In this document: positions 1 through 64,000 of the stretch, in pieces
Numbering within the stretch: position 1 is the first letter of the stretch
How the letters are laid out: each line of letters begins with the position of its first letter
DNA from: Arachnia propionica
GTDB lineage: Bacteria > Actinomycetota > Actinomycetes > Propionibacteriales > Propionibacteriaceae
Assembly: GCF_037055325.1 (NCBI RefSeq)
Contig: NZ_CP146373.1
Location: 2,976,001 to 3,040,000, forward strand
Length of the DNA stretch: 64,000 nt
Direction of reading: 5' to 3'
Program-made: the position numbers and the translations under genes
The notes under the pieces: model-generated
Seen by the model: only the letters and a program-made list of their open reading frames with translations
Databases searched by the model: none
Told to the model about the DNA's origin: nothing

Positions 1-44
1 TCGCTTGCCGCGGCAGCAGCCTGGTGTTCTACGTCGGTTGCATC

Positions 45-425
45 ATGAAACAATCCGGTCTGTCAACAAGGGAACTGCGACAACGGCACTTCCCACAGGT
101 TGTCATCTTCATTATCTGCATGGTATTTCTCCTGGCCACCATCATGACGGCAATCTCGTGGATCACGATTCCGCGTGCGACAATCATGGCATCCGTGCTC
201 ATCGTAGGACTGACTGCCGCGATGGCATACAAGACTTTTGTAGCGCAAAACATCGCATATAGCACAAATTTCACTATCGTTTGCTCTCTGATCTTGATGG
301 CTGGTATCGCTGGAGCACAATGGGGAACAGAAAAATTTATGCCCGCACTTATCGCTACGCTCACAGTTTCTGCCATTATGACCATTCGCCAGGCCAGATC
401 CACATCCTCTCGGATTCGACCCTGA
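45..425 (+). CDS. Hypothetical multi-pass membrane protein
   Basis: About 126 residues read from the ATG at 45. The frame stays open to the left edge of the window, with an in-frame GTG at 24, so the true start may lie further upstream or outside. Hydrophobicity suggests four membrane segments: one around VVIFIICMVFLLATIMTAIS, then IMASVLIVGLTAAMAY, FTIVCSLILMAGIAG and LIATLTVSAIMTI. Short polar loops separate them and the tail is basic (RQARSTSSRIRP). No catalytic motif is visible and I do not recognise the family. It is followed by about 500 bases without a convincing gene, so it is probably not co-transcribed with the ABC operon downstream. Confidence 0.5.
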   Translation: MKQSGLSTRELRQRHFPQVVIFIICMVFLLATIMTAISWITIPRATIMASVLIVGLTAAMAYKTFVAQNIAYSTNFTIVCSLILMAGIAGAQWGTEKFMPALIATLTVSAIMTIRQARSTSSRIRP

Positions 426-926
426 CGCTCTGCCTCTCGGCCTGATGGTCTCGTCAAAGCTTCTCGCTCACAAGATCAGCGAATCATTGCTCTAGAGGCC
501 TATCCATGGAGTGGTGGCGGACGGGACACCTGAGCCCGACAGCAGCGTATTACGAAAAGGTTCAACGAGGCTTATTTAACAGACAGCGCGCCGGCCAGGA
601 AAATCCCCAGTAAGCGCACGCTCAAAGAGAGCTGTGAACAAGCCTCGCTGAAGCTATCAGACCATATCCAAGACCATCAACGTCTAAGATTTAGGTGATC
701 CTCTTCCTCGCCCTGACCCCTTTCACACAAATCTCCCCCACGAAGGAGCCGATGGGTCTGCGGGCCCAACTCAAGATAGAGATCAAAACCGACGACGACC
801 TTGCGAAGACGGCTACGGAAAATTCTCTTGAAGACGCCCTTGCCGCGGAGAAGATGTTGTGGATATCAAAGCACACTGAGCGCGAGAGTTCACAGTTGCA
901 GCCTTGGTTGAATATAGATCAGCCGC
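426..926. other. Gene-poor stretch before the first ABC operon
   Basis: No recognisable gene. A short open frame on the + strand (GTG 695 or ATG 752, stop at 955) could encode up to 86 residues, with a charged stretch reading IEIKTDDDLAKTATENSLED. It overlaps the start of the next gene in another frame and has no family resemblance, so I do not call it. The base composition is less GC-rich than the neighbours, which suggests foreign or decaying DNA. Confidence 0.35.
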
Positions 927-1664
927 ATGAACACACACGAAATGGCTGCCGCTGAAACGCAGCCCATCGGAGCCTTGGGGCAGACCCACATCGCATTCTG
1001 CATGATGAAGGAGCGAACCAAGGAGATCTTCAACGACAAAACCGAGACCTCCATGGATGAGGTCGTGAATCTTGCCACCACAACCTCCCAGTTTGACGGA
1101 CTTAGCGCACGCCTGATGCGGGCCGTAATATTGCGTTCCGCAAACAAACTGGACGACGCCGAACGCTCGGATGTACTCAAACACTATGCGGAAATTACCG
1201 CATCCGGCTGTCCCTCTGGCAGGGTGCGCTCCTGCCTCATGACCGCAGACGCTGCACTCCAGCTGGACGACCATGCTTCACCACTAAGAATTGCCGTCCC
1301 GCAGAATCTCCCCGACGGGGCAGTGGGCGATACACTCGTTTATCGTGTTCTCGGTATGAAATGGGGTGTCGCCAACGTGGACGAGTGGGTGGCAACCGCC
1401 AAGGCCCGGGGGATCGACCCCCTCAGCGACGTGGCGGATGCCGAACACTCCACAAGTCTTCGGATCTGGGCGGCCTCAGCACGTGGCGCAATGCATCCCG
1501 ATCTCTCCACGCAACAGGAGGAAGACACCAAGGAGAGATTGCAGGGACTTACCACCTGTGACAATGTTGAACGTTTGGCGATGGCGGATCAGGACAGCCC
1601 CGAGAAATGCAGCCTCGATTCAACCTTCGCCTACTATCTGAGCTCTGTTTGGGGAATTAAATGA
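927..1664 (+). CDS. Hypothetical protein coupled to an ABC transporter
   Basis: A 245-residue soluble protein with no signal peptide or membrane segment that I can see and no recognised domain. It is fairly acidic and helix-prone in the first half, and the C-terminal part has two cysteines (TTCDNVER, EKCSLDST). The stop codon overlaps the ATG of the ABC ATPase by four bases (1661-1664), so the three genes 927-3501 form one translationally coupled operon. The start is uncertain; the ATG at 927 has only a weak ribosome-binding site. It may be an accessory or substrate-related factor of the exporter, but that rests on position only. Confidence 0.5.
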   Translation: MNTHEMAAAETQPIGALGQTHIAFCMMKERTKEIFNDKTETSMDEVVNLATTTSQFDGLSARLMRAVILRSANKLDDAERSDVLKHYAEITASGCPSGRVRSCLMTADAALQLDDHASPLRIAVPQNLPDGAVGDTLVYRVLGMKWGVANVDEWVATAKARGIDPLSDVADAEHSTSLRIWAASARGAMHPDLSTQQEEDTKERLQGLTTCDNVERLAMADQDSPEKCSLDSTFAYYLSSVWGIK

Positions 1665-2305
1665 CGACCAGAATCGCGTGTCACGGCATCACGAAGTCGT
1701 ATGGCGAAAACGTCGTGCTCAAGGATCTCGATTTCTGGGTCGACGCCGGCGAATTGGTGACGCTCGTATCGCCGTCCGGCGGTGGGAAGACCACCTTGTT
1801 GAACATCCTGGGAGGCTTGACCACGGCGGATCAGGGTGTCGTCGAGGTGGCGGGGCAGGACCTCAGCCGGTTGGACGAGGACGGCCGGGCCGGCCTCAGG
1901 CGTCACGCGATCGGCATCGTCCACCAGTCGAGTTACCTGTTTCCCTGGCTCTCGGTGAACGAGAACCTGGAGATCGCTCCCGGCTCCCGCGCTCCCGCTC
2001 CGTGGCTCGCGGAGGTCAGGAGAAACCTGGGGATCGATGAATTCCACGACACCGAGATCAACAAGCTCTCCGGCGGGCAGCGACGCCGGGTGTGCATCCT
2101 GAGGGCCCTGCAGATGGAGGCGGAGGTCCTGTTGCTGGACGAACCGACCACGGGCCTCGACGACCACCTGGCTTCCTGCGTTCGGCGGGCGTTGCGGGAT
2201 CTGGCTGACCGGGGCTGCGCGGTCGTCGTCGCGACCCACGAGGAGGCCATCTCAGCGGCGGCGGATCGTGCGATTGCTCTCCGAGGAAGGAGAACCATCC
2301 TATGA
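1661..2305 (+). CDS. ABC transporter ATP-binding protein (LolD/MacB type)
   Basis: A 214-residue cytoplasmic nucleotide-binding subunit. Walker A reads SPSGGGKTT near residue 40, the signature is LSGGQRRR near 137, and Walker B is VLLLDEPTTGLDD near 158, followed by a switch histidine in VVVATHEEA. The length and order match the family that pairs with FtsX-like permeases and powers export or extraction of lipids, peptides or lipoproteins. It overlaps the upstream hypothetical gene by four bases and the downstream permease by four bases, which supports a dedicated transporter. The position before the first glycine of the P-loop is serine rather than the more common proline, a harmless variation. 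Substrate unknown. Confidence 0.9.
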   Translation: MTTRIACHGITKSYGENVVLKDLDFWVDAGELVTLVSPSGGGKTTLLNILGGLTTADQGVVEVAGQDLSRLDEDGRAGLRRHAIGIVHQSSYLFPWLSVNENLEIAPGSRAPAPWLAEVRRNLGIDEFHDTEINKLSGGQRRRVCILRALQMEAEVLLLDEPTTGLDDHLASCVRRALRDLADRGCAVVVATHEEAISAAADRAIALRGRRTIL

Positions 2306-3501
2306 GCGCCTTCGCCCTGGTCAGACGCAGCCTGGCCAGGACCGTGCGGCGGCACAGGTTGATCGCGGTGCTGGTGTTGCTCCTGGTGTTGGCAACGGTT
2401 GTCCTGTCCTGGCTGGCCCGAGGGGCCACCCACGGCACATCCCGAGGATTAACGGAAAGCCTCGGAGCCAAGGAGATCGAGGTCATCCAGGGCTACAGCG
2501 GGCCGAACAGTCCACCGTTGAACACGAACGCGGTCACACAACTGGGGAAACTGGACGGTGTGGAGCACGTGTTCCCGTCGGGCATATCAGGAATCGACCC
2601 GCCCGCGAACATCGCCGACTCCGAAGACGGCGCAGGGCCGTGGTGGTTGATGCCCCGCAACCCGTTCGACGACCGAATGAAAGACGCCCACAGCAATCCC
2701 GCCACTTTCCCGGAACCCGGTCAGATGCTGGTACCCGGAAAACACGAAAACCTGGTGGGAAAGACGATCGAGGTCAACGTCACGCGGGCGGTCAGTTCCA
2801 CCAGCGGAACGGGCGAGGCGAAACACTTCACGGTGATCGGCACCTACGACCCGGAAACCATCCAGGGAGAGCCCCCGGAGGCGGTGTTCATCAACTCCTC
2901 CCAGTTCAACGAGATCCAAGCGGCAGCACTGCCACCAGACACGCCTGGCTACAGCTCCATCTACCTCTACGTCGGAGACGTGAACGATGTCGCGAAGGTG
3001 CAGAAGTCGGTGGAGGACCTGGGCTACGGCACCCGCAGCGCCATCGGCTCCGGGATCCAGCTCGACAGGGCCCAACAGGGACTCGCGGTGGCCTCCGTGC
3101 TGGTGCTTTTCGTCACCGTCCTCGGGGCACTTTTCGCGGGCACATACGTGGCGGGGGCGTGGATGACATCGCGCATCGAGGAGATCGGGTTGTTCAGGTC
3201 CCTGGGATGGACGCGACGGGCGATCGTGAGGTTCTACCTGCTGGAAGCCCTCATCTTCGCGCTGTGCGTCTCGGCCATCGGGGTGCTCCTGGGCGTCGGG
3301 GTAGTCACGGCACTGGCTGCACTGCCGTCCCTGCTGACGTCGGTGGCCGGCTTCAGCATGGATCCCGGGGCGCTGCTGGCCCAGGCCTGGGTGGTCGCGG
3401 TACCACTGATCGCCGTGCCGCTCGGTTTCATCGCCGGCGCGGGTCGCAGAGCCGCCACACTGCTGCGCGTCGACACGGACACGCTCCTGCGTCAGATCTG
3501 A
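2302..3501 (+). CDS. FtsX-like ABC transporter permease
   Basis: A 399-residue membrane protein with the MacB/FtsX architecture. There is an N-terminal membrane helix at about residues 18-37 (LIAVLVLLLVLATVVLSWLA), a long extracytoplasmic region of roughly 200 residues, then three C-terminal helices (LAVASVLVLFVTVLGALFAGTYV, FALCVSAIGVLLGVGVVTAL and VVAVPLIAVPLGFIAGAG). The conserved cytoplasmic segment SRIEEIGLFRSLGWTRRAIVRFYLLEA precedes the third helix and is typical of FtsX domains contacting the ATPase. Its start overlaps the stop of the ATPase gene. Only one permease is present, so the complex is probably a homodimer. The cargo cannot be read from the sequence. Confidence 0.9.
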   Translation: MSAFALVRRSLARTVRRHRLIAVLVLLLVLATVVLSWLARGATHGTSRGLTESLGAKEIEVIQGYSGPNSPPLNTNAVTQLGKLDGVEHVFPSGISGIDPPANIADSEDGAGPWWLMPRNPFDDRMKDAHSNPATFPEPGQMLVPGKHENLVGKTIEVNVTRAVSSTSGTGEAKHFTVIGTYDPETIQGEPPEAVFINSSQFNEIQAAALPPDTPGYSSIYLYVGDVNDVAKVQKSVEDLGYGTRSAIGSGIQLDRAQQGLAVASVLVLFVTVLGALFAGTYVAGAWMTSRIEEIGLFRSLGWTRRAIVRFYLLEALIFALCVSAIGVLLGVGVVTALAALPSLLTSVAGFSMDPGALLAQAWVVAVPLIAVPLGFIAGAGRRAATLLRVDTDTLLRQI

Positions 3502-3534
3502 CACACGGCCCCGGACACCCTCGCCATGGTTTCG

Positions 3535-3563
3535 GACCCGGGCTGCTCCTCGCAGCCCGGGTC
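3535..3563 (+). terminator. Hairpin terminator between convergent genes
   Basis: A perfect 12-bp stem (GACCCGGGCTGC / GCAGCCCGGGTC) with a 5-base loop lies 34 bases after the FtsX permease stop and 30 bases before the end of the convergent HerA-like gene. No strong U-tract follows on either strand, so it may act in both directions with modest efficiency. Confidence 0.65.
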
Positions 3564-3592
3564 AATCAGCACACGGGGGCGGGAAGCGGCCC

Positions 3593-5179
3593 CTAACGCC
3601 GCCTCCCCGTGCCGAACAGGCCCCGGACGATCTCCCGGGTGACGGTGCGGATCACCTGCATGATGCCGCGACTGGCGATCCGTTCCACCGCTGAGGTGCG
3701 ACCGCGACCCGATCCCGACGACCGTCCCTCCGAGCGTTCCGCCTGACGCTGTCCCTTCTCCTCCTGGGCGCGACGTTCGGCCTCGGCCTTTTCCGCCTCG
3801 GCGCGCTGCCGTTCCTCCTCAGCTGCCTTCGCGCCGGCCTCCAGTTTCGCGGTGAGGATCTCGTAGGCCGACTCGCGGTCGATGGCCTGCCCGTACTTCG
3901 CCATCAGCGGCGAGGCCGCCACCGCCTGCTGCATCGCGGCGGCGTCGGTGGGTTGCATCGACGTCTCGGGAGCCCACAACCGGGTCCAGGCGACGGGGGT
4001 AGGTGAGCCCTTGGGGTTCATGACGGTGACGATCGCCTCGCCGATCCCGAGGCCCTGCAGCACCTCCTCCAGGTCGTAGCCCGACTTCGGGTAAGTCGAC
4101 ACCGTCGCCTTCAACGCCTTGGCGTCGTTGGGGGTGTGGGCGCGCAGCTGGTGCTGCACGCGGCTGCCGAGCTGCGCCAGGACATCCTCGGGCACGTCCT
4201 TAGGGGTCTGGGTGACGAAGAACACCCCCACCCCCTTGGAGCGGATCAGCCTCACGGTCTGGGTGATGGAATCGAGGAAGGCCTTGGAGGCACCCTTGAA
4301 CAGCAAGTGCGCCTCGTCGAAGAAAAACACCAGTTTCGGTTTGTCGGCGTCGCCGATCTCGGGAAGAGAACCGAACAGGTCGGCCAGCAGCCACATCAGG
4401 AAGGTGGAGAACATCTCGGGTCGCGAGGCCAGGTCGGGCAGCTCCAGCAACGAGACGACCCCGCGTCCGTCAGCGGCGACGCGCAACAGCTCCGAGGGTT
4501 CAAACTCGGGTTCCCCAAAGAACACGTCACCGCCCTGCTCGGAAAGGCCGACGAGGTTACGCAGGATCACCCCTGCCGTGGCAGCCGAGACCCCACCGAT
4601 CTCCTTCAACTCGTCCTTGCCGTCGTCGGAGGTGAGGAATTTCAGCAGCGCGACGAGGTCCTTGAGGTCGAGCAGCGGCAGGCCGTTGTTGTCGGCGTAG
4701 TAGAACACCAGCCCGAGGGAGCTCTCCTGCACCTCGTTGAGTCCCAGTACCTTCGACAGCAGGATCGGGCCGAACGACGAGATCGTCGCCCGCACCGGAA
4801 TGCCGGTGCCCTGCCCGCCGAGCGCCAGGAACTCGCAGGGCGCGGCCTTCGGTTCCCACGGCTGCCCCTGCGCCTCGACCCGCGCGGCCAGTTTCTCGCT
4901 CGTCGCCCCAGGAGAGGCCATACCGGACAGGTCGCCCTTGATGTCGGCGGCGAAGACGGGCACACCCGCTTTGCTGAGGGCCTCGGCCATCAGCTGGAGG
5001 GTCTTGGTCTTGCCGGTGCCCGTGGCCCCGGCGACGAGCCCGTGCCGGTTGAACATCGCCAGCGGAATGCGGATGGGGGCCTCGACGACGGGGGCGCCAT
5101 CCATCAGCACACCCAGCTGCACCGCCTCACCGTCGAACCCGTATCCGGCCTGAATCGTTGCCACCAGTTCTTCACTCAC
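3593..5179 (-). CDS. HerA-like ATPase, DUF853 (YjgR) family
   Basis: About 528 residues. Start chosen at the GTG 5179 (VSEELVATIQAG), which follows a G-rich Shine-Dalgarno-like run; an open extension to an ATG at 5329 looks non-native. Walker A is VAGATGTGKTKT near residue 50, and Walker B is KLVFFFDEAHLLF, followed by the family segment SITQTVRLIRSKGVGVFFVTQ. The C-terminal 90 residues are a charged, glutamate/arginine-rich coiled coil and an RS/G-rich linker ending in a basic tail. DUF853 proteins belong to the FtsK/HerA motor superfamily and probably move along DNA, but their cellular role is unsettled. It is monocistronic and divergent from the gene at 5398. Confidence 0.85.
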   Translation of the reverse strand: MSEELVATIQAGYGFDGEAVQLGVLMDGAPVVEAPIRIPLAMFNRHGLVAGATGTGKTKTLQLMAEALSKAGVPVFAADIKGDLSGMASPGATSEKLAARVEAQGQPWEPKAAPCEFLALGGQGTGIPVRATISSFGPILLSKVLGLNEVQESSLGLVFYYADNNGLPLLDLKDLVALLKFLTSDDGKDELKEIGGVSAATAGVILRNLVGLSEQGGDVFFGEPEFEPSELLRVAADGRGVVSLLELPDLASRPEMFSTFLMWLLADLFGSLPEIGDADKPKLVFFFDEAHLLFKGASKAFLDSITQTVRLIRSKGVGVFFVTQTPKDVPEDVLAQLGSRVQHQLRAHTPNDAKALKATVSTYPKSGYDLEEVLQGLGIGEAIVTVMNPKGSPTPVAWTRLWAPETSMQPTDAAAMQQAVAASPLMAKYGQAIDRESAYEILTAKLEAGAKAAEEERQRAEAEKAEAERRAQEEKGQRQAERSEGRSSGSGRGRTSAVERIASRGIMQVIRTVTREIVRGLFGTGRRR

Positions 5180-5397
5180 CCCCCTAGGGAAGCACTGATC
5201 GGCACCGTTCCCGGCCAGGACACCCCGGGCGGGATGCGAGGACACTCCAACGCGGGGCGTTTCGTCGCCGCGACCCGCCTGGTGGCGAGAAGTTTCCTGT
5301 CCCACGTGACCTGTTGATCGACACCCCACACAGGAGGGTGTTGCCCGGGTTATATGCCGGTGGGCCGATTGGCACGATGATGGCTAAACTGACCGGT

Positions 5398-5691
5398 GTG
5401 ATCTTCAAGCGTGTCGGCGACTCCCGCCCCTACCCGGACCATGGCTACGTCCAGAAGCAGTGGGCAGCCATCGCTCCGCATCAGGTGCGGCTGGATGAGC
5501 TGGTCACGACAAAACGCACCCTCGACCTCGAGGCCCTGCTGGAGGAGGACTCGACCTTCTACGGCGACCTGTTCGCCCACGTCGTCTCCTGGGGCGGCGA
5601 CCTGTACCTGGAGGACGGTCTCCACCGCGCTCTGCGCGCCGCGCTGCAGCAACGCCAGACAATGCACGCCCGCGTGCTGGAACTCTCGTGA
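5398..5691 (+). CDS. Conserved actinobacterial protein, annotated as VapB-type antitoxin family
   Basis: 97 residues from the GTG at 5398, giving the family start MIFKRVGDSRPYPDHG. In-frame ATGs at 5377 and 5380 would add a poorly conserved extension. A TAAACT hexamer lies seven bases upstream of the GTG, which fits leaderless transcription. The protein contains the conserved block RLDELVTTKRTLDLEALLEEDSTFYGDLFAHVV and ends in QQRQTMHARVLELS. Homologues in actinobacteria are often labelled VapB-family antitoxin, yet no toxin gene is adjacent. Instead it sits 11 bases before a LytR_C protein, so a cell-envelope or housekeeping role is at least as likely. The family assignment is from memory of the motif. 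Confidence 0.75.
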   Translation: MIFKRVGDSRPYPDHGYVQKQWAAIAPHQVRLDELVTTKRTLDLEALLEEDSTFYGDLFAHVVSWGGDLYLEDGLHRALRAALQQRQTMHARVLELS

Positions 5692-5702
5692 GAGCCTGAA
5701 TC

Positions 5703-6215
5703 GTGCGCGTCTTCCGACTCCTCGCCACCCCGGCCCTGTTAATCGGTCTGCTCATCTTCCTGATCTGGGGGGCGAACCTGGGATGGAACGCCTTGACCGC
5801 GCCGCTCCCCACCCCGCCGCCGACCCCGTGCGTCACCCAACAGGTGAGCACACTCACACCGAATCAGGTCACGGTCCTGGTCTACAACGGCGGCTTCACC
5901 AGCGGCCTGGGCTCGAAAGTCTCACAGGCGTTGAAGACGGCGGGATTCGAGGTGGCGAAGACCACCAACACCAAGGAACGCGTCACGAAAACCATCATCC
6001 GCAGTGGTGAAAACAACACCGACGCGGCGAAACTGGTCGCAAGCTATCTGAATGACGCCACCGTGGAGACCGACTCCCGGATCAACGGCACCGTCGACGT
6101 TCTGGTCGGCTCCGATTTCACAGGTCTGACGGAATCCGGACTGACCGAGGTTCCGGTCGAATCCGGCACCATCTGCCTGGCCCCGAGCCCGTCTCCCTCC
6201 GCGCTGCCCAGCTGA
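5703..6215 (+). CDS. LytR C-terminal domain protein (membrane-anchored)
   Basis: 170 residues from a GTG start. A single N-terminal membrane anchor (LLATPALLIGLLIFLIWGANL) is followed by a proline-rich linker with one cysteine, then a LytR_C-type domain at about residues 55-150. That domain opens with VTVLVYNGGFTSGLGSKVSQALKTAGFEV and contains the TDAAKLVASYLNDATVE and VDVLVGSDFTGL segments. The tail is Ser/Pro-rich. LytR_C domains occur alone or at the end of LCP phosphotransferases that attach glycopolymers to peptidoglycan. Two LCP proteins lacking this domain lie at 57-61 kb, so it might supply the missing domain. A decayed copy of its 3' end lies at 11401-11510. Confidence 0.85.
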   Translation: MRVFRLLATPALLIGLLIFLIWGANLGWNALTAPLPTPPPTPCVTQQVSTLTPNQVTVLVYNGGFTSGLGSKVSQALKTAGFEVAKTTNTKERVTKTIIRSGENNTDAAKLVASYLNDATVETDSRINGTVDVLVGSDFTGLTESGLTEVPVESGTICLAPSPSPSALPS

Positions 6216-6402
6216 AAACCCGTCTCCGCGGCACTCCACTCCACGGTGCGAGGCGATGGACTGTCGGGTATGTCACGCCACAGCAGGAAGCAATCCCTGA
6301 GTGTTCATAGTTCCCGCCACACGCACACAAGCGGTTTCATGATGCGACGAGGTACTTCACAGACCGTGTGCTGTTCGACGACCCCCAGCCGGAACGGGCC
6401 AC

Positions 6403-7068
6403 TCAGTCGTCGGCCCATCCGGCGTCGTGCACCTTGATCGCGACCTGGACGCGGTTTGTCAGACCGAGCTTGTCGAAGATCTGCGTCACGACACCCTTGA
6501 CAGTGGCGAGGCTGAGATAGTGCCGGGCCGAGATCTCGGCATTTGTCATCCCCCGCCCGATCGCGATCGCGACCTCTTTCTCCCGGGTATTCAGGACAGC
6601 CAGCTCCGCCCGCGCATCCTCCCGACGGGGATCACCCCGATACCGGGTCGCGGCCGCGATGACCTGGGACACCACGCTGGGCGAGAGGGTGTGCTCCCCC
6701 GCCGCGACCTGTTTGATGGCCTCCAGCATCCGGTCCGGCGGGGTGTCCTTGAGCAGAAAGCCCGCGGCCCCGGCCGCCAGGGCCCGCAGCACCGCGTCGT
6801 CGGAGTCGAAGGTGGTCAAGATCACCACCCGCGGCGCGTCCTTGTGGGCCATGAGCTCCTCGGTCGCCGTCAGCCCGTCCTTGCCTGGCATGCGGATGTC
6901 CATGAGCAGCACGTCGGGTCGGTGTTCGGCCACCAGGGCCGCCGCCTCGGAGCCGTCGCCGCCCTCGCCGACGAAATCGACCCCTTCGTGTCCCCCGAGC
7001 ATCAGCTTGAGACCGGCCCGCACCAGGGGATCGTCGTCGATCAGCACCACCCTCACCATGGCATCCAC
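6403..7068 (-). CDS. LuxR/NarL-family response regulator
   Basis: 221 residues. The receiver domain (about 4-125) has the acidic pair in VLIDDDPLV, the phospho-acceptor Asp in PDVLLMDIRMPGKDG, the Thr in VVILTTFDSDD and the Lys in GFLLKDTPP. The C-terminal LuxR helix-turn-helix (about 150-215) contains LNTREKEVAIAIGRGMTNAEISARHYLSLATVKGVV and DKLGLTNRVQVAIK. It is translated from ATG 7068, overlapping the 3' end of the kinase gene by 16 bases, so the two are one operon. An in-frame ATG at 7059 is an alternative. The probable target is the divergent ABC transporter operon at 8370, the usual arrangement for such pairs. Confidence 0.95.
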   Translation of the reverse strand: MDAMVRVVLIDDDPLVRAGLKLMLGGHEGVDFVGEGGDGSEAAALVAEHRPDVLLMDIRMPGKDGLTATEELMAHKDAPRVVILTTFDSDDAVLRALAAGAAGFLLKDTPPDRMLEAIKQVAAGEHTLSPSVVSQVIAAATRYRGDPRREDARAELAVLNTREKEVAIAIGRGMTNAEISARHYLSLATVKGVVTQIFDKLGLTNRVQVAIKVHDAGWADD

Positions 7069-8240
7069 GCCTCCAATTGAAAAACTTCGTCCCGAATTCC
7101 GTGCTCGATCCAGCCGCCAACGAGGCCCGTCCGCTCGGCCAGCCCGAGTAGACCATAGCCGCCTCCGGGGACGGCGGCGCCGCGTCCGTTCACCAGGTTG
7201 CGTAGTTCGATCCGCAACCCGGAGTCGGGGTCGCCGCTGAGCCGCACCTCAACCTTGGTCCCCGGCGCGTGCTTGCGGGCATTGGTGAGCCCCTCCTGCA
7301 CGATCCGGTAGGCGTGGCGGCTCACCGCGGGCGAGAGCCCCTCCAGGGCCACGCCGCTGAACTCGATCCGCAGCCCGGCAGCCCGGTTGTCGGCAATGAG
7401 GCCCGGCAGGTCGGCGAGGGTGGGCTGCGGCCGGTCCCCGTCCTGCCCCCGCAGCGACCCGAGGACGCCCCGCAACTCGGTCAGCGCCAGGTTGGCGTTC
7501 TCCCGGATGGTCTCGGCGATCTCGTGGGTCTGCCCGGGATTGAGGTCGTCCCGGTAGGCCAGCGCCCCGGAGTACATGCTGACCAGCGAGATCCGGTGGG
7601 CCAGCACGTCGTGCATCTCCCGGGCGATGCGCTGGCGTTCGGCGGCCTGCCCCTGGGCGACCCGCAGCTGCTGCTCCCGTTCGGCCTGCTCCACCTGGGC
7701 CCGCATCGAAGCGATCAACTCCCGACGGGCCCCGGTGTACATGCCGATCGCCACCAGCACCACCGTGTAGAGCAGCAACACCCCGCCGCTGACGATCAGA
7801 GGCCACGGCACCTGCAGCGGTGCGTCGCCCACCCGCAGGTCCGTGACCGCGGGCAGCCCCAGACCCCGCCGAACCGGGTCGGACAAGATTTGGAACCCGA
7901 TGAAGACGGCCCCGGCCGGGAGGATCTCCTTCCACCGCCGCCGGGTACACAGGCTGGCGACCCCCCAGGACGAAAAGCCGCCCAGCGTGACCGTGACCGA
8001 GCTCAGCACGCTCAGCGACACCACCACCAGCATCGGGGCCCGCCTCCGGAACCGGATCAGCACCACGGCGGCGATCACACCGAGGAGCTCGAGGACCAGG
8101 AAGTTGTGGAAGGCCGGGGGCAGCTCCCGGGACAGGTCCTGACCCACCAGGGGGGCGGCGAACGACGGCAGCACCCAGCCGAGAGCCAGCAGGTAGCGCC
8201 AGATCAACGCCCACGCGCCGAGTCGGTATTCGGAGGTCAC
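7053..8240 (-). CDS. Sensor histidine kinase (HisKA_3 type)
   Basis: 395 residues. The N-terminal half holds about five membrane helices without a large extracellular sensor loop, typical of intramembrane-sensing kinases of NarL-type systems. A coiled segment (MRAQVEQAEREQQLRVAQGQAAERQRI) leads to the dimerisation/phospho-acceptor motif REMHDVLAHRISL, with the conserved His. The C-terminal HATPase_c region has the N-box around EGLTNARKHAPGTKV and the G-box GGGYGLLGLAERTGLVGG. It precedes and overlaps the response regulator. The divergent ABC transporter at 8370-9871 suggests it senses envelope stress or an antimicrobial and controls that transporter; this is inference from layout. Confidence 0.94.
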   Translation of the reverse strand: MTSEYRLGAWALIWRYLLALGWVLPSFAAPLVGQDLSRELPPAFHNFLVLELLGVIAAVVLIRFRRRAPMLVVVSLSVLSSVTVTLGGFSSWGVASLCTRRRWKEILPAGAVFIGFQILSDPVRRGLGLPAVTDLRVGDAPLQVPWPLIVSGGVLLLYTVVLVAIGMYTGARRELIASMRAQVEQAEREQQLRVAQGQAAERQRIAREMHDVLAHRISLVSMYSGALAYRDDLNPGQTHEIAETIRENANLALTELRGVLGSLRGQDGDRPQPTLADLPGLIADNRAAGLRIEFSGVALEGLSPAVSRHAYRIVQEGLTNARKHAPGTKVEVRLSGDPDSGLRIELRNLVNGRGAAVPGGGYGLLGLAERTGLVGGWIEHGIRDEVFQLEAWMPW

Positions 8241-8369
8241 GGCTTCACCCTAGGCAATGCCCCGTGGCTGTTCCGCCCATCGAAAGTCGAAACCTCGCCG
8301 ACTTCAGTCGCCACAACACCAGACCTTCACCCGTGGCGCCAGCCCAGCTGGCCCGGGTTGGCTGAAGCC

Positions 8370-9092
8370 ATGATCACCTTCCGAAACCTCACCAAACGCT
8401 ATGGCGACGTCCTCGCCGTCGACGACATCAGTTTCACTGTCGAGGCGGGAAGCATCACCGGTTTCCTCGGCCCCAACGGCGCCGGCAAATCCACCGCCAT
8501 GCGGTGCCTCACCGGGCTCGCCTTCCCCACCGAGGGCGAGGCCCTGATCGACGGGCGCCGCTACCGTGACATCCCCAACCCGAGCGCCCAGGTCGGTGTC
8601 CTGCTGGACGCCTCCGCCCAGCATCCCGGACGCACCGGACGCGAAACGATCCGGACCGCGGCCACCGCCATGGGGGTACCCCGGTCCCGGGTGGACGAGG
8701 TCATCGAACTCGCCGGGCTCACCGCCGCGGAGGCCCGTAAACGGGTCGGCGCCTACTCGCTGGGAATGAGGCAGCGCCTCGGCATCGCCCAGGCCTTCCT
8801 CGGTTCGCCCCGGGTGCTGATCCTGGACGAACCAGCCAACGGCCTCGACCCCCAGGGCATCCACTGGATGCGCACCGTGCTGCGGCGCTTCGCCGACGCC
8901 GGTGGCGCCGTCCTGCTCAGCTCCCACCTGCTCCACGAAGTGCAGCAGATCGCCGACCGCATCGTCATGATCGGCCACGGCAGGATCCTCACGGAGGGCA
9001 GCATCGACGACCTGACCGCCGACGGCGCCAACCTCGAAACCACCTTCCTCAACCTCACCACCACCACCGCTCGCGAAGGAATCTTCGTATGA
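8370..9092 (+). CDS. ABC transporter ATP-binding protein (CcmA type)
   Basis: 240 residues from the ATG at 8370 (MITFRNLTKRYGD). The same frame remains open far upstream across the kinase gene, but that is a shadow. Walker A is GPNGAGKSTAM near residue 39, the signature region reads YSLGMRQRLGIAQA (the LGMRQ variant common in bacitracin/antibiotic exporters), and Walker B is VLILDEPANGLDP. The switch segment is LLSSHLLHEV. It is translationally coupled to the permease by a four-base overlap (ATGA at 9089). It faces the two-component operon across a 130-base divergent promoter region, consistent with kinase-controlled drug or peptide efflux. Confidence 0.93.
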   Translation: MITFRNLTKRYGDVLAVDDISFTVEAGSITGFLGPNGAGKSTAMRCLTGLAFPTEGEALIDGRRYRDIPNPSAQVGVLLDASAQHPGRTGRETIRTAATAMGVPRSRVDEVIELAGLTAAEARKRVGAYSLGMRQRLGIAQAFLGSPRVLILDEPANGLDPQGIHWMRTVLRRFADAGGAVLLSSHLLHEVQQIADRIVMIGHGRILTEGSIDDLTADGANLETTFLNLTTTTAREGIFV

Positions 9093-9871
9093 CCGCCATC
9101 ACAGTCCCCACCCGGGTTCGCTTCAGCAACCTCGTCAAGGCAGAGTCCCGCAAATATGTGAACACCCGGGCGGCACTCGTGCTCTCGATCTTCACGGCCG
9201 CGGTCCTGGCCCTGGCCACCATCGGAGCCATCGCCGCCTACCCCGACCTGATCAAGGCCGCCACCGGAACCGACCTCCTGTTCCTTCCGCTGGCCGTGAC
9301 CTCGATACTCACCGCCGTCATCGTCATCTTGCCGGTCACCTCCGAATGGGCCCAGCGTGGGGCCCTGACCACCTTCGTGGTCGAACCCCGCCGGGAACGC
9401 GTCGTCGCGGCGAAGGCCCTCGTCTCGCTCGGGGTGGCCCTCGCGGTGTGGATGGCCTGCCAGCTGTCGTGGGTGGTGTTCAACGCCGCCGGTGCCGCGG
9501 TACACGGCCTTGAGGCCTCCTGGGAGTTCCACTGGGCGCGCTGGTTCGAGTTCATCGGGGCCTTCCTGCTCGACGTGACCGTGGCCTTCACCCTGGCGTT
9601 GCTGCTGCGCAACACCGCCCTGACGGTCGCGATCTTCATGGCCGGCCCCATCATGCTGGAGACGCTGGGGCTGTTCGGCGAGATCCCGGCGAAGGTCGCC
9701 TCCTGGCTCAAGACCCCCGGGGTGAGCCTGCAAAAAATCTTCTCGGCACAAGCGGGCGGACAGACCCCGGATGCAACACTGTGGGGTCAGTTCACCGTGG
9801 GCGCCGTCGTCTGGATCGTCGTCCCGCTCGCCATCGGGCTGTGGCTGAACCACCGCGCCGAAGCGAAATAG
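9089..9871 (+). CDS. ABC transporter permease (ABC-2 type)
   Basis: 260 residues with about six membrane helices. After a cytoplasmic N-terminus (RFSNLVKAESRKYVNTRAALVL) the helices include ILTAVIVILPVTSEWA and the C-terminal FTVGAVVWIVVPLIAIGLWL-like segment. The conserved motif VTSEWAQRGALTTFVVEPRRERVVAAK matches the ABC-2 permeases of actinobacterial multidrug or peptide exporters. A rho-independent terminator follows at 9889. An internally deleted, decayed second copy, joining an early segment to the last quarter of the gene, lies 1.1 kb downstream at 10965-11180. Confidence 0.9.
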   Translation: MTAITVPTRVRFSNLVKAESRKYVNTRAALVLSIFTAAVLALATIGAIAAYPDLIKAATGTDLLFLPLAVTSILTAVIVILPVTSEWAQRGALTTFVVEPRRERVVAAKALVSLGVALAVWMACQLSWVVFNAAGAAVHGLEASWEFHWARWFEFIGAFLLDVTVAFTLALLLRNTALTVAIFMAGPIMLETLGLFGEIPAKVASWLKTPGVSLQKIFSAQAGGQTPDATLWGQFTVGAVVWIVVPLAIGLWLNHRAEAK

Positions 9872-9888
9872 TCCCCATCCCCGCAGCG

Positions 9889-9925
9889 GGTGGTCCCGGG
9901 CCGGTACCCGGGACCACCTGTTTTC
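9889..9925 (+). terminator. Rho-independent terminator of the ABC operon
   Basis: A 12-bp perfect stem (GGTGGTCCCGGG / CCCGGGACCACC) with a 6-base loop begins 17 bases after the permease stop and is followed by TGTTTTCG, a short U-rich tail on the + strand. Confidence 0.8.
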
Positions 9926-10253
9926 GCGTCGGTGCGCTCTACCGGGGCGGGCATGGAATTGTCCGGCTTCTCACAGTCGAGATCAATACGCCGCCGTAAC
10001 CACACCGACGGGACCAACCCATCAGGTGATTGCTCACCGGGATGGGTCCTCACCCACGTGCGCCCGGCCGGCACAGGGGACCTCGAGGATTTTCCTGGCT
10101 GACGGCGTAGCGTCGTCCGGCCCCAGAAGCGATAAGCAGCCGCGTGGAGGCCTCAGAGAAGAGAGGCGGAAGACGTCCCCCAGCGACTCGGACGGGATCT
10201 GGGTCGGAATCACCGAGACACCCACCCTCCAGCGCCGATGGTACTCTTAAATC
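9926..10253. other. Intergenic region before the AbrB/PIN pair
   Basis: No gene recognised on either strand. The 3' end holds a likely promoter for the toxin-antitoxin pair, with TACTCT about 15 bases before the ATG at 10254 and an AT-rich TTAAATC just upstream of it. Nothing else stands out. Confidence 0.4.
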
Positions 10254-10493
10254 ATGAGTACCACATTCGAGCTTCGCGTGGGAGATCGGGGCAGGGTGGT
10301 GCTGCCCGCGGCACTCAGGGAAAGACTGGGCCTGCGACAGGGGGACGTGCTCTCGGTCACCCTGGAGGGCGGCCAACTCGTCGCGTCCACACCCCGCGCG
10401 GCCTTGGAACGGGTGCGGGCACGGATCCGCGGAACCGGGGTCGTCGAGGAACTCCTTGAGGACCGCCGTCGGCAGACCGAAGCCGAGCAGTGA
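10254..10493 (+). CDS. AbrB/MazE-type antitoxin
   Basis: 79 residues with a SpoVT-AbrB swapped-hairpin DNA-binding domain at the N-terminus: LRVGDRGRVVLPAALRERLGLRQGDVLSVTLEGGQLV. The C-terminal half is basic then acidic (RVRARIRGTGVVEELLEDRRRQTEAEQ) and is the likely toxin-neutralising segment. The stop overlaps the GTG start of the PIN-domain gene, the usual order for an antitoxin-toxin operon. Such antitoxins repress their own promoter, probably here through the short AT-rich region just before the ATG. Confidence 0.88.
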   Translation: MSTTFELRVGDRGRVVLPAALRERLGLRQGDVLSVTLEGGQLVASTPRAALERVRARIRGTGVVEELLEDRRRQTEAEQ

Positions 10494-10852
10494 TGGTGGT
10501 CCTGGACGCCTCGGCTCTGCTGGCCTGGTTCGGCGGCGAACCGGGCGCCGATCAGGTCGAACAACACATGCCCTGCTGCTGCAGCACCGCGAACTGGGCC
10601 GAGGTCGTCCAGAAACTGACTGCCCGAGGAGTCGGGCTGGGCGACATCCGTTCGGCGGTCTCACTGCTGGGGCTGGTCCTCGAACCCGTGACCACCGAGG
10701 ACGCCGAAACAGCCGCAACGCTGTGGCAGGACCACCCCACGCTGAGCCTGGGAGACCAGCTCTGCCTCGCCCTCGGCCACCGCCTCGCCGTCCCGGTCCT
10801 GACCGCCGACCGCGCCTGGGGCAACCAGCCTCCGATCATCCAGATCCGCTGA
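10490..10852 (+). CDS. PIN-domain ribonuclease toxin (VapC type)
   Basis: About 120 residues. The PIN fold is recognisable from VLDASALLAWFGGE (first catalytic Asp), NWAEVVQKL (Glu), TLSLGDQLCLALG (Asp) and VLTADRAWG (final Asp). VapC toxins cleave tRNA or rRNA using Mg2+ held by these acidic residues. It starts at GTG 10490 overlapping the antitoxin stop, or at ATG 10493. An unusual CCC triplet (MPCCCSTANW) sits before the catalytic Glu. The acidic set is complete, so it should be active unless neutralised by the AbrB-type partner. Confidence 0.88.
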   Translation: MMVVLDASALLAWFGGEPGADQVEQHMPCCCSTANWAEVVQKLTARGVGLGDIRSAVSLLGLVLEPVTTEDAETAATLWQDHPTLSLGDQLCLALGHRLAVPVLTADRAWGNQPPIIQIR

Positions 10853-10964
10853 CCCGGCCAAGCGAGGTCACTAGGTATTGCTCACCGAGACAAGAGCGCT
10901 TTTCGGACTTGGGCGTGGGGTGGGGGTGAGGCTGGTGGTGAGCGTGCCTGTGGGATGAGGAAGG

Positions 10965-11180
10965 GTCGAGGTCCTGGCCGTGGCCACCATCGCCTACCTC
11001 GTCCTGACCAAGGCCGTCGCCTGGATCAGGACCCCCGGGTGAGCCGCCATTCTCTCGGCACAAACAGGCGCAGACCCCGAAGGCAACACTGTGGGGTCAG
11101 TTCACCGTGGGCGCCATCGTCTGGATCGTCGTCCCACTCATCATCGGGCTGTGGCTGAACCACCACGTCGAAGCGAATGA
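10965..11180 (+). pseudogene. Collapsed remnant of an ABC-2 permease
   Basis: Nucleotides from about 10965 resemble the early part of the permease at 9089 (VLAVATIAY region, compare 9196-9260). They then jump directly to its last quarter: from about 11020 the match is to 9697-9871, including the segment encoding FTVGAIVWIVVPLIIGLWLNHHVEA. About 440 bases of the middle are missing, and stops and frame changes interrupt the rest. It is the relic of a second copy of the neighbouring transporter. Confidence 0.7.
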
Positions 11181-11400
11181 GTCCCCCATCCCCGCACCGA
11201 CCTGCGTAACGGGCTTTTTGTAGTTGAGCGTGGTGGGTCGTTGATGCAAGGGCTCGTGGTCCTGCGCTGGAGTAGGTGGTGCGAAATGTGCTCTAGCACA
11301 AGGTCCACGCGCTGCTATCAAGCCTAGGCGCTCGCCGGGTTATGCCGCGGGAGTGATTATCACGCTGATCGGCTGTCACGTGAGCGATACGATTGACCTG

Positions 11401-11510
11401 CCTTCTGGTCGGCTCCGAATTTCACAGGCCTGACGGAATCCGAACTGACCGAGGTCCCGGTCGAATCCAGCACGTCTTCCTGCCACCAAGCCCGTCTCCC
11501 TACGCGTTCC
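11401..11510 (+). pseudogene. Remnant of a LytR_C gene 3' end
   Basis: The sequence closely matches the 3' end of the gene at 5703-6215 (compare 6100-6205), covering the stretch encoding VLVGSDFTGLTESGLTEVPVES and the Ser/Pro-rich tail. An extra T in the AATTTCAC run shifts the frame. No upstream portion of the gene is present. Confidence 0.65.
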
Positions 11511-11518
11511 GGTAGGAG

Positions 11519-11782
11519 TCAGGGGACGTGGTTCAGCTGCCCCTCGAGTTCCTGGATTTTCCGGCGCTGCAGTCGACGGACGCGAACGACCTGGACGATG
11601 AGGTCGACGGCCACGAACCCCACCGCGAAGGCGGCGGCCCCGAAGAAACGGGAACGCGGATACAGAAGAACGCAGATCAGGAATACCCCGATCCCCTGGA
11701 ACAGATACAACTTCACCGAGGTTTTGTTCCACAGATGGCCCTTGATGGAACCATCCCAGTACTTCCAGCTCCTTCCCATCAC
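11519..11782 (-). CDS. Small two-helix membrane protein, paralogue A
   Basis: 87 residues (GTG 11782 or ATG 11779). Polar N-terminus SWKYWDGSIKGHL, then LYLFQGIGVFLICVLLYP, a short basic turn SRFFG, a second helix AAAFAVGFVAVDLIVQVV and a basic tail. It aligns along its length with the protein at 12136: shared W-x-GS(I/V), YLF-GIG, P-x-(S/A)RF-GAA and the position of the second helix. It may be coupled to a poorly supported upstream frame (11779-12048). Two such proteins downstream of a secreted polypeptide suggest immunity-type membrane proteins, which is inference. Family not recognised. Confidence 0.65.
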   Translation of the reverse strand: MMGRSWKYWDGSIKGHLWNKTSVKLYLFQGIGVFLICVLLYPRSRFFGAAAFAVGFVAVDLIVQVVRVRRLQRRKIQELEGQLNHVP

Positions 11783-12053
11783 GCGATACTACCTGCTCCG
11801 GCAGCGAGGATCGCTCCGACGGGGACCCAGAACTCCGGCCACGATCGGCCGGTCACGCGTGCAGCGCCCTTCACACGGCATTCATTTCTCAGCACCCGAG
11901 AGGAAATGATTGCGAAGCCGAATCCGAATTCCGCCCTTAGGACCGCATTGCAGTTTGCTGATTCCACATCCATGCCATGCTTCATGCAAGTCGTATGCCT
12001 TTTGTTCGTTCGTTGACGGAGGATGCCGCCCGCTGCATCTGCCGTCACTGCTT

Positions 12054-12096
12054 AAGTATCGCGGCGCCACAAACCGTGTGCGGCGCCGCGATACTT
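12054..12096 (-). terminator. Perfect 15-bp inverted repeat
   Basis: AAGTATCGCGGCGCC and its exact reverse complement are separated by 13 bases, 40 bases downstream of the gene ending at 12136 (minus strand). It has no T-run on either side. The best reading is an intrinsic or RNA-stabilising terminator for the 12136-12998 genes. Confidence 0.6.
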
Positions 12097-12135
12097 CTGC
12101 GCACAGGCGAGAGCGATGCCCTGCGGCACCACTCT

Positions 12136-12393
12136 TCACCGATGCGGACGGTTCGGATACTTGCGACGCAGTCGACGAAGATGGATTGCCCAGACGATCT
12201 GGTAGACGATACATTCCGCGACCACCATCGCAATCCCCACGATTGCGGCCCCGAGAAACCGGGCAGGCGGGAACAGGACAGCAACGACCACGAACGTCCC
12301 AATTCCTCGAAACAGGTAGGCACCCACCGACGGTGTGTATATTCGAAGATGGTCTTCGACGGAGCCATACCAGTTCTTCGTTTTCATCGTCAT
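12136..12393 (-). CDS. Small two-helix membrane protein, paralogue B
   Basis: 85 residues with the same plan as its paralogue at 11519: KNWYGSVEDHLR, first helix YLFRGIGTFVVVAVLFP, turn ARFLG, second helix AAIVGIAMVVAECIVYQIV and a strongly basic tail HLRRLRRKYPNRPHR. Overall identity to paralogue A looks close to one third. It starts 32 bases after the stop of the secreted protein at 12426-12998, so they are likely one operon. A tandem pair of small membrane proteins after a secreted polypeptide resembles bacteriocin immunity arrangements, but no motif proves it. Confidence 0.68.
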   Translation of the reverse strand: MTMKTKNWYGSVEDHLRIYTPSVGAYLFRGIGTFVVVAVLFPPARFLGAAIVGIAMVVAECIVYQIVWAIHLRRLRRKYPNRPHR

Positions 12394-12425
12394 TGCGATC
12401 TCAAATCACCATCGGGAGCCAAAAA

Positions 12426-12998
12426 CTACCACTGCTGCCAGAAAGCACAGGTGATCGCCGACGTTGCCAAGGTCACAGCAATTCCCCACGGATTCAGTTT
12501 GACGACCTCTTTGATACCGATCTTGGCGGCGCGTTTGGGAACTTCCTTGCCGAGGTATCGCGCGAGCGCTCCCCAGTTCCGCTGGGTGACCCATGCGCGG
12601 AGCAGCTTCCAGTCAACATCAATGAACCCGATGAAGGGGATGGCCCCCTTGACCACGCACGAGGCGTACTCCTGGACTCCTTCTGCCTCGGAGCTGTCAG
12701 ACGGGCTGGCACTGCCTTTGGCCGCTTCGAAGAGGACCGACAGGTCACGGTCGGGGTACAGACGCTTGGCCGCCTCGTAGTCGATGCACACTTTGCCCTC
12801 AGCGTCTCGAATCACCACCTGACTGAACAAAATGGTTAGATTCTGTTCCAACTCCTGCACCTCGGCGTCGGTGAACTCACCGTTCCCGCCGCGGGACGCT
12901 GTTGAGACGCCGTCGTCGGCTCTAGCCTCTGTCATAGGCACCGCGAGCATGCTGCACCCCACGAGCAGCGCCAGAATGTACGTGATAATTTTCTTCAT
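12426..12998 (-). CDS. Secreted polypeptide of unknown function, bacteriocin-like layout
   Basis: 190 residues with a clear Sec signal peptide (MKKIITYILALLVGCSMLAVPMTEARA). The mature part has an acidic middle (FTDAEVQELEQNLTILFSQVV), a Ser-rich linker, then a C-terminal domain. That domain begins ASCVVKGAIPFIGF and ends with a hydrophobic stretch NPWGIAVTLATSAITCAF; the two flanking cysteines could form a disulphide. The C-terminal segment has the look of a membrane-active helical domain. A Shine-Dalgarno (AAGGAGA) precedes the ATG. Two small paralogous membrane proteins follow in the same direction. I do not recognise the family with certainty. Confidence 0.65.
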   Translation of the reverse strand: MKKIITYILALLVGCSMLAVPMTEARADDGVSTASRGGNGEFTDAEVQELEQNLTILFSQVVIRDAEGKVCIDYEAAKRLYPDRDLSVLFEAAKGSASPSDSSEAEGVQEYASCVVKGAIPFIGFIDVDWKLLRAWVTQRNWGALARYLGKEVPKRAAKIGIKEVVKLNPWGIAVTLATSAITCAFWQQW

Positions 12999-13561
12999 AT
13001 CATCTCCTTTCCCTGAGATGTGTCTGGCGATCGCTGCCTATCTGTTCAGGCTAAATTTCGCCAGGCGAGGACACAACACCTACGCGACAAGAGTTGACGA
13101 AAGTTATCGCCGGGAAAACTTCGGTTGCGACCGTCGTACGCTGCGTATTCGCGCGCTGACCACGGTATTTGCTGATCGTTTCTCCACCAGGGAGTGCGCA
13201 GACTGGCCATTCGTCATCTCCGCTTCCGTTGGTCACTTTCTCCTGAGCATCCCAGCAATCCGCTCAGTATGCGGGGCGCCACATCAAATAGCTGACAGGA
13301 TTTCCTCGGTCCCGGGGTTGGTGATGCCAAGCCTGAAGTGCTTGGCAAACCTGCGGCAGATGAGAGCTGAACCCTGGACTGGCCTCTATTCCCGCATCAC
13401 CGGGGTGGTCGGGTGAATATTTCGGGGAGACCACGGCGACACCCCACCAACGAAAACCTCTATCCACACCGTTACTCGGTCAGCCTCGCCGTTCATGCGG
13501 ACCATGTCAGAGGTACAAGTAAGGCAGACTGGTACACGGAGCCGAACGCAGAGGAGGGGCC
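12999..13561. other. Intergenic region with divergent promoters
   Basis: No supported gene. Some frames are open, but none has a family resemblance or good start context. It contains the ribosome-binding site of the secreted protein at its left end and, at its right end, the upstream region of the ImmA-type gene. A lower GC content near 13040-13140 (AAATTTCG, GACAAGAGTTGACGAAAG) is consistent with promoters. Confidence 0.4.
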
Positions 13562-14716
13562 GTGACGACCGTCCGCGTTGACATCGCACCCAACCTGCTG
13601 CGCTGGGCCGTGAAACGGGCGCGCTGGGATGAGGAAACTGTCCGCAAACGCGCACCCAAGCTCGACGCGTGGATCGACGGGACCGCACGCCCCACCCTCA
13701 AGCAGGTGGAGAAGTTCGCTGCCGCCACCCATGCACCCTTCGGGATGCTTTTCCTGCCCGAACCGCCGGTTGAGGACATCCCCATCCCGGACATGCGGAC
13801 CATTCGCGACGCCGGGGTCCGCGAGCCGTCTGCCGACTTGCTGGAAACGATCTATCTGTGCCAGAGGCGCCAGGACTGGTACCGCGACGACGCCCTCGAC
13901 TCCGGGGTGACCCCGCTCAGCTTCGTGGGTTCGACAACCCTTTCCACTCCAGCGGAGGAGGCCGCCGCTCGTATCCGTGCCGCGCTCCGTCTCGACGAGC
14001 GATCTGTGCCCAACTGGTCCGCTACGATGACAGATCTCATTGAGCGCACCGAGGCCTTGGGTGTCCTGGTCATGGTCAACGGGATCGTCGGCTCGGACAC
14101 CCACCGCAAGCTCGATCCAGAAGAGTTCCGGGGGTTCGCCCTGGCCGATGACATCGCCCCGCTTGTCTTCGTCAACGGGGCGGACACCAAGGCCGCGCAG
14201 ATCTTCACCCTCGTTCACGAGCTCGCCCACCTGTGGCTGGGGTGCACTGCGCTCTCCGACGCAGCTGCGGGCGCTGCGCAGGGGACGAAAGAGGAGGAGC
14301 GCTGGTGCAACCAGGTCGCTGCGGAGGTCCTGGTACCTCTCGACTCGCTCCGGTCGGAACGGCCAAGGGGCTGTGCTGAAGACGAGCTGAAGCGTCTGGC
14401 GTCCCGCTACACAGTCAGCACCCTCGTCGTGCTCGCCAGAGTCCGGGATGCCGGGTATCTCACGCGGGAAGAATACAAGACCCGATACGAGACCGAGCGC
14501 AAGCGCGTCATGGATCTCATGGATTCCCAAGAGAATCGCAGCGGGGGCGGGAACTACTACAACACCCAGCTGCGACGCCTTGGGCTCCCCTTCACCCGAG
14601 CTGTGATCTCCGCAGCCCTGGAAGGACGAACGACCTACCGGGATGCCTACCGGCTGCTCGGGACCGTTAAGCACTCGACCTTCGAGGGGCTGGCGGAAAG
14701 AGCAGGACTAACGTGA
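13562..14716 (+). CDS. ImmA/IrrE-family metallopeptidase with XRE-like N-terminus
   Basis: 384 residues. The N-terminal 60 residues (APNLLRWAVKRARWDEETVRKR, then WIDGTARPTLKQVEKFAAAT) are the degenerate helix-turn-helix found in this family. The zinc-protease motif is FTLVHELAHLWLG (HExxH) near residue 220, followed by the second-shell region EEERWCNQVAAEVLVP. In ICEs and phages ImmA cleaves a repressor. The version here belongs to the longer type paired with a DUF4411 PIN toxin, where it acts as the antitoxin-like partner. The next gene, overlapping by four bases, is exactly such a DUF4411 gene but internally deleted, so this partner has lost its functional toxin. Confidence 0.88.
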   Translation: MTTVRVDIAPNLLRWAVKRARWDEETVRKRAPKLDAWIDGTARPTLKQVEKFAAATHAPFGMLFLPEPPVEDIPIPDMRTIRDAGVREPSADLLETIYLCQRRQDWYRDDALDSGVTPLSFVGSTTLSTPAEEAAARIRAALRLDERSVPNWSATMTDLIERTEALGVLVMVNGIVGSDTHRKLDPEEFRGFALADDIAPLVFVNGADTKAAQIFTLVHELAHLWLGCTALSDAAAGAAQGTKEEERWCNQVAAEVLVPLDSLRSERPRGCAEDELKRLASRYTVSTLVVLARVRDAGYLTREEYKTRYETERKRVMDLMDSQENRSGGGNYYNTQLRRLGLPFTRAVISAALEGRTTYRDAYRLLGTVKHSTFEGLAERAGLT

Positions 14717-14946
14717 AGTACCTCGTAGACGCCAATGTCCTCATCGAGGCGAAGAACCGCTACTACGCCTTTGACATCGCTCCCGGCTTCTGGAAATGGC
14801 TCAACCAGGCGCACGCTCAAGGCACGGTATTCAGCCGGGTCAAGATTCCTGACGCCCGCCAAGGACTTGAAGTCCAATGGGTCAACACCTTTGAAATGCT
14901 ACGTAACACCGGTGTCACCCTTGACCTTCCCGGCGCTGCCCACTAA
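14713..14946 (+). pseudogene. DUF4411 PIN-like toxin with large internal deletion
   Basis: 77 residues where the family has about 160. The first 40 are a normal N-terminus (MKYLVDANVLIEAKNRYYAF through HAQGTVFS). The next residues jump straight to the family's C-terminal block, KIPDARQGLEVQWVNTFEMLRNTG. Roughly 80-90 codons containing the central acidic residues are missing, yet the frame is preserved and the start still overlaps the ImmA stop. Without the middle of the PIN fold it should be catalytically dead. The C-terminal family motif is recalled from known members and should be confirmed by alignment. Confidence 0.75.
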
Positions 14947-15191
14947 GTCGAAGAGAGGAACATCGAATCAGCCAACCACCAATGCATCCACCCGGTTAGA
15001 AATGCAGCACAGCCCCACTCCCCCAGCCCACAACTCACACACCATGACGACTCAGACATCTCCCGCACCCACCAACGCCCCTGCTCCCGCCCGCAGCATT
15101 CCAGCACCCCCGGAGCCCGGCCAGGTAGTCCAGGTTCGTGTAGCACTCCATTCTCGATAAGACCGGTTTCCTCGTAGATGCCGACCCTGGC

Positions 15192-15713
15192 TCATCCTGA
15201 CTGTTGGCCAGCCCCGCCGTCGCGTAAGCGGCTGAGGACTTCGAGATCGTGCTCATCCTCGGGACGTGGATCGTAGCCATTTCTCAATTCACGCAGCCGC
15301 TCGGCCGTGCCGACGATAACCGGCACTCCATCGATCGATCCCCTCGTGCGGGCGACGGCCGGATGTGTGAATACCGCGTCCTCAAAGCCTTGTTGGACAC
15401 CATCCCCGTTGGGCTGGATGACCATGGGATGCACGTCGACCCTTCCGTGTTCGGAGGCGAGTTCGATCCGGATCGGCAGCCAGTCCGTCACCGGCTCGTA
15501 ACCACGCGACGCCAGCCACTCGATCACATCGGGCACGACATTGGCGTCCACGAAGACATCAAGGTCCCCGTGCTCACGGGTTTGCCGTCCCACCAACGCA
15601 TCGACGCCCCAACCGCCGTTGACCTGATAGACGATCTCTCTTTCCGTCAGCCAACCGATGATGGTCAAGACCTCGCTCGCAGGCGTGGTGGATGCATGAA
15701 CCATATGAGACAC
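15192..15713 (-). CDS. Nucleotidyltransferase (LinA / ANT(2'')-like)
   Basis: 173 residues. The motif VNGGWGVDALVGRQTREHGDLDVFV (GGWxVDA...DxD) is the metal-binding core of lincosamide and aminoglycoside nucleotidyltransferases, which inactivate drugs by transferring AMP. The central segment HGRVDVHPMVIQPNGDG and the C-terminal RELRNGYDPRPEDEHDLEVL helix also fit the family. The start ATG 15713 (MSHMVH) has an AGGGAGG element eleven bases upstream. Substrate cannot be told from sequence. It stands alone with no partner gene. A decayed copy of its 3' part plus downstream flank lies at 39940-40098. Confidence 0.85.
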   Translation of the reverse strand: MSHMVHASTTPASEVLTIIGWLTEREIVYQVNGGWGVDALVGRQTREHGDLDVFVDANVVPDVIEWLASRGYEPVTDWLPIRIELASEHGRVDVHPMVIQPNGDGVQQGFEDAVFTHPAVARTRGSIDGVPVIVGTAERLRELRNGYDPRPEDEHDLEVLSRLRDGGAGQQSG

Positions 15714-15980
15714 CTCCCTCCCCTCGGGCTGGGATGACCCGGCCGAATTTTCCAGGCAGGTCGTCTACTGTCAACCCGCTCAACCATTGACGGCTTGGCG
15801 AATCCTCCTGGACATCCTGACATGAGACAAGGGGCCGCACACGCAGCACACCGAGAGCCAGACTGCCATTCCTCGGTCCCTCAGTGAACGAAGGGCTGCC
15901 CCTGTTCCCATGCCACCCCTGAACGGACACCGCAGCGCCCCGGATGCCTAACTTTCCGGGACGCGACCCCGCGGCCCTCG

Positions 15981-16406
15981 TCACAGAGCGCGCCGCCAGG
16001 TGAGTCCGGGAAACCGGGCGAATCCCCCGTCCATGGTGATGAAGGTGGCGCCGGCCTCGATGGCCATGGCCGCCAGATAGGCGTCGGGAACCACGTTGCC
16101 GCGCGCCCCGAGGTTCCGGCACAGGCTCTCGAAGATGCGCCAATGCTCCCGCCCTGGACGGATGCGGACCGCCGACGGGGCGCTCAACACCGTCTGACAG
16201 AAGTCCAGCGCCACCTGCGGCGGAGTCGGTTCGCGGTAGACCCGGTGGTTCGTCACGATTCGCAGAAAACCCGACAAGATCAGCTCGGACACCCCGAAGG
16301 GTTCGTCGGCGGTTAGCGCAGCCGTGAGCCACGCGTGGTGTTCCGCGAACCGCGGGAACTCCGGCCGGTGCGCGTAGATGAACAGGTTGACGTCAGCGAG
16401 CAGCAC
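15981..16406 (-). CDS. VapC-family PIN toxin
   Basis: 141 residues. Catalytic acidic residues are visible in MLLADVNLFIYAH (Asp), the FGVSELILSGFLRIV stretch (Glu), NVVPDAYLAAMAIEAG (Asp) and FITMDGGFARFPGL (Asp). The TNHRVYREPTPPQVAL insertion is typical of the type that ends with W-R at the C-terminus. The start overlaps the VapB stop region by 14 bases. It is a predicted RNase that halts growth when freed from VapB. All acidic positions are present. Confidence 0.9.
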   Translation of the reverse strand: MLLADVNLFIYAHRPEFPRFAEHHAWLTAALTADEPFGVSELILSGFLRIVTNHRVYREPTPPQVALDFCQTVLSAPSAVRIRPGREHWRIFESLCRNLGARGNVVPDAYLAAMAIEAGATFITMDGGFARFPGLTWRRAL

Positions 16407-16647
16407 GATCGTCTTCGCCGAGAAGCGCTGCGAGGGCGTCCTTGTCCTCGAGGTCGACGCCCGGCTTCAACCCGCTGCCGCCGAAGGTGGGCAGGGTGAC
16501 CTCACGGCGTGGCCCGGCCTGCTCAGCGAGTGAAACCCGTAGGGCGTCGGAGACCACCTCGCTCAAGGTCCTTCCCTGACGGGCCGCCCGCTCCTTGGCC
16601 CGGCGCAGCAGTTCATCGTCCAGATTCACCGTGGTGCGCATGATCAC
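16393..16647 (-). CDS. VapB-family antitoxin (ribbon-helix-helix)
   Basis: 84 residues. N-terminal ribbon-helix-helix: MRTTVNLDDELLRRAKERAARQGRTLSEVVSDALRVSL. The C-terminal part, TLPTFGGSGLKPGVDLEDKDALAALLG, is the toxin-wrapping segment characteristic of antitoxins paired with this VapC subclass. It precedes and overlaps vapC. The AT-rich ACGATAAAATGTGATC immediately upstream of the ATG is the likely autoregulated promoter region. Start is ATG 16647 or ATG 16641. Confidence 0.9.
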   Translation of the reverse strand: MIMRTTVNLDDELLRRAKERAARQGRTLSEVVSDALRVSLAEQAGPRREVTLPTFGGSGLKPGVDLEDKDALAALLGEDDRAAR

Positions 16648-16878
16648 ATTTTATCGTCACCTCATTGCATCAAGATGCGCGCGGGCACGGCCCGAAGAAC
16701 CCCGACCGTAGGCTCATCGCCAAGAGGAAGGGCCGAGGTCCTCAAGAAAGCGACAACCCCGGCAACGCTTTGATGGCCGCGGCGGGCTTTGCCAGCTCCT
16801 TGGGTTGGGCGGCCGGCGCTGACCTCCCAGCGACCTTTCCGACGAGCCCAAAGCGCGCATCCCGAACCCGACGACCCA

Positions 16879-16908
16879 TTGATATTGACCGCCATTATCA
16901 TTTAGGAT
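16879..16908 (+). promoter_or_regulatory. RiPP operon promoter with Fur/Zur-like operator in the spacer
   Basis: The -35-like TTGATA (16879-16884) and -10-like TAGGAT (16903-16908) are separated by exactly 18 bases, TTGACCGCCATTATCATT. That spacer contains TGA-N9-TCA, and its right half ATTATCA is identical to the right half-site of the classical Fur-family 7-1-7 box (TGATAAT-N-ATTATCA). The same layout, 13 of 18 bases identical, occurs in the promoter of the uptake operon (29168-29185, read on the minus strand). A repressor bound here would block RNA polymerase directly. The metal and the regulator are inferred, not shown. Confidence 0.6.
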
Positions 16909-16938
16909 CTCGGGCAGATCACGGAAAGGAGGTGTCCC

Positions 16939-17049
16939 ATGAACCAGGATCTGACGTTTGAGATCGTCGCGCCGCAGTGCGGCAGCGCCTCCGTGGCGCA
17001 TCCAACCTGCTCGAACGCCCTCGTCGAAGACCTCTTCGGCGACGAGTGA
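16939..17049 (+). CDS. RiPP precursor peptide (TOMM-type)
   Basis: A 36-residue peptide with a strong ribosome-binding site (AAAGGAGG, 16925-16932). Residues 1-13 (MNQDLTFEIVAPQ) resemble a short leader with an F-x-x-x-A stretch. The probable core begins at Cys14 and runs CGSASVAHPTCSNA, holding two Cys, four Ser and one Thr that a YcaO cyclodehydratase could convert to azolines/azoles, plus one His. The last ten residues, ALVEDLFGDE, are acidic and free of Cys/Ser/Thr, so they may be a C-terminal follower or a removed tail. It is the first gene of the operon with YcaO and SagB-like enzymes. I know no identical precursor family. Confidence 0.8.
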   Translation: MNQDLTFEIVAPQCGSASVAHPTCSNALVEDLFGDE

Positions 17050-17115
17050 CCACGACGCGGTGAGGTGGGGGCTTCCCACCTCACCGCCCGGCTCTCAGGC
17101 ACCTAGGAGTACACC

Positions 17116-17829
17116 ATGCCGCCCTCCAGCACACTGATCGACACCACACTCGCCGACGGCGTCTGCCTGTTCCGCACCGGCGGCGGGTGGGCGCTACGCC
17201 GCCCGGACAGCCTCTTCGTCCGGCTGCACGGCGCGGCCGCCAGTGCGCTGGATCATGCCACCGAGATCGGAACCGATCCTGTGCTCGGCCCCGCCTTCGC
17301 CGAGGCCGGGTACCTTCATGAGGGTCCCGCCGCCAGCGTTCGCCCAAACCTGCGCCCCCACGGCCGGGGGGTGCTGCACGACATGGTCACCCCACTGCTC
17401 ACCGCCGCGTCCACCCAAAACGGCGAGGCCCCATCCCTCCCTTGCCTACTCCTCGACGCCCCGCCCATGGCCCCAACCGAGAACTACGCCCTGACCGCCT
17501 GGGCCGAGGGCAACCGCGTTTTCGTCAGTCCGTTCGCCCCCGCGGGAGAGGCCGAGCCCTGCCTCGTCACCGATGTCATCGCCCGGCGGATCGCCGCCTC
17601 CGCCACCCCCGGCCTGCTGCGGGACCGCCTCAGCGACCCCGGACGCCGCCCACCGCTGCGGCTGAGCACGCCCGCGGCGCTGCTCATCGCCCACCTCATC
17701 GCCCGCCAGGTGCACGACGTGCCCGCCAGCCGCAGGCGGCTATACTGCCTCGACATCGCGGCTGGCCAGTGGGAACAGCACATGGTCCATCCGGTGCCGC
17801 GCCTGGCGGATTCGGGTCCGCGCACGTGA
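17116..17829 (+). CDS. TOMM cyclodehydratase partner (RRE plus E1/ocin-ThiF-like)
   Basis: 237 residues. The first 80 look like a RiPP recognition element: a winged-helix pattern GGWALRRPDSLFVRLHGAAASALDHATEIG, then AFAEAGYLHE. The rest resembles the shortened ThiF/E1-like C-protein of azole clusters: VFVSPFAPAGEAEPCLVTDVIARRI, then AALLIAHLIARQVHDV, closing with LYCLDIAAGQWEQHMVHPVPR. No complete four-cysteine zinc site is visible. Its job would be to bind the precursor leader and present it to the YcaO enzyme. It lies 66 bases after the precursor gene, and its stop overlaps the next start (GTGA). The assignment rests on pattern and context, not on a clear domain hit. Confidence 0.65.
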   Translation: MPPSSTLIDTTLADGVCLFRTGGGWALRRPDSLFVRLHGAAASALDHATEIGTDPVLGPAFAEAGYLHEGPAASVRPNLRPHGRGVLHDMVTPLLTAASTQNGEAPSLPCLLLDAPPMAPTENYALTAWAEGNRVFVSPFAPAGEAEPCLVTDVIARRIAASATPGLLRDRLSDPGRRPPLRLSTPAALLIAHLIARQVHDVPASRRRLYCLDIAAGQWEQHMVHPVPRLADSGPRT

Positions 17830-19370
17830 ACACCATCCGGGTCACCACCAACGATGGGCTGAGCCTGCACACCGAGATCACGCTGCCCGAGCGTCTCCCC
17901 GCCCCCGCCGTGCTCATCCGCACTCCCTACGGCACCTCCGCCCACCGACAGGAGGCCACCGGCTGGGCCAAGCGAGGATATGCCGCCGTGGTCCAAGACG
18001 TGCGTGGGCGGTACCGCTCCGCCGGTTCCTGGGTGCCCTACACCCACGAAGGCGGGGACGGCGCGGCCACCATCGCCGCCGTCGCCGCCAGCGAGTGGTG
18101 CGACGGCCGAGTCGTGTGCCTGGGCTCCTCCTACAGCGCCCACTGCGCGCTGGTCGCGGCCGCCGCCAGCCCCGGCCCGGTGGCTGCCATCGTGGTGGCC
18201 GTTCCCGCCCTGTCGCCGCGCCGGGTGGCCCGCGACCGCAACGGGGCTCCCCGCTTCTACGGTCACTCCTGGTGGTGGTTCCAGCACGGGCAGGGACGCA
18301 CATCCTCGTCCTGTCCCATCCACGACGCCTCGCCGGACGAACCAGGAGCGCTGAGCATCCTCCCGGCGATCGGCCTGCCCAGCGCGGCCGGGGTGGCAGC
18401 CGCGGGCTGGAGCTTGCCCTGGCTGCGCGATGGGCTGCCCGATTCCTCCCCCACCCCCCTCGACGCTCCGCCGCCCACGGGGAGCCCGCCAGCCCCGCTC
18501 CTGGTGCTCGCCGGGCTGCACGACGTGTTCCGCGACGACGCCCTCGACCTCGCCGACGGCTGGCCGGTGCGGGCCGACGTGGTGGTCGGCGCCTGGCAGC
18601 ACGACCTCGGCCTGGTGCACCGCAACGGCGACGCGGCGCTGCGGCGCCATCAGGCCCACCGCATCAAACCTGGGGTATTCATCGCCGACTGGCTGGAGCG
18701 GACGCTCCGCGATCCCGACGCCACCACACCCGGCAGCAGGCACTTCGCCCTGGAGGGAACCGGGATCTGGGCGCGTCCGGCCCCGGCCCGGCCCCAGCTG
18801 TCCTGCCCGTTGTCGGCGGCCCGGACCCGGTTCGTCGCCGATCCGTGTCACCCGCACCCGTCCGCCCTGGGACCGGTGGATGTGCGCGACATCTCCCGCA
18901 GGGAGGACCTGGCCCGCTTCGTCTCGGACCCGGTGCGCATCGCCACGGACGTGGTGGGACGCATGGTCGTGCGGCTGTCCGGGCTGGCGGCGCACACCCT
19001 CGATGGAGAAGCGGTCCGTGGTCCGCTGGACTGGTGCGTCCGCGTCGCGCTGCGTCCGGCCCCGGCCGACCGCGGCCACACCGGGGCCGGTCTGCTCCAG
19101 CTGGGCCACGCACTCGTGCGCACCCCGGACTCCCGCGCCCGGGTCGAGTTGCCGCTGGTCGCGCGGCGCCTGCACCCCGGTGCGCGGATCGAGGTGCACG
19201 TCTCGGCCCACCAGTTTCCCCTCTACGCCCGCGACCCCCAGGACGGCACCGAGCCCCTCACCGCCACCCGTCTGCGGCCCGCGCGGCGCCAGGTGCTTCG
19301 GGCAAATGTCGAACTGCCCCTGGCGGAGCTGGCGCCCGACCCCACCGAACCCAAGGAGGCGCTTCGATGA
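17826..19370 (+). CDS. S15/CocE-NonD family hydrolase in RiPP operon
   Basis: 514 residues from GTG 17826, overlapping the previous stop; the frame is open further upstream but only as a shadow. The alpha/beta-hydrolase core includes LPAPAVLIRTPYGTSA, the oxyanion/strand region GYAAVVQDVRGRYRSAG, the nucleophile elbow CLGSSYSAHC (Ser), VLAGLHDVFRDDALDLADG (Asp) and VVGAWQHDLGL (His). The C-terminal 200 residues form the jelly-roll domain of X-Pro dipeptidyl-peptidase/CocE proteins. No signal peptide, so cytoplasmic. Within the operon it is the best candidate for trimming or releasing the modified peptide; the predicted core contains a proline (HPTC), which could suit an X-Pro-type enzyme. Its stop overlaps the YcaO start (ATGA). 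Confidence 0.85.
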   Translation: MNTIRVTTNDGLSLHTEITLPERLPAPAVLIRTPYGTSAHRQEATGWAKRGYAAVVQDVRGRYRSAGSWVPYTHEGGDGAATIAAVAASEWCDGRVVCLGSSYSAHCALVAAAASPGPVAAIVVAVPALSPRRVARDRNGAPRFYGHSWWWFQHGQGRTSSSCPIHDASPDEPGALSILPAIGLPSAAGVAAAGWSLPWLRDGLPDSSPTPLDAPPPTGSPPAPLLVLAGLHDVFRDDALDLADGWPVRADVVVGAWQHDLGLVHRNGDAALRRHQAHRIKPGVFIADWLERTLRDPDATTPGSRHFALEGTGIWARPAPARPQLSCPLSAARTRFVADPCHPHPSALGPVDVRDISRREDLARFVSDPVRIATDVVGRMVVRLSGLAAHTLDGEAVRGPLDWCVRVALRPAPADRGHTGAGLLQLGHALVRTPDSRARVELPLVARRLHPGARIEVHVSAHQFPLYARDPQDGTEPLTATRLRPARRQVLRANVELPLAELAPDPTEPKEALR

Positions 19371-20737
19371 CCCCCAGCCTGCGCTACCCGTTCGCCTCCG
19401 ATGAGCGACCCCAGCCAGACCTCGGCGCCGCACTCGACCCGCTGTGCGGCATCATCACGGCGCTGCGTTCCCCCGATATCCCTGGCGGGGCACCGGAGGA
19501 TTTCCTCTGCGTCGTCGCCGAGGTCGCCGACACCCGCCGCTACGGCGGCTGGTACGCCGACCGGATCGCCGCCGGGACGGCCTTCGGCGACCCGGGCCGG
19601 GCCCGCAACGCCGCGATCGGGGAGGCCTTCGAACGCTACTGCGGCAACTTCCTGCCCCCGCTCACCGCCCCCACCAGCCACGCGGCCCTCGTCTCCCGAG
19701 GCAAGGCCGCGCTCGGCCCGGACGACCTGCCGAGGTGGTCGGACGAGCAGCTCAGCAGGCCAGGTTTCGCCTACCGCGAGTTCACCGGCGACACCGAGGT
19801 CGAGTGGGTCGCGGGCGTGGGCGCCAACGGCGCCGAAACCTGGGCGCCCGCGTCCTGGGTCTACCTCAACTATCATCACGGGCCCCGCCGTCAACTGCCC
19901 CGGATCAACCACCTGAACTATTCGGGGATCGCGACCGGCAGCTCCCCCGCCGATGCGGCGCGGCGCGCGCTCGCCGAACTGGTCGAACGGGATGCCATGG
20001 TCACCTGGTGGTACTCGGGCGCCGGGGCCGTCGGGCTGGACCAGGAGACGATTCCCGGTTTCAGGCAGCGGTGGCAGGGCGGCCCTCTCCTCGTCGATCT
20101 CGTCGTCGTGCCGACCGACCTTCCCCTCATCGTGGTCGGGGCCTACGTGTTCGACGAACGCACCGGGGTGCCCGCGTCGGGTTTCGCTGCGGCCCCGGAC
20201 GCCGCCAGCGCGGCCGAGAAGGCCAGCCAGGAGGCGCTCCAGGTCTGGATCGCCTCGTCCGGGCTGCTGCGCCCCGACGGGTCCAGCTGGCGGGCGATCG
20301 CCGAGGGCATCCTGGCCCGCCGGGTCTACTTCCCCTATCGGGAGAACCGGGCCTACCTCGACGACGCCGGTGACGGCTTCCGCCACGTGAAGGACCTCGC
20401 GTCCCAGACCCAGCTCTGGCTCGACCCGCGGATGCTGGCCCACGCCCACCGGTTCACCTCCCCCACGGCCATGGTCTCGGCGGACGAACTGGGCACCGGG
20501 AGCATCGACGAGGTGGTCGCGGCCCTCACCGGGCGAGGCCACCCGCCGGTCGCCTTCGACCTGACCACGCCCGATGTGGCCGAGATCGGCGCCGCGACCG
20601 TGCGGGTGCTGGCCCCCGGCCTGCAACCGAACGCCCCCGCCGGATACCAGTACCTCGGCACCGCCCGCCTGCACCAGCGCAAACAGGACCTGGCCCCCGG
20701 CGCCACCCCGGTCCTGGCCCCACCCCCACACAACTAG
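19367..20737 (+). CDS. YcaO-domain cyclodehydratase
   Basis: 456 residues from ATG 19367, preceded by AAGGAGG (19353-19359). YcaO ATP-binding signatures are present: RARNAAIGEAFERYCGNF near residue 85, SGIATGSSPADAARRALAELVERDAM (the ALxExxERD block) near 205, and AAEKASQEALQVW later. The C-terminus is proline-rich (VLAPPPHN), reminiscent of the PxPxP tail needed for azoline formation. The enzyme uses ATP to activate the amide backbone so that Cys/Ser/Thr side chains cyclise to thiazolines or oxazolines. No TfuA homologue is adjacent, which argues against thioamidation. Operon neighbours are the RRE/E1-like partner and the dehydrogenase that would oxidise azolines to azoles. Confidence 0.92.
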   Translation: MTPSLRYPFASDERPQPDLGAALDPLCGIITALRSPDIPGGAPEDFLCVVAEVADTRRYGGWYADRIAAGTAFGDPGRARNAAIGEAFERYCGNFLPPLTAPTSHAALVSRGKAALGPDDLPRWSDEQLSRPGFAYREFTGDTEVEWVAGVGANGAETWAPASWVYLNYHHGPRRQLPRINHLNYSGIATGSSPADAARRALAELVERDAMVTWWYSGAGAVGLDQETIPGFRQRWQGGPLLVDLVVVPTDLPLIVVGAYVFDERTGVPASGFAAAPDAASAAEKASQEALQVWIASSGLLRPDGSSWRAIAEGILARRVYFPYRENRAYLDDAGDGFRHVKDLASQTQLWLDPRMLAHAHRFTSPTAMVSADELGTGSIDEVVAALTGRGHPPVAFDLTTPDVAEIGAATVRVLAPGLQPNAPAGYQYLGTARLHQRKQDLAPGATPVLAPPPHN

Positions 20738-20748
20738 GGAAAGACGAG

Positions 20749-21858
20749 ATGCCGCACACCACCGACGCCTTGGAGCGCGCCGACCTGCTGGCGGGCCTGA
20801 ACCCGCTGCCGCTCCCCCACGCCCTGCTCGACGTCCTGCGGGCGGGGCTCGGCAGCGACCCGGACCGCCCCGACGCCCGCCTGCGCAGGGTGCCGTCGGC
20901 GGGTGCCCTGCACCCGGTGCAGGTCTACCTCGACCAGCACCGGGACGGGCGGGCCGAGACCGTGCGCTGGTATCCCCACGGCGGGCTGGTTCCGCTGTCG
21001 ACCCGCCAGGCCACGCCCCCCGAACGGGTCGACATCGTCCTGGTTGCCGCCCCGGCCCGCACCATCGCCAAGTACGGTGACCGCGCTCTGACCCCCGTGG
21101 TACTGGACACCGGTTACGCCTTCAGCGCGCTGCTGCACGCCGCGGCCGCCCACGGTCTCGAGTTGTCCCCAGCCCCCGGCTTCCGGGCCCCGGACGACGG
21201 CGGTGCCGCGCTGGCAGCGCTCCGCGTCGGCGCTCCGGCCCACCAGCCGTTCCCCTCCGGTCGTCCCGAACCGGCCGGGGCACGGCCCGGTGGCCTCGTC
21301 GAGGCGGCGCTGCACGAGCTGGCGCGGCACCCGATCACCTCTCCGCTGCCGACCTCCGAGGTGTCCCGCGAGGCCATCGCCACCCGGCGCAGCGCCCCGC
21401 TGGAGAAGCTGGCTTCCGGCTTCGACCTAGGTGCCACCCTGTCCTTCTTCCAGGACGGGCTGCCGCGGCAGTTTCATTCCGGGGTCACGGCCCACGTCGC
21501 CACCGCGAAGGGGGTGTTCACGTGGTGCGAGGGCCACTGGAAACGGGTGAGCCATCGCGACGAACGCCCCGGGCTCGCCGCACGCGCTGCCCATCAGCGG
21601 CAGCTGGCCGACGTCGCTGCGCTGGTTCTCTTCACCGCACCCCCGGCCGCCGGGCTGGGCGGTGCAAACTATCTGGCCTCCCGCTTCGCCATCGCCCACG
21701 CGGGCTATTCGCTGTGCGTCCGCGCGGCCGGGTGGGGCCTGGGAGCCCGCCCGATCGGGGGGTGGAGCGGCCCGCCCGCCCCGGGAACCTGGGACGGCGG
21801 CGAGGCGATCGTCCACGCCGTCGCCCTCGGTGAGACAGGGACGGAGCCTGCCCGATGA
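20749..21858 (+). CDS. SagB-type azoline dehydrogenase (nitroreductase fold)
   Basis: 369 residues. The FMN-dependent SagB/McbC signature is visible in LRRVPSAGALHPVQVYLDQH near residue 45. VLDTGYAFSALLHAAAAHGLELSPAPGF matches the family helix region, and there is a second nitroreductase-like half (ISRFAIAHAGYSLCVRAAGWGLGARPIGGW). It would oxidise azolines from the YcaO reaction to thiazoles/oxazoles with FMN. It follows the YcaO gene after 11 bases with a GGGAAAG ribosome-binding site and overlaps the first ABC exporter by four bases. Two nitroreductase-like halves in one chain fit a ThcOx-like architecture. Assignment as dehydrogenase is strong given context. Confidence 0.85.
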   Translation: MPHTTDALERADLLAGLNPLPLPHALLDVLRAGLGSDPDRPDARLRRVPSAGALHPVQVYLDQHRDGRAETVRWYPHGGLVPLSTRQATPPERVDIVLVAAPARTIAKYGDRALTPVVLDTGYAFSALLHAAAAHGLELSPAPGFRAPDDGGAALAALRVGAPAHQPFPSGRPEPAGARPGGLVEAALHELARHPITSPLPTSEVSREAIATRRSAPLEKLASGFDLGATLSFFQDGLPRQFHSGVTAHVATAKGVFTWCEGHWKRVSHRDERPGLAARAAHQRQLADVAALVLFTAPPAAGLGGANYLASRFAIAHAGYSLCVRAAGWGLGARPIGGWSGPPAPGTWDGGEAIVHAVALGETGTEPAR

Positions 21859-23615
21859 TCCCTCGCCGCCTGCTGGTGCTGACCCTGCGGGTCAAGTGGC
21901 ACGTCCTGGCGTCCATCGTGGCGATCCTGGCCGTCACCTCGACCTACCTGGCCACGGCCCTGGCGACCGCGACCGCCCTCGGCGCCCTCACCAGGGGCGA
22001 GGCGTCCGAGACCCTGGCGTGGATCGCCATCGTGGCCGCGACCGTGCTGGCCCGGGCCGTGCTGATCCCCTTCCGCACCGCGATCACCACGTCCGCGGGA
22101 CTGGCGGTGCGTCGCATCCTGCGGGACGACCTGCTGCACCACGTCATGGCCCTCGGGCCGGAGTGGGCCTCGAAGAGCCGCCTCGGGGCGGCCCAGGCCA
22201 CCATCGTGGAGGGCGTGGACGGGCTGGACCCCTATTACAGCGAGTACCTGCCGCAGCTGGCGGTCACCGTGACCCTGCCCGCCGGGATCGTCGCCGGCGT
22301 CTGGCTGCTCCACCCGCCCTCGGCCGTCTTCCTCGCCTGCTGCCTGCTGGTGACCCTGATCGTCCCCCGGTTCAAGGACGCGGCGATGCTGCGCCAGGGC
22401 AGCGAACGGTGGCGCGCCTACGTCGAACTCAGCGCGGACTACCTGGAGGCCATGCGGGGCATCCCGACACTGCGCACCTTCGGAGCCGCCGAACGCCGCC
22501 GGGACCTGCTGGAGACCCGCAGCACCGGGGTTTACCGGGCCACGATGCGTCCGCTGCGCACCTCGTTGCTGGAGAACGGGATCACGGTCGGGTTCACGCT
22601 CTTCGGCACCTTCGGCGCGGTCTTCCTGGCCACGCTCGCCGCGACCCGCGCCCAACTGCCCGGCACCCACGTCCTGTACGTGCTGATGCTCTCGGTGGAG
22701 TGTTTCCGTCCGGTGCGGGACCTGGCGAAGGCCTGGCACGCGGGTTACCTGGGGCTCACCGCCTCCGACGGGGTGGACGCGATCCTGCGCGCGAGGCCGG
22801 CGGTCGCCGACACCGGCACCGGGACGCTCGCCCTCGGCGGGGCCGCCGAGGTGTCGGTGCACGAGGTCGCCTACACCTATCCCGCGGCCGCCCGGCCCGC
22901 GCTCGACCAGGTGTCGGCGCGGATCCCGGCCGGGCAGCTGACCGCCGTCGTCGGGGCATCCGGCGCGGGCAAATCGACCTTCGCCGCGCTGATCTCGCGT
23001 CGCCTCGACCCGGATTCGGGACGGGTCGAGATCGGCAGCACCGACCTGCGCCGGCTGAGCCTGGCATCCCTGCGGGCGAACCTGGCCGTGGTCGGGCAGC
23101 GCACCCGGCTGTTCCACGACACGGTCGCGGCCAATGTCCGTCTCGGCGCCCCCGAAGCCACCGACGACGAGGTCCGTGCGGCGCTGGCCGAGGCCGACGC
23201 GCTCGGTTTCGTGGAGGAGCTGCCCGAGGGCATCCACACCATGTTGTCGGAGGACGCCACGACGCTGTCCGGCGGTCAGCGGCAGCGCCTCGCCCTCGCC
23301 CGGGCGCTGATCCGCCGCACCCCGGTGCTGCTGCTGGACGAGCCGACCTCGAACGTCGACCGGCACTCCGACGCCCACATCATGGGCACCCTGAGGTCGC
23401 TGACGCCCCGCCACACGATCGTCGTCATCGCCCACCGCCTGGAGAGCATCATGTCGGCCGACCAGGTGATCGTCTTCGACTCCGGCCGGATCGTGGAGCA
23501 GGGCGAGCCCGGGGCGCTCGTCTCCTCCGGTGGGGCCCTGGCGGCCCTGCTGCGGGACGAACGCACCCGCCGGAGGCCGGCTGCCGAACCCCAGGAGGTG
23601 TCTCGTGCGTGGTGA
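21855..23615 (+). CDS. ABC exporter half-transporter 1 (CydD-like)
   Basis: 586 residues: a six-helix membrane domain (about 1-320) fused to a nucleotide-binding domain. Walker A GASGAGKST near 375, Q-loop around VVGQRTRLF, signature LSGGQRQRLALARAL, Walker B VLLLDEPTSNVD and switch VVIAHRLES are all intact. The membrane domain keeps the CydD-like PRFKDAAMLRQGSERW and FGAAERRRDLLETRS segments. It pairs with the next gene as a heterodimer. In this operon the pair most likely exports the mature RiPP; thiol export, as by true CydDC, is less likely since no cytochrome bd genes are near. Start overlaps the dehydrogenase stop. Confidence 0.9.
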   Translation: MIPRRLLVLTLRVKWHVLASIVAILAVTSTYLATALATATALGALTRGEASETLAWIAIVAATVLARAVLIPFRTAITTSAGLAVRRILRDDLLHHVMALGPEWASKSRLGAAQATIVEGVDGLDPYYSEYLPQLAVTVTLPAGIVAGVWLLHPPSAVFLACCLLVTLIVPRFKDAAMLRQGSERWRAYVELSADYLEAMRGIPTLRTFGAAERRRDLLETRSTGVYRATMRPLRTSLLENGITVGFTLFGTFGAVFLATLAATRAQLPGTHVLYVLMLSVECFRPVRDLAKAWHAGYLGLTASDGVDAILRARPAVADTGTGTLALGGAAEVSVHEVAYTYPAAARPALDQVSARIPAGQLTAVVGASGAGKSTFAALISRRLDPDSGRVEIGSTDLRRLSLASLRANLAVVGQRTRLFHDTVAANVRLGAPEATDDEVRAALAEADALGFVEELPEGIHTMLSEDATTLSGGQRQRLALARALIRRTPVLLLDEPTSNVDRHSDAHIMGTLRSLTPRHTIVVIAHRLESIMSADQVIVFDSGRIVEQGEPGALVSSGGALAALLRDERTRRRPAAEPQEVSRAW

Positions 23616-25413
23616 TCTCGCCAGCGACGTCACGGCCCTGAGGCGGCTCTGGCCCGCCATCCGGGCCTACCGCGGCCGTTTCGTCCAGACCGTGCTGGCC
23701 AGCCTGGCGGTCCAGGTCGGCACGGTCGGCGCGGCCGTCGCCTCCGCCTGGCTCGCGGGTCTCGCCCTCGTCACGCTGGATCCGGGCTGGCCCACCGGAG
23801 GAGACGCGGTCCTCAGCGGGCTGGCGCTGCTGCTCGTGGCCGCCGCGGCGGCGGGCACCTGGGCCGAGATGTATGTCGCCCACGACCTGGCCTACCTCGT
23901 GCTGGCGGCCTTCCGCGTCCGGCTGTTCGACCGGTTGCGGCGCACCCAGCCGTCGAGGTCGGATCCCCGGCGCAGCGGGGACCTGTCGGCCACGGCCATG
24001 TCCGACGTGGAGAGCCTGGAGTGGATCTACGCCCACGTGTTCGCCCAGGTCGGGACGGCGGCCGTCACGATCCTCGGCGGCACCGTCGCGCTGGCCCTCA
24101 TCGATCCGGTGGTGCTGGCGGTGCTGGTCCCGGCCACGGTGCTGCTGCTGTCGGTGCCGTGGTGGTTCGCCAGGCGGGCCACCGCGCACGGCGCCGAGTT
24201 GCGTCGCGCCAGCGCCAGCTACACCTCCGACATCATCGACACGGTGCAGGGGCTTTCCGAGATCGCCGAGGCCGGGGCGATGCCGCGCCGCCGGGCCCAG
24301 CTGGACGCGTCCTGGCAGCGGGTGGAACGGGCCGGGGTGCGCAACGCGCTGCGCGGGTCGGTGGAGGCCGCCTCCGGTGACCTGCTGGTGAGCCTGGCCG
24401 CGATCGGCGCCCTGTTCATCGTGTCCCTGCACGTCCACGCCGGGCAGATCCCCGTCTCGTCCGCCCCCATCGTGGTGGCGCTGATCGGGGCGGTGCTGGC
24501 CCCGACGGCCACGGTCGCGTCCACGCTGAAGGAGCTGGGCGGTCTGCGGGCCGCGGCATCCCGCCTGTTCGGGCTGCTGGACGCCCCGGATGCGACCGAA
24601 CCGGCGGCCCACCCGGTCTCCCCGCAACCGACCGACGAGGTGTTGCGGATCTCGTCGCTGTGGTTCGGCTACGACCCCGGACGTCCGGTGCTGCGCGAGC
24701 TCGATTTCGCTCTCCGCCGCGGCGAGGTGGTCGCGGTCGTCGGCGCCTCCGGGGCGGGCAAGAGCACCCTCATCAACCTGATCCGCCGGTTCTGGGACCC
24801 CGACCAGGGAAGCATCAGGATGCTAGGCACCGACATCCGCGACCTCGCCGACGCCGACCTGCGGCGCCACACCGCGATCGTGGAACAGGACGTGCGGGTC
24901 TTCGCCGGGTCGCTGCGCGACAACCTCACCCTGGGCCGGCCCGGGGCGGCTCCGGAGGTCATCGCCACGGCCGTCGAGGACGCCCAGCTCGGCGCCCTGG
25001 TCGCGGGACTACCGGCCGGGCTGGATTCCCCCGTCGGGGAGCGCGGGACCGGGCTGTCCGGCGGCGAGGCGGCCCGGCTGGCCCTGGCTCGCGCGCTGGT
25101 CATGGAACCCGACCTCTTGGTGCTGGACGAGGCCACCGCCAACCTGGACGCGAGCATCGAACTCGAACTGCACCGGGCGCTGACCCGCACCGCTGCCGGG
25201 CGGGCCACCCTGATCGTGGCCCACCGCCGCTCCACCGTGGAACGCGCCGACCGGGTAATCGTGCTAGAGGACGGCCGGATCATCGCCGACACCACGCCCG
25301 ATGGGCTCGCGGCCTCCGGCACCTGGTGGAACGCCCTGCCCGGCCAGGCCAAACAGGCGCGCCCGGGCGAGGACGAGATGCTAGGTGGCGGCGAACTGGG
25401 GCGTAGCCGTTAG
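23605..25413 (+). CDS. ABC exporter half-transporter 2 (CydC-like)
   Basis: 602 residues from GTG 23605, with AGGAGG at 23593-23598 inside the end of the partner gene (11-base overlap). N-terminal membrane domain then nucleotide-binding domain: Walker A GASGAGKST, signature LSGGEAARLALARAL (SGGEA instead of SGGQR), Walker B LLVLDEATANLD and switch LIVAHRRST. All catalytic motifs are conserved in both halves, so both sites may hydrolyse ATP. It is the last gene of the RiPP operon. Its 3' end overlaps the convergent uptake operon by four bases (25410-25413), leaving no room for a bidirectional terminator. Confidence 0.9.
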   Translation: MRGDLASDVTALRRLWPAIRAYRGRFVQTVLASLAVQVGTVGAAVASAWLAGLALVTLDPGWPTGGDAVLSGLALLLVAAAAAGTWAEMYVAHDLAYLVLAAFRVRLFDRLRRTQPSRSDPRRSGDLSATAMSDVESLEWIYAHVFAQVGTAAVTILGGTVALALIDPVVLAVLVPATVLLLSVPWWFARRATAHGAELRRASASYTSDIIDTVQGLSEIAEAGAMPRRRAQLDASWQRVERAGVRNALRGSVEAASGDLLVSLAAIGALFIVSLHVHAGQIPVSSAPIVVALIGAVLAPTATVASTLKELGGLRAAASRLFGLLDAPDATEPAAHPVSPQPTDEVLRISSLWFGYDPGRPVLRELDFALRRGEVVAVVGASGAGKSTLINLIRRFWDPDQGSIRMLGTDIRDLADADLRRHTAIVEQDVRVFAGSLRDNLTLGRPGAAPEVIATAVEDAQLGALVAGLPAGLDSPVGERGTGLSGGEAARLALARALVMEPDLLVLDEATANLDASIELELHRALTRTAAGRATLIVAHRRSTVERADRVIVLEDGRIIADTTPDGLAASGTWWNALPGQAKQARPGEDEMLGGGELGRSR

Positions 25414-26201
25414 GGGAGCCGCTCCCGCGGGGAGTCGATGTGCACCACCAGCCGCCCGGTGTGCTCGTCGGTGCCGACGCGACCGGTGACGGCGAAGACC
25501 TCCTCCAGCAGCTGCGGGGTCACCACGGCGGCCGGGTCGCCGTCGGCGACGATGCGTCCCCGGCTCAGGGCGACCACCCGGTCGGCGTAGCGGGCGGCGT
25601 GTTCCAGGTCGTGCAGCACCGAGACCACCGTCAGACCGCGGGCGCGTCGCAGCCGCGCTATGAGGTCCAGCACCTCCAGCTGATGGCAGATGTCGAGGAA
25701 GGTCGTCGGTTCGTCCAGCAGCAGGATCGAGGCGTCCTGGGCCAGGGACAGGGCCAGCCGGACCCGTTGGCGTTCGCCGCCGGACAGGCTGTCGACCATC
25801 CGGTCGCCGAGGTGGGTCGTGCCGGTCTCGGCCAGCGCGACGGCGCAGTGCTCGTCGAAGGGATCGCGCAGCATCGCCCACATGGATCGCTGCGGAAACC
25901 TGCCGTGGGCCACCAGCTGGCGCACCGTCATGCCCGGGACGCGGGGCAGCTGCTGGGGCAGCAACGCCACCCGCTGGGCGACGAGACGCCGCGGCGTGGA
26001 CGCGATGCTGGTCCCGTCCAGCAGCGACTCGCCCTGGATCCGCAGCTCCCCCGACAGGGCGCGCAGCAGCGTCGATTTTCCGCAGCCGTTCGCCCCGACC
26101 AGGGCAACCCACTCCCCCCGGCCGATCTTGAGGTCGAGGTGATCGAGGACGAGCCGGTCCCCGAACTGGACGCAGGCTCGACGCAGTTCCATCACTGTCA
26201 C
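25410..26201 (-). CDS. FecE-type ABC importer ATPase
   Basis: 263 residues from GTG 26201, which overlaps the permease stop (GTGA) and has AGGAG eight bases before it; an in-frame ATG at 26192 is an alternative. Walker A GANGCGKSTLLRALSG, signature LSGGERQRVRLALSL, Walker B ILLLDEPTTFLDI and switch VSVLHDLEHAARYAD are those of siderophore/haem/cobalamin importer ATPases. It powers uptake with the two FecCD-type permeases and the binding protein upstream. The frame continues upstream across the permease gene, but this is not a fusion. Confidence 0.93.
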   Translation of the reverse strand: MTVMELRRACVQFGDRLVLDHLDLKIGRGEWVALVGANGCGKSTLLRALSGELRIQGESLLDGTSIASTPRRLVAQRVALLPQQLPRVPGMTVRQLVAHGRFPQRSMWAMLRDPFDEHCAVALAETGTTHLGDRMVDSLSGGERQRVRLALSLAQDASILLLDEPTTFLDICHQLEVLDLIARLRRARGLTVVSVLHDLEHAARYADRVVALSRGRIVADGDPAAVVTPQLLEEVFAVTGRVGTDEHTGRLVVHIDSPRERLP

Positions 26202-27196
26202 GGTTCTGACTCCTGGTGTGAGCTGGCCACCGCGACCAGCGCGGCGGCCCCGATGAGGCAGGTGACGGCGCCGACCGGCACCCCCACCTGCTGCCCGTCG
26301 CCGGTGAGCTGGATCGCGAGGCTGACGGCCTTGGCGATGAGGTCGGAGGCGGCGACGAACAGCCCCCCGCACACCGCTACGAGCACCACCTGTCGCCTCA
26401 GCCGCCCGCCGAAGACCAGCCGGACGACGTGGGGCGCGACGAAACCGACGAAGGCGAGCGGCCCCACGGTCGCCACCGCCGCCGAGGCCAGCAGCACCGC
26501 GATCCCGATGCCCACGCCGCGCCAGAACCCGGGTGACACCCCGAGGCAGTGGGCGTGGGAGTCGGAGACCGCGAGGATCTCCAGCCGGTCGGCGACCAGC
26601 ACCAGCGCCGCGAACCCGACGAGGACCGGTATCGCGATCATCGGGACGTGCTCGGCGACGCGGGCCTCCACCGACCCGATCAGCCAGCGCAGCGCTCCCC
26701 CGACGCCGGTGGGCCGGGCGGCGATGAGGATCGTCACCACCCCGGTCAGGGCCAGCGCAGACAACAGGCCGAGCACCGCCGTCTGCTCCGAGGTGCGGCG
26801 GTGGGCCACCAGCCACAGCAGTCCGCCGCCGAGCAGGCCACCCACGGTCGCCGACAACACCGACGAGAACACCGACCCGCCGTCGATGAGCCCGGTCCCG
26901 GAGGCGATCAGGTAGCCGAGCACCGCCGAGGGGTTCACCGCCGTCAGCTCGGGGGCGGCCAGCGGGTTGCGCAGCACCGACTGCAATGCCAGCCCGGCCA
27001 GGCCGAGAGCCGTGCCGGCGAACAGGGCGACGACGAGCCGCGGCAGCCGCAGCTCGGTCAGCACCCGCCACGAGACCGTGTCGGTTCCGGCCAGCAGCTC
27101 GGACCAGTCCACGCCCCGCCCCAGCGCGAGATGGGCGACGGGGACGATGAGCGCGGCGGCCGCGATCCACAGGCCCAGCCAGGCACGACGGCTCAC
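26198..27196 (-). CDS. FecCD-family ABC importer permease (second)
   Basis: 332 residues from GTG 27196 overlapping the stop of the preceding permease. About ten membrane helices. Family motifs include LPRLVVALFAGTALGLAGLALQSVLRNPLAAPELTAVNPSAVLGYL near residue 50 and GPLAFVGFVAPHVVRLVFGGRLRRQV near 255, the latter being the coupling-helix region. It forms a heterodimer with the product of 27193-28140 and moves a metal-chelate or corrinoid-like ligand delivered by the lipoprotein. Codon use matches neighbours. Confidence 0.92.
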   Translation of the reverse strand: MSRRAWLGLWIAAAALIVPVAHLALGRGVDWSELLAGTDTVSWRVLTELRLPRLVVALFAGTALGLAGLALQSVLRNPLAAPELTAVNPSAVLGYLIASGTGLIDGGSVFSSVLSATVGGLLGGGLLWLVAHRRTSEQTAVLGLLSALALTGVVTILIAARPTGVGGALRWLIGSVEARVAEHVPMIAIPVLVGFAALVLVADRLEILAVSDSHAHCLGVSPGFWRGVGIGIAVLLASAAVATVGPLAFVGFVAPHVVRLVFGGRLRRQVVLVAVCGGLFVAASDLIAKAVSLAIQLTGDGQQVGVPVGAVTCLIGAAALVAVASSHQESEP

Positions 27197-28140
27197 CGGT
27201 CCGGCCTCCTCGCCACGAAGACCATGGCGACGCAGAACCCGATCAGCGCGGTCCACGCCCCGAGCGGGGTCTCGAAGGGTTTGAACAGCTCCCGCGCCGC
27301 GATGTCGGCGCCGACGCTCACCCCGGCCCCGATGATCGCCGTCACCGCGAGCCGGAACACCTCACCCGCCCCCGGGACGAACCACCGGGTCACGGTCGGG
27401 GCGACGAAGGCGACCCATGCGATGGGGCCGCAGGCCGCCACCACGAGCGCGACCAGCAACGCGGCGACACCGAGGGCCAGCAGTCGCCAGCAACCCGGCC
27501 TCATCCCCAGGGCGGAGGCCTGCTCGTCGCCGAGGGACAGCACCCCCAGCGCAGGCAGCACCGCGACCGTGGCGGCGCAGCCGATGACCAGGGGGACGAT
27601 CAGCGGCAGGGCGACATCGGCCGTGATCTCGGTGAGCGAACCCACGAGGTATTTGAAGATGATGCTCAACTCGACCTGGTCGGCCGTCGACATCACGGTC
27701 AGCACCGCCGCCTGCCAGGCCGTCGAGACCGCCGCCCCGATGAGCAGGGTCTGCGCGGCGCTGCGTCCCCTCGTGGCCGCGAGCAGGCACAGGGCACCCC
27801 CCGCCACCGCGCCGGCCAGGGCCCCGGCCGTGCGGGACGTCAGCGAGTGGATGCCGCTGGTGACCAGCAGCGCCGCCACGAAGGCGGCTCCCCCGCTGAC
27901 CCCCAGCAGGTCGGGCACCGCGAGCGGGTTGCGCATGGCCCGCTGCACCAGCAGCCCCGCTACCCCGAGCCCGGCCCCGGCGGCCGCACCCACCAGCAGC
28001 CGGGGCAGACGAATCTCAAGGAACACGATCCGCGCGACCCGTCCCGACGCGGGCAGGCCGAGATAGAGGCTTGCCGTGACGAGAGCGGCCCCCGCCACGG
28101 CAAGCAGTATCAGGATCGTGATCCGCTGGCGGAGCCCCAC
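27193..28140 (-). CDS. FecCD-family ABC importer permease (first)
   Basis: 315 residues from GTG 28140, whose G is shared with the TAG stop of the binding-protein gene. Motifs: LEIRLPRLLVGAAAGAGLGVAGLLVQRAMRNPLAVPDLLGVSGGAAF near residue 45 and GPIAWVAFVAPTVTRWFVPGAGEVFRL near 235. It is divergent enough from the next permease to suggest an obligate heterodimer. All four uptake genes overlap or abut, so they form one transcript starting at the operator upstream of the binding protein. Confidence 0.92.
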   Translation of the reverse strand: MGLRQRITILILLAVAGAALVTASLYLGLPASGRVARIVFLEIRLPRLLVGAAAGAGLGVAGLLVQRAMRNPLAVPDLLGVSGGAAFVAALLVTSGIHSLTSRTAGALAGAVAGGALCLLAATRGRSAAQTLLIGAAVSTAWQAAVLTVMSTADQVELSIIFKYLVGSLTEITADVALPLIVPLVIGCAATVAVLPALGVLSLGDEQASALGMRPGCWRLLALGVAALLVALVVAACGPIAWVAFVAPTVTRWFVPGAGEVFRLAVTAIIGAGVSVGADIAARELFKPFETPLGAWTALIGFCVAMVFVARRPDR

Positions 28141-29153
28141 TACTTCTTCAGGTCACGTTCGATGTGGTCCACGGCCTCGGTCACGGCGGTGGCGATGCAC
28201 CGGGTGCCCCGGCAGAACGTCCACAGTTCCTTGTTGACCTCGTGGACGTGGCCGTTCTTCACCGCGGTGAGCTGTTTCCACACCGGGTTGTCGGCGTAGA
28301 TCTCCGTGGCCTTCTTGTCGGTCGGGGCGAAGGTCATCGACGAGACGAACATGACCTTCGGGTCCTTCTCCAGGATCTGCTCCATGCTGTAGGCCCCGGC
28401 CTTGACCGGGTCGGTGCCGAGCACCTCGAATGGGTTGTTGACGACCTTGCCCAGGGCGCTGCCCAGCGGATCGGCACCCTTGGTGGCCACGCCCATGCCG
28501 GAGGCCCCACCCCACATCAGCAGGACGGGTTCACCGGCCACGCCCGCCGTCGTGGCCTTCTGCTTGGCCGCCGCCATGGCCTCCTGGTAGGCCGTCTCGG
28601 CCTTGACCTGGGCGTCCGCCTTGCCGGTGAGCGTCGCGACCATCCGCAGGTAGGCCAGGGAGTCCTCGTCCGTCTTGACGTTGACCAGCAGCACCGGCGA
28701 GAACTTCTCCAGCGCAGGCTTGAGCGCCTCGTGGACGCCCGCGAGCCCGATCACCAGGTCGGGTTTGACCTCTGCGGCGAACGAGGTGTCCTCGGCCCCG
28801 AAGCTGCCCGGCACCACCGGGATGTCCTTGCCCTTGTCGCCGAAGATTTCTGGCCGGGTCGCCAGGTTGGGGGTGGAGGTGGCCACCGGGACGATGCCGA
28901 GGCTGGCCAGGATGTCGTCACAGATGCCGGTGAGGCACACGATGCGCTGCGGAGCGGCGGGAACGCTCACCTCGGCCCCATCGGGGCCGGTCGCGGTGAG
29001 GGCGGGCGTCACCGGGGTGACACCGGCGACGGGCGCCGAGCTCGTCGCCGCCGTTGGGGCAGGAGATGTCCCCGGCGCGTCCGCACCGGGCACGCAGGCC
29101 GACAGGGCGCAGGCGGCAGCAAGGCCCATCAGGACTAGACCACGACGGATCAT
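28140..29153 (-). CDS. FecB-type substrate-binding lipoprotein
   Basis: 337 residues from ATG 29153 with GGGAG seven bases upstream. Lipobox LAAACALSAC near residue 19 gives a lipid-anchored, surface-exposed protein, followed by an Ala/Pro/Thr linker. The periplasmic-binding-protein fold is shown by PQRIVCLTGICDDILASLGIVPVATST, then VKPDLVIGLAGVHEALKPALEKFSPVLLV, and the C-terminal VKNGHVHEVNKELWTFCRGTRCIATAVTEAV. Two cysteine pairs (CLTGIC and CRGTRC) are notable and might form disulphides or bind metal. The ligand is unknown; adjacency and a shared operator suggest the RiPP made by the convergent operon, or its metal complex. Confidence 0.9.
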   Translation of the reverse strand: MIRRGLVLMGLAAACALSACVPGADAPGTSPAPTAATSSAPVAGVTPVTPALTATGPDGAEVSVPAAPQRIVCLTGICDDILASLGIVPVATSTPNLATRPEIFGDKGKDIPVVPGSFGAEDTSFAAEVKPDLVIGLAGVHEALKPALEKFSPVLLVNVKTDEDSLAYLRMVATLTGKADAQVKAETAYQEAMAAAKQKATTAGVAGEPVLLMWGGASGMGVATKGADPLGSALGKVVNNPFEVLGTDPVKAGAYSMEQILEKDPKVMFVSSMTFAPTDKKATEIYADNPVWKQLTAVKNGHVHEVNKELWTFCRGTRCIATAVTEAVDHIERDLKK

Positions 29154-29167
29154 TCGAAACTCCCAAG

Positions 29168-29185
29168 AATGATAGCGGTTATCAA
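29168..29185 (-). promoter_or_regulatory. Fur/Zur-like operator at the uptake-operon promoter
   Basis: On the minus strand the box reads TTGATAACCGCTATCATT, with TGATA/TATCA arms around five bases. It matches the Fur-family 7-1-7 consensus in 11 of the 14 defined positions. It overlaps a likely -10 (TATCAT), which sits 16 bases after a -35-like TTGCCC, and ends 15 bases before the ATG at 29153. It shares 13 of 18 positions and identical spacing with the box in the RiPP promoter. The cognate regulator is not encoded in this window. Confidence 0.6.
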
Positions 29186-29473
29186 TTGCAGGGCAATAGT
29201 ATGCCCACCCCTCGTCACTGTCCGCGCGGGGTGGGTTCAGCCGCGATGGGCCCGGGCGTCGGCACCAACGCCCCACCGGGTACGCGATGGGCAGCCCCCA
29301 CGGCGCCCGGCACCCCTCTCGCGCGGAGAAGGGAGCGCGTTGGCTGCGTCGAGGCACCCGTTCGAGGCCGGGCCCTGTAAGAATGGCTCTCAGCAGACTA
29401 TGGTTGGTCCCATCATCACCTGGGGGCATTTGCGATACAGGAGGGATGCCATGGGACGAGGGATGGTCACGGC

Positions 29474-30199
29474 ATGAGCAAGGACGCCTACGCCGTCAGC
29501 GCGCAGGTCTACGACCTGCTCAACGCCAGTTTTCGCCTGGGGCAGGTGGCGGCCCTGGAGAGGCTGATTCCGCTGGTCCGCGCCGAGTCGGGGCCGGTAC
29601 TCGACATCGGGGCCGGGTCGGGCCTGAACACGGTCTTCGTCCTGGAGCGCCTACCGGAGGCACACGTGTACGCCCTGGAACCCAGCCCCGCGATGAGGGC
29701 GCTGGTCCTGACGAAGGTCGCCGCGCACCCGGAGTGGTTCGACCGGGTCACGATCCGACCCGAGGCCTTCGGCGCCGCTCCCCTGCCTGATGCCATCAGC
29801 GCGGCGATCCTGCTGGGCGTCCTCGGCCACTTCAGCCCGGACGAACGGTCCGCACTGTTCGCCGCCATCGCAGCCCGGCTCCCCGAGGGCGGGGCCGCCC
29901 TGACGGACTTGCAGCCGCCCTGTCGGCCCGCGCGGGTGGAACCCTACGAGACCGCCAGCGCCCGGATCGGCGACCTGACCTATAGCGGCCTCGCGGAAGG
30001 ATGGCCACTCGACGACGAGCGCATGCACTGGAAGATGACCTGCCGCACCCTTGACGGCGATCGCGTGCTGGCCGAGGAGACCACCGAGTACCTGTTCCGC
30101 CACCCGGACCCCGAGGCCATCCGGACCGAACTCCGCGCCACCGGACTCAGCCTCGACCAGATCGAAGACACCACCTTCTACCTCATCGTCAAGGACTGA
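29474..30199 (+). CDS. Class I SAM-dependent methyltransferase
   Basis: 241 residues. The SAM-binding glycine loop is VLDIGAGSGLNTVFVLERL near residue 45, the acidic ribose-binding residue is in VYALEPSPAMRAL, and the motif-IV region is AAILLGVLGHFSPDER. The C-terminal half carries WKMTCRTLDGDRVLAEETTEYLFRHPD, a beta-rich substrate-specific part like that of small-molecule methyltransferases. It is divergently oriented from the uptake operon across about 320 bases and is not in the RiPP operon, so it could be a tailoring enzyme or unrelated. Only one of these can be decided experimentally; the family call itself is firm. Confidence 0.85.
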   Translation: MSKDAYAVSAQVYDLLNASFRLGQVAALERLIPLVRAESGPVLDIGAGSGLNTVFVLERLPEAHVYALEPSPAMRALVLTKVAAHPEWFDRVTIRPEAFGAAPLPDAISAAILLGVLGHFSPDERSALFAAIAARLPEGGAALTDLQPPCRPARVEPYETASARIGDLTYSGLAEGWPLDDERMHWKMTCRTLDGDRVLAEETTEYLFRHPDPEAIRTELRATGLSLDQIEDTTFYLIVKD

Positions 30200-30243
30200 C
30201 TCGCTCGTCCCCCGGTTCGCGGGCGCCTCCCGGACGGGTGGGG

Positions 30244-30378
30244 ATGCGGAAGCGATCGAGGATCTCTCGGCGGAAAGGGGACTCCATCGACGTCGACGGC
30301 GCTCACGCCCCGGGGGCGTGGAAGACCAACACCGCGTAGCCGAGATCGGTCAAGGTGGCGTGGGCCGCGGCCCAGGCA
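30244..30378 (-). pseudogene. Collapsed remnant of the Tm-1-like operon
   Basis: Three short segments match pieces of the 42-kb operon in the same orientation. 30246-30266 matches 42021-42043 (5' end of the TIM-barrel gene). 30270-30302 matches about 42216-42253 and 30300-30372 matches about 42615-42685, both inside the Tm-1-like gene. Between them 170 and 360 bases of the original are missing. No reading frame survives. Confidence 0.6.
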
Positions 30379-30413
30379 AAGGTGAGCACTCCAGCCAAGA
30401 ACTTCGGGGATGG

Positions 30414-30443
30414 AACTGCAACATTGTTACAGCTTGTTACAGT
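30414..30443. repeat. 30-bp repeat, copy at the 3' end of the AlbA_2 gene
   Basis: A 30-base sequence with core CAACATTGTTACAGCTTG abuts the stop codon of the gene at 30444. The same 30 bases, with one substitution, lie just before its start codon (31856-31885) in direct orientation. The repeat includes the near-palindrome CTGCAAC-ATT-GTTACAG and a further CTTGTTACAG half-site. Confidence 0.8.
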
Positions 30444-31850
30444 TCAGGTGAGGTGCCAGGTGGCGCGTGGGTCTTGTTTGGCGGAGCCTTCCCGGATGAC
30501 GAGTCCGAGTTCTTCCAGCTGGGCTAGCGCCCGGGTGGCGGTCATGCGGGCTACCCCTGCCAGTTCGGCCAGCGCCCCGGTGGAGAGCGGCTCCCCCGTC
30601 TGGCGCAACGTGTTCAGAATGGCGATCGCGCTGCGGGTGAGCCGGGAGCGGATTTCTTCGGGGAGCGCCTCCTGTGCCGACAAGGTGAGAGTCACCGAGG
30701 AAGAGGATTGGAAATAGTGGGGATCGACGAGCCCGCGTCCACGCATCTCGGCGAATAGCCGCGCGATCCCTTCCCCGAGCTCTCTGGTGTACCCCAAGTC
30801 GGCGCACACCCGGGCGATGCGCGGGTTACGGGCATAGCGCCGGATATCGAGCGGGCGTTGGGGTTCGACGATGCCCGGGAATCTTCCTGGCGAGGTGATC
30901 TCGATCCGGCTTGGGAAAATCTCAAAGCGAATGTGGTCGCCCATGGTGCTGTACGAGCGATGAACGACGGCGTTGACCAGCCCCTCCAGCCAGGCATCCC
31001 GGGGAATCCGGGAGATGGGTTCGAAGGTGCCCGCGTCACTCAGTTGCTGCCAGGCGGGCATCATGTCCTCGATCTGGCGGATGGCTTCGGAGATCTGCCG
31101 CAGCAGGGAACCTTCCACCCGGCGGTCCTGTTCGAGCGTCATGTTTCGTCCCACGCCCCGGTGTTCCGCCCCGTACTTGAGAATCCGGACGACGGCATTG
31201 GGAAACTCACGCTGGGGACGCTCGTCGAACAGCAGCTCGCTGGCCACGGTGAGCCGACCCCGGCGATCCACCAGGTCGCGCGCGGCCAGCGCACCCTCAA
31301 TGGTCGCCGCGCCGATGCGTTCGGCGTAATCCGCCAGGGCCTGCTGGTCGAGATCCACCAGGGTGAGGTTCACGGGAGTGGCTTCATAGTGCGCCATGCC
31401 CCGGTCGAACACGAGCTCACGCTGCTGCGCGGCAGTCAACCGCCGCGACTCATCGCCAACCCGCAGGTAGCACTCACCCTTCTGGGTGACGTGCACGGTC
31501 TCCCCCGGAGCGACGTTCAGCAGGACGAGAGTGGCCGGCTCGCCTTCGGCGTCCAGCGCCTCAACCTCTTCCACCCGGGCGCGTACCGGCGGTTCAGTGT
31601 AGTCGAGGCAGGCTTGCCGCAGCTCGTTGCGCCGCCGCGCTGACACGTCCTCCACCTTGCCGTCGTGGAGCCCAACGACAATCACCCCGCCATCGGCGTT
31701 GGCCATAGCCACCAGCGGGACCGCGAGATCACGTGGCGACACGCGAGCGGACTTGCGTTCGAACCACTGATCTTCCGCAAGGGCCAGCAGCGCTGGCCCC
31801 ACCTGCTCTGGGGGCAACGTCAGGCTACGATCCACGACTGCCGAGGTCAT
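30444..31850 (-). CDS. Schlafen AlbA_2 / HATPase_c_4 regulator
   Basis: 468 residues. The N-terminal AlbA_2 (Schlafen-type) domain covers about 25-140 (DQWFERKSARVSPRDLAVPLVAMANADGGVIVVGL). The middle and C-terminal parts match the ATP-binding putative-transcriptional-regulator family: PRDAWLEGLVNAVVHRSYSTMGDHIRFEIF, SPGRFPG, and RNPRIARVCADLGYTRELGEGIARLFAEM. A winged-helix tail (ILNTLRQTGEPLSTGALAELAGVARMTATRALAQLEELGLV) binds DNA. Such proteins are often found near restriction or defence loci; here it sits next to the hsd operon. Two 30-bp direct repeats containing CTGTAAC-ATT-GTTACAG bracket the gene exactly; the upstream copy is a likely autoregulatory operator. Confidence 0.85.
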   Translation of the reverse strand: MTSAVVDRSLTLPPEQVGPALLALAEDQWFERKSARVSPRDLAVPLVAMANADGGVIVVGLHDGKVEDVSARRRNELRQACLDYTEPPVRARVEEVEALDAEGEPATLVLLNVAPGETVHVTQKGECYLRVGDESRRLTAAQQRELVFDRGMAHYEATPVNLTLVDLDQQALADYAERIGAATIEGALAARDLVDRRGRLTVASELLFDERPQREFPNAVVRILKYGAEHRGVGRNMTLEQDRRVEGSLLRQISEAIRQIEDMMPAWQQLSDAGTFEPISRIPRDAWLEGLVNAVVHRSYSTMGDHIRFEIFPSRIEITSPGRFPGIVEPQRPLDIRRYARNPRIARVCADLGYTRELGEGIARLFAEMRGRGLVDPHYFQSSSSVTLTLSAQEALPEEIRSRLTRSAIAILNTLRQTGEPLSTGALAELAGVARMTATRALAQLEELGLVIREGSAKQDPRATWHLT

Positions 31851-31855
31851 AGAGT

Positions 31856-31885
31856 AACTGTAACATTGTTACAGCTTGTTACAGT
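31856..31885. repeat. 30-bp repeat and palindromic operator upstream of the AlbA_2 gene
   Basis: Five bases before the ATG at 31850 lies the second copy of the 30-bp repeat. It contains the perfect palindrome CTGTAAC-ATT-GTTACAG (31858-31874) and an extra GTTACAG half-site. Placement directly over the translation start suggests repression by a DNA-binding protein, possibly the gene product itself. Confidence 0.75.
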
Positions 31886-32138
31886 GTTGCAGCTTCCCAG
31901 CACGGGCCGGGGTCGTCGCCACTCCATGCAGCGGTGAGGTGTTCTGCCTGCGAGACGGGCCTGGGTTGATGCGCGACCGCCCGGGTACGGCACCCCAACA
32001 CCGGGAGGGTGTGGCCCGCCGCATGCAGTTCCGGTTGTCAGGCATGGCCTCTCCCGGTTTTGTCAGTGGGCTCTAGTACGGTGTGAGCACACCTGCTGAG
32101 AACAGCATTTAGCGCGCCGTTGGCGTAGGAGACACACG

Positions 32139-33710
32139 ATGGCACCGACCACCAAAGAGGCCCAGCGGGCCGAGTTGCACAAGACCATCTGGCGGATCGC
32201 CAACGACCTGCGCGGCTCGGTGGACGGCTGGGACTTCAAGGCCTACGTCCTGGGCATGCTGTTCTACCGGTTCATCTCAGAGAACCTCACCGCCTACATC
32301 AACCAAACCGAGCACGCGGCAGGGAATCCCGATTACGACTACCTCGAAGAATCTGATCACCGGGTTTCCGGCATTCTTGAGGGCGTCGTGGAGGAGAAGG
32401 GGTTCTTCATCTTCCCCTCAGAGCTGTTCGCCAATGTCCGCGATCGGGCGTCCCGGGACGAGAAACTGAACGAGACCTTGGAGCGGGTATTCCGCAACAT
32501 CGAGGGGTCGGCGGTCGGCACGGCGGCCGAGGGCGCGTTGAAGGGTCTGTTCGATGACCTTGACGTCAATAGCTCCAAGCTTGGACCGACGGTGCTCAAG
32601 CGCAACGGGAAACTCGTCAAGCTCCTGAACGCGATCGGCGATATGCCGCTGGGTAATTTCGAGGACAACTCGATCGACCTTTTCGGGGACGCCTACGAAT
32701 ACCTCATGGGCATGTATGCCTCGCAGGCTGGCAAGTCCGGCGGGGAGTATTACACCCCGCAGGAGGTCTCGGAGCTGCTGGCCCGGCTGACGGTGGTCGG
32801 CAAGACCGCGGTGAACAAGGTCTACGACCCGGCCTGCGGGTCGGGGTCGCTGCTGCTGAAGTTCGCCAAGGTTCTCGGGCCAGACCGGGTTCGCAACGGA
32901 TTCTACGGGCAGGAGATCAACCTGACCACGTACAACCTGGCGCGAATTAACATGTTCCTGCACGACATCAACTACGAGGACTTCAACATTGAGCACGGCG
33001 ATACCCTGACCGAGCCCAAGCATTGGGACGATGAGCCGTTCGAGGCGATCGTGTCGAATCCTCCCTATTCGACGAAATGGGAGGGAAACGACAACTCGCT
33101 GCTCATCAACGACGAACGGTTCGCCCCCGCCGGGGTGCTGGCCCCGAAGTCGAAAGCGGACCTGGCGTTCACCATGCACATCCTGTCGTGGCTGAGCGTC
33201 AACGGCACCGCGGCGATCGTCGAGTTCCCCGGCGTGCTGTACCGCGGGGGCGCGGAACGCAAGATCCGCAAATATCTCATCGACAACAACTATGTGGATA
33301 CCGTGATCCAGCTGCCGCCGGATCTGTTCTTCGGCACCACCATCGCCACCTGCATCATCGTGCTGAAAAAATCGAAACCCGACAACGCGGTGCTGTTCAT
33401 TGATGCCTCGGGTGAGTTCAGCCGGGTCGGGAACAAGAACAAGCTGCTGCAGCAGAACCAGGATCACATCCTGGAGACCTTCACCGCCCGCCGTGACGTG
33501 GACCACGTCGCCACGCTCGTGACCAACGAAGACCTCGCGGCCAACGACTACAACATCTCGGTGTCCTCCTATGTCGAGAAGGAGGACACCCGCGAGGCCG
33601 TGGACATCCAGGCCCTCAACGCCGAGATCGCCCGCATCGTTGCCCGCCAGGCCGAGCTTCGCACCGAGATCGACGCCATCGTCGCCGACCTGGAGGGAGA
33701 GCCGTCGTGA
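32139..33710 (+). CDS. hsdM: Type I restriction-modification methyltransferase subunit
   Basis: 523 residues. N-terminal HsdM_N helical domain (KTIWRIANDLRGSVDGWDFKAYVLGMLFYRFISENL). The N6-adenine methylase core has the SAM motif VYDPACGSGSLLLKFAKVLG near 228 and the catalytic NPPY in FEAIVSNPPYSTKW near 308, preceded by the conserved GKSGGEYYTPQEVSELLARL. It works with HsdS to methylate and with HsdR to cut unmethylated DNA. It starts the operon hsdM-(rhuM remnant)-hsdS-hsdR, each gene overlapping the next by four bases except hsdR. Closest in plan to type IC (EcoR124-like) enzymes. Confidence 0.96.
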   Translation: MAPTTKEAQRAELHKTIWRIANDLRGSVDGWDFKAYVLGMLFYRFISENLTAYINQTEHAAGNPDYDYLEESDHRVSGILEGVVEEKGFFIFPSELFANVRDRASRDEKLNETLERVFRNIEGSAVGTAAEGALKGLFDDLDVNSSKLGPTVLKRNGKLVKLLNAIGDMPLGNFEDNSIDLFGDAYEYLMGMYASQAGKSGGEYYTPQEVSELLARLTVVGKTAVNKVYDPACGSGSLLLKFAKVLGPDRVRNGFYGQEINLTTYNLARINMFLHDINYEDFNIEHGDTLTEPKHWDDEPFEAIVSNPPYSTKWEGNDNSLLINDERFAPAGVLAPKSKADLAFTMHILSWLSVNGTAAIVEFPGVLYRGGAERKIRKYLIDNNYVDTVIQLPPDLFFGTTIATCIIVLKKSKPDNAVLFIDASGEFSRVGNKNKLLQQNQDHILETFTARRDVDHVATLVTNEDLAANDYNISVSSYVEKEDTREAVDIQALNAEIARIVARQAELRTEIDAIVADLEGEPS

Positions 33711-33964
33711 CCGAGGGAGCAGCCGGTGAGGTGATCCTCTACCGGCGCGACGACGGCGCCCCCGCGCTTGAGGTACGCCTGGAGGAAGAGACCGTCTGGC
33801 TCAGCCAGCAGCAGATCGCCGAGCTGTTCCAGACCTCCCGCACCAACGTCGTCGAGCACCTTCGGAACATCTACAACGAAACAGAGTTGGACGAGACTAC
33901 AACCTGTCGGAGATTCCGACAGGTTCGCACCGAGGGTTCCCGTCAGATCGAAGGCAAGAAATGA
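33707..33964 (+). pseudogene. RhuM-family gene truncated to its N-terminus
   Basis: 85 residues. The sequence EVRLEEETVWLSQQQIAELFQTSRTNVVEHLRNIYNETELDE and TTCRRFRQVRTEGSRQIEG is the N-terminal DNA-binding domain of the RhuM (virulence protein RhuM / DUF3644-like) family. That family normally exceeds 300 residues and continues directly after the RQ(V/I)E stretch. Here the reading frame ends at that point, with a stop that overlaps the hsdS ATG. The gene keeps four-base overlaps on both sides, so a deletion cleanly removed its body while preserving coupling of hsdM to hsdS. The short product may still be made and could act as a small DNA-binding protein. Confidence 0.75.
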
Positions 33965-35142
33965 GCCGAATCGACAAGCTGATCGCAGATCTGTGCCCGG
34001 ATGGGGTCGAGTTCAAACCCCTGGGTGACATCGCCAAGCTTGTTCGCGGGAATGGTATGCCGAAGAGCGACCTCACCGAGAATGGTGTAGGCGCTATCCA
34101 CTACGGCCAGATCTACACGCGGTATGGAGCGTGGGCGAGAGCAACAATTTCTTTCGTCTCCGAGACCACAGCCACCAAACTAGCAAAAGTAGATCCTGGC
34201 GACATCATTATCACAAACACCAGCGAGAACATCGAAGATGTCGGGAAGGCGGTTGCCTGGATCGGGGACGAGCAGATCGTAACAGGGGGACATGCAACTG
34301 TTATCAAACACGCTCAAGATCCTAAGTACCTCTCCTATTGGTTCCAATCGAGAGCCTTTTTCAACCAGAAGAGAGCCTTGGCAACCGGCACCAAAGTCAT
34401 CGATGTCTCCGCGAGACAACTTGGGAAGATCCGCATCCCCGTCCCACCGCTTGAGGTGCAGCAGGAGATCGTGAGAGTGCTGGATAATTTCACCCAGCTG
34501 GAAGCGGAGCTGGAAGCGGAGCTGGAAGCGGAGCTGGAAGCTCGGCGCGAGCAGTACGAGTACTACCGCGCACGACTCTTTGCAACCGATTCGAGCACTG
34601 TATTTTCACCACTCGGCGTCATGGCGAAAAATCTCGACAGGAGACGAAAACCAGTTTCCCGCGAAGCCAGAACCCTTGGGAAAATTCCTTACTATGGGGC
34701 ATCCGGGGTGGTCGACCATGTCAGTAACTACATTTTTAACGGAGATTACCTGCTGATTTCAGAGGACGGAGCAAACCTGCTTACCCGAACAGCCCCTATC
34801 GCCTTCTCGATCTCTGGCAAAACTTGGGTAAATAATCATGCTCACGTGCTCGAGTTTACCTCATATACCGAGAGACGTTTTGTCGAGATGTATCTAAACT
34901 CGATAGATTTGACGCCATTTATTTCAGGCGCCGCACAGCCGAAGCTCAATAAATCAAAGCTCGACAGCATCCCCATACCAAACCCACCTCGGGAAACAAA
35001 AGAGAAAATTGTCCAGACCCTAGAAAGATTCGACTCCTTGGTGAACGATCTCAGTATTGGTCTTCCGGCGGAGCTGGCGGCTCGGCGGAAGCAGTATGAG
35101 TACTACCGGGACCAGCTGCTGACTTTTGAGGAGAAACGATGA
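33961..35142 (+). CDS. hsdS: Type I restriction-modification specificity subunit
   Basis: 393 residues with two target-recognition domains. TRD1 covers about 10-170 and TRD2 about 205-365. Each is followed by the conserved helical spacer: RREQYEYYRARLF at about 196 and RRKQYEYYRDQLL at the C-terminus. The first spacer begins with a four-residue repeat, LEAE three times and LEA once, encoded by a 12-bp tandem repeat (34498-34541). In EcoR124 a comparable TAEL repeat changes copy number and thereby the gap in the recognition site. The TRD sequences are less GC-rich than the operon, as usual for horizontally exchanged specificity domains. Start ATG 33961 overlaps the upstream stop. Confidence 0.94.
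   Translation: MSRIDKLIADLCPDGVEFKPLGDIAKLVRGNGMPKSDLTENGVGAIHYGQIYTRYGAWARATISFVSETTATKLAKVDPGDIIITNTSENIEDVGKAVAWIGDEQIVTGGHATVIKHAQDPKYLSYWFQSRAFFNQKRALATGTKVIDVSARQLGKIRIPVPPLEVQQEIVRVLDNFTQLEAELEAELEAELEARREQYEYYRARLFATDSSTVFSPLGVMAKNLDRRRKPVSREARTLGKIPYYGASGVVDHVSNYIFNGDYLLISEDGANLLTRTAPIAFSISGKTWVNNHAHVLEFTSYTERRFVEMYLNSIDLTPFISGAAQPKLNKSKLDSIPIPNPPRETKEKIVQTLERFDSLVNDLSIGLPAELAARRKQYEYYRDQLLTFEEKR
34498..34541 (+). repeat. 12-bp tandem repeat in the hsdS spacer
   Basis: CTGGAAGCGGAG occurs three times exactly and a fourth time in part (CTGGAAGC). Because the unit is 12 bases, gain or loss changes the inter-TRD helix by four residues without shifting frame. Confidence 0.9.
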
Positions 35143-35189
35143 TCCCCAGCCTCGTCCGTCTGGACGAAGACTTCTTCGACGCCCTGTGA
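35139..35189 (+). other. 16-codon mini-frame between hsdS and hsdR
   Basis: ATG at 35139 overlaps the hsdS stop (ATGA) and encodes MIPSLVRLDEDFFDAL before a TGA, nine bases upstream of the hsdR ATG at 35198. It may be a leader that couples hsdR translation to hsdS, or the stub of a deleted gene as seen between hsdM and hsdS. Confidence 0.4.
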
Positions 35190-35197
35190 GCCACACG

Positions 35198-38100
35198 ATG
35201 AAACCGAACGACCACACACCCGCTACAGCCGTCTCCTACGACCCGATTGCGGTTTCGGTGGAGTCCACGGTCGTCGCGGAGTACATCCCTGACCCGCACG
35301 AGAAGACCGCCTACCAGTCGGAGGCGGCCCTGGAGGCCGAACTCATCCGGGTGCTGCAGTCACAGGCCTACGAATACCTGCCGATCCGTTCGGAGGCCGA
35401 CCTGATCGGCAACCTGCGAACCCAACTGGAACTGTTGAACGGATTTCAGTTCTCGGATACCGAATGGGACCGGTTCTTCACCACCTGCATTGCCGGAAAG
35501 AACGACGGCATTACCGAAAAGATGGTGCGCATCCACGAAGACACCGTGCAGCTGCTTCGCCGGGACGACGGCACCACCAAGAATGTGCTGCTGATCGACC
35601 AGCGGCGCATCCACAACAACCGACTCCAGGTCATCAACCAGTACGAGATCGGCCAGGGCGAGGGCGGAGCCAAGTATTCCAACCGGTACGACGTGACGAT
35701 CCTCGTCAACGGGTTGCCGCTGGTCCACATCGAACTCAAACGCCGGGGCGTGGACATCCGTGAGGCGTTCAACCAGATCGACCGGTACCAGCGGGACAGC
35801 TTCTGGGCGGGCAGCGGCCTGTTCGACTACGTTCAGCTGTTCGTCATCTCCAACGGCACACTCACCAAGTACTACTCCAACACCACCCGGAGTCAACACC
35901 TGAAAGAGGGGCAGCAGGCCAGCCGCAGGCGCAAAACCTCCAATTCGTTCGAGTTCACCTCGTGGTGGGCGGACGCCAAGAACCAGCCGATCCGCGACCT
36001 GATCGCGTTCGCCAAGACCTTCTTCGCCCGGCACACGCTGCTCAACGTCCTCACCCGGTACTGCGTCCTCACCGTCGACACGATGCTGCTGGTGATGCGG
36101 CCTTACCAGATCGTCGCCGCCGAGAAGATGCTGCAGCGCATCGAGATCGCCACCAATTACAAGAAACTCGGCACCATCGACGCCGGCGGCTACGTCTGGC
36201 ACACCACCGGCTCGGGCAAGACCCTGACCAGTTTCAAGGCAGCCCAGCTCGCCACCCAGATGGACAGCGTTGACAAGGTGCTATTCGTGGTGGACCGCAA
36301 GGACCTGGACTACCAGACAATGCGCGAATACGACCGTTTCCAGAAGGGTGCGGCCAATTCCAATACCTCCACCGCGGTGCTCAAACGCCAGCTGGAAAGC
36401 CGGGACGCCACGATCATCATCACGACGATCCAGAAACTCTCGACCTTCATCAAGGCCAACCCCAGCCACGACGTCTATCGCCAGCATGTCGTCATCATCT
36501 TCGACGAATGCCACCGCTCCCAGTTCGGGGACATGCATACCGCGATCACCAGGGCATTCAAGCGGTACAACCTGTTCGGTTTCACGGGTACACCGATCTT
36601 CGCGGTCAATGCGGCAAGTGGCGGAAACCCTCGGCTGAAAACCACCGAACAGGCCTTCGGGGAGAAGCTCCACACCTACACGATCGTGGACGCCATCACC
36701 GACAAGAACGTGTTGCCGTTCCGCATCGACTACGTCAGCACCGTGCAGGTGGGCAGCGTCACCGACAAACAGGTGCCGGCCATCGACACCGAACGGGCGC
36801 TGCTCGACCCGGAACGCATCAGCAAGATCGTTTCCTATGTGCTTGAGCATTTCGACCAGAAAACGAAACGCGCCTCCAGTTACGACCATTCGGTCGTCAC
36901 CAATGTGGCCGAATCCAGCCGCACCTCTCGCCGCGCCGAAGCACTTCGGGGACGTCGCCGCGTGCGTGGTTTCAATGCGCTGTTCGCCACCGCATCCATT
37001 GAGGCCGCCCGGATCTACTACAACCACTTTGCGCTGCTACAGGAAAAACTGCCGCCCGGACGCCGCCTGAAGATCGGTCTGATCTACTCCTACGGGGCCA
37101 ACGAGGCCGCCAGCGACGGGATCATCGACGACGAGGCCTTCGACACCGATGAGCTGCCCGCCGACGCTCGCAGCTTCCTGGAGGACGCGATCCAGGATTA
37201 CAACGACCTTTTCGGCACCAGCTACGACACCAGCGCCGAGAAGTTCCAGAACTACTACAAGGACCTCTCCCAGCGGATCAAGAACCGGGAAATCGACTTG
37301 GTCATCGTCGTCAACATGTTCCTCACCGGGTTCGACGCCACCACCCTCAACACCCTCTTCGTCGACAAGAACCTGCGCGCCCACGGCCTCATCCAGGCCT
37401 ATTCCCGCACCAACCGAATCCTGAACTCGGTGAAGACCTACGGCAATATCGTCGCCTTCCGCAACCTGGAGGACGAGACCAACGCCGCGCTGGAACTGTT
37501 CGGCAACCGGGAGGCCCGCGGCGTCGTCCTGCTCAAGCCCTACCAGGACTACTACCGCGAATACGCCGAAAAGGTCGCCGAGTTGCTGGAGGCATTCCCG
37601 CTCGGGCAGCCGATCACTGGAGAGGCAGCTCAGAAGGCCTTCATCGCGCTGTTCGGCGCAATTCTGCGGTTGCAGAACATCCTTTCCTCATTCGACGACT
37701 TCGCCGGGAACGAGATCCTCAGCGAACGCCAGGGACAGGACTACCGCAGCATCTACCTCGACCTCTACGCCCAGTTCCGTCAAGGCCAGGACGCCGAGAA
37801 GGAAGTCATCAACGACGACGTTCTCTTCGAGATCGAACTCATCAAACAGGTGGAGATCAATGTCGATTACATCCTCATGCTGGTGCAGAAGTACCGGGAC
37901 GAGCACGGCGACGGCGACGACAAAGAGATCCGCTCCGAGATCACCCGGGCGGTCAACGCCAGCCCGACGCTGCGTAACAAGAAGGACCTCATCGAGGCCT
38001 TCGTCGACTCGGTTTCCGTTGACGGGCACATCGACGACGAATGGGTGGCCTTCATCGAGGCCGAGCGCAAGACCGAGCTCGCCAGGATCATCGCAGACGA

Positions 38101-38332
38101 GAACCTCAAGCCGAAAGCCGCCCAGGAGTTCGTCCAGAACGCTTTCCGCAACGGCGAGTTGCGCACCACCGGGACGGCCATCACCAAGATCCTGCCCCCG
38201 GTCTCCCGTTTTGCTCCAAGCGGCGGTCACGACGAAAAGAAACAGCGGGTGATTGCCAGACTGAGCGCCTTCTTCGACCGCTTCCTCGGGTTGGGTGCCG
38301 CACCAACCGAAAGCCCCGGGCATCATGACTGA
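35198..38332 (+). CDS. hsdR: Type I restriction endonuclease/translocase subunit
   Basis: 1044 residues from ATG 35198 (MKPNDHTPATAV); an in-frame ATG at 35126 lies inside hsdS and is unlikely. N-terminal nuclease domain with the RecB-like pattern ending in VHIELKRRGVDIREAFNQI (the ELK catalytic lysine). Helicase motor: Walker A YVWHTTGSGKTLTSFKAAQ near 330, DEAD-like box VVIIFDECHRSQFG near 430, motif III LFGFTGTPIF, and motif VI region HGLIQAYSRTNRI. The C-terminal helical domain binds the methylase. All cleavage and translocation motifs are intact, so the system should be active. It is translated after the mini-frame that overlaps hsdS. Confidence 0.95.
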   Translation: MKPNDHTPATAVSYDPIAVSVESTVVAEYIPDPHEKTAYQSEAALEAELIRVLQSQAYEYLPIRSEADLIGNLRTQLELLNGFQFSDTEWDRFFTTCIAGKNDGITEKMVRIHEDTVQLLRRDDGTTKNVLLIDQRRIHNNRLQVINQYEIGQGEGGAKYSNRYDVTILVNGLPLVHIELKRRGVDIREAFNQIDRYQRDSFWAGSGLFDYVQLFVISNGTLTKYYSNTTRSQHLKEGQQASRRRKTSNSFEFTSWWADAKNQPIRDLIAFAKTFFARHTLLNVLTRYCVLTVDTMLLVMRPYQIVAAEKMLQRIEIATNYKKLGTIDAGGYVWHTTGSGKTLTSFKAAQLATQMDSVDKVLFVVDRKDLDYQTMREYDRFQKGAANSNTSTAVLKRQLESRDATIIITTIQKLSTFIKANPSHDVYRQHVVIIFDECHRSQFGDMHTAITRAFKRYNLFGFTGTPIFAVNAASGGNPRLKTTEQAFGEKLHTYTIVDAITDKNVLPFRIDYVSTVQVGSVTDKQVPAIDTERALLDPERISKIVSYVLEHFDQKTKRASSYDHSVVTNVAESSRTSRRAEALRGRRRVRGFNALFATASIEAARIYYNHFALLQEKLPPGRRLKIGLIYSYGANEAASDGIIDDEAFDTDELPADARSFLEDAIQDYNDLFGTSYDTSAEKFQNYYKDLSQRIKNREIDLVIVVNMFLTGFDATTLNTLFVDKNLRAHGLIQAYSRTNRILNSVKTYGNIVAFRNLEDETNAALELFGNREARGVVLLKPYQDYYREYAEKVAELLEAFPLGQPITGEAAQKAFIALFGAILRLQNILSSFDDFAGNEILSERQGQDYRSIYLDLYAQFRQGQDAEKEVINDDVLFEIELIKQVEINVDYILMLVQKYRDEHGDGDDKEIRSEITRAVNASPTLRNKKDLIEAFVDSVSVDGHIDDEWVAFIEAERKTELARIIADENLKPKAAQEFVQNAFRNGELRTTGTAITKILPPVSRFAPSGGHDEKKQRVIARLSAFFDRFLGLGAAPTESPGHHD

Positions 38333-38389
38333 TCTCCTTGAGCGGTAAGCGACAGACCTGCGGCTCGGCAGGCAGCGGCCCTGATCGAG

Positions 38390-38833
38390 TCACTCCGCGA
38401 TCAGCGTATCCAAGGCAGCTAGGTCTTCGTTGGTCAGTGGAGCTGCTTCGTCCATTGCCTGAAGTTGCGCGTGGGGGCGTGTGCCCAGTAGCTGGTTGAC
38501 ATGGGCGTTCGCGCGTTCGTGGCGTTCGATGTAGTCAAGCAGGTCGGCCTTCGCGATCCGGCGGTTCGACCCGACCAGACGGTAGGCCAACAACCCGCGA
38601 TCCATGATCTTCACCAGATGTGGACGGCTCACCCGCAACAGTTGGGCCGCCTGATTGGGGGTCAGTTCTTTGTCAGAGGCGAGCAGCGTCACGTCCGCAC
38701 CGCGTCGCACCGCATCAAGCAGGCCTTCGAGCATGATCGCGAGAGGCGAGCCCTGAGGCAGACCCTGAGCAAACTCTTCCGTTTGAGCCAGCTCATCAGC
38801 AGAAACCTTGTCGGCAGTCAGCGTCGTGGACAT
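38390..38833 (-). CDS. Excisionase-type HTH DNA-binding protein (antitoxin-like)
   Basis: 147 residues from ATG 38833, which has GAAGG at a good distance; an upstream ATG at 38854 is less likely. The central MerR/excisionase-like helix-turn-helix reads LTPNQAAQLLRVSRPHLVKIMDRGLLAYRLVGSNRRIAKADLLDYIERHE. The Ala/Glu-rich N-terminus and the C-terminal LTNEDLAALDTLIAE are typical of proteins annotated as the antitoxin of PIN-domain toxins in actinobacteria. No toxin follows; the gene ends 57 bases from the convergent hsdR stop. It is therefore an orphan, perhaps after deletion of its partner. A palindrome at 38870-38888 probably mediates autorepression. Confidence 0.8.
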   Translation of the reverse strand: MSTTLTADKVSADELAQTEEFAQGLPQGSPLAIMLEGLLDAVRRGADVTLLASDKELTPNQAAQLLRVSRPHLVKIMDRGLLAYRLVGSNRRIAKADLLDYIERHERANAHVNQLLGTRPHAQLQAMDEAAPLTNEDLAALDTLIAE

Positions 38834-38869
38834 GAGACAGACCTTCACTCGCATAGATGCAATATCTGA

Positions 38870-38888
38870 AACAACTGTATCAGCTGTT
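38870..38888 (-). promoter_or_regulatory. Candidate operator of the orphan antitoxin
   Basis: AACAACTG-TAT-CAGCTGTT, an inverted repeat with 7 of 8 positions paired, lies 37 bases upstream of the ATG at 38833. Confidence 0.5.
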
Positions 38889-39039
38889 CAACCCTTCACC
38901 AACTGGAGGACTGCTACCCGGTCCAGTGGCGAGGAGGTCGACAGCGGTGCGCCATCGGCGCTTCGTCGCTGTGCCCCTGGACCACCTACACCCACTCAGC
39001 CAACAGCACCTTGACGCTGGGGACGGACGCGCGCCGTCC

Positions 39040-39878
39040 CGGACGCACTAGACACGAAGACCGCCTGTCGAACCAGGTCGAGGGCGTCGTCGTTCTGTTC
39101 GCAGTAGAGCCGCTCGTAGTTCAAGGACCCGAAGGCCCGTTCTCGGACGCCGTCATGGCCCGGAGCCTTGACCCTGGTGCGGACGTCCGGAACTGGAGCA
39201 TCAGCCGTGAAGTCCCTTTCGATCAGGTCGGGGCGCCCTGCCAGGTCGGCAGCAGGCACGGTAGTTGTGGGCCTTGGGGCGGGGCTGACACCCCCTCCAG
39301 GCCCTCCAGGCTGCATGAGCCGGCGCACCGTCCCTCGGGACTGGTTGCAACACCACCCGCGTTCCAAGACTTTGTGGACCCGCCTCTAGCAGGTGGGTTT
39401 GTTCGGAGTCGTTGAAGAAATACGTCACAAAAATAGCGAGTTCCTCTACGGCGCTTTGCGGGTTTCCGACATACCCCTGCCACGCCAAGGTGTAGCAGCC
39501 CTGAATGCGACACCACCCGGACAGTGGCGCATCAAACGGGTTGGGTAGTTACCTTCTTCGCGGAGGGGTGTACGCGTATCGTGTTCTTCGCCGGGACTCC
39601 CGCCGCGGAGGAAGGCCGCCGCTTTATTTCTGAAATCGATCCCCCGTCCGGGGCTCACGCAGCTCGGCTTTGATTTTCTCGCACTCGGCAAGTTGGGCCG
39701 CCGTCATTTCCTCACCCTCGATGCCGGAACGGGTTTTCCTCCACTTGTTCACCCAGCATCCTCACGGTTTGCGGGACCAGAACTGTAGGACTTCGCCACC
39801 TAGCTGATCGTGCAGGGGTTTCTCAACGACCTCCGACACGACCCGCTGTTTGAACTCTTCGCTGTACTTAGATGCGGA
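39040..39878 (-). mobile_element. Decayed IS3-family insertion sequence
   Basis: Reading the minus strand from about 39870, an OrfA-like beginning (SKYSEEFKQRVVSEVVEKPL) is followed, after frame changes, by VNKWRKTRSGIEGEEMTAAQLAECEKIKAELR. Pieces of OrfB follow: REELAIFVTYFFNDSEQT, then VRRLMQPGG, then TTVPAADLAGRPDLIERDFTADAP, then HDGVRERAFGSLNYERLYCEQ. The DDE catalytic centre between DFTADAP and RVKAPGHDG is deleted. Several internal deletions and stops are present. No intact terminal inverted repeats were identified. It is non-autonomous and old. Confidence 0.7.
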
Positions 39879-39939
39879 GATAATACAGATTTTACCTCAC
39901 ATGTTCGATTAAACCTGTTTTTCGTCACTGTCCACAAAA

Positions 39940-40098
39940 CGTGTAGCACTCCACTTTCAATGAGACCGGTTTCCTCGTAGATGCTGACTCTGGTTGTTGA
40001 TCAGCCCCACCGTCGCGCAAGCGGCTGAGGAGTTCGAGATCGTGCTCATCCTCGGGACGTGGATCGTAGCCATTTCTCAGTTCACGCAGCCGCTTGGC
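39940..40098 (-). pseudogene. 3' remnant of a LinA/ANT-like nucleotidyltransferase
   Basis: The sequence parallels 15137-15300, covering the downstream flank (CGTGTAGCACTCCA... GACCGGTTTCCTCGTAGATG) and the last 40 codons of the gene at 15192 (AERLRELRNGYDPRPEDEHD region). The 5' two-thirds, including the catalytic GGWGVDA...DxD, is absent. Since flanking non-coding sequence is shared, it arose by DNA duplication, not convergence. Confidence 0.75.
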
Positions 40099-40233
40099 GG
40101 AACTGCTCCCCAGAACTGGTGGTTGGGCCACCCGAGTGCCCACAGCAGCCGCGCCCGGTGGTGCCGTCGCTCCCCGGATCTGGCGGTTGGGTCAACGGTT
40201 AGCCTGAAAGAAACGATATGTGAAGGGAGCATC

Positions 40234-40666
40234 ATGGCTGAGGCTGTCTTTTCCGCGGTCGCCGAATCCCTGGAGGGCATGGCGACGCGCTGCACATCCC
40301 GGGGTATGAGTTTCGTCCTGGACGAGCCGCCTTCGCTCGGCGGCAAGGACGGGGATGAACCCGCTCGAAGCCGTCCTGTCGGCCCTCGGCGCCTGCAAGT
40401 GCGTCGTTGCGAGGGCTTTCGCCAAGCCGAACGGCATCCGGCTGCGCCACGTACGGGTCGAGGTGGACGGGGTGTTCGACCCGGACGGGTTCCGGGGGAA
40501 GAACCCCGCGGCGAAGGTCGGGCTATCAACAATCAGGACGCGCTACCACATCGACGCAGACAACACCCCCGAAGAGATCGCGGCGTTCGTTGAGTTCATC
40601 GAGGCCCACTGCCCGGTCCACGACACCCTGGTCAACCCGCCCCAGCTGAGCTACGAGATCGCCTGA
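40234..40666 (+). pseudogene. OsmC-family protein with a frameshift
   Basis: A start at ATG 40234 with a GAAGGGAG ribosome-binding site encodes MAEAVFSAVAESLEGMATRC through LDEPPSLGGKDG. At the GGGG run near 40348-40351 the OsmC reading moves to another frame, continuing MNPLEAVLSALGACKCVVARAFAKP to EAHCPVHDTLVNPP (stop 40666). The second part has the reactive cysteines of OsmC-like peroxidases (GACKC and HCPVHD). Joined, the product would be about 143 residues, the usual size. A separate short protein from ATG 40355 is possible but would lack the N-terminal strands. A sequencing error in the G-run cannot be excluded. Confidence 0.7.
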
Positions 40667-40782
40667 ACCAGCAGCGGCCAGGCCTTCGACCGGCCGGGAT
40701 GGGTGATGGGCTGAGCCGGGGCACCCCACCAGCCGGGGGTCGGCACGGGGTTGCCCCGGCCCTGCCAGCACCTTGGCCGCGG

Positions 40783-41220
40783 TCAGCCGAGGTGGTCGCG
40801 CAGCCCCTCCAGCGCCGGGGCGAACACCTGGCTGGCGAAGAAGGTCTCCCAGTGCTCCCGCTCTTCCTGGGCGCAGTCGAACTCCGTCCACCACTCGACG
40901 AGCGACTGACCGGTCGAGCTCACCCGGGTCACTTTCAGCGTGGAGACGTATCCGGTCACGTCGAACGGGGCCGGATCGCAGAACCCGTAGGAGTAGCTGC
41001 GGTCGAGGTCCGACAGGCCGAGCAGCCGCTCCCTGATCCGGGATTCGCCGAGCTGGAAGCTCCGCACGGCGCCGACCGTCGCTCCGGTCAGACCGTCCTC
41101 GATGTGGCTCTCGGAGACCGCGGAACCGAACCAAGTGGCCAGTCCGTTGAAGTCCCTGAGGGTGTCCCACACCTTGTCGGCATCGTGCTGGATGATCGTG
41201 CTGTAGTACGAGACCGTCAT
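40783..41220 (-). CDS. SRPBCC-family protein (polyketide cyclase/START fold)
   Basis: 145 residues from ATG 41220, one base from the stop of the upstream gene. The SRPBCC pattern is seen in YYSTIIQHDADKVWDTLRDFNGLATWFGSAV, the central LGESRIRERLLGLSDLDRSYSYGF, and LVEWWTEFDC with the C-terminal helix EHWETFFASQVFAPALEGLRDHL. The fold is a hydrophobic ligand-binding cup. It is the last gene of an operon with a TIM-barrel and a Tm-1-like protein, suggesting catabolism or detoxification of a small organic molecule; the ligand is unknown. Confidence 0.85.
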   Translation of the reverse strand: MTVSYYSTIIQHDADKVWDTLRDFNGLATWFGSAVSESHIEDGLTGATVGAVRSFQLGESRIRERLLGLSDLDRSYSYGFCDPAPFDVTGYVSTLKVTRVSSTGQSLVEWWTEFDCAQEEREHWETFFASQVFAPALEGLRDHLG

Positions 41221-41221
41221 G

Positions 41222-42052
41222 TCAGCCCTTCTTGAAGGTGACGGCCTTGAACTCCTCGGTCTGTGCACGAATGCCCACCTCGGTCGGGAATCGCTCGATG
41301 GAACTGGCCCCGTAGAAGCCGACGATGCCGTCGGTGTGGTCGAGGATGTACTGCGCGTCGGCCGGGTTCGCGATCGGCCCGCCGTGGCACAGGCACAGGA
41401 TGTCGGGGTTGACGCTCCTGGCCGCGTCCGCGAGCTGCTGCACCTTGACCGCCGCCTCCTCCAGGGTCAGCGCGGTCTTCGCGCCGATGGTCCCAGACGT
41501 TGTCAGGCCCATGTGAGGGACGAGGATGTCCGCCCCGGCGCGGGCCATGTCCTTGGCCTGGTCCTCGTCGAAGACGTAGGGGGAGGTGAGCAGGTCGAGT
41601 TCGTGGGCCATGCGGATCATGTCGATCTCGTGCCCGTACCCCATGCCGGTCTCTTCCAGGTTCGCCCGGAACACCCCGTCGATCAGGCCGACGGTGGGGA
41701 AGTTCTGCACACCGGCGAACCCGATCTCTTTCACCTGGCGCAGGAAGTGCCCCATGACACGGAACGGGTCGGTGCCGTTGATGCCCGCGAGGACGGGGGT
41801 GCGTTTCACGACAGGCAGCACCTCGTTGGCCATCTCCATGACGATGGCGTTGGCATCCCCGTATGCCAGCAGCCCGGACAGCGAGCCGCGCCCGGCCATG
41901 CGGAACCGGCCCGAGTTGTAGATGACCAGCAGGTCGATGCCACCGGCTTCCGCGGACTTCGCGGTGATACCGGTGCCCGCGCCGCCGCCGATGATGGGCT
42001 GGCCCTGGGCGACCTGGGTGCGGAAACGATCGAGGATCTCTTGACGGGACAT
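41222..42052 (-). CDS. Phosphoenolpyruvate-hydrolase-like TIM-barrel protein
   Basis: 276 residues. Typical segments: [51 protein letters not shown] at the N-terminus, [40 protein letters not shown] in the middle, and [18 protein letters not shown] near the end. This family (TIM-barrel signal-transduction / PEP hydrolase-like) is regularly fused or adjacent to Tm-1-like proteins, as here, where the Tm-1-like gene lies 12 bases upstream. The biochemical reaction of these pairs is not established. A short relic of its 5' end is found at 30246-30266. Confidence 0.88.
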
Positions 42053-42064
42053 GTTTCTTCCTTC

Positions 42065-43285
42065 TCAGTTGGTGATGGATGCGTGCAGTGCGCGGGCCAT
42101 CGCGGCACCGAAACCTGGGTCGTTGATCGCCTGGTCGAGTTCGTGGACGACGACGCCGGAGCCAGCCAGCCCCGCGCGCAGTTCCGCAAACAGCGTGGCG
42201 TCGGCCTCGGCGTCCCGGAAGGGGGCTCCCTCGACGTCGATGGCGCTCACGCCCCGCAGGGGGATGAACAGCTCGGTGGGTCCGGTGGCGGCGGCAAGTT
42301 TGGCGGCGATGCGGCGTCCCAGCTCGGTCATCTCCTCAGGCGTGGTGCGCATCAGCGTCACGGTGGGGTTGTGGACGAACAGGTTGCGTCCGGCGAACTC
42401 GGGCGGCACGGTGTCGGCGGGGCCGAAGTTCACCATGTCGAGCGCCCCCAAGCTGACGACCTGCGGCAGGCCGACCCGCCCGGCCATCTCCAGCCGCCGC
42501 GGCCCCGCCGACAGGACACCGCCCACGAGGTCGTCGGCCAGCTCGGTGGTGGTGAGGTCGCACACCCCGGCCAGCAGGCCCGACTCGGCGAGTTTCTCCA
42601 TGGCGCGGCCACCCGCCCCGGTGGCGTGGAAGACCAGCACCTCGTAGCCGAGGTCGGTCAGGGTGTCGCGGGCCTCGTCCGCGGCCGGGGTCGTCACGCC
42701 GAACATGGTGACCGCGACGACCGGTTTGTGCTCGGCGGGGACAGCGGCCAGCCGGTCCTCGTATGCCCTGGCCATCCCGGCGATCGCCGCGACCGCGTTG
42801 GCGAACACCTGGGAGGAGACCGAGTTGATGCCGGCGACGTCGACGACCGAGTACATGAGCGTCGCGTCCACCTCGCCGACGTAGGGTTTCACGTCGCCGG
42901 AGGCCATGGTCGAGACCAGCAGTTTCGGGAAACCGACCGGGAGGGCCTGCATCGCGGCCGCGGCGACCGAGGAGCCGCCGGATCCGCCGAGGGCCAGCAG
43001 GCCGTGGATGCGTCCCGACACCGCCAGGTCGCGGACGATACGGGCCACCCCGACGCTCATCACCTGCATCATCTCGCCCCGGTCGCGGCGTTCGCGCAGG
43101 GCGGCGGCGTCGGAGTTCGCGGCGGCGATCACATCGTCGGAGCTGATGTTGGCCAGCGGGCTCGCCGAGAAGGACCCGACATCGACGAACAGGGTCTGCA
43201 CCCCGTGCTTGTCCAGTTGCTCGGCCAGCCAGGCGTACTCGGCACCTTTGGTGTCCAGCGTCCCGATCAGTGCAACAACAGCCAT
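42065..43285 (-). CDS. Tm-1-like ATP-binding protein (UPF0261)
   Basis: 406 residues. N-terminal AVVALIGTLDTKGAEYAWLAEQLDKHGVQTLFVDVGSF is diagnostic of the family, as are VSVGVARIVRDLAVSGRIHGLLALGGSGGSSVAAAAMQALP and VLVFHATGAGGRAMEKLAESGLLAGVCDLTTTELADDLVGG. The tomato Tm-1 relative binds ATP and blocks viral replicase, but bacterial members are metabolic proteins of uncertain function. It is the first gene of the operon 43285-40783. The divergent MocR regulator at 43444 is the obvious candidate controller. Fragments of this gene occur at 30270-30372. Confidence 0.9.
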   Translation of the reverse strand: MAVVALIGTLDTKGAEYAWLAEQLDKHGVQTLFVDVGSFSASPLANISSDDVIAAANSDAAALRERRDRGEMMQVMSVGVARIVRDLAVSGRIHGLLALGGSGGSSVAAAAMQALPVGFPKLLVSTMASGDVKPYVGEVDATLMYSVVDVAGINSVSSQVFANAVAAIAGMARAYEDRLAAVPAEHKPVVAVTMFGVTTPAADEARDTLTDLGYEVLVFHATGAGGRAMEKLAESGLLAGVCDLTTTELADDLVGGVLSAGPRRLEMAGRVGLPQVVSLGALDMVNFGPADTVPPEFAGRNLFVHNPTVTLMRTTPEEMTELGRRIAAKLAAATGPTELFIPLRGVSAIDVEGAPFRDAEADATLFAELRAGLAGSGVVVHELDQAINDPGFGAAMARALHASITN

Positions 43286-43443
43286 GCGGTCTCACTCCTT
43301 CGTGCGTGTTCGGACCCGTCCTGCTCAAGCGCGGCCGCGGCGGCCCGGCGTCCAGGGGTAGCAGCGAGGCTACGTCTCACCGCGGGACGGCACTAGTCCA
43401 ATCCAGGAGAATTGGCCCAGGCCGGTGGGGCATACTCGGCAGC

Positions 43444-44826
43444 ATGGGAGTGCGCATGGATTCGGCGGAACTGTCGAGGCTACTCGGGGTGTGGACGGAC
43501 GCGGACGAGCGCCTGCCGGACGCACTGGCGCGCACCATGTCAGAGCTCGTGGATCACGGTTTCGTGCCCGCGGGAAGCACCTTGCCGCCGCAGCGGGAGC
43601 TCGCACAGGTGCTGGGGGTCGCCCGCGGAACCGTCGCGTCCGCCCTGGCGATACTGGAGGCTGGCGGGTATGTGGTCTCGACCCGAGGGTCGGGGACACG
43701 GGTGAGGTCGGGCCGGGTGAGTGCCGAGCACCGAGCCGGCGGGCGGCTGTTCTCGTTCACCAACGCCCCGCGCGATGTCATCGACCTGTCCAGCGGGGCC
43801 CTGCCCGCGTCCACGGTGACCGGGGAGGTGCTGTCGGCGAGTCCGGACGGGCTCGACCCCTACCTGGAAACCGACGGCTATTTCCCGGCCGGGCTTCCAG
43901 TGTTGCGGCAGGCGATCGCCGAGCACCTCACCCGCGATGGGGTGCCGACCCGACCCTCGGAGGTGCTGGTGACGAGCGGGGCGCAGCAGGCGACCTCGCT
44001 GGCGATCCGGGGGCTGCTGGACCCGGGCGACCTCGTCCTGACCGAGGACCCGAGCTATCGGGGTGCGCTGTGTGCGCTGCGGGCCCATGGCGTCCGGTTG
44101 GAGGGGGTCCCGCTGCGCGACGGCGGCATCGACGTGGACCTGGTGGCGCGCGCGGCGGCGAGGCGTCCGGCCGCGCTGTACTGCCAGACCAGCGTCCACA
44201 ACCCGACGGGGCAGAGCATGACCAGGGACGCGCGGGCTGCGCTCGCCGACGTCGTCAACCGGCGCGGCCTGCACGTCGTCGAGGACTGCTGTTCCTACGA
44301 CCTGACGCTGTCAGGACGTCCGGCGTCAACGCTGACGGGCCTTGTTGCCCCGGAACTTCACCTGAGCTGCTGGACGATGTCGAAGCTGTTCTGGGGTGGG
44401 CTTCGCGTCGGCTGGGTGAGGGCCGACGAGGCGCGCATCCGCCGGCTGGTGGAGCTGCGGAAGGTCGACGACCTGGCGACCTCCATCGTCGACCAGCTGT
44501 ATGCCGTGCGGCTGCTGCACCGGGCGGCGGACGCGCGGCGGGAGCGGCAGGCGATGCTCACCACACACCTGGCGTCCACGGAGCGGGTGCTCCGCGAGGT
44601 GGCCCCGGCATGGACCTGGCAGCGGATCGTCGGCGGTTCCGGCCTGTGGGTGGACACCGGGACGGACGCCGTCACCTTCACCGAGCAGGCCAAACGGGCC
44701 GGAGTCAAGCTCGCCGCCGGGCCGAGTTTCTCGCCCCACGACGGTCACCGCACGATGCTGCGACTGCCCCTGTGGCACGACGGAGCCGAACTGAGACGAG
44801 GATTGGGCGCCGCCTTCGGCAGATAA
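43444..44826 (+). CDS. MocR-type GntR regulator with aminotransferase domain
   Basis: 460 residues from ATG 43444. The N-terminal winged helix covers about 10-80 (ARTMSELVDHGFVPAGSTLPPQRELAQVLGVARGTVASALAILEAGGYVVSTRGSGTRV). The fold-type I aminotransferase domain follows. VTSGAQQATSLAIRGLLDPGD, HNPTGQSMTRDAR, VVEDCCSYDLTL and the PLP lysine in SCWTMSKLFWGGLRVGW are all present. MocR proteins bind PLP or an amino-compound adduct and control a neighbouring pathway. It is divergent from the Tm-1-like operon across 158 bases, the most likely target. Confidence 0.92.
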   Translation: MGVRMDSAELSRLLGVWTDADERLPDALARTMSELVDHGFVPAGSTLPPQRELAQVLGVARGTVASALAILEAGGYVVSTRGSGTRVRSGRVSAEHRAGGRLFSFTNAPRDVIDLSSGALPASTVTGEVLSASPDGLDPYLETDGYFPAGLPVLRQAIAEHLTRDGVPTRPSEVLVTSGAQQATSLAIRGLLDPGDLVLTEDPSYRGALCALRAHGVRLEGVPLRDGGIDVDLVARAAARRPAALYCQTSVHNPTGQSMTRDARAALADVVNRRGLHVVEDCCSYDLTLSGRPASTLTGLVAPELHLSCWTMSKLFWGGLRVGWVRADEARIRRLVELRKVDDLATSIVDQLYAVRLLHRAADARRERQAMLTTHLASTERVLREVAPAWTWQRIVGGSGLWVDTGTDAVTFTEQAKRAGVKLAAGPSFSPHDGHRTMLRLPLWHDGAELRRGLGAAFGR

Positions 44827-44892
44827 GGGCCGCAGGTGGCGATGATGTGACCGCGGGCCGCGGCCCGGGCGTTTCTGAGTCTGGCTGGGCGA

Positions 44893-45120
44893 TCAGGGCT
44901 GGTCTGCGAGGCTGAACAGGTCACCGACCTCGCAGTCCAGCGCCTCGCACAGCGCCGTCAGGGTGCTGAACCGAACGGCCCTCGCGCGGTTGTTCTTCAG
45001 GATCGACAGGTTGACCACGGTGATACCGACCTTTTCGCTGAGGGCCGCGAGCGTCACACCCCGGGCCGCGAGCAGATCGTCCAGGTGGCAGGTAATCCGA
45101 TGGGGTTCCTCGACAGGCAT
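44893..45120 (-). CDS. XRE-family regulator (YozG/Cro-like)
   Basis: 75 residues. A compact helix-turn-helix: LDDLLAARGVTLAALSEKVGITVVNLSILKNNRARAVRFSTLTALCEALDCEVGDLF. This type is nearly always paired with a DUF2975 membrane protein. Its ATG 45120 overlaps that gene's TGA (TGATG), confirming coupling. It probably represses the operon by binding the TATCG-N5-CGATA palindromes at 45756-45803, upstream of the first gene. The signal sensed by the pair is unknown. Confidence 0.9.
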   Translation of the reverse strand: MPVEEPHRITCHLDDLLAARGVTLAALSEKVGITVVNLSILKNNRARAVRFSTLTALCEALDCEVGDLFSLADQP

Positions 45121-45740
45121 CAGATCGTCGTCTCCACGTCCTCGGCGAGCTGTTCCCCCTGCCGCCAGGCGTAGGCGACGACCAGCACCACCAGCGCCAC
45201 CCCGAGGGGGACGAAATCGCCAGCGTTGGTCGTCAGCATGGCGAACCCCATCCCCCTGGCGGGCAAGCCGGTGTAGATGAGCATGTTCGCCAGGACCTCG
45301 CCGACGAGGAAGGCGGCGGTGAGGAAGATCAGGGCTATTCCCAACTGCACCAGCAGCCGGTGCGCCCCCGCGGAGAAGGCACGGTCGCGCTGCACCAAGA
45401 GCGTGAACCGCCAGATCGTGACGCACAGCCAGAGCGTGACCACCGCGACCAGCACGCCCGGAAGCATCGCGCCGAGACGTTGCGTCCACGTCGGATCGGT
45501 GAACTCCCACGAGAGTGTCTCAAGGCTTGGGCGCACGATCAGCCCATTCGCGGCTTCGAGGGGAGAGGCCGCCTCGCCCGAACTGGCTTGCGAGGGATTG
45601 CCCCCATTGAGCCAGACCAGGGGGTCGCCCTTGACCCATGTCCAAGCGTGCCAGAAGGGGCTCACCAAGGGTGCCACTACGAACAACGCCAGCATGATCC
45701 GCAATGTGAGGTAGTCGCCTCGGCTGATTGTGAGTTTCAT
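45120..45740 (-). CDS. DUF2975 membrane protein
   Basis: 206 residues with four membrane helices: LRIMLALFVVAPLVSPFWHAW, MLPGVLVAVVTLWLCVTIWRF, LLVQLGIALIFLTAAFLVGEVLANML and FVPLGVALVVLVVAYAW. A Ser/Glu-rich extracytoplasmic loop lies between the first two. The final helix ends in the family tail AYAWRQGEQLAEDVETTI. DUF2975 proteins are linked to small XRE regulators, probably as membrane sensors or anchors for the repressor. It is the first gene of a two-gene operon with dual palindromic operators at its promoter. Confidence 0.88.
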   Translation of the reverse strand: MKLTISRGDYLTLRIMLALFVVAPLVSPFWHAWTWVKGDPLVWLNGGNPSQASSGEAASPLEAANGLIVRPSLETLSWEFTDPTWTQRLGAMLPGVLVAVVTLWLCVTIWRFTLLVQRDRAFSAGAHRLLVQLGIALIFLTAAFLVGEVLANMLIYTGLPARGMGFAMLTTNAGDFVPLGVALVVLVVAYAWRQGEQLAEDVETTI

Positions 45741-45755
45741 CGGGACCTCCTAACA

Positions 45756-45803
45756 TATCGCAATTCGATACTAAATGATAAACGATATTATCGTCAAACG
45801 ATA
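45756..45803 (-). promoter_or_regulatory. Paired palindromic operators of the DUF2975-XRE operon
   Basis: Two copies of TATCG-N5-CGATA lie at 45756-45770 and 45789-45803, centres 33 bases apart (about three helical turns). Between and overlapping them is a third palindrome, ACGAT-ATT-ATCGT (45782-45794). The region is AT-rich against its surroundings and sits 16 bases before the ATG at 45740. Confidence 0.75.
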
Positions 45804-45911
45804 CGCCTAGAGCCCCGGCGAGGACCCGCACCGGCGCTCCCACGGTTCGCTTGCCTTACGGTCATGCGCCTGCGCTGTAGCACAAGCGTTCGTCCACAAG
45901 ACAAGCGCTCC

Positions 45912-45968
45912 CGTCGGGAAAGCAAGCAGACGACGGGAAGACAAGCGGGCGACAGGAAGACCAGCGGA
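45912..45968. repeat. 19-bp tandem repeat, three units
   Basis: Three imperfect units, each close to CGACGGGAAGACAAGCGGG, follow one another at 45912, 45931 and 45950. A partial unit may precede them. They lie between the DUF2975 promoter and the tRNA-Ser terminator. Confidence 0.7.
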
Positions 45969-46019
45969 CCTGTGAGGATGCAGAGGGATACCGTGCGGAC
46001 GAGCGCCCCGACAAAGCAC

Positions 46020-46047
46020 GAGCCCCCGGCACGGACACCGGGGGCTC
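46020..46047 (-). terminator. Terminator downstream of tRNA-Ser(CGA)
   Basis: Perfect 10-bp stem GAGCCCCCGG / CCGGGGGCTC with an 8-base loop, 15 bases beyond the 3' end of the tRNA on the minus strand. The tail is not T-rich. Confidence 0.7.
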
Positions 46048-46061
46048 AAGCAATGCGACTC

Positions 46062-46152
46062 TGGCGGTGACGGTGGGATTTGAACCCACGGTGGCTTGCA
46101 CCACACTCGCTTTCGAGGCGAGCTCTTTCGGCCGCTCAGACACGTCACCGCC
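46062..46152 (-). tRNA. tRNA-Ser (anticodon CGA)
   Basis: Class II tRNA with long variable arm. Acceptor stem GGCGGTG / CACCGCC, anticodon arm CTCGC-CTCGAAA-GCGAG giving anticodon CGA, T-arm with GTTCAAATC. CCA is not encoded. The discriminator base reads A, less usual for serine tRNAs, which generally have G. Confidence 0.93.
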
Positions 46153-46200
46153 GATGAGCGTATCCCAGCCCGGCCCCGCGGACAAATTCGCTGGCCGGTC

Positions 46201-47142
46201 TCAGCCGACCACGACCTCGAAGGTTCCGACCCGGTCCGCGATCCCCGCGGCCAGGTCCTCGATCATTTCGACGTCGTGGAGACGGTTCCGCCAGCTCTCC
46301 GGGATTCCGCTGCGCCCGTACAGCGCCCCTGCCAGCTGCCCGTAGATGGCCCCGACGGTGTCGGCGTCGTCTCCCAGGTTCACGGCCAGCAGCGCACCTT
46401 CGAGGAAGTCGTCGGTGCTGGCGAAGGCCCACAGCGCCGCCTCCAGGCTGTGCAGGACATAGCCCGACGACGAGATCTCGTCGCGTTCCTTGACCCGGTA
46501 GGAGCCGCGCAGGATCGTCGCCAGGTCGGGGCTGGTCATCTGCTCGGCCAGGTCGGCGGCCAGCACGTACAGCTCCGTGCGCGACGCCCCCTCGATGGCG
46601 GCCGCGATCAACCTACCGTAGACCCCGCACGCCTCGACGCACTCGACGGCGGGATGGGTGGTGCGGGAGCTGTCGGCGGAGAACCGTCCCGCGGCCTCGG
46701 GGTCGTCGCAGAAGGCCATCGCGACCGGCGCCAGGCGCATCAACGACCCGTTTCCCGCGCTCATCCCATCAATCGCCTCGCGGTAGGGCTCGCCAGTTGC
46801 CTCGAACTCCTCCAGGGCGGCGCGGGTCTGATTGCCAATATCGAAACACCGCCCCGTGCTGCTGAGGTACCCGTCGCGATACCACCGGACGAACCGGGCC
46901 AGCTGGTCGTGGGGATCGTAGGCCCCGGTCTCGGTCAGGCTCGCTGCGATGCACAGCGCCATCGACGTGTCATCAGTCCACTGCCCGGGCGCCAGCTCGA
47001 ACACCCCACCGCCCACCATGTCGGTGACGGGCGGGAAGGAATCGCGGGCCTGAAACTCGACGGCGGTCCCCAGGGCATCACCCACCGCCAACCCCAGGAG
47101 ACTGCCCAGAAGTCGGTCACGCCATGTGTCGCTGATCGGCAT
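46201..47142 (-). CDS. ADP-ribosylglycohydrolase (DraG-like)
   Basis: 313 residues. The N-terminal RDRLLGSLLGLAVGDALGTAVEFQ is the family signature. Metal-binding acidic residues appear in GQWTDDTSMALCIAASL (first site) and VNLGDDADTVGAIYGQLAGALYG (C-terminal DDAD site). These enzymes remove ADP-ribose from proteins, nucleic acids or small molecules with two Mg2+ or Mn2+ ions. It is monocistronic, lying between a tRNA and a CDF transporter. No ADP-ribosyltransferase is nearby, so the substrate is unknown. All metal ligands I can identify are intact. Confidence 0.92.
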   Translation of the reverse strand: MPISDTWRDRLLGSLLGLAVGDALGTAVEFQARDSFPPVTDMVGGGVFELAPGQWTDDTSMALCIAASLTETGAYDPHDQLARFVRWYRDGYLSSTGRCFDIGNQTRAALEEFEATGEPYREAIDGMSAGNGSLMRLAPVAMAFCDDPEAAGRFSADSSRTTHPAVECVEACGVYGRLIAAAIEGASRTELYVLAADLAEQMTSPDLATILRGSYRVKERDEISSSGYVLHSLEAALWAFASTDDFLEGALLAVNLGDDADTVGAIYGQLAGALYGRSGIPESWRNRLHDVEMIEDLAAGIADRVGTFEVVVG

Positions 47143-47167
47143 GACCTCAGCCTAGGGGACCCGCAGG

Positions 47168-47863
47168 TTATGGCGACTGCGTCTCACGCATCCCGCAGTC
47201 ATCCTCGCAGGGGCCATCGCCTCCCCCACTCAAAGCGGCTGCGGATGTAGCGCAGCAGGCGTCTCCGCGCCAGGCCTCGACGCCCTCGCGAACAGCAAAT
47301 CCGGCGATGACCAGGGCCGCCACAGGATCGGCCCAGGTCCAGTCGAGCAGACTGTTCAGCACGAGCCCGACCAGCAGCGCCGCGGAGAGGTAGGAACACA
47401 TGAGGGTCTGCTTCGAATCGGCCACCGCGGAGGCCGAGCCGAGCTCACGTCCGCAGCGTCGCTCGAACCAGCTCAGGAACGGCATCACCACCAGACTCAG
47501 TGCGGCGAGCACAATTCCGACGCTCGAGTGCTCCGGTTCGCGCACACCGGTCAGCGAGAGGACGGCCTCCGTGGTGACGTAGACCGCCAGGGCGAAGAAG
47601 GAGATCGCGATCACCCGCAGTGCCGTTTTCTCCCGGCGTTCGGGATCGGACGAGGCGAACTGCCAGGCAACCGCCACCGCGGAGAGCACCTCCACGACAG
47701 AGTCCAGACCGAATCCGATCAGGGCGGCGGACGACGCCTCGCCCCCTGCCGCAAGGGCGACGACGGCCTCGATGACGTTCCAGGTGATCGTGAGTGCGAC
47801 GACGATCCTGATCCGTCGCTGCAGGGTCGCTTTCCTGCCGGGCTCCAGAGCTTCCGCCGTCAC
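47168..47863 (-). CDS. Cation-diffusion-facilitator-like transporter
   Basis: 231 residues from GTG 47863, overlapping the stop of the short frame upstream (GTGA). About six membrane helices. IVVALTITWNVIEAVVALAAGGEASSAALIGFGLDSVVEVLSAVAVAWQF carries the acidic metal-site pattern (N...E and D). The second site is in ASAVADSKQTLMCSYLSAALLVGLVLNSLLDWTWADPVAALVIAGFAVREG. The C-terminus is Cys-rich (GDACCATSAAALS, CEDDCGM) with no long cytoplasmic domain, as in short actinobacterial members. It likely exports Zn2+, Cd2+ or similar. The shortened CmtR-like frame upstream suggests it was once under a Cd/Pb sensor. Confidence 0.85.
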   Translation of the reverse strand: MTAEALEPGRKATLQRRIRIVVALTITWNVIEAVVALAAGGEASSAALIGFGLDSVVEVLSAVAVAWQFASSDPERREKTALRVIAISFFALAVYVTTEAVLSLTGVREPEHSSVGIVLAALSLVVMPFLSWFERRCGRELGSASAVADSKQTLMCSYLSAALLVGLVLNSLLDWTWADPVAALVIAGFAVREGVEAWRGDACCATSAAALSGGGDGPCEDDCGMRETQSP

Positions 47864-47958
47864 GGGGAAACCTCCGCGACGCAGCAGCAGGGCGATTCCA
47901 TACAGGCAACGCCATCGACGATCGTGGGGAGCTCCGCCCGCGAAGCACTGGTCAGCAT
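47860..47958 (-). pseudogene. Possible collapsed CmtR/ArsR-type repressor
   Basis: A 32-residue frame, MLTSASRAELPTIVDGVACM then ESPCCCVAEVSP, sits directly before and overlaps the CDF gene. The first residues resemble the start of CmtR-type Cd/Pb sensors (MLT...R), and the Cys cluster resembles their metal-binding tail, but the winged helix between is missing. The coupling to the CDF gene is what a repressor-transporter operon would show. The match is short, so the assignment is tentative. Confidence 0.4.
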
Positions 47959-48009
47959 GCTCCGACCCTACAGCGACCACCGACCCGAGGGCAGTGTGCC
48001 GCGACCGGA

Positions 48010-48064
48010 CCGGCTTGTCGGGTCGTTGTCCAGGATCGCTCTGTCCACCCACACCTGGGTCCGC
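48010..48064 (-). pseudogene. Fragment resembling the GH32 gene
   Basis: 48028-48063 matches 49076-49112 of the GH32 gene at about 30 of 36 positions in the same orientation. On the minus strand it reads TQVWVDRAILDND, compare SQVWVDGAVLEHYP. No longer alignment is visible. Confidence 0.4.
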
Positions 48065-48161
48065 AAGGAGTAACCATCGGGGCCGTGGACCACGAACTAC
48101 CTCACTCCCAGTTCGACCCGAACTGCTCCGGTGCAATGAGCGCGCAACGACATGTGGTGTT

Positions 48162-48551
48162 TCACGGTGCGAGCTGTAGATCCGTGTGGCCGAAATCATC
48201 TCCTTTGTACAGCAGGGCCTCACCCAGATCCTTTGCCAGCGCGTAGGTAATGCAGTCGCCGAAGTTCAACTTCGCAGGATGTCCGCTGCCTCGTCCGAAT
48301 CTCTGGTGGGCTTCCTGGGCCAGCCGGGCCTGGTGAGGCGTGAACGGCACGACGTCGACACCAAGACCCGATAGAACAGCATCCAGCGTTGGACCTGCGT
48401 TGGATACGCCTTTGCTCGCCAGTACTATCGCCAGCTCCAGATAACTCGGGGCAGACATGAGCGCACCGTGTTTCTCGAGCACTGCGCGGAAATGCTCCCC
48501 TTCCGGCTCTCTCAGGAGGATTGCCGCGATGGCCGACGGGTCCACGATCAT
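48162..48551 (-). CDS. VapC-family PIN toxin
   Basis: 129 residues: MIVDPSAIAAILLREPEGE (Asp4), PSYLELAIVLASKG (Glu), KLNFGDCITYALAK (Asp) and LLYKGDDFGHTDL (Asp pair). This is the classic VapC type paired with PSK-family VapB. It overlaps the antitoxin stop by four bases (ATGA). Predicted to cleave tRNA or rRNA. It is the third complete toxin-antitoxin pair in the window. Confidence 0.93.
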   Translation of the reverse strand: MIVDPSAIAAILLREPEGEHFRAVLEKHGALMSAPSYLELAIVLASKGVSNAGPTLDAVLSGLGVDVVPFTPHQARLAQEAHQRFGRGSGHPAKLNFGDCITYALAKDLGEALLYKGDDFGHTDLQLAP

Positions 48552-48793
48552 CGGGGAAGTCCCGTGCTCGGGTCGTACAGGGAGTCGAAGTCCACAGGCC
48601 CCTCCGACGCGCTCAGCTCCAGGTACACCCGCTCCAGCAGGTCATCCAGCCCAGAGCGAGCACCTTCAGCATCCAGTTTCCCGAGCAGATCCGTAATCGC
48701 CTTCTCCACCACCCGCGTTTGGCTGAGGCCAGTCCTGGAAGCGGCCTCGCGCACCAAGTCATGGATGCGCTCATCCTTGATGTTGAGACTCAT
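48548..48793 (-). CDS. VapB-family antitoxin (PSK type)
   Basis: 81 residues: MSLNIKDERIHDLVREAASRTGLSQTRVVEKAITDLLGKL is the ribbon-helix-helix DNA-binding part of Rv0623-like antitoxins. The C-terminus, VDFDSLYDPSTGLPR, is the typical toxin-binding tail. It precedes vapC with overlapping stop and start codons. The TTGTGCACAC motif about 20 bases upstream of the ATG is a possible operator. Confidence 0.93.
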   Translation of the reverse strand: MSLNIKDERIHDLVREAASRTGLSQTRVVEKAITDLLGKLDAEGARSGLDDLLERVYLELSASEGPVDFDSLYDPSTGLPR

Positions 48794-48943
48794 GGAATGA
48801 TTCTACCTTTGTGCACACACTTTCTACCATTTGCTTCCAGGTGCCAGCCCTGTCCTCCACGGCGCCGGAACAAGACGCCCAGGGCCACCCGCACACACCT
48901 CGGCGCAACCCAGAGCCGGACGTCCGGCACCTCGAGTGCCTCT

Positions 48944-50173
48944 TCACGCAGCTGTGCCGGATTGGGGAACGGTCGGGATCACCTCGCCGACCTGAACCCG
49001 GACCCCCTCCGGCACGGTCAGGGTCCAGGGTTCGTCGGATCGCCACGTACCCGGGAGGCCGTCTTTCGGGTAGTGCTCCAGGACCGCTCCGTCCACCCAC
49101 ACCTGCGACCCGTCCGGCACCTCGACGACCCCGTGGCGGGGATGCGTCAGCCGCACCCCGTCGCCCGCGACCCGCAGCGCCCAGCGCCGCTCCGCCAGCG
49201 ACGTCTCACCCGCATCGAGGGGATGCCAGCGGTCAACGAGCGCCTCGGCTGCCCCCGGGTCGACGAAACTCACGACCTGCTCGCCTACCAGTTTCACGCG
49301 ACGCGGCAGGCTGAGGCAGCCCGCGTGGTCGCGGACGGTCGGATCCTGGGCTTGCTGCCGCACCCAGCCAATCAGCAGCGGCTCCCCGTCGGCGACGGTG
49401 GCCTGCACAGCGTAGAGGTCGGGGCCGATATCGAGGAGGTTCGCGTGTTCGGCGACGAACCGCGGTCGCGCCCCAGCGGTCTCCACCCGTCCCACCACCG
49501 CCAGCTCCCCGGCGGGCCGGTCCCCATCGAGGACGGAGATCAGCAGCACCCAGCGGTCCTCCAGCCGGAACAGCTGCGGGCATTCCCACACGTCCGCGGT
49601 GGCGGCAGCCGCCAGTACGGGGTCGTCGGCGACGAACAACCCCAGGTAGCGCCACACCAGTTCGTTCTGCCGGTCGAACAGCAGCACGACGGGGGTGCCG
49701 TCGCTGCGGCCCGCCCCGAGGATCGCCAGGGGCCTGCCGTCGAGTTCGAAGACGAACGGGTCGCGCATCACGGCGATGTCGTCGATGTGAGGGGTGGGCG
49801 CGACGACGACGGGTGCGTCCCAGGTCACCAGGTCGGGGCTGCCCCAGCGCAGGCACACCGTCGAGGCCCCCGACTCATCCGTGACTCCGGAGTAGACCAC
49901 CCCGGGGCGTTCATGGCCGGGCAGGAACACCCCCGACCAGCAGCCGGAGGAGTCGGGACCGCCGGGGGTGGGGCCGAAGGCGACGGGCAGCAACCGCCAG
50001 TTCGCCAAGTCGTCGCTGACGGCGTGTCCCCACGCGATCCGCCGGTGTTGCGGGGCGGCTGGGTTGTGCTGGAAGAACACGTGCCAGACCCCGTCGCGGA
50101 AGGTCATGCCGTTGGGGTCGTTGAGCCAACCGCTGTGCGGTCGCAGGTGATAGCTGGTGGTCGGTGCGGTCAC
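48944..50173 (-). CDS. Glycoside hydrolase family 32 (beta-fructosidase)
   Basis: 409 residues. The three GH32 signatures are present: WLNDPNGM near residue 16 (nucleophile Asp), MRDPFVFELDGRPLA (stabilising RDP) and WECPQLFRLEDRWVLL (acid/base EC). The five-bladed propeller extends to about 300 and the beta-sandwich ends with VWVDGAVLEHYPKDG. No signal peptide is visible, so it is probably cytoplasmic and hydrolyses sucrose, sucrose-6-phosphate or fructo-oligosaccharides. No PTS or sugar transporter is adjacent. Length is slightly shorter than typical (about 450-500), mainly at the C-terminus. Confidence 0.92.
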   Translation of the reverse strand: MTAPTTSYHLRPHSGWLNDPNGMTFRDGVWHVFFQHNPAAPQHRRIAWGHAVSDDLANWRLLPVAFGPTPGGPDSSGCWSGVFLPGHERPGVVYSGVTDESGASTVCLRWGSPDLVTWDAPVVVAPTPHIDDIAVMRDPFVFELDGRPLAILGAGRSDGTPVVLLFDRQNELVWRYLGLFVADDPVLAAAATADVWECPQLFRLEDRWVLLISVLDGDRPAGELAVVGRVETAGARPRFVAEHANLLDIGPDLYAVQATVADGEPLLIGWVRQQAQDPTVRDHAGCLSLPRRVKLVGEQVVSFVDPGAAEALVDRWHPLDAGETSLAERRWALRVAGDGVRLTHPRHGVVEVPDGSQVWVDGAVLEHYPKDGLPGTWRSDEPWTLTVPEGVRVQVGEVIPTVPQSGTAA

Positions 50174-50206
50174 GTCCCAGGTTCCTCTCCGGTCGTGGGG
50201 TTTCCT

Positions 50207-50662
50207 TCATCGACGGCTGGTGAAGAATTCCTCCAGCAGCGCCGCACAGTCGGCTTCCAGCACGCCCGAGGTCACCCTCGGGCGGTGGTTGAGACGCGGG
50301 TCACGCAGCACGTCGAACAGCGACGTCACCGCCCCGGCTTTGTCGTCGAAGGCCCCGAACACGAGGTGATCGATCCGGGCGGCGACGATCGCGCCCGCAC
50401 ACATGGTGCACGGCTCCAGGGTCACCACCAGGGTGCAGCCTGTCAGCCGCCACTGACCGAGGGCCTCGGCGGCGCGCCGGATCGCGACCACCTCCGCGTG
50501 TGCCGTCGGATCGCCCATGAGTTCGCGTTCGTTGCTGCCCATCGCGATCGGCGACCCGTCCGGTCCGAGGACGACAGCCCCCACCGGCACATCGCCGCGC
50601 AGCCCCGCCTCCCGGGCCGCGAGGAGCGCCTGCCGCATCGCCGGCTCGTAGCGTCGCGCCAC
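50207..50662 (-). CDS. tadA: tRNA-specific adenosine deaminase
   Basis: 151 residues. Zinc/catalytic motif THAEVVAIRRA (His-Ala-Glu) and LEPCTMCAGAIVAARI (PCxxC), followed by the TadA segment IDHLVFGAFDDKAGAVTSLFDVLRDPRLNHRPRV. It converts A34 to inosine in tRNA-Arg(ACG); that tRNA is encoded at 56921-56993 in this window. It is directly downstream of the TadA-associated protein gene with 13 bases between, an arrangement conserved in actinobacteria. Start ATG 50662. Confidence 0.95.
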   Translation of the reverse strand: MARRYEPAMRQALLAAREAGLRGDVPVGAVVLGPDGSPIAMGSNERELMGDPTAHAEVVAIRRAAEALGQWRLTGCTLVVTLEPCTMCAGAIVAARIDHLVFGAFDDKAGAVTSLFDVLRDPRLNHRPRVTSGVLEADCAALLEEFFTSRR

Positions 50663-50675
50663 GCTCGGGAATCCT

Positions 50676-51263
50676 TCAGTCGTCGAAGGCCTCGACGGCC
50701 CGCTCGAACACGTCCTCGATCTTCAGGCGCTGCGCCACCTGCATCAACAGCTCGTCGGAGTCCTCCTCGTAGTCGGTGGCGATGGCCTCCAGTTCGAAGC
50801 CCCGCAGCCCGGCGGCGGCAAACATCTCCATGTCGCCGACCGGCGCCGGGTCGTCCTCTTCGTCGGGGATCTCCTCGCCCAGGTAGTCCACGACATCGCG
50901 GGCGATGGGCCAGTCGTTGGCTGCGGTGGCATCGCTGAGCACCACCTCCACTGCCCTTCCCCTGACCCGGCAGATGACGAAGAATTCCCCCGCCACCGAC
51001 ACGTATCCGTCCGCCCCGGAATCACCCGGAAGGCGGCTGAGCTGACGGATTAGTTCGTCGAGGTCGTTGGCCAGGTCGAAGTCCATGGGCACCGCCGTCG
51101 CCTTGCCGTCTTCCCGGTACACGGCGACGACGAGGTCGATGTCGTCTTCTCCCGCGTCTTCGAGGTCGTCGTCGAAGAATTCCTCTTCCGAATCGTCGGC
51201 GGCTTCCAGACCGCGGTCATCCCTCAGGTCAAAAGGCTCGGCGTCTTCATCAAAGGCGTCCAC
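50676..51263 (-). CDS. tRNA adenosine deaminase-associated protein
   Basis: 195 residues from GTG 51263, which has GGGAGGAG just upstream. The N-terminus is extremely acidic (EDAEPFDL to FFDDDLEDAGEDDIDL). The conserved part contains VVAVYREDGKATAVPMDFDLANDLDELIRQLSRLPGDSGADGYVSVAGEFFVICRV and ends in LLMQVAQRLKIEDVFERAVEAFDD. Family members are named from their constant position beside tadA; a biochemical role is not defined. Divergent from upp at 51378. Confidence 0.88.
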   Translation of the reverse strand: MDAFDEDAEPFDLRDDRGLEAADDSEEEFFDDDLEDAGEDDIDLVVAVYREDGKATAVPMDFDLANDLDELIRQLSRLPGDSGADGYVSVAGEFFVICRVRGRAVEVVLSDATAANDWPIARDVVDYLGEEIPDEEDDPAPVGDMEMFAAAGLRGFELEAIATDYEEDSDELLMQVAQRLKIEDVFERAVEAFDD

Positions 51264-51377
51264 GGCTGATCTCCTCCCGGTCCTACGGAAACCCCATCCT
51301 TCCAGATATTCAGTCTCTTCGAGGCTCCGGGGCGATATCCGTTCCCCCAACCCCTCCGGGTGTGTCACAGTGGGCTC

Positions 51378-52019
51378 GTGGAATTTCGCGTCATCTCTCA
51401 TCCGCTCGTCGATCACAAACTGACGGTCCTGCGCGACCGCAACACCGAACAGCCCACCTTCCGCAGCCTCGTCGAGGAACTGGTGACGCTGCTGGCCTAC
51501 GAAGCCACCCGCGGGGTGCGCGTCCACGACATCGCCATCGAAACCCCCGTCGCCCCCACCATCGGCACGAAACTGGACTCCCCCGCCCCCCTGGTGGTTC
51601 CGATCCTGCGCGCGGGCCTGGGGATGCTCGATGGAATGCTGCGTCTGATGCCGACCGCCGAGGTCGGGTTCCTCGGAATGATCCGCGACGAGAAAACCCT
51701 GGAGCCCACCACCTACGCCGAACGCCTACCGCAGGACCTTTCCGGTCGCCAGTGCTACGTGCTCGATCCGATGCTCGCCACCGGCGGGTCGCTGGGGGAA
51801 GCCGTGAAATTCCTTGTCGGTCGCGGTGCCGACGACATCACCTGCATCTGTCTGCTGGCGGCCCCCGAGGGAATCGAGAGGATCCAGGCCCTGCTGGCGG
51901 ACCTCGACGTCCCCTGCACCCTGGTGGTCTCTGCCGTTGACGAGCGCCTCAACGACCAGGGCTTCATCGTCCCCGGTCTGGGCGACGCCGGCGATCGGCT
52001 GTACGGGCTGGCCGACTGA
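51378..52019 (+). CDS. upp: Uracil phosphoribosyltransferase
   Basis: 213 residues from GTG 51378 ([20 protein letters not shown]). Family blocks: [29 protein letters not shown], the PRPP-binding loop [19 protein letters not shown] and the uracil-binding C-terminus [25 protein letters not shown]. It makes UMP from uracil and PRPP in pyrimidine salvage. A CACAGT hexamer six bases before the GTG and the lack of a ribosome-binding site suggest leaderless mRNA. Monocistronic. Confidence 0.96.
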
Positions 52020-52064
52020 AGGACCACGCAGGGTTGCCCCGAGTTGCCAGCCCGCAGCAACGGT

Positions 52065-52478
52065 TCAGCTTTCCTTGCCCGTCAGCTTGGCCGAACACTC
52101 CTGAGCGGTCTCACCTATGGCCTTGCTGTCCCCATCAGCGACACTGGAGCTGGTATCCGTCGTGCCATCCTGAGTGCCTGAGGCATCGCTGGACGTCTTG
52201 CCGTCCTGAGTGCCTGAGGTATCGGTGGACGTCTTGCCGTCCGCGAGTTTCTGGAGGGTGTCGGCACTCACCTTGTCGTAACTGCCATCAACCAAGCAGC
52301 CGACGTAGTCGTTGAGTGCGTTGTCGTCATACGAACTCTCGCCCTGCTCCTTCATCATCTTGATGATTCCCGCCTTGACGGCGTCCTTGCTCGGCTTTCC
52401 GCTGCACCCAGCCGCGCCACAAGCTATGGCGATCGAGGCCAGGACTGCCACTGACCCCTTGAGCACCCTTAAATTCAT
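52065..52478 (-). CDS. Small lipoprotein with 11-residue repeats
   Basis: 137 residues from ATG 52478 (MNLRVLKGSVAVLASIAIAC). Lipobox ACGAAGC places the lipidated Cys near residue 25. The soluble part DAVKAGIIKMMKEQGESSYDDNALNDYVGCLVDGSYDKVSADTLQKLADGK contains one central Cys and pairs with a second in TAQECSAKLTG, a probable disulphide. Between them lie imperfect repeats of about 11 residues (SGTQDGKTSSD, SGTQDGTTDTS), low-complexity and likely a flexible surface linker. Similar short lipoproteins occur in actinobacteria without known function. Confidence 0.75.
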   Translation of the reverse strand: MNLRVLKGSVAVLASIAIACGAAGCSGKPSKDAVKAGIIKMMKEQGESSYDDNALNDYVGCLVDGSYDKVSADTLQKLADGKTSTDTSGTQDGKTSSDASGTQDGTTDTSSSVADGDSKAIGETAQECSAKLTGKES

Positions 52479-52569
52479 GATTGTATTTTTCCCTTCCTCG
52501 GCGCGGCTCATGCGCCGACACCGAGCAGGGTAGTTGCAACCGGGACCGTGGTAACGGGTTCTCAGGAAA

Positions 52570-53466
52570 TCAGTAGTAGTACGGAAAATCCGACCAGTTG
52601 GGGGTACGGTGCTCCAGGAAGGAGTCGCGGCCCTCCACCGCCTCGTCGGTCATGTAGGCCAGGCGAGTGGCCTCGCCGAGCAGCACCTGCTGGCCGACGA
52701 GCCCGTCGTCGACCAGGTTGAAGGAATACTTGAGCATCCGCTGCGCGGTCGGGGACTTCCCACAGATCTTCGCCGCCCACTCGAGTCCGGTCTCTTCCAG
52801 CTCCTCGTGCGACACCACCTTGTTCACCATGCCCATCTCGTGGGCCTCCTGGGCATCGTGAACGTCGCCGAGGAAGAAGATCTGGCGCGCGAACTTCTGC
52901 CCCACCTGGCGGGCCAGGTAGGCGGAACCGAAGCCGCCGTCGAAGGAACCGACGTCGGCGTCGGTCTGTTTGAACCGGGCGTGCTCGCGGGAGGCGATGG
53001 TCAGGTCGGCGACGACGTGCAGGGAGTGCCCGCCACCCGCGGCCCAGCCGTTGACGAGCGCGATCACGACCTTGGGCATGAACCGGATGAGCCGCTGCGC
53101 CTCCAGGATGTGCAGCCGGGCGAGTTTCGCCTTGTCGACGGTGTGTGCGGTTTCGCCGTCGGCGTACTGATATCCGGCGCGCCCCCGGATGCGCTGATCG
53201 CCGCCGGAGCAGAACGCCCAACCGCCGTCCTTCGAGCTCGGCCCGTTGCCGGTGAGCAGCACACAGCCGATGTCGGCGCTGGTGCGGGCATGCTCCAGGG
53301 CCGCAATCAGTTCGTCGACGGTGTGGGGACGGAAGGCGTTGCGCACCTCGGGCCGGTTGAAAGCGATCCTGACTGCCGCGACGTCGCGGGCACGGTGGTA
53401 GGTGATGTCGGTGAACTCGAAGCCGGGGATCTCGTCCCATCTCTCGGGCCGGAACGGGTTGGTCAT
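52570..53466 (-). CDS. menB: 1,4-dihydroxy-2-naphthoyl-CoA synthase
   Basis: 298 residues from ATG 53466 (MTNPFRPERWDEI); ATG 53472 would add two residues. Crotonase fold with the MenB hallmarks FNRPEVRNAFRPHTVDELIAALEHAR, the oxyanion and active-site loop GWAFCSGGDQRIRGRAGYQY, ALVNGWAAGGGHSLHVVADLTIAS, and the C-terminal EGRDSFLEHRTPNWSDFPYYY. It closes the second ring in menaquinone synthesis. It is isolated from other men genes in this window. A GGDPD-type neighbour follows on the same strand, but the two pathways are unrelated. Confidence 0.95.
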   Translation of the reverse strand: MTNPFRPERWDEIPGFEFTDITYHRARDVAAVRIAFNRPEVRNAFRPHTVDELIAALEHARTSADIGCVLLTGNGPSSKDGGWAFCSGGDQRIRGRAGYQYADGETAHTVDKAKLARLHILEAQRLIRFMPKVVIALVNGWAAGGGHSLHVVADLTIASREHARFKQTDADVGSFDGGFGSAYLARQVGQKFARQIFFLGDVHDAQEAHEMGMVNKVVSHEELEETGLEWAAKICGKSPTAQRMLKYSFNLVDDGLVGQQVLLGEATRLAYMTDEAVEGRDSFLEHRTPNWSDFPYYY

Positions 53467-53494
53467 GCCCACACCCTAGAGGTTCCGCGCCTTC

Positions 53495-54226
53495 TCAGAG
53501 GTAGGGGCGTTCCAGGGCGCGGCGGGCGCGGTCGGGGAAATTCGTGATGACAGCGTCGACCCCCAGCGCCGCGAGGGAGCGGATGTCCTCGTTCTTGTCG
53601 ACGGTCCACACGTTCACCCCCACCCCGGCCTCGTGACACAGCCACATGTAGTTGGGTTGCTGAAGTGCGTAGAAGTGCGGGTGGAGGAACCTGGCCCCGA
53701 AGACGTTGGCGTAACACCACGGGTCGTAGAGGCCGTCGGAGTACAGCAGGCCGAGGCATTCCGGGGGCACCGCCCCGCGCAGGTTCGCCAGGGCGAAGTG
53801 GTTGAACGACGAGAACAGCACCCGGTGGAGCATCCCGGCTTCCTGCACGATCGTCAGGGCGTCGTTTTCCATGCCGGGATACAGCTCGATGCTGTTTTTC
53901 AGTTCGAGGTTGATGTGCAGCCGGGTGGGTTCGAGCAGTTCGAGGACCTCCCGGAGGGTGGGGATCTGCACCTTCCGGTGTCCGACGAAACCGTTGCTGT
54001 AGTTGCACAACCGCAGCTGCTCCAGGGTCAGGTCGGCCACCCTGCCGAATCCGTTCGAGGTGCGGTTGATGGTTTCGTCGTGGATGACCACGAGATGTCC
54101 GTCGATGGTCCGTTGCACGTCGAGTTCGACGCCGTCCGCACCCATCTCGATCGCCTGCTGGATGGCGGGAATGGTGTTCTCGGGGGCGTATGCCGATGCT
54201 CCGCGGTGAGCCCAGATCGCTGTCAT
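53495..54226 (-). CDS. Glycerophosphodiester phosphodiesterase
   Basis: 243 residues from ATG 54226 (MTAIWAHRGASAYAPENTIPA), with GGGAGGAG upstream. GDPD signatures: HRGxxxxxPENT with the catalytic His, the metal-binding GADGVELDVQRTIDGHLVVIHDETINRTSNG (E-x-D...H), and the C-terminal VGVNVWTVDKNEDIRSLAALGVDAVITNFPD. No signal peptide, so cytoplasmic. It releases glycerol-3-phosphate from phospholipid head-group diesters. It ends 29 bases upstream of menB's start on the same strand and may share transcripts with it. Confidence 0.93.
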   Translation of the reverse strand: MTAIWAHRGASAYAPENTIPAIQQAIEMGADGVELDVQRTIDGHLVVIHDETINRTSNGFGRVADLTLEQLRLCNYSNGFVGHRKVQIPTLREVLELLEPTRLHINLELKNSIELYPGMENDALTIVQEAGMLHRVLFSSFNHFALANLRGAVPPECLGLLYSDGLYDPWCYANVFGARFLHPHFYALQQPNYMWLCHEAGVGVNVWTVDKNEDIRSLAALGVDAVITNFPDRARRALERPYL

Positions 54227-54291
54227 GATTCTCCTCCCCGGCCATGATATGCCTTCTGGCAAGGGTTTTCGGGGAGTTCTCCGACATCTAG

Positions 54292-54322
54292 CGGGCCGGC
54301 CCGCACACAGCGGACCGGCCCG
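54292..54322 (-). terminator. Hairpin terminator after the secreted protein gene
   Basis: CGGGCCGGCCCGC and GCGGACCGGCCCG pair over 13 positions with one mismatch and a 5-base ACACA loop. It lies 20 bases downstream of the stop at 54343 on the minus strand, with no clear T-run. Confidence 0.6.
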
Positions 54323-54342
54323 GTCGTGTTGAATTCCACGGA

Positions 54343-55296
54343 TCACAGCGGCGGCGGGTTGTCGCGGAACTGTTGCTCGGTCAGACCGCCACCCGGGTCG
54401 CCGTCGACTCCCCCGGTCTCGGCGTTGGTGGCGTAGACGGTGGCGAACTGGTAGGTGCCCCAGTTGCGCGTGATCATCTTGGCCCGGCTGACACCGACTC
54501 CCGGGAAGTACGGTTTTCCTTCCGTCAGCTCCAGCCGCGGGTCATCAACCAGCACTCCGAGGTGTGGGTAGTAATCCACCCCCATCTGGAGCTGGACGCG
54601 TGCCTTGTCGAGGTTGTCGGGTTTCGCCGAGTCCGCCACCACGAGGCGGGCCGCCATCTTGGCGTGCATCGCCAGGATGTCACCGGTGTCATATGTGAAA
54701 CTTCCGGTCCAGCCGTGGAAGGTTTCACCGACCTTGACGTTGACAGAGGTGTACAGCCCGTCCTCGCTGGGGATCGCTTTTGCGTCGTCCTTGGCCTTCC
54801 CGCCGAGGTCGGTGCCTTCCCAGTAGCTGCCCTCCACCGGCTTGACGACGACGGTGTGCCACGTGTTGTCGGAGCGGTGGAGGATGTTAAGGATGTACTT
54901 GCTCATCTGGACCCGGACATTGCTCACCGACGCATCGTGATGGGTCACGGCAATCATCCAGGGGGTGATCGCCTCCCACAGCTTATCCGTATAGAAGTCC
55001 TTGCGCACAAGCTTTTCGTACCACCAGCTTGGCGTGTTGGTGCCTCTGGCGTTGTTGCCCATAATCAGCTGCCCGGGGCCGGTCTCGGCACGGTGGGAAC
55101 CCCACGCGTAATCGTTCTTCCTGGACATGTCCTCGAACAGGTGCTTCAGCTGCTCCTCCCGGGTCGCAGGGTTGGCCGGGATCTGATGGACCGGGACATC
55201 GTTCAACGGCACCGTCCTGCCCTCGGCGCGGGCGATTCCGGCGCCTGAAGCCAGGACTGCTCCGGCCGCCAGCGAGAGCACTGAACGACGTTTCAT
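54343..55296 (-). CDS. Secreted protein of unknown function
   Basis: 317 residues. Signal peptide MKRRSVLSLAAGAVLASGAGIARA has a twin-arginine start and an A-R-A cleavage site, so export by Sec or Tat is possible. The mature domain contains NNARGTNTPSWWYEKLVRKDFYTDKLWEAITPWMIAVTHHDASVSNVRVQMSKYILNILHR, then WHTVVVKPVEGSYWEGTDLGG and TFHGWTGSFTYDTGDILAMHAKMAARLVV. It is rich in aromatic residues and lacks free cysteines in the mature form. I do not recognise the fold or family. Monocistronic with its own terminator. Confidence 0.7.
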   Translation of the reverse strand: MKRRSVLSLAAGAVLASGAGIARAEGRTVPLNDVPVHQIPANPATREEQLKHLFEDMSRKNDYAWGSHRAETGPGQLIMGNNARGTNTPSWWYEKLVRKDFYTDKLWEAITPWMIAVTHHDASVSNVRVQMSKYILNILHRSDNTWHTVVVKPVEGSYWEGTDLGGKAKDDAKAIPSEDGLYTSVNVKVGETFHGWTGSFTYDTGDILAMHAKMAARLVVADSAKPDNLDKARVQLQMGVDYYPHLGVLVDDPRLELTEGKPYFPGVGVSRAKMITRNWGTYQFATVYATNAETGGVDGDPGGGLTEQQFRDNPPPL

Positions 55297-55501
55297 GTTG
55301 TCTCCTCTCAGTTGCTTCCAGGGCTCGAGGAGCCCCTTCCCGGCAATTATCCAAGAGGAGTGTGAAAATTATTTCAACCTTGTTCCAGGGGATCTGAGAA
55401 CATTTCAGGGACACCTGGGGGACACCACTGACAGGCACCGTGCGACGCTTGTCACACCGGGCCGCGAGGGCAAGCACCCGGATCGCGTCCAGGCGGGTCC
55501 A

Positions 55502-56848
55502 TCACTCCTTCAGGGCGAAGGCGGTGCTCGGCACCCCGTAGCGGGCGTAGGTTGATTCGCAGCCGTGACAGGGACCGACGAGCTGGTCCTCCGGGGAGTG
55601 AATCACCACTTCCATGCCGAGTTCGGGGAGTGCGTCGACGCCGTTCTCCTGCGCGGCCTCGGCCAGCACCTTGAAGGCCGCATCCAGCGAGTAGTCCCAT
55701 TGCGCGTAGGGCCCGCCACCGCGGATCGCGTTGTCCAGCCACGCCTCGTACCAGGCGACGAATCCCGTCGACACCCGCCGGAACTCCCCGTCGCAGAACC
55801 GGGAATCGAGTGCCACCGACCCGTCGGTCAGATCGAGCGCCCACTGGGATCCGCAGCCAGCCTGCGCCAGGTGCAGCCAGCCCTCGGTGATCGGGCGCAG
55901 GTCGAGGCCGTAGCCGGGGCCGGCCCCGGATGCGGCGACCTCGTCGACGAACCACCGGGCGTCCGAGGGAAGCGGGATGGCGGAGGTGAATCCGGGGGCA
56001 CCGAGCCGCATTCCGTGGTTGCGACCACCGATCCAGCCGGCCTCGTCCCGGGAATCCTCGGAGGCGTTTCGCAGCAGATCGAGGGTGCGCTGCAGGTCGT
56101 CGCGGGTGATGCGGGGAGCGGGCTCGAGTGGCGTCAGGAGCGCCCATTCACGCAGCATGAGGATGCCCTCGAGTTCCGTCGGCCCGTCGGCCAGGACCGC
56201 TCGTCCTGGGGCCCAGTCGCCGGAGCCGAGCTTGACCTCAGCGATCAGGTCCGGGCCGACGCCGAGGAAACAGCCGAGCGGAATGATGTCGTTGCCGCGG
56301 GTGGCGGGGATGGTGCCGCTGGCGAGCACCTTCGTCGTGAGCGCCCGGGAACCGCCCATCCACTGGCGGTAGGTTTTCGCCGCCTCGAGCGGCACGTTGA
56401 CGCTGCGGTCGATGCTGCCCATGGTGACGAGATACCTCCGACCCTGGAGGGTGGCCTCGAACTGCTCCACGTCGGGATCCTCGGTGCCGATGAGATCAGC
56501 CCGTCCGATCGCGGTGAGCAGCACCGGCCCGAACGCACAGGCCCAGTTGCATCCAGCCGTGACCAGCGCCTGGTACATGTCATCGCCATAACCACTGGCC
56601 GTGACGACGGCCCCCGGGGTTCCGAGCGCGCCGCCGTGGATGTCGAGGGTGATGAAAGCACCGTGGGGCGCTTCCTCCTGCAACGAGTTGATGTGGCATT
56701 CGATCACGGGCAGCCCATCCCCCAGCCGCACGATCTGGACGCCGTCCTCCTCGGCCACGTGGGCACCGGTGAAGTGGTTTGCGATTACGCCGGCCAGTAG
56801 TTTCTCCGGGGTGGGGTTCGGGTCGCTGGGATGACTCATGGTCCCCAT
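55502..56848 (-). CDS. Conserved hypothetical cytoplasmic protein (possibly DUF6348-like)
   Basis: 448 residues from ATG 56848, or 445 from ATG 56839. The N-terminal third has EKLLAGVIANHFTGAHVAEEDGVQIVRLGDGLPVIECHINSLQEEAPHGAFITLDIHGGALG and GYGDDMYQALVTAGCNWACAFGPVLLTAIG. The rest is acidic and rich in Trp and Gly, ending with a conserved Cys pair GPCHGCESTYARYG. No membrane segment. The first domain reminds me of DUF6348 proteins, which have no known function; this is recalled, not verified. It lies between a secreted protein and a tRNA and has no operon partner. Confidence 0.65.
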   Translation of the reverse strand: MGTMSHPSDPNPTPEKLLAGVIANHFTGAHVAEEDGVQIVRLGDGLPVIECHINSLQEEAPHGAFITLDIHGGALGTPGAVVTASGYGDDMYQALVTAGCNWACAFGPVLLTAIGRADLIGTEDPDVEQFEATLQGRRYLVTMGSIDRSVNVPLEAAKTYRQWMGGSRALTTKVLASGTIPATRGNDIIPLGCFLGVGPDLIAEVKLGSGDWAPGRAVLADGPTELEGILMLREWALLTPLEPAPRITRDDLQRTLDLLRNASEDSRDEAGWIGGRNHGMRLGAPGFTSAIPLPSDARWFVDEVAASGAGPGYGLDLRPITEGWLHLAQAGCGSQWALDLTDGSVALDSRFCDGEFRRVSTGFVAWYEAWLDNAIRGGGPYAQWDYSLDAAFKVLAEAAQENGVDALPELGMEVVIHSPEDQLVGPCHGCESTYARYGVPSTAFALKE

Positions 56849-56920
56849 GACAACACATATCTGGGGCAACGGAAAAGGCCTCGCGACCGGGAGATTCCGG
56901 AGACGAGGCCTGATGCGTAG

Positions 56921-56993
56921 CGCGCTCGGAGGGACTCGAACCCCCAACCTTCTGATCCGTAGTCAGATGCTCTATCCATTAAGCTACGAGCGC
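56921..56993 (-). tRNA. tRNA-Arg (anticodon ACG)
   Basis: 73 bases, acceptor GCGCTCG / CGAGCGC, D-arm GCTTAATGGATAGAGC, anticodon arm TCTGA-CTACGGA-TCAGA (ACG, the TadA substrate), T-arm with GGTTCGAGTCC, discriminator G. CCA not encoded. Confidence 0.96.
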
Positions 56994-57079
56994 GGGCGAG
57001 GAGTAACTATACGACCCATCCCCCGGCTTGGCAAAACAGCGTGAGCGCCGCCCGGAGCGGTGAGATACACCGTTACAAC

Positions 57080-57111
57080 CTCAAGGCCCCGGAAGAAACC
57101 GGGGCCTTGAG
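57080..57111 (-). terminator. Terminator of tRNA-Ser(GCT)
   Basis: A perfect 13-bp stem (CTCAAGGCCCCGG / CCGGGGCCTTGAG) with an AAGAAA loop lies just beyond the 3' end of the tRNA on the minus strand. Confidence 0.8.
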
Positions 57112-57118
57112 ACGCTGG

Positions 57119-57208
57119 CGGAGGTGGCGGGATTTGAACCCGCGATGGGGTTGAGCCCCAAACCCGCTTAGCAGGCGGGCGCCATAGACCAGACTAGGCG
57201 ACACCTCC
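57119..57208 (-). tRNA. tRNA-Ser (anticodon GCT)
   Basis: 90 bases, class II. Acceptor GGAGGTG / CACCTCC, anticodon arm CCCGC-CTGCTAA-GCGGG giving GCT, variable arm TTTGGGGCTCAACCCCA, T-arm GGGTTCAAATCCC, discriminator G. Confidence 0.96.
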
Positions 57209-57344
57209 AGCGCGCTACAGACTAGCCGAGGCATGACGAGACCGGCAACCGGTGCGTCACAGCCTCTTCGCGGACATCGCGAGCGTCATCCTGTCACCCG
57301 ACCCCCCAAGTACACTGAACCGCGACGCGAGAGAAGGAGACGTC

Positions 57345-59147
57345 TTGCCCGACAACAACTACCCGCGCCTCTACCGCGGTGGCGACCCGGCACGTCGACG
57401 CGACGACGCCACCGGGTGGCCACAAGAAGAGTCCGAACTCGAGCAGACGTCCATCCGTCCCCACAAGGTCTCGGATCAGGAACCGAAGGGCGCGGCGACA
57501 CCCACGCCCCGCGGCGACAAGGATTCCTCGAAAAAGCGGCGGGAGTCATCGACCAGCAGGTCGAGTCGGTCACGTGATGACGCGAAGAAGAAGACCGGGA
57601 CGCGCCGCGAATCCCGGGGCGCTTCGGCTCCGAAGCATGCTGCAGGCGCCGGGAGCAGACTGGACAGGTCCTTCAGACGCTGCACCACCTTGACCATCGC
57701 CAGCACCCTCCTACCAGGCCTCGGACTCGCAGGAGCCAGACAACGCTGGGCAAAAATCCTGGGAGTACTCCTCCCGGTCGGCTTCCTAGGAGGCCTAATC
57801 TGGCTGGCCGTACGCGCCGTCATGAACCCCGAAAGAGCAATCGGCTGGGTTCTGAGGCCCGGGCTCCTGCGCGGCGCCCTGGTGGTCCTGATCATCACCG
57901 CCGTGGGGTGGGCCTGCCTGATCGCCTTGACCCACCTCATCACCCGCCCCAAAGGCCTCACCACCACAAAACGAGCCATCGGAGCAGGCCTGGTCATCGC
58001 CCTCACCTTCGTCGTCTCCGCACCCCTAGCAGTCGGCGCCCGCTACACCCTGTCCCAACTACAACTCCTGGGATCAATCACCGGAGACGATGTCACAGCA
58101 GGCAGCCGCCCCAACATCGACACAAACGCCGAAAACCCCTGGAAAGACACCCCACGACTCAACATCCTGCTCCTCGGCGCCGACAGCACAGGCACCCGCA
58201 TCAAAGATGCAGGCAACAGCGTTTACACCCCTCGCACCGACACCATCATGGTCGCCTCCATCGACACCACCACCGGCGACACCACCTTGATCCAGATCCC
58301 CCGAAACCTGAAGTACACACCCTTCCCAGAAGGCAGCAAACTGGCACAACTGTTCCCACGCGGCTTCCGCGGCACCGGCGACGAAGCCGAATGGTACGTC
58401 AACGCACTCTGGGAGAAAACCGTCGCCGGCGACCACCCCGACATGATAGAAGCCCTCGGAACCCCCACCCCCACCTACCCCGGAGCAGAAGCCCTGAAAC
58501 AAGGAATCGAGGGCATCACCGGACTACACATGCACTACTTCGCCCTGGTCAACATCGACGGCCTGGAACGGCTGATCAACGCCATGGGCGGCGTGCGCTT
58601 GAACGTCAACCGGAAGCTCCCCATCGGCGGTGATCACCAGACCGGAAAGCGGCCACACGGATGGGTCCAGCCCGGCGAGAACCAGCTCCTCGACGGCTAC
58701 AACGCCATGTGGTACGCGCGAAGCCGTTTCGATTCCGATGACTACGACCGCATGGCTCGTCAGTCCTGCCTGGTGAACGCGGTCATCAAACAAGCAGACC
58801 CCCTGACGATGCTCACCCGCTACGAGGGCATCGCACAGGCCTCCTCAGACATGGTCATGACCGACATCCCCCAGGAGGTGTTGGCCCTCGTCGCCCAGTT
58901 GGCCGTCAAGGTCAAGGACGCCTCAGTCTCCCGACTGGCCTTCGTAGATGGCCAGAACGGGTTCGTGTCAGCCAACCCAGACTTCACCCTGACCCGCACA
59001 CGAGTACACGACGCCATCACCCCACCAACCCACACCAACGAACCAACAACAACCACCCCACCAGAACAACCCTCAGCACCACCCACAGCCGCCGCATCCA
59101 CAGCAGAACAAGTCACCAACGCCTGCGCCTACAACCCCCAGGAATGA
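57345..59147 (+). CDS. LCP-family cell-wall glycopolymer ligase, copy 1
   Basis: 600 residues from TTG 57345 with GAAGGAG upstream. The TTG is supported because the second copy begins at the same point, also with TTG. The first 90 residues are cytoplasmic, charged and low-complexity. Four membrane helices follow (TLTIASTLLPGLGLAG to LVIALTFVVSAPLAVGARY), more than the one helix of typical LytR-CpsA-Psr proteins. The LCP domain has LNILLLGADSTGTR, RTDTIMVASIDTTTGDTTLIQIPRNLKYTPF, FALVNIDGLERLINAMGGVRL and MWYARSRFDSDDYDRMARQSCLV, carrying the Asp and Arg phosphate-binding residues. The tail is Thr/Pro-rich. It transfers undecaprenyl-linked polymers to peptidoglycan. No LytR_C domain. From 57612 on it is identical to copy 2. 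Confidence 0.93.
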   Translation: MPDNNYPRLYRGGDPARRRDDATGWPQEESELEQTSIRPHKVSDQEPKGAATPTPRGDKDSSKKRRESSTSRSSRSRDDAKKKTGTRRESRGASAPKHAAGAGSRLDRSFRRCTTLTIASTLLPGLGLAGARQRWAKILGVLLPVGFLGGLIWLAVRAVMNPERAIGWVLRPGLLRGALVVLIITAVGWACLIALTHLITRPKGLTTTKRAIGAGLVIALTFVVSAPLAVGARYTLSQLQLLGSITGDDVTAGSRPNIDTNAENPWKDTPRLNILLLGADSTGTRIKDAGNSVYTPRTDTIMVASIDTTTGDTTLIQIPRNLKYTPFPEGSKLAQLFPRGFRGTGDEAEWYVNALWEKTVAGDHPDMIEALGTPTPTYPGAEALKQGIEGITGLHMHYFALVNIDGLERLINAMGGVRLNVNRKLPIGGDHQTGKRPHGWVQPGENQLLDGYNAMWYARSRFDSDDYDRMARQSCLVNAVIKQADPLTMLTRYEGIAQASSDMVMTDIPQEVLALVAQLAVKVKDASVSRLAFVDGQNGFVSANPDFTLTRTRVHDAITPPTHTNEPTTTTPPEQPSAPPTAAASTAEQVTNACAYNPQE

Positions 59148-59166
59148 ACTGAACAGGAAGCGACCC
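57612..59166 (+). repeat. Long direct repeat, copy 1 (LCP gene body)
   Basis: 1555 bases from TCCCGGGGCGCTTCGG to GGAAGCGACCC appear identical to 59705-61259, offset 2093. The repeat covers all but the first 89 codons of the LCP gene and 19 bases past its stop. It ends sharply on both sides. Confidence 0.9.
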
Positions 59167-59175
59167 GGCGGAAAG

Positions 59176-59260
59176 CGGCGAGAGTGGGATTCGAACCCAC
59201 GGAGAGTTGCCCCTCGGCCGCTTTCAAGGCGGCTGCACTAGTCCACTATGCGATCTCGCC
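59176..59260 (-). tRNA. tRNA-Ser (anticodon TGA)
   Basis: 85 bases, class II. Acceptor GGCGAGA / TCTCGCC, anticodon arm CCGCC-TTGAAAG-type loop giving TGA, T-arm GGGTTCGAATCCC, discriminator G. It is placed antisense between the two LCP genes. Confidence 0.94.
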
Positions 59261-59464
59261 ATACGGGATCATCCGCGGAACCCATCCTAAGGCACAGTGG
59301 GTCGAACGTGGCACGGAGCCCCACCTCACTCCGTTGTGCCCGCCGACAGCCCCGCGTCGCGGATCGTCGCGGCTGCGCCACCCGCGGGGCAAGCAGAACC
59401 GCGCTCGTCATCCTTTTGGTCGACACGGCGCGTACACTGAGTCGCGAGGCGAGAGGAGAGGGCG

Positions 59465-61240
59465 TTGTCCGATACGAGGTACCCGCGACTCTTTCGCGGC
59501 GGCGACCCGGAACGTACACACGACGACATCTCTGACCGTTCACGTGGCGAGTCCGATCTCGAGCAGACATCCATCCACCCACACCAGACGTCGAAGCGCA
59601 CGTCACAGGAGGTCACCGGGAATTCTGCACAACGCGGCACGTCCTCCTCACAACGCAGATTCGACAACTCGCAGGAAAGCGGCACACGGACTGCTTCACA
59701 CAGCTCCCGGGGCGCTTCGGCTCCGAAGCATGCTGCAGGCGCCGGGAGCAGACTGGACAGGTCCTTCAGACGCTGCACCACCTTGACCATCGCCAGCACC
59801 CTCCTACCAGGCCTCGGACTCGCAGGAGCCAGACAACGCTGGGCAAAAATCCTGGGAGTACTCCTCCCGGTCGGCTTCCTAGGAGGCCTAATCTGGCTGG
59901 CCGTACGCGCCGTCATGAACCCCGAAAGAGCAATCGGCTGGGTTCTGAGGCCCGGGCTCCTGCGCGGCGCCCTGGTGGTCCTGATCATCACCGCCGTGGG
60001 GTGGGCCTGCCTGATCGCCTTGACCCACCTCATCACCCGCCCCAAAGGCCTCACCACCACAAAACGAGCCATCGGAGCAGGCCTGGTCATCGCCCTCACC
60101 TTCGTCGTCTCCGCACCCCTAGCAGTCGGCGCCCGCTACACCCTGTCCCAACTACAACTCCTGGGATCAATCACCGGAGACGATGTCACAGCAGGCAGCC
60201 GCCCCAACATCGACACAAACGCCGAAAACCCCTGGAAAGACACCCCACGACTCAACATCCTGCTCCTCGGCGCCGACAGCACAGGCACCCGCATCAAAGA
60301 TGCAGGCAACAGCGTTTACACCCCTCGCACCGACACCATCATGGTCGCCTCCATCGACACCACCACCGGCGACACCACCTTGATCCAGATCCCCCGAAAC
60401 CTGAAGTACACACCCTTCCCAGAAGGCAGCAAACTGGCACAACTGTTCCCACGCGGCTTCCGCGGCACCGGCGACGAAGCCGAATGGTACGTCAACGCAC
60501 TCTGGGAGAAAACCGTCGCCGGCGACCACCCCGACATGATAGAAGCCCTCGGAACCCCCACCCCCACCTACCCCGGAGCAGAAGCCCTGAAACAAGGAAT
60601 CGAGGGCATCACCGGACTACACATGCACTACTTCGCCCTGGTCAACATCGACGGCCTGGAACGGCTGATCAACGCCATGGGCGGCGTGCGCTTGAACGTC
60701 AACCGGAAGCTCCCCATCGGCGGTGATCACCAGACCGGAAAGCGGCCACACGGATGGGTCCAGCCCGGCGAGAACCAGCTCCTCGACGGCTACAACGCCA
60801 TGTGGTACGCGCGAAGCCGTTTCGATTCCGATGACTACGACCGCATGGCTCGTCAGTCCTGCCTGGTGAACGCGGTCATCAAACAAGCAGACCCCCTGAC
60901 GATGCTCACCCGCTACGAGGGCATCGCACAGGCCTCCTCAGACATGGTCATGACCGACATCCCCCAGGAGGTGTTGGCCCTCGTCGCCCAGTTGGCCGTC
61001 AAGGTCAAGGACGCCTCAGTCTCCCGACTGGCCTTCGTAGATGGCCAGAACGGGTTCGTGTCAGCCAACCCAGACTTCACCCTGACCCGCACACGAGTAC
61101 ACGACGCCATCACCCCACCAACCCACACCAACGAACCAACAACAACCACCCCACCAGAACAACCCTCAGCACCACCCACAGCCGCCGCATCCACAGCAGA
61201 ACAAGTCACCAACGCCTGCGCCTACAACCCCCAGGAATGA
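59465..61240 (+). CDS. LCP-family cell-wall glycopolymer ligase, copy 2
   Basis: 591 residues from TTG 59465. The N-terminal cytoplasmic region (about 80 residues, SDTRYPRLFRGGDPERTHDD onwards) is only partly similar to that of copy 1, sharing the YPRL(Y/F)RGGDP opening and the ESDLEQTSI(R/H)P block. From SRGASAPKHAAGAGSRLDRSF onward the protein is identical. Both genes have TACACT about 30 bases before the start as a probable -10. Both should be active enzymes of the same specificity, since the extracellular domains do not differ. The different tails facing the cytoplasm may differ in regulation, for example by phosphorylation or protein partners. Identity of the body suggests recent gene conversion. 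Confidence 0.93.
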   Translation: MSDTRYPRLFRGGDPERTHDDISDRSRGESDLEQTSIHPHQTSKRTSQEVTGNSAQRGTSSSQRRFDNSQESGTRTASHSSRGASAPKHAAGAGSRLDRSFRRCTTLTIASTLLPGLGLAGARQRWAKILGVLLPVGFLGGLIWLAVRAVMNPERAIGWVLRPGLLRGALVVLIITAVGWACLIALTHLITRPKGLTTTKRAIGAGLVIALTFVVSAPLAVGARYTLSQLQLLGSITGDDVTAGSRPNIDTNAENPWKDTPRLNILLLGADSTGTRIKDAGNSVYTPRTDTIMVASIDTTTGDTTLIQIPRNLKYTPFPEGSKLAQLFPRGFRGTGDEAEWYVNALWEKTVAGDHPDMIEALGTPTPTYPGAEALKQGIEGITGLHMHYFALVNIDGLERLINAMGGVRLNVNRKLPIGGDHQTGKRPHGWVQPGENQLLDGYNAMWYARSRFDSDDYDRMARQSCLVNAVIKQADPLTMLTRYEGIAQASSDMVMTDIPQEVLALVAQLAVKVKDASVSRLAFVDGQNGFVSANPDFTLTRTRVHDAITPPTHTNEPTTTTPPEQPSAPPTAAASTAEQVTNACAYNPQE

Positions 61241-61259
61241 ACTGAACAGGAAGCGACCC
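59705..61259 (+). repeat. Long direct repeat, copy 2
   Basis: Second copy of the 1555-base repeat described at 57612. The tRNA-Ser(TGA) and the divergent N-terminal coding region of copy 2 lie between the two copies. Confidence 0.9.
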
Positions 61260-61387
61260 CACAGAGTCCACGCCGACAGCTCCGACAGCCGAGAAGCAGA
61301 TCCGCCCACGATCAGCTGGTCCTGGTGCGACCGGCTCGCTGACGCTCGCGGGTCGCCTCAACCGACGTCACCCGGGAGAATGGAACA

Positions 61388-62308
61388 GTGCCACCCAAGT
61401 CTCCGCTTCCGCCGCGCCACGGATTGCAGGCCGCATGGGTCCGCACCCCCGACCGCGGGGCGCCCGCACCGTGGGCGACGATGCGGGAATTTCTGCTCGA
61501 CAAGCTGGGACCCGGTCGCGACTGCGTCGACCCGATGCTGGCTCGCGGCGACTTCGTTGACGAGCACGGTGCGCCGTGGCGGGGCGACGAACCATACCGG
61601 CCCAACACCTTCGTCTGGTTCCACCGGGAGTTGCGACCGGAAGCCGAGGTGCCGGGCGCGTTGGAGGTGCTGCACCGCGACGACCGGATCGTCGTGTTCG
61701 ACAAACCGCACTTCCTGTCGACCATTCCACGCGGCAGGCACGTGCTGCAAAGCGCCGTTGTGAAAGGCAGGGCGACCACGGGGCTGCCGGAATTGTCGGC
61801 GGCGCACCGGTTGGATCGCGGCACCGCCGGGGTGCTGCTGATGACCACGGGGAAGCGGTGGCGTTCGGCGTATCAGGACGTGTTCGCGCGCCGCGAGGCG
61901 AGCAAGGTCTACGAGGCCATCGCCCCCTTCGACCCGGACGTCGGGTTCCCGCGGGTGGTGAGGTCACACCTGGTCAAACGCGTGGGGGTGCTGCAGGCCG
62001 AGACCCTGGATCTGCCGCCGAACTCGGAGACGTGGATCGACGTAATCGAGGTGCGCGGCGCGTGGGCCCGCTACGAGGTCCGTCCCCGAACCGGCCGGAC
62101 CCATCAGATCCGCTCCCACTTCAATCAGCTCGGACTGCCGCTGCTCGGCGACCCGCTCTATCCGGTGATCTCGGATGTGGACATCGACGACTTCACCACC
62201 CCGCTGCGGCTGCTGGCCCGGGACTTGTCCTTCACCGACCCCATCGACGGAAGCGAACGGCGTTTCACATCGCATCGACGACTCACCTGGCCGGACGAGG
62301 TCGCATGA
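61388..62308 (+). CDS. RluA-family pseudouridine synthase
   Basis: 306 residues. The catalytic motif is ELSAAHRLDRGTAGVLLMTTG with the conserved Asp, near residue 140. ELLHRDDRIVVFDKPHFLSTIPRG-type entry (VLHRDDRIVVFDKPHFL), EVRGAWARYEVRPRTGRTHQIRSHFNQLGLPLLGDPLYP at the C-terminus complete the fold. The N-terminal extension PPKSPLPPRHGLQAAWVRTP and the WFHRELRPE segment match the group acting on rRNA or tRNA without an S4 domain. Substrate uridine not predictable. Start ATG 61388. It is likely transcribed alone. Confidence 0.92.
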   Translation: MPPKSPLPPRHGLQAAWVRTPDRGAPAPWATMREFLLDKLGPGRDCVDPMLARGDFVDEHGAPWRGDEPYRPNTFVWFHRELRPEAEVPGALEVLHRDDRIVVFDKPHFLSTIPRGRHVLQSAVVKGRATTGLPELSAAHRLDRGTAGVLLMTTGKRWRSAYQDVFARREASKVYEAIAPFDPDVGFPRVVRSHLVKRVGVLQAETLDLPPNSETWIDVIEVRGAWARYEVRPRTGRTHQIRSHFNQLGLPLLGDPLYPVISDVDIDDFTTPLRLLARDLSFTDPIDGSERRFTSHRRLTWPDEVA

Positions 62309-62330
62309 CCCCTCCCCACCCCTCCCCCAG

Positions 62331-62454
62331 TTTGCTGGCCTTATCACCTATTTGCTGGCCTTGTTGATGTTTGCTGGCGTCACAGCGCAGGCAAACGTGA
62401 ACAAGCCCAGCAAACCGACATCAGGGCCAGCAAACCAGTGTTAAGGCCAGCGAA
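62331..62454. repeat. 20-bp-periodic repeat element, copy 1
   Basis: Three forward TTTGCTGGCC-type motifs (62331, 62351, 62370) are followed by three in reverse orientation, AAGCCCAGCAAA (62403), AGGGCCAGCAAA (62423) and AAGGCCAGCGAA (62443). Spacing is about 20 bases within each trio. A 33-base asymmetric centre separates the trios. The second copy, at 63732, is in inverted orientation. It lies between the rluA-like gene and an AraC gene. Confidence 0.85.
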
Positions 62455-62503
62455 ACTTCTCTGCTCACAGCCCGTCGAGTCGGCGTGCGAGAGGATAGGG
62501 GAC

Positions 62504-63244
62504 GTGTACACGGAAGGTTCCCTGGGGCGCGGGCGCACGGTGTGGCGGTCGCGGGGCGCGGTGGCCACGATCATTCCCGCCGACGGGTGCATTGACGTCA
62601 TCCTGCGCGGCGACGACGTCCACCTGGCCGGCCCCTCCACCGTGTGCATTCCCACCAGCCCCGATGTCGGCGAGACTATCGGGATCCGGTTCACCCCCGG
62701 GCTGGCGGCCGGGGTGCTGCGGTTCAACCCCGCCGAGGTTCGCGACCTGGCCGACCCGCTACGGGATGTCGTCGGAGCGGCCCGCACTGCGGAGGTCGCG
62801 CGGGTTCTGCGTGCTCTTCGCTCCTTCGGAGCCGCTCCCGGGAGCGACCTTCTGGCCTCCCCTGTCGACGGCTGGGCCGGGGTGGCGCGTCGCGCCGCCG
62901 CTACCGGGGCCGGTGCCGCGCAGGTGGCCGGGGAGATCGGCTGGTCCGCCCGGCACCTGCGACGCCGAATGCTCGCGACCTTCGGGTACGGCTACGGCGC
63001 CCTGGTGCGGGTCGCACGGATGCGACGGGCTCTGTCGCTGATGAAGCCAGGACGCAGATTCCTCGCAGGCCCGGCCACCACGCACTGGTTGAGCCGGGCC
63101 GCGACGAAGGAGCAGCCCGAGCCACAACTAGCCCTGGCCGATGTGGCGCACGTCGCCGGATACGCGGACCAGGCGCACATGACCCGCGATTTCCGGCTCC
63201 TGGTGGGCCGGACCCCGGCTCAGGTGGCGGGCAGCCAGGCGTAG
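62504..63244 (+). CDS. AraC-family transcriptional regulator
   Basis: 246 residues from GTG 62504; the frame is open a little further upstream into the repeat. The N-terminus (VWRSRGAVATIIPADGCIDVILRGDDVHLAGPSTVCIPTSPDVGETIGIRFTPGLAAGVL) is the DUF6597-like cupin sensor. The DNA-binding domain has VAGEIGWSARHLRRRMLATFGYGYGALVRVARMRRAL and LADVAHVAGYADQAHMTRDFRLLVGRTPAQVA. Between the two helix-turn-helix units is an unusual insertion of about 30 residues (KPGRRFLAGPATTHWLSRAA...). Its 3' end overlaps the convergent VOC gene by 25 bases. The pair is bracketed by repeat elements. Confidence 0.85.
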   Translation: MYTEGSLGRGRTVWRSRGAVATIIPADGCIDVILRGDDVHLAGPSTVCIPTSPDVGETIGIRFTPGLAAGVLRFNPAEVRDLADPLRDVVGAARTAEVARVLRALRSFGAAPGSDLLASPVDGWAGVARRAAATGAGAAQVAGEIGWSARHLRRRMLATFGYGYGALVRVARMRRALSLMKPGRRFLAGPATTHWLSRAATKEQPEPQLALADVAHVAGYADQAHMTRDFRLLVGRTPAQVAGSQA

Positions 63245-63618
63245 AGGTCGATCGAGTTGCCGTCGGGGTCGTGGAGCGTGGCGTAACGCTGCCCCCAGTG
63301 AGCGTCCCACGGTTCGACGTGTCCGTGATGCCCAGCCGCCACGAGATCGTGATAGACGCGGTCCACCTGCCCCGGGCTGCCCATGTCGAAGGCCAGGGCG
63401 ATGCGATGCCCACCCGTTGGGATGGTGTAGCCGGCGTCGAACCCGCGGATGACATCGACGGTGTCCCATGCGATGACGGTGCCGCCGTCGAGTGTCGCCT
63501 CGACGTGCGGGGCGTCGTCGGAGCCGGTCGGGATGGTGACGCCGAGGGCGCGGTAGAAGGCCAGCGACGCGGCCATGTCGGAGGTGACGATCCCGATGAA
63601 ACCAAGTGTGAGAGCCAT
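63220..63618 (-). CDS. VOC-family protein (glyoxalase/bleomycin-resistance fold)
   Basis: 132 residues. Two beta-alpha-beta-beta-beta modules: LGFIGIVTSDMAASLAFYRALGVTIPTGSD with a first half ending VEATLDGGTVIAWDT, and GGHRIALAFDMGSPGQVDRVYHDLVAAGHHGHVEPWDAHWGQRYATLHDPDGNSIDLYAWLP. The metal-binding Glu/His expected in true glyoxalase I is not obvious, while the DPDGN-IDLY closing motif is typical of drug-binding or dioxygenase-like members. It converges on and overlaps the AraC gene, an arrangement seen often for regulator/VOC pairs. Confidence 0.9.
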   Translation of the reverse strand: MALTLGFIGIVTSDMAASLAFYRALGVTIPTGSDDAPHVEATLDGGTVIAWDTVDVIRGFDAGYTIPTGGHRIALAFDMGSPGQVDRVYHDLVAAGHHGHVEPWDAHWGQRYATLHDPDGNSIDLYAWLPAT

Positions 63619-63731
63619 GTGACCACGCTATTGACCGCCCGAAGTCATCGTCTTGAACAAAACGGACACGACACCTCCCCACCCCTTGAGCGGCCACACC
63701 AGGCCCCACCGCCCCGTCCCCTCCCACCGGT

Positions 63732-63855
63732 TTTGCTGGCCTTACAACCCATTTGCTGGCCTTGATCCGGTTTTGCTGGGCTTGTTCACGTTTGCCTGCG
63801 CTGTGACGCCAGCAAACATCAGCAAGGCCAGCAAACCGGCGTTAAGGCCAGCAAA
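63732..63855. repeat. 20-bp-periodic repeat element, copy 2 (inverted)
   Basis: Forward motifs TTTGCTGGCCTT at 63732 and 63752 and TTTGCTGGGCTT at 63772. Reverse motifs GACGCCAGCAAA at 63805 and AAGGCCAGCAAA at 63824 and 63844. The 33-base centre is the exact reverse complement of that in copy 1, proving inverted orientation. Together the copies bracket 1.3 kb containing the AraC and VOC genes. Confidence 0.85.
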
Positions 63856-63880
63856 CCGGATTCGACGGGTGGCCGAAGGT

Positions 63881-63938
63881 TGGCCGGGGTCCCGGACTGC
63901 TGGACGGGGTCCCGGAGGTTGGACTAGGTCCCGGGCGG
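63881..63938 (+). repeat. 19/20-bp tandem repeat upstream of a partial gene
   Basis: Three imperfect units based on TGGACGGGGTCCCGGAGGT, at 63881, 63901 and 63920. They lie between the repeat element and a start codon at 63983, so they might be operators or transcription-related repeats. Confidence 0.6.
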
Positions 63939-63982
63939 TTTCCTCACGACAGGTGCGCGGATCCCCACATAGACTTCCTCCC

Positions 63983-64000
63983 ATGCGAGCTGTCATCGTC
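63983..64000 (+). CDS. Possible gene start cut by the window edge
   Basis: ATG 63983 encodes MRAVIV before the window ends. Such a start is common for Rossmann-type proteins, but too little is visible to support a function. Confidence 0.25.

Follow-up and report, generated by a model that had tools for sequence, protein, structure and literature searches.

The locus raises the question of what purpose a ribosomal peptide serves when its operon abuts that of an importer. In the window, the whole stretch of 64,000 nucleotides of Arachnia propionica DNA analysed here, a seven-gene RiPP operon (16939-25413, plus strand) and a FecBCDE-type importer operon (25410-29153, minus strand) are convergent. 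The four-base overlap described in an earlier note, which took the pair for one metal-regulated system making an azole metallophore, is present at 25410-25413.

Gene content and the streptamidine family

The RiPP operon opens with an amiA-type gene encoding a 36-residue precursor (MNQDLTFEIVAPQCGSASVAHPTCSNALVEDLFGDE; 16939-17049). The amiB-type gene that follows on the same strand (17116-17829) encodes a putative RRE/E1-like partner, assigned by alignment, predicted structure and Foldseek. Its product has no Pfam match and reaches TIGR03882 at E 0.0015, below the cut-off; the top Foldseek matches to its AlphaFold model (pLDDT 73.5) are YcaO heterocyclases and McbBCD at a TM of about 0.4, and each of the 10 homologues in alignment A3 adjoins S15 and YcaO genes. 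Next come an amiC-type S15/CocE hydrolase (17826-19370; PF02129, E 5.6e-32; TIGR00976 above cut-off), an amiD-type YcaO enzyme (19367-20737; PF02624, E 1.4e-46) and an amiE-type SagB-like dehydrogenase (20749-21858), which stays below the cut-offs of both TIGR03605 (E 7.7e-7) and Nitroreductase (E 1.6e-4) and matches nothing among PDB sequences. The amiT1-type (21855-23615) and amiT2-type (23605-25413, with a probable GTG start) ABC half-exporters each carry ABC_membrane and ABC_tran domains.

The importer operon, on the minus strand, encodes a binding lipoprotein (28140-29153), two FecCD permeases (27193-28140, PF01032, E 1.5e-53; and 26198-27256, start uncertain, E 5e-53) and a FecE-type ATPase (25410-26192; ABC_tran, with FecE as top NCBIfam match, below cut-off). 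The lipoprotein is of the siderophore class by NCBIfam and PDB sequence matches and by its predicted structure (pLDDT 86.1), for which the top structural matches are HtsA, FecB and YfiY. Siderophore-class binding proteins and FecCD permeases are described as markers of metallophore systems (PMC12971057), and here both adjoin the biosynthetic genes. Profile searches and predicted structures thus bear out the gene content that the earlier note gave for its TOMM-type operon and importer operon, including the metallophore type of the importer. A relative, G023, shares a block with the window that starts at 16879. A methyltransferase gene (29474-30199) was weighed as a further component because fused-YcaO relatives carry methyltransferases and G023 has the same gene; it was set aside, as the tblastn tables of ami clusters, from which weak matches had been filtered, contain no methyltransferase.

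The earlier note knew of no system on record with just this gene complement, but the gene set is that of the streptamidine (ami) cluster of Streptomyces albidoflavus J1074 (MIBiG BGC0002115; Russell 2021, PMC8442711). As described there, that cluster likewise comprises amiA with an ALV motif, the RRE/E1-like amiB, the hydrolase amiC, the YcaO gene amiD, the dehydrogenase amiE, the amiT1/T2 ABC pair and the FecBCDE-like importer genes amiF1-F4, although its importer genes do not converge on the biosynthetic operon as they do in the window. In a quick tree the window YcaO groups with those of loci L152 and L148 (SH-aLRT 95), whose precursors pass the NCBIfam model NF040714; a contig scan queried with the window YcaO alone gave no match. 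The same gene set recurs in all 15 further clusters fetched, and so reflects more than chance. The earlier note proposed checking whether homologous YcaO genes lie near FecCD genes; they do in 55 of 79 loci, in 15 of 15 ami clusters and in 8 of 11 loci searched from the binding protein. FecCD is absent from the stretch examined in 24 of the 79, 15 of which are flanked by 8 kb or more on either side. The YcaO loci used as controls, 17 in all, belong to one family, some of them on short contigs. By gene set, YcaO clade and ALV motif, with amiB and amiE assigned through weak or structural matches, the window is on sequence grounds a member of the streptamidine family, which is reported in over 230 species and in which the role of streptamidine was left unknown in 2021 (PMC8442711).

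The precursor and its core

The window precursor, identical in G023, probably has the core HPTC and the follower SNALVEDLFGDE. Its ALV motif lies in SNALVEDLF, which aligns with SNALVENPF in the follower of streptamidine. HPTC is taken as the core because of the A|H junction and because the string AHPTC is kept in the relatives L190, L201, L202 and L203. It is two residues shorter than the streptamidine core HLSATH, contains Cys, and lacks the Ser3 of core motif A, having no Ser at all; an S3C change in the ami precursor core abolished production (PMC8442711). MAFFT aligns VAHPTC to HLSATH without gaps, and VAHPTC or a longer stretch is possible as the core instead. A rule by which AmiC would cut after X-Pro (VAP, ELP or APH ahead of the core) was dropped as unfit for LA|HLSATH.

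Unlike the streptamidine precursor, that of the window is not found by NF040714, which gives no match at E up to 10, and no other NCBIfam model matches it; the L190 precursor is also without a match to NF040714. The window thus appears to be a member of a divergent ami subfamily in which the core string AHPTC is conserved and which the NCBIfam model misses, a group that is new as far as searched. Among the cores listed, those of most groups pair a His with another His or with a Cys. Those of a two-YcaO branch, such as QGPGTNALVHNPF, have at most one His.

Zur-type boxes at the promoters

A 15-bp Zur-type site of 7-1-7 form lies ahead of the precursor gene (box 1, TGACCGCCATTATCA; 16886-16900, plus strand), just inside the block shared with G023, and another lies ahead of the importer operon, 16 bp from its start codon (box 2, TGATAACCGCTATCA; 29170-29184, minus strand). 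Both are retained in G023. The earlier note had placed the same 18-bp Fur/Zur-like box at both promoters; a Zur-type box does stand at each, but the two are differing 15-bp sites that agree, counted by eye, at 10 of 15 positions. Against the Zur consensus TGAWAATGATTWTCA, confirmed in PMC2823685, box 2 has three mismatches and box 1 four, so that box 1 fails a three-mismatch threshold. With a matrix trained on 30 sites from other loci (window and G023 excluded; training sites score at least 21.2), box 2 scores 26.1 and box 1 scores 21.8, ranking first and second in the window; because the training sites were chosen by consensus, only the scores for the window, G023 and znuA are independent. 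A genome scan for TGATAnnnnnTATCA with one mismatch allowed gives 24 places, the single exact one being box 2. A first motif, TGATAnnnnnnATTATCA, was in the wrong register and gave way to the 7-1-7 model.

The search for Fur-family genes in the genome found one match, and because it adjoins znuA this single regulator is probably Zur. Boxes at the promoters together with this probable Zur in the genome mark a putative Zur regulon, and they favour Zur over an iron regulator, as the earlier note had proposed, along with its view of the two operons as one metal-regulated system. Control of the window by DtxR was rejected, the best DtxR-like site ahead of the precursor having eight mismatches.

Boxes of this kind recur across ami loci. 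Of 26 loci, 21 have a Zur-like box ahead of the precursor (2.8% in random windows, a figure uncorrected for AT-rich promoters), as do 11 of 13 in a second set (expectation 0.01 by shuffled windows, which do correct for them) and 10 of 10 in a third, the start positions in the first two counts having been set partly by hand from tblastn matches. No box within threshold was found ahead of the precursor in 5 of the 26, the window included, and in 2 of the 13. Ahead of the importer the count is 13 of 14, and the four HPTC relatives all have a zero-mismatch box. Across 80 records compared with block shuffles, Zur-like sites number 59 (7.4 expected) and DtxR-like sites 13 (5.6 expected). Zur control of ami-type operons is therefore well supported at the level of predicted sites, and suggests that many bacteria switch such a cluster on when zinc is scarce; the boxes ahead of precursor and importer in ami loci are new as far as searched. 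Metallophore-type genes under Zur have a precedent in actinomycetes in coelibactin and ethylenediamine-disuccinate (PMC6103462). These metallophores are non-ribosomal, and metal binding by the window product is putative.

A sister group has a fused YcaO; there, cores of PHNH and PNSNHH type mostly go with Zur-like boxes and PHCHH cores with DtxR-like boxes, in promoter stretches that were hand-chosen and of unequal length (62-1594 bp). This apparent pairing of core type with box type is also new as far as searched.

Purpose of the peptide

About an even chance is given here to a Zur-controlled system of synthesis, export and reimport whose His/Cys amidine peptide scavenges zinc. While zinc suffices, Zur would repress this system of the HPTC subfamily; when zinc is scarce, both operons would be transcribed, to judge from the boxes. 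The AmiB-like protein would present the precursor to the YcaO enzyme, the S15 hydrolase would help to release the N-terminal His, and the YcaO enzyme would link the His1 amine to the residue 2 carbonyl to form an amidine, as streptamidine suggests. The product, near dehydrated HPTC ([M+H]+ 439.18), would leave through the ABC pair, bind zinc through imidazole, thiol and amidine nitrogens, and return as the complex via lipoprotein, FecCD and FecE. The published streptamidine tests speak against the presumed zinc binding: the authors of that work considered metal import, but neither CAS nor LC-MS detected binding of any of seven metals, zinc among them, and an amiD mutant starved of metals showed no phenotype (PMC8442711). 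ZnuABC may mask the effect of that single mutation. Also counting against the reading are the loss of product upon deletion of the ami importer genes, the four mismatches of box 1, the loci lacking a box within threshold, the His-poor cores of the two-YcaO branch and the YcaO loci without FecCD.

Those negative tests fit a rather unlikely alternative, also under Zur, in which the amidine peptide signals zinc starvation or population state and, once exported, is sensed or taken back in by way of the FecBCD-type importer. Deletion of the importer genes abolished the product, as a feedback role would have it, and the ami authors themselves suggest signalling or development (PMC8442711). The siderophore class of binding protein and permeases argues against a signal, as does the sister group, which is metal-regulated and has different cores.

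His/Cys peptides bind several metals, and a regulator and its cargo need not match. It is nonetheless improbable that the product is a metallophore for copper, cobalt, nickel or iron under Zur control, since in many loci each of the two promoters has a Zur-type box, and DtxR-like boxes occur instead in the PHCHH group.

The azole metallophore of the earlier note, in which the YcaO and SagB-like enzymes would make thiazoles from Cys, is very unlikely. The precursor does have two Cys and one Thr, the SagB-like gene is present and the window YcaO ends in a Pro-rich tail. Of Cys, Ser and Thr residues, QCGSASVAHPTC holds five and HPTC two. Several related precursors (e.g. L129) have none in the conserved stretch. 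Both enzymes fall under the family cut-offs expected of an azole-forming TOMM (LAP), the YcaO at 202.4 bits against 219.25 for TIGR03604 (SagD) and the SagB-like protein at 28.8 against 78.4. The idea lost most weight through the L152 and L148 precursors passing NF040714 and through the published cluster: streptamidine, made by the same genes including the dehydrogenase, is a hexapeptide whose amidine is six-membered and whose Ser and Thr are unmodified (PMC8442711).

Bottromycin, like klebsazolicin, carries a YcaO-made amidine of the kind expected in the window product, and bottromycin is antibacterial. An agent of competition that zinc starvation switches on and that enters rivals through their own importers, with the importer here serving self-uptake or immunity, would suit the dedicated exporters and the antibacterial action of klebsazolicin, but is highly improbable: streptamidine had no antibacterial or antifungal activity in published assays (PMC8442711). 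The passages of that paper on klebsazolicin and bottromycin mention no importer.

The zinc-scavenging reading extends, with somewhat less than an even chance, to a widespread class of ribosomal metallophores made of YcaO-modified His peptides. It would include zincophores under Zur, namely the ami products (HLSATH, HPTC and kin) and those with PHNH or PNSNHH cores, and Cys-core PHCHH siderophores under DtxR, one core residue going with the metal. Ribosomal peptide metallophores made by MNIO enzymes, reportedly described by Leprevost in 2024 (a reference in PMC12710340), are also proposed to handle metals; by description they are set apart by a modifying enzyme other than YcaO. Such MNIO-made peptides go by the name bufferins.

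The Zur boxes ahead of precursor and importer single out low zinc as the condition in which to look for a function, and this may explain the negative metal tests of streptamidine. The HPTC subfamily supplies an exact mass to search for. If the metallophore class is real, it would answer the question of what streptamidine is for, and bacteria would be encoding small metal chelators directly in genes, with the metal readable from the core sequence. The cluster type is already published; its Zur-type switches offer a testable answer to the purpose of the peptide.

Gene content and importer linkage

The window occupies positions 2,976,001-3,040,000 of a single-contig genome of 3.3 Mb, and the earlier note called the genes of both operons correctly. 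The forward-strand operon (16939-25413) encodes a precursor, an RRE/E1-like protein, an S15 hydrolase, a YcaO protein, a SagB-like protein and two ABC half-exporters. Its reverse-strand counterpart (25410-29153) encodes FecE, two FecCD proteins and a binding lipoprotein. The 3' ends of the two operons overlap by 4 bp. The G+C content is 0.73-0.74 over 18-28 kb, whereas the 2-kb blocks left of this range have 0.56-0.68. In a second genome of the genus (G023), the block is present at about 97% identity, begins at 16879 and encodes an identical precursor.

This composition is already known: it is that of the streptamidine ami clusters, more than 90 of which carry amiF1-F4 (FecBCDE-like), amiA, B, C, D, E and T1/T2 (PMC8442711). 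The product in S. albidoflavus is HLSATH, in which an amidine joins the His1 amine and the Leu2 carbonyl (PMC8442711). The earlier views that no such system had been described and that the product is an azole thus give way to a known composition and a probable amidine product class. The window precursor has no NCBIfam match. Its nearest YcaO relatives, in Longimycelium (L152) and Pimelobacter (L148), have precursors accepted by the streptamidine model NF040714, and the precursor of L120, a relative with two YcaO genes, is accepted by the repeat model NF040715.

An alignment-based scan of genome contigs gave 79 loci from the best 80 of 191 confirmed YcaO relatives. The co-occurrence with FecBCD genes that the earlier note proposed to check was borne out, with FecCD within 8 kb of YcaO in 55 of these 79 loci, and in 44 of the 59 having at least 8 kb on each side. 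Those lacking the importer include six Amycolatopsis loci (one clade) and nine with short flanks. Across 17 other YcaO loci in the family, some of them on short contigs, FecCD was found at none. The window's own genome has 17 FecCD matches, 16 above cut-off, at about ten sites; by our estimate, this would place FecCD near any given gene in a few per cent of cases. FecCD-linked loci occur in Actinomycetota, Bacillota (L129), Acidobacteriota (L113) and Chloroflexota (L081). Among ami clusters of the class (33 genomes matched among 394), all 15 further ones fetched have both FecCD and the ABC pair; in the last 10 loci, FecCD is found in nine (the tenth contig is 10 kb long) and the ABC pair in six. 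An MFS transporter homologue may substitute for the ABC pair; a search of 112 records, in which L148 and L178 represent one genome, found it in 29, including the eight Nocardioidaceae-type clusters. YcaO and MFS genes also occur together without an importer in L108 (Cutibacterium avidum), L031, L033 and L036; L108 has a candidate precursor at 9493-9576, with APNGNHHPSPTQG. Three further YcaO genes of other types lie in the window's genome at 1881081, 1960767 and 2768804, and the stretches around them contain no FecCD.

In a reverse search with the binding protein, 13 genomes matched out of the 391 from the order; within the genus, E <= 1e-25 was reached only in the window's genome and G023. 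Outside it, eight of 11 matches lie beside a precursor, S15 and YcaO, and three (L177, L184, L185) do not. These three have the binding-protein homologue with FecCD/FecE and no YcaO within about 9 kb; such importers may bring in peptides that others produce or that are made elsewhere in their own genome. The lipoprotein model matches the siderophore-binding proteins HtsA, FecB and YfiY. Two cysteines of the window lipoprotein (28140-29153), C73 and C78, are invariant in all 15 aligned sequences.

A SAM methyltransferase-like gene (29474-30199) adjoins the importer promoter, also in G023, and has 53% identity to one beside YcaO genes in another genome (G112, L027); its enzyme could modify the product. 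Beyond it, a 30-bp direct repeat (97%; 30414-30443 and 31856-31885) exactly flanks a reverse-strand gene (30444-31850), whose protein we take from its appearance to be an AlbA_2/RecG-like regulator. Each copy contains a palindrome-like T.TAACATTGTTACA or T.CAACATTGTTACA, and the repeats could be operators or insertion traces.

Zur-type sites

The window's genome has one Fur-family match, adjoining znuA, whose promoter carries TGATAATGATTCTCG. The Zur consensus of S. coelicolor is TGAAAATGATTTTCA and a C. glutamicum site is TAATGATAACGGTTATCATTT (PMC2823685). Zur-like boxes, defined by at most three mismatches to TGAWAATGATTWTCA, were counted in three sets of different loci, which are related and may share species. 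Of 26 ALV-type loci, 21 have a box in the 400 bp preceding the precursor, versus 2.8% of 1560 random windows; the misses are the window, with four mismatches, L113, L129, L132 and L143. A second set of 13 loci, searched over the 300 bp preceding the precursor, has boxes in 11, at 60-84 bp from its start codon, where shuffled windows predict 0.01 (misses L195 and L199). In the last batch, all 10 new loci have a box within about 125 bp of the precursor, on its upstream side. Before the importer, a box is found in 13 of 14 loci, including the window and excepting L190. A matrix built from 30 such sites ranks the two window sites first and second in 64 kb, with scores of 26.1 and 21.8; the lowest-scoring training site has 21.2, and the znuA site of the window's genome has 22.4. 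Of 24 loci belonging to other types, 14 have a Zur-like box and three a DtxR-like box ahead of the gene that opens the exporter or YcaO operon. The sequence evidence points to Zur-type control of ami-like loci.

The third-best matrix site (27654-27668, score 16.8) is within a permease gene (27193-28140), and an AT-rich palindrome-like TGATAAACGATATTATCG at 45776-45793, before a reverse-strand membrane-protein gene (45120-45749), scores 10.0. COG0523-type GTPases are usual Zur targets (PMC2823685); a homologue lies near the clusters of five of 112 records, adjoining the YcaO operon in L182. A set of loci (L117-L125, L131, L132, L139, L143, L145 and L149) has two YcaO genes, S15 and tandem-repeat precursors of the QGPGTNALVHNPF type. 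Compared by description, they fit the published motif B group of the streptamidine paper, and most have Zur-like boxes.

Core residues of the precursors

The window precursor reads AHPTC-SNALVEDLF, whereas streptamidine precursors read LAHLSATH-SNALVENPF. MAFFT aligns VAHPTC to HLSATH without gaps; the A|H junction leads us to read HPTC as the core. When 297 genomes from the family of L190 were searched directly, 11 matched, of which 10 had not been included before. The AHPTC string recurs in L190 and in three of these 10 (L201, L202 and L203, which carry it as AHPTCNHALVADLF), which argues from sequence that HPTC is a conserved alternative core; all four loci have a mismatch-free Zur-like box. 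HPTC holds a His-Cys pair where the streptamidine core has His-His, and Cys is absent from the 13 other aligned precursors, a chosen sample. Dehydrated HPTC has a calculated [M+H]+ of 439.1758; the same calculation gives 647.326 for HLSATH, in agreement with the published value (PMC8442711).

In relatives whose YcaO carries a fused N-terminal part, such as L032 and L035, the precursors beside YcaO are short and rich in His; the five compared with NCBIfam gave no match. Seven of these loci have PHCHH cores. Scored against the DtxR consensus, their best boxes have one mismatch of 19 in L097, two in L099 and L104, three in L111, four in L095 and five in both L094 and L102; their best Zur matches have 3-7 mismatches of 15 (L099 three, L095 four). 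With PHNH, PNSHNH or PNSNHH cores, nine of 12 loci examined, a count leaving out L078, L079, L083, L106 and L108, which have such cores too, carry a Zur box of three mismatches or fewer; of the others, L075 has four, L087 five, and L141 five but a DtxR-like box with three. Cys in the core thus tends to go with apparent iron-type control and Asn/Ser with zinc-type control, a pattern reflecting few independent events because the PHCHH loci form two groups on the tree. It may be that YcaO-modified His peptides are ribosomal metallophores, with ami, PHNH and PNSNHH peptides as zincophores under Zur and PHCHH peptides as siderophores under DtxR; we consider this possible, if a little short of probable. 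Two observations reduce its weight slightly: the Zur match of L099 falls within the threshold too, and L095 and L102 are equal for the two box types.

A proposed zinc-responsive peptide cycle

In the most likely mode of operation, low zinc would release Zur from both window operons. The AmiB-like protein, whose model matches the YcaO heterocyclases 4v1u and TruD as well as McbBCD, would bind the precursor, which would be cyclised by YcaO, trimmed and exported by the ABC pair. Outside the cell the peptide would take up zinc, and the loaded form would be retrieved through the lipoprotein. The steps as far as the peptide follow published streptamidine genetics; the zinc step is our inference. Against this, neither metal binding nor a phenotype was detected for streptamidine, and deletion of the importer genes abolished the product (PMC8442711). 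These results might be reconciled with the model by the zinc status under which the published tests were run, by a masking effect of znuABC, by the need for a second component, or by an affinity that is real only for HPTC-like forms.

Among the matches listed in a search of open-access literature, covering titles and the starts of abstracts, with preprints and most subscription journals outside it, none tied a YcaO RiPP to Zur or metallophores, and "Zur" is absent from the main text of PMC8442711. What is added here to the known composition is the regulatory clue, and these Zur-type sites open a testable route to an unanswered question.
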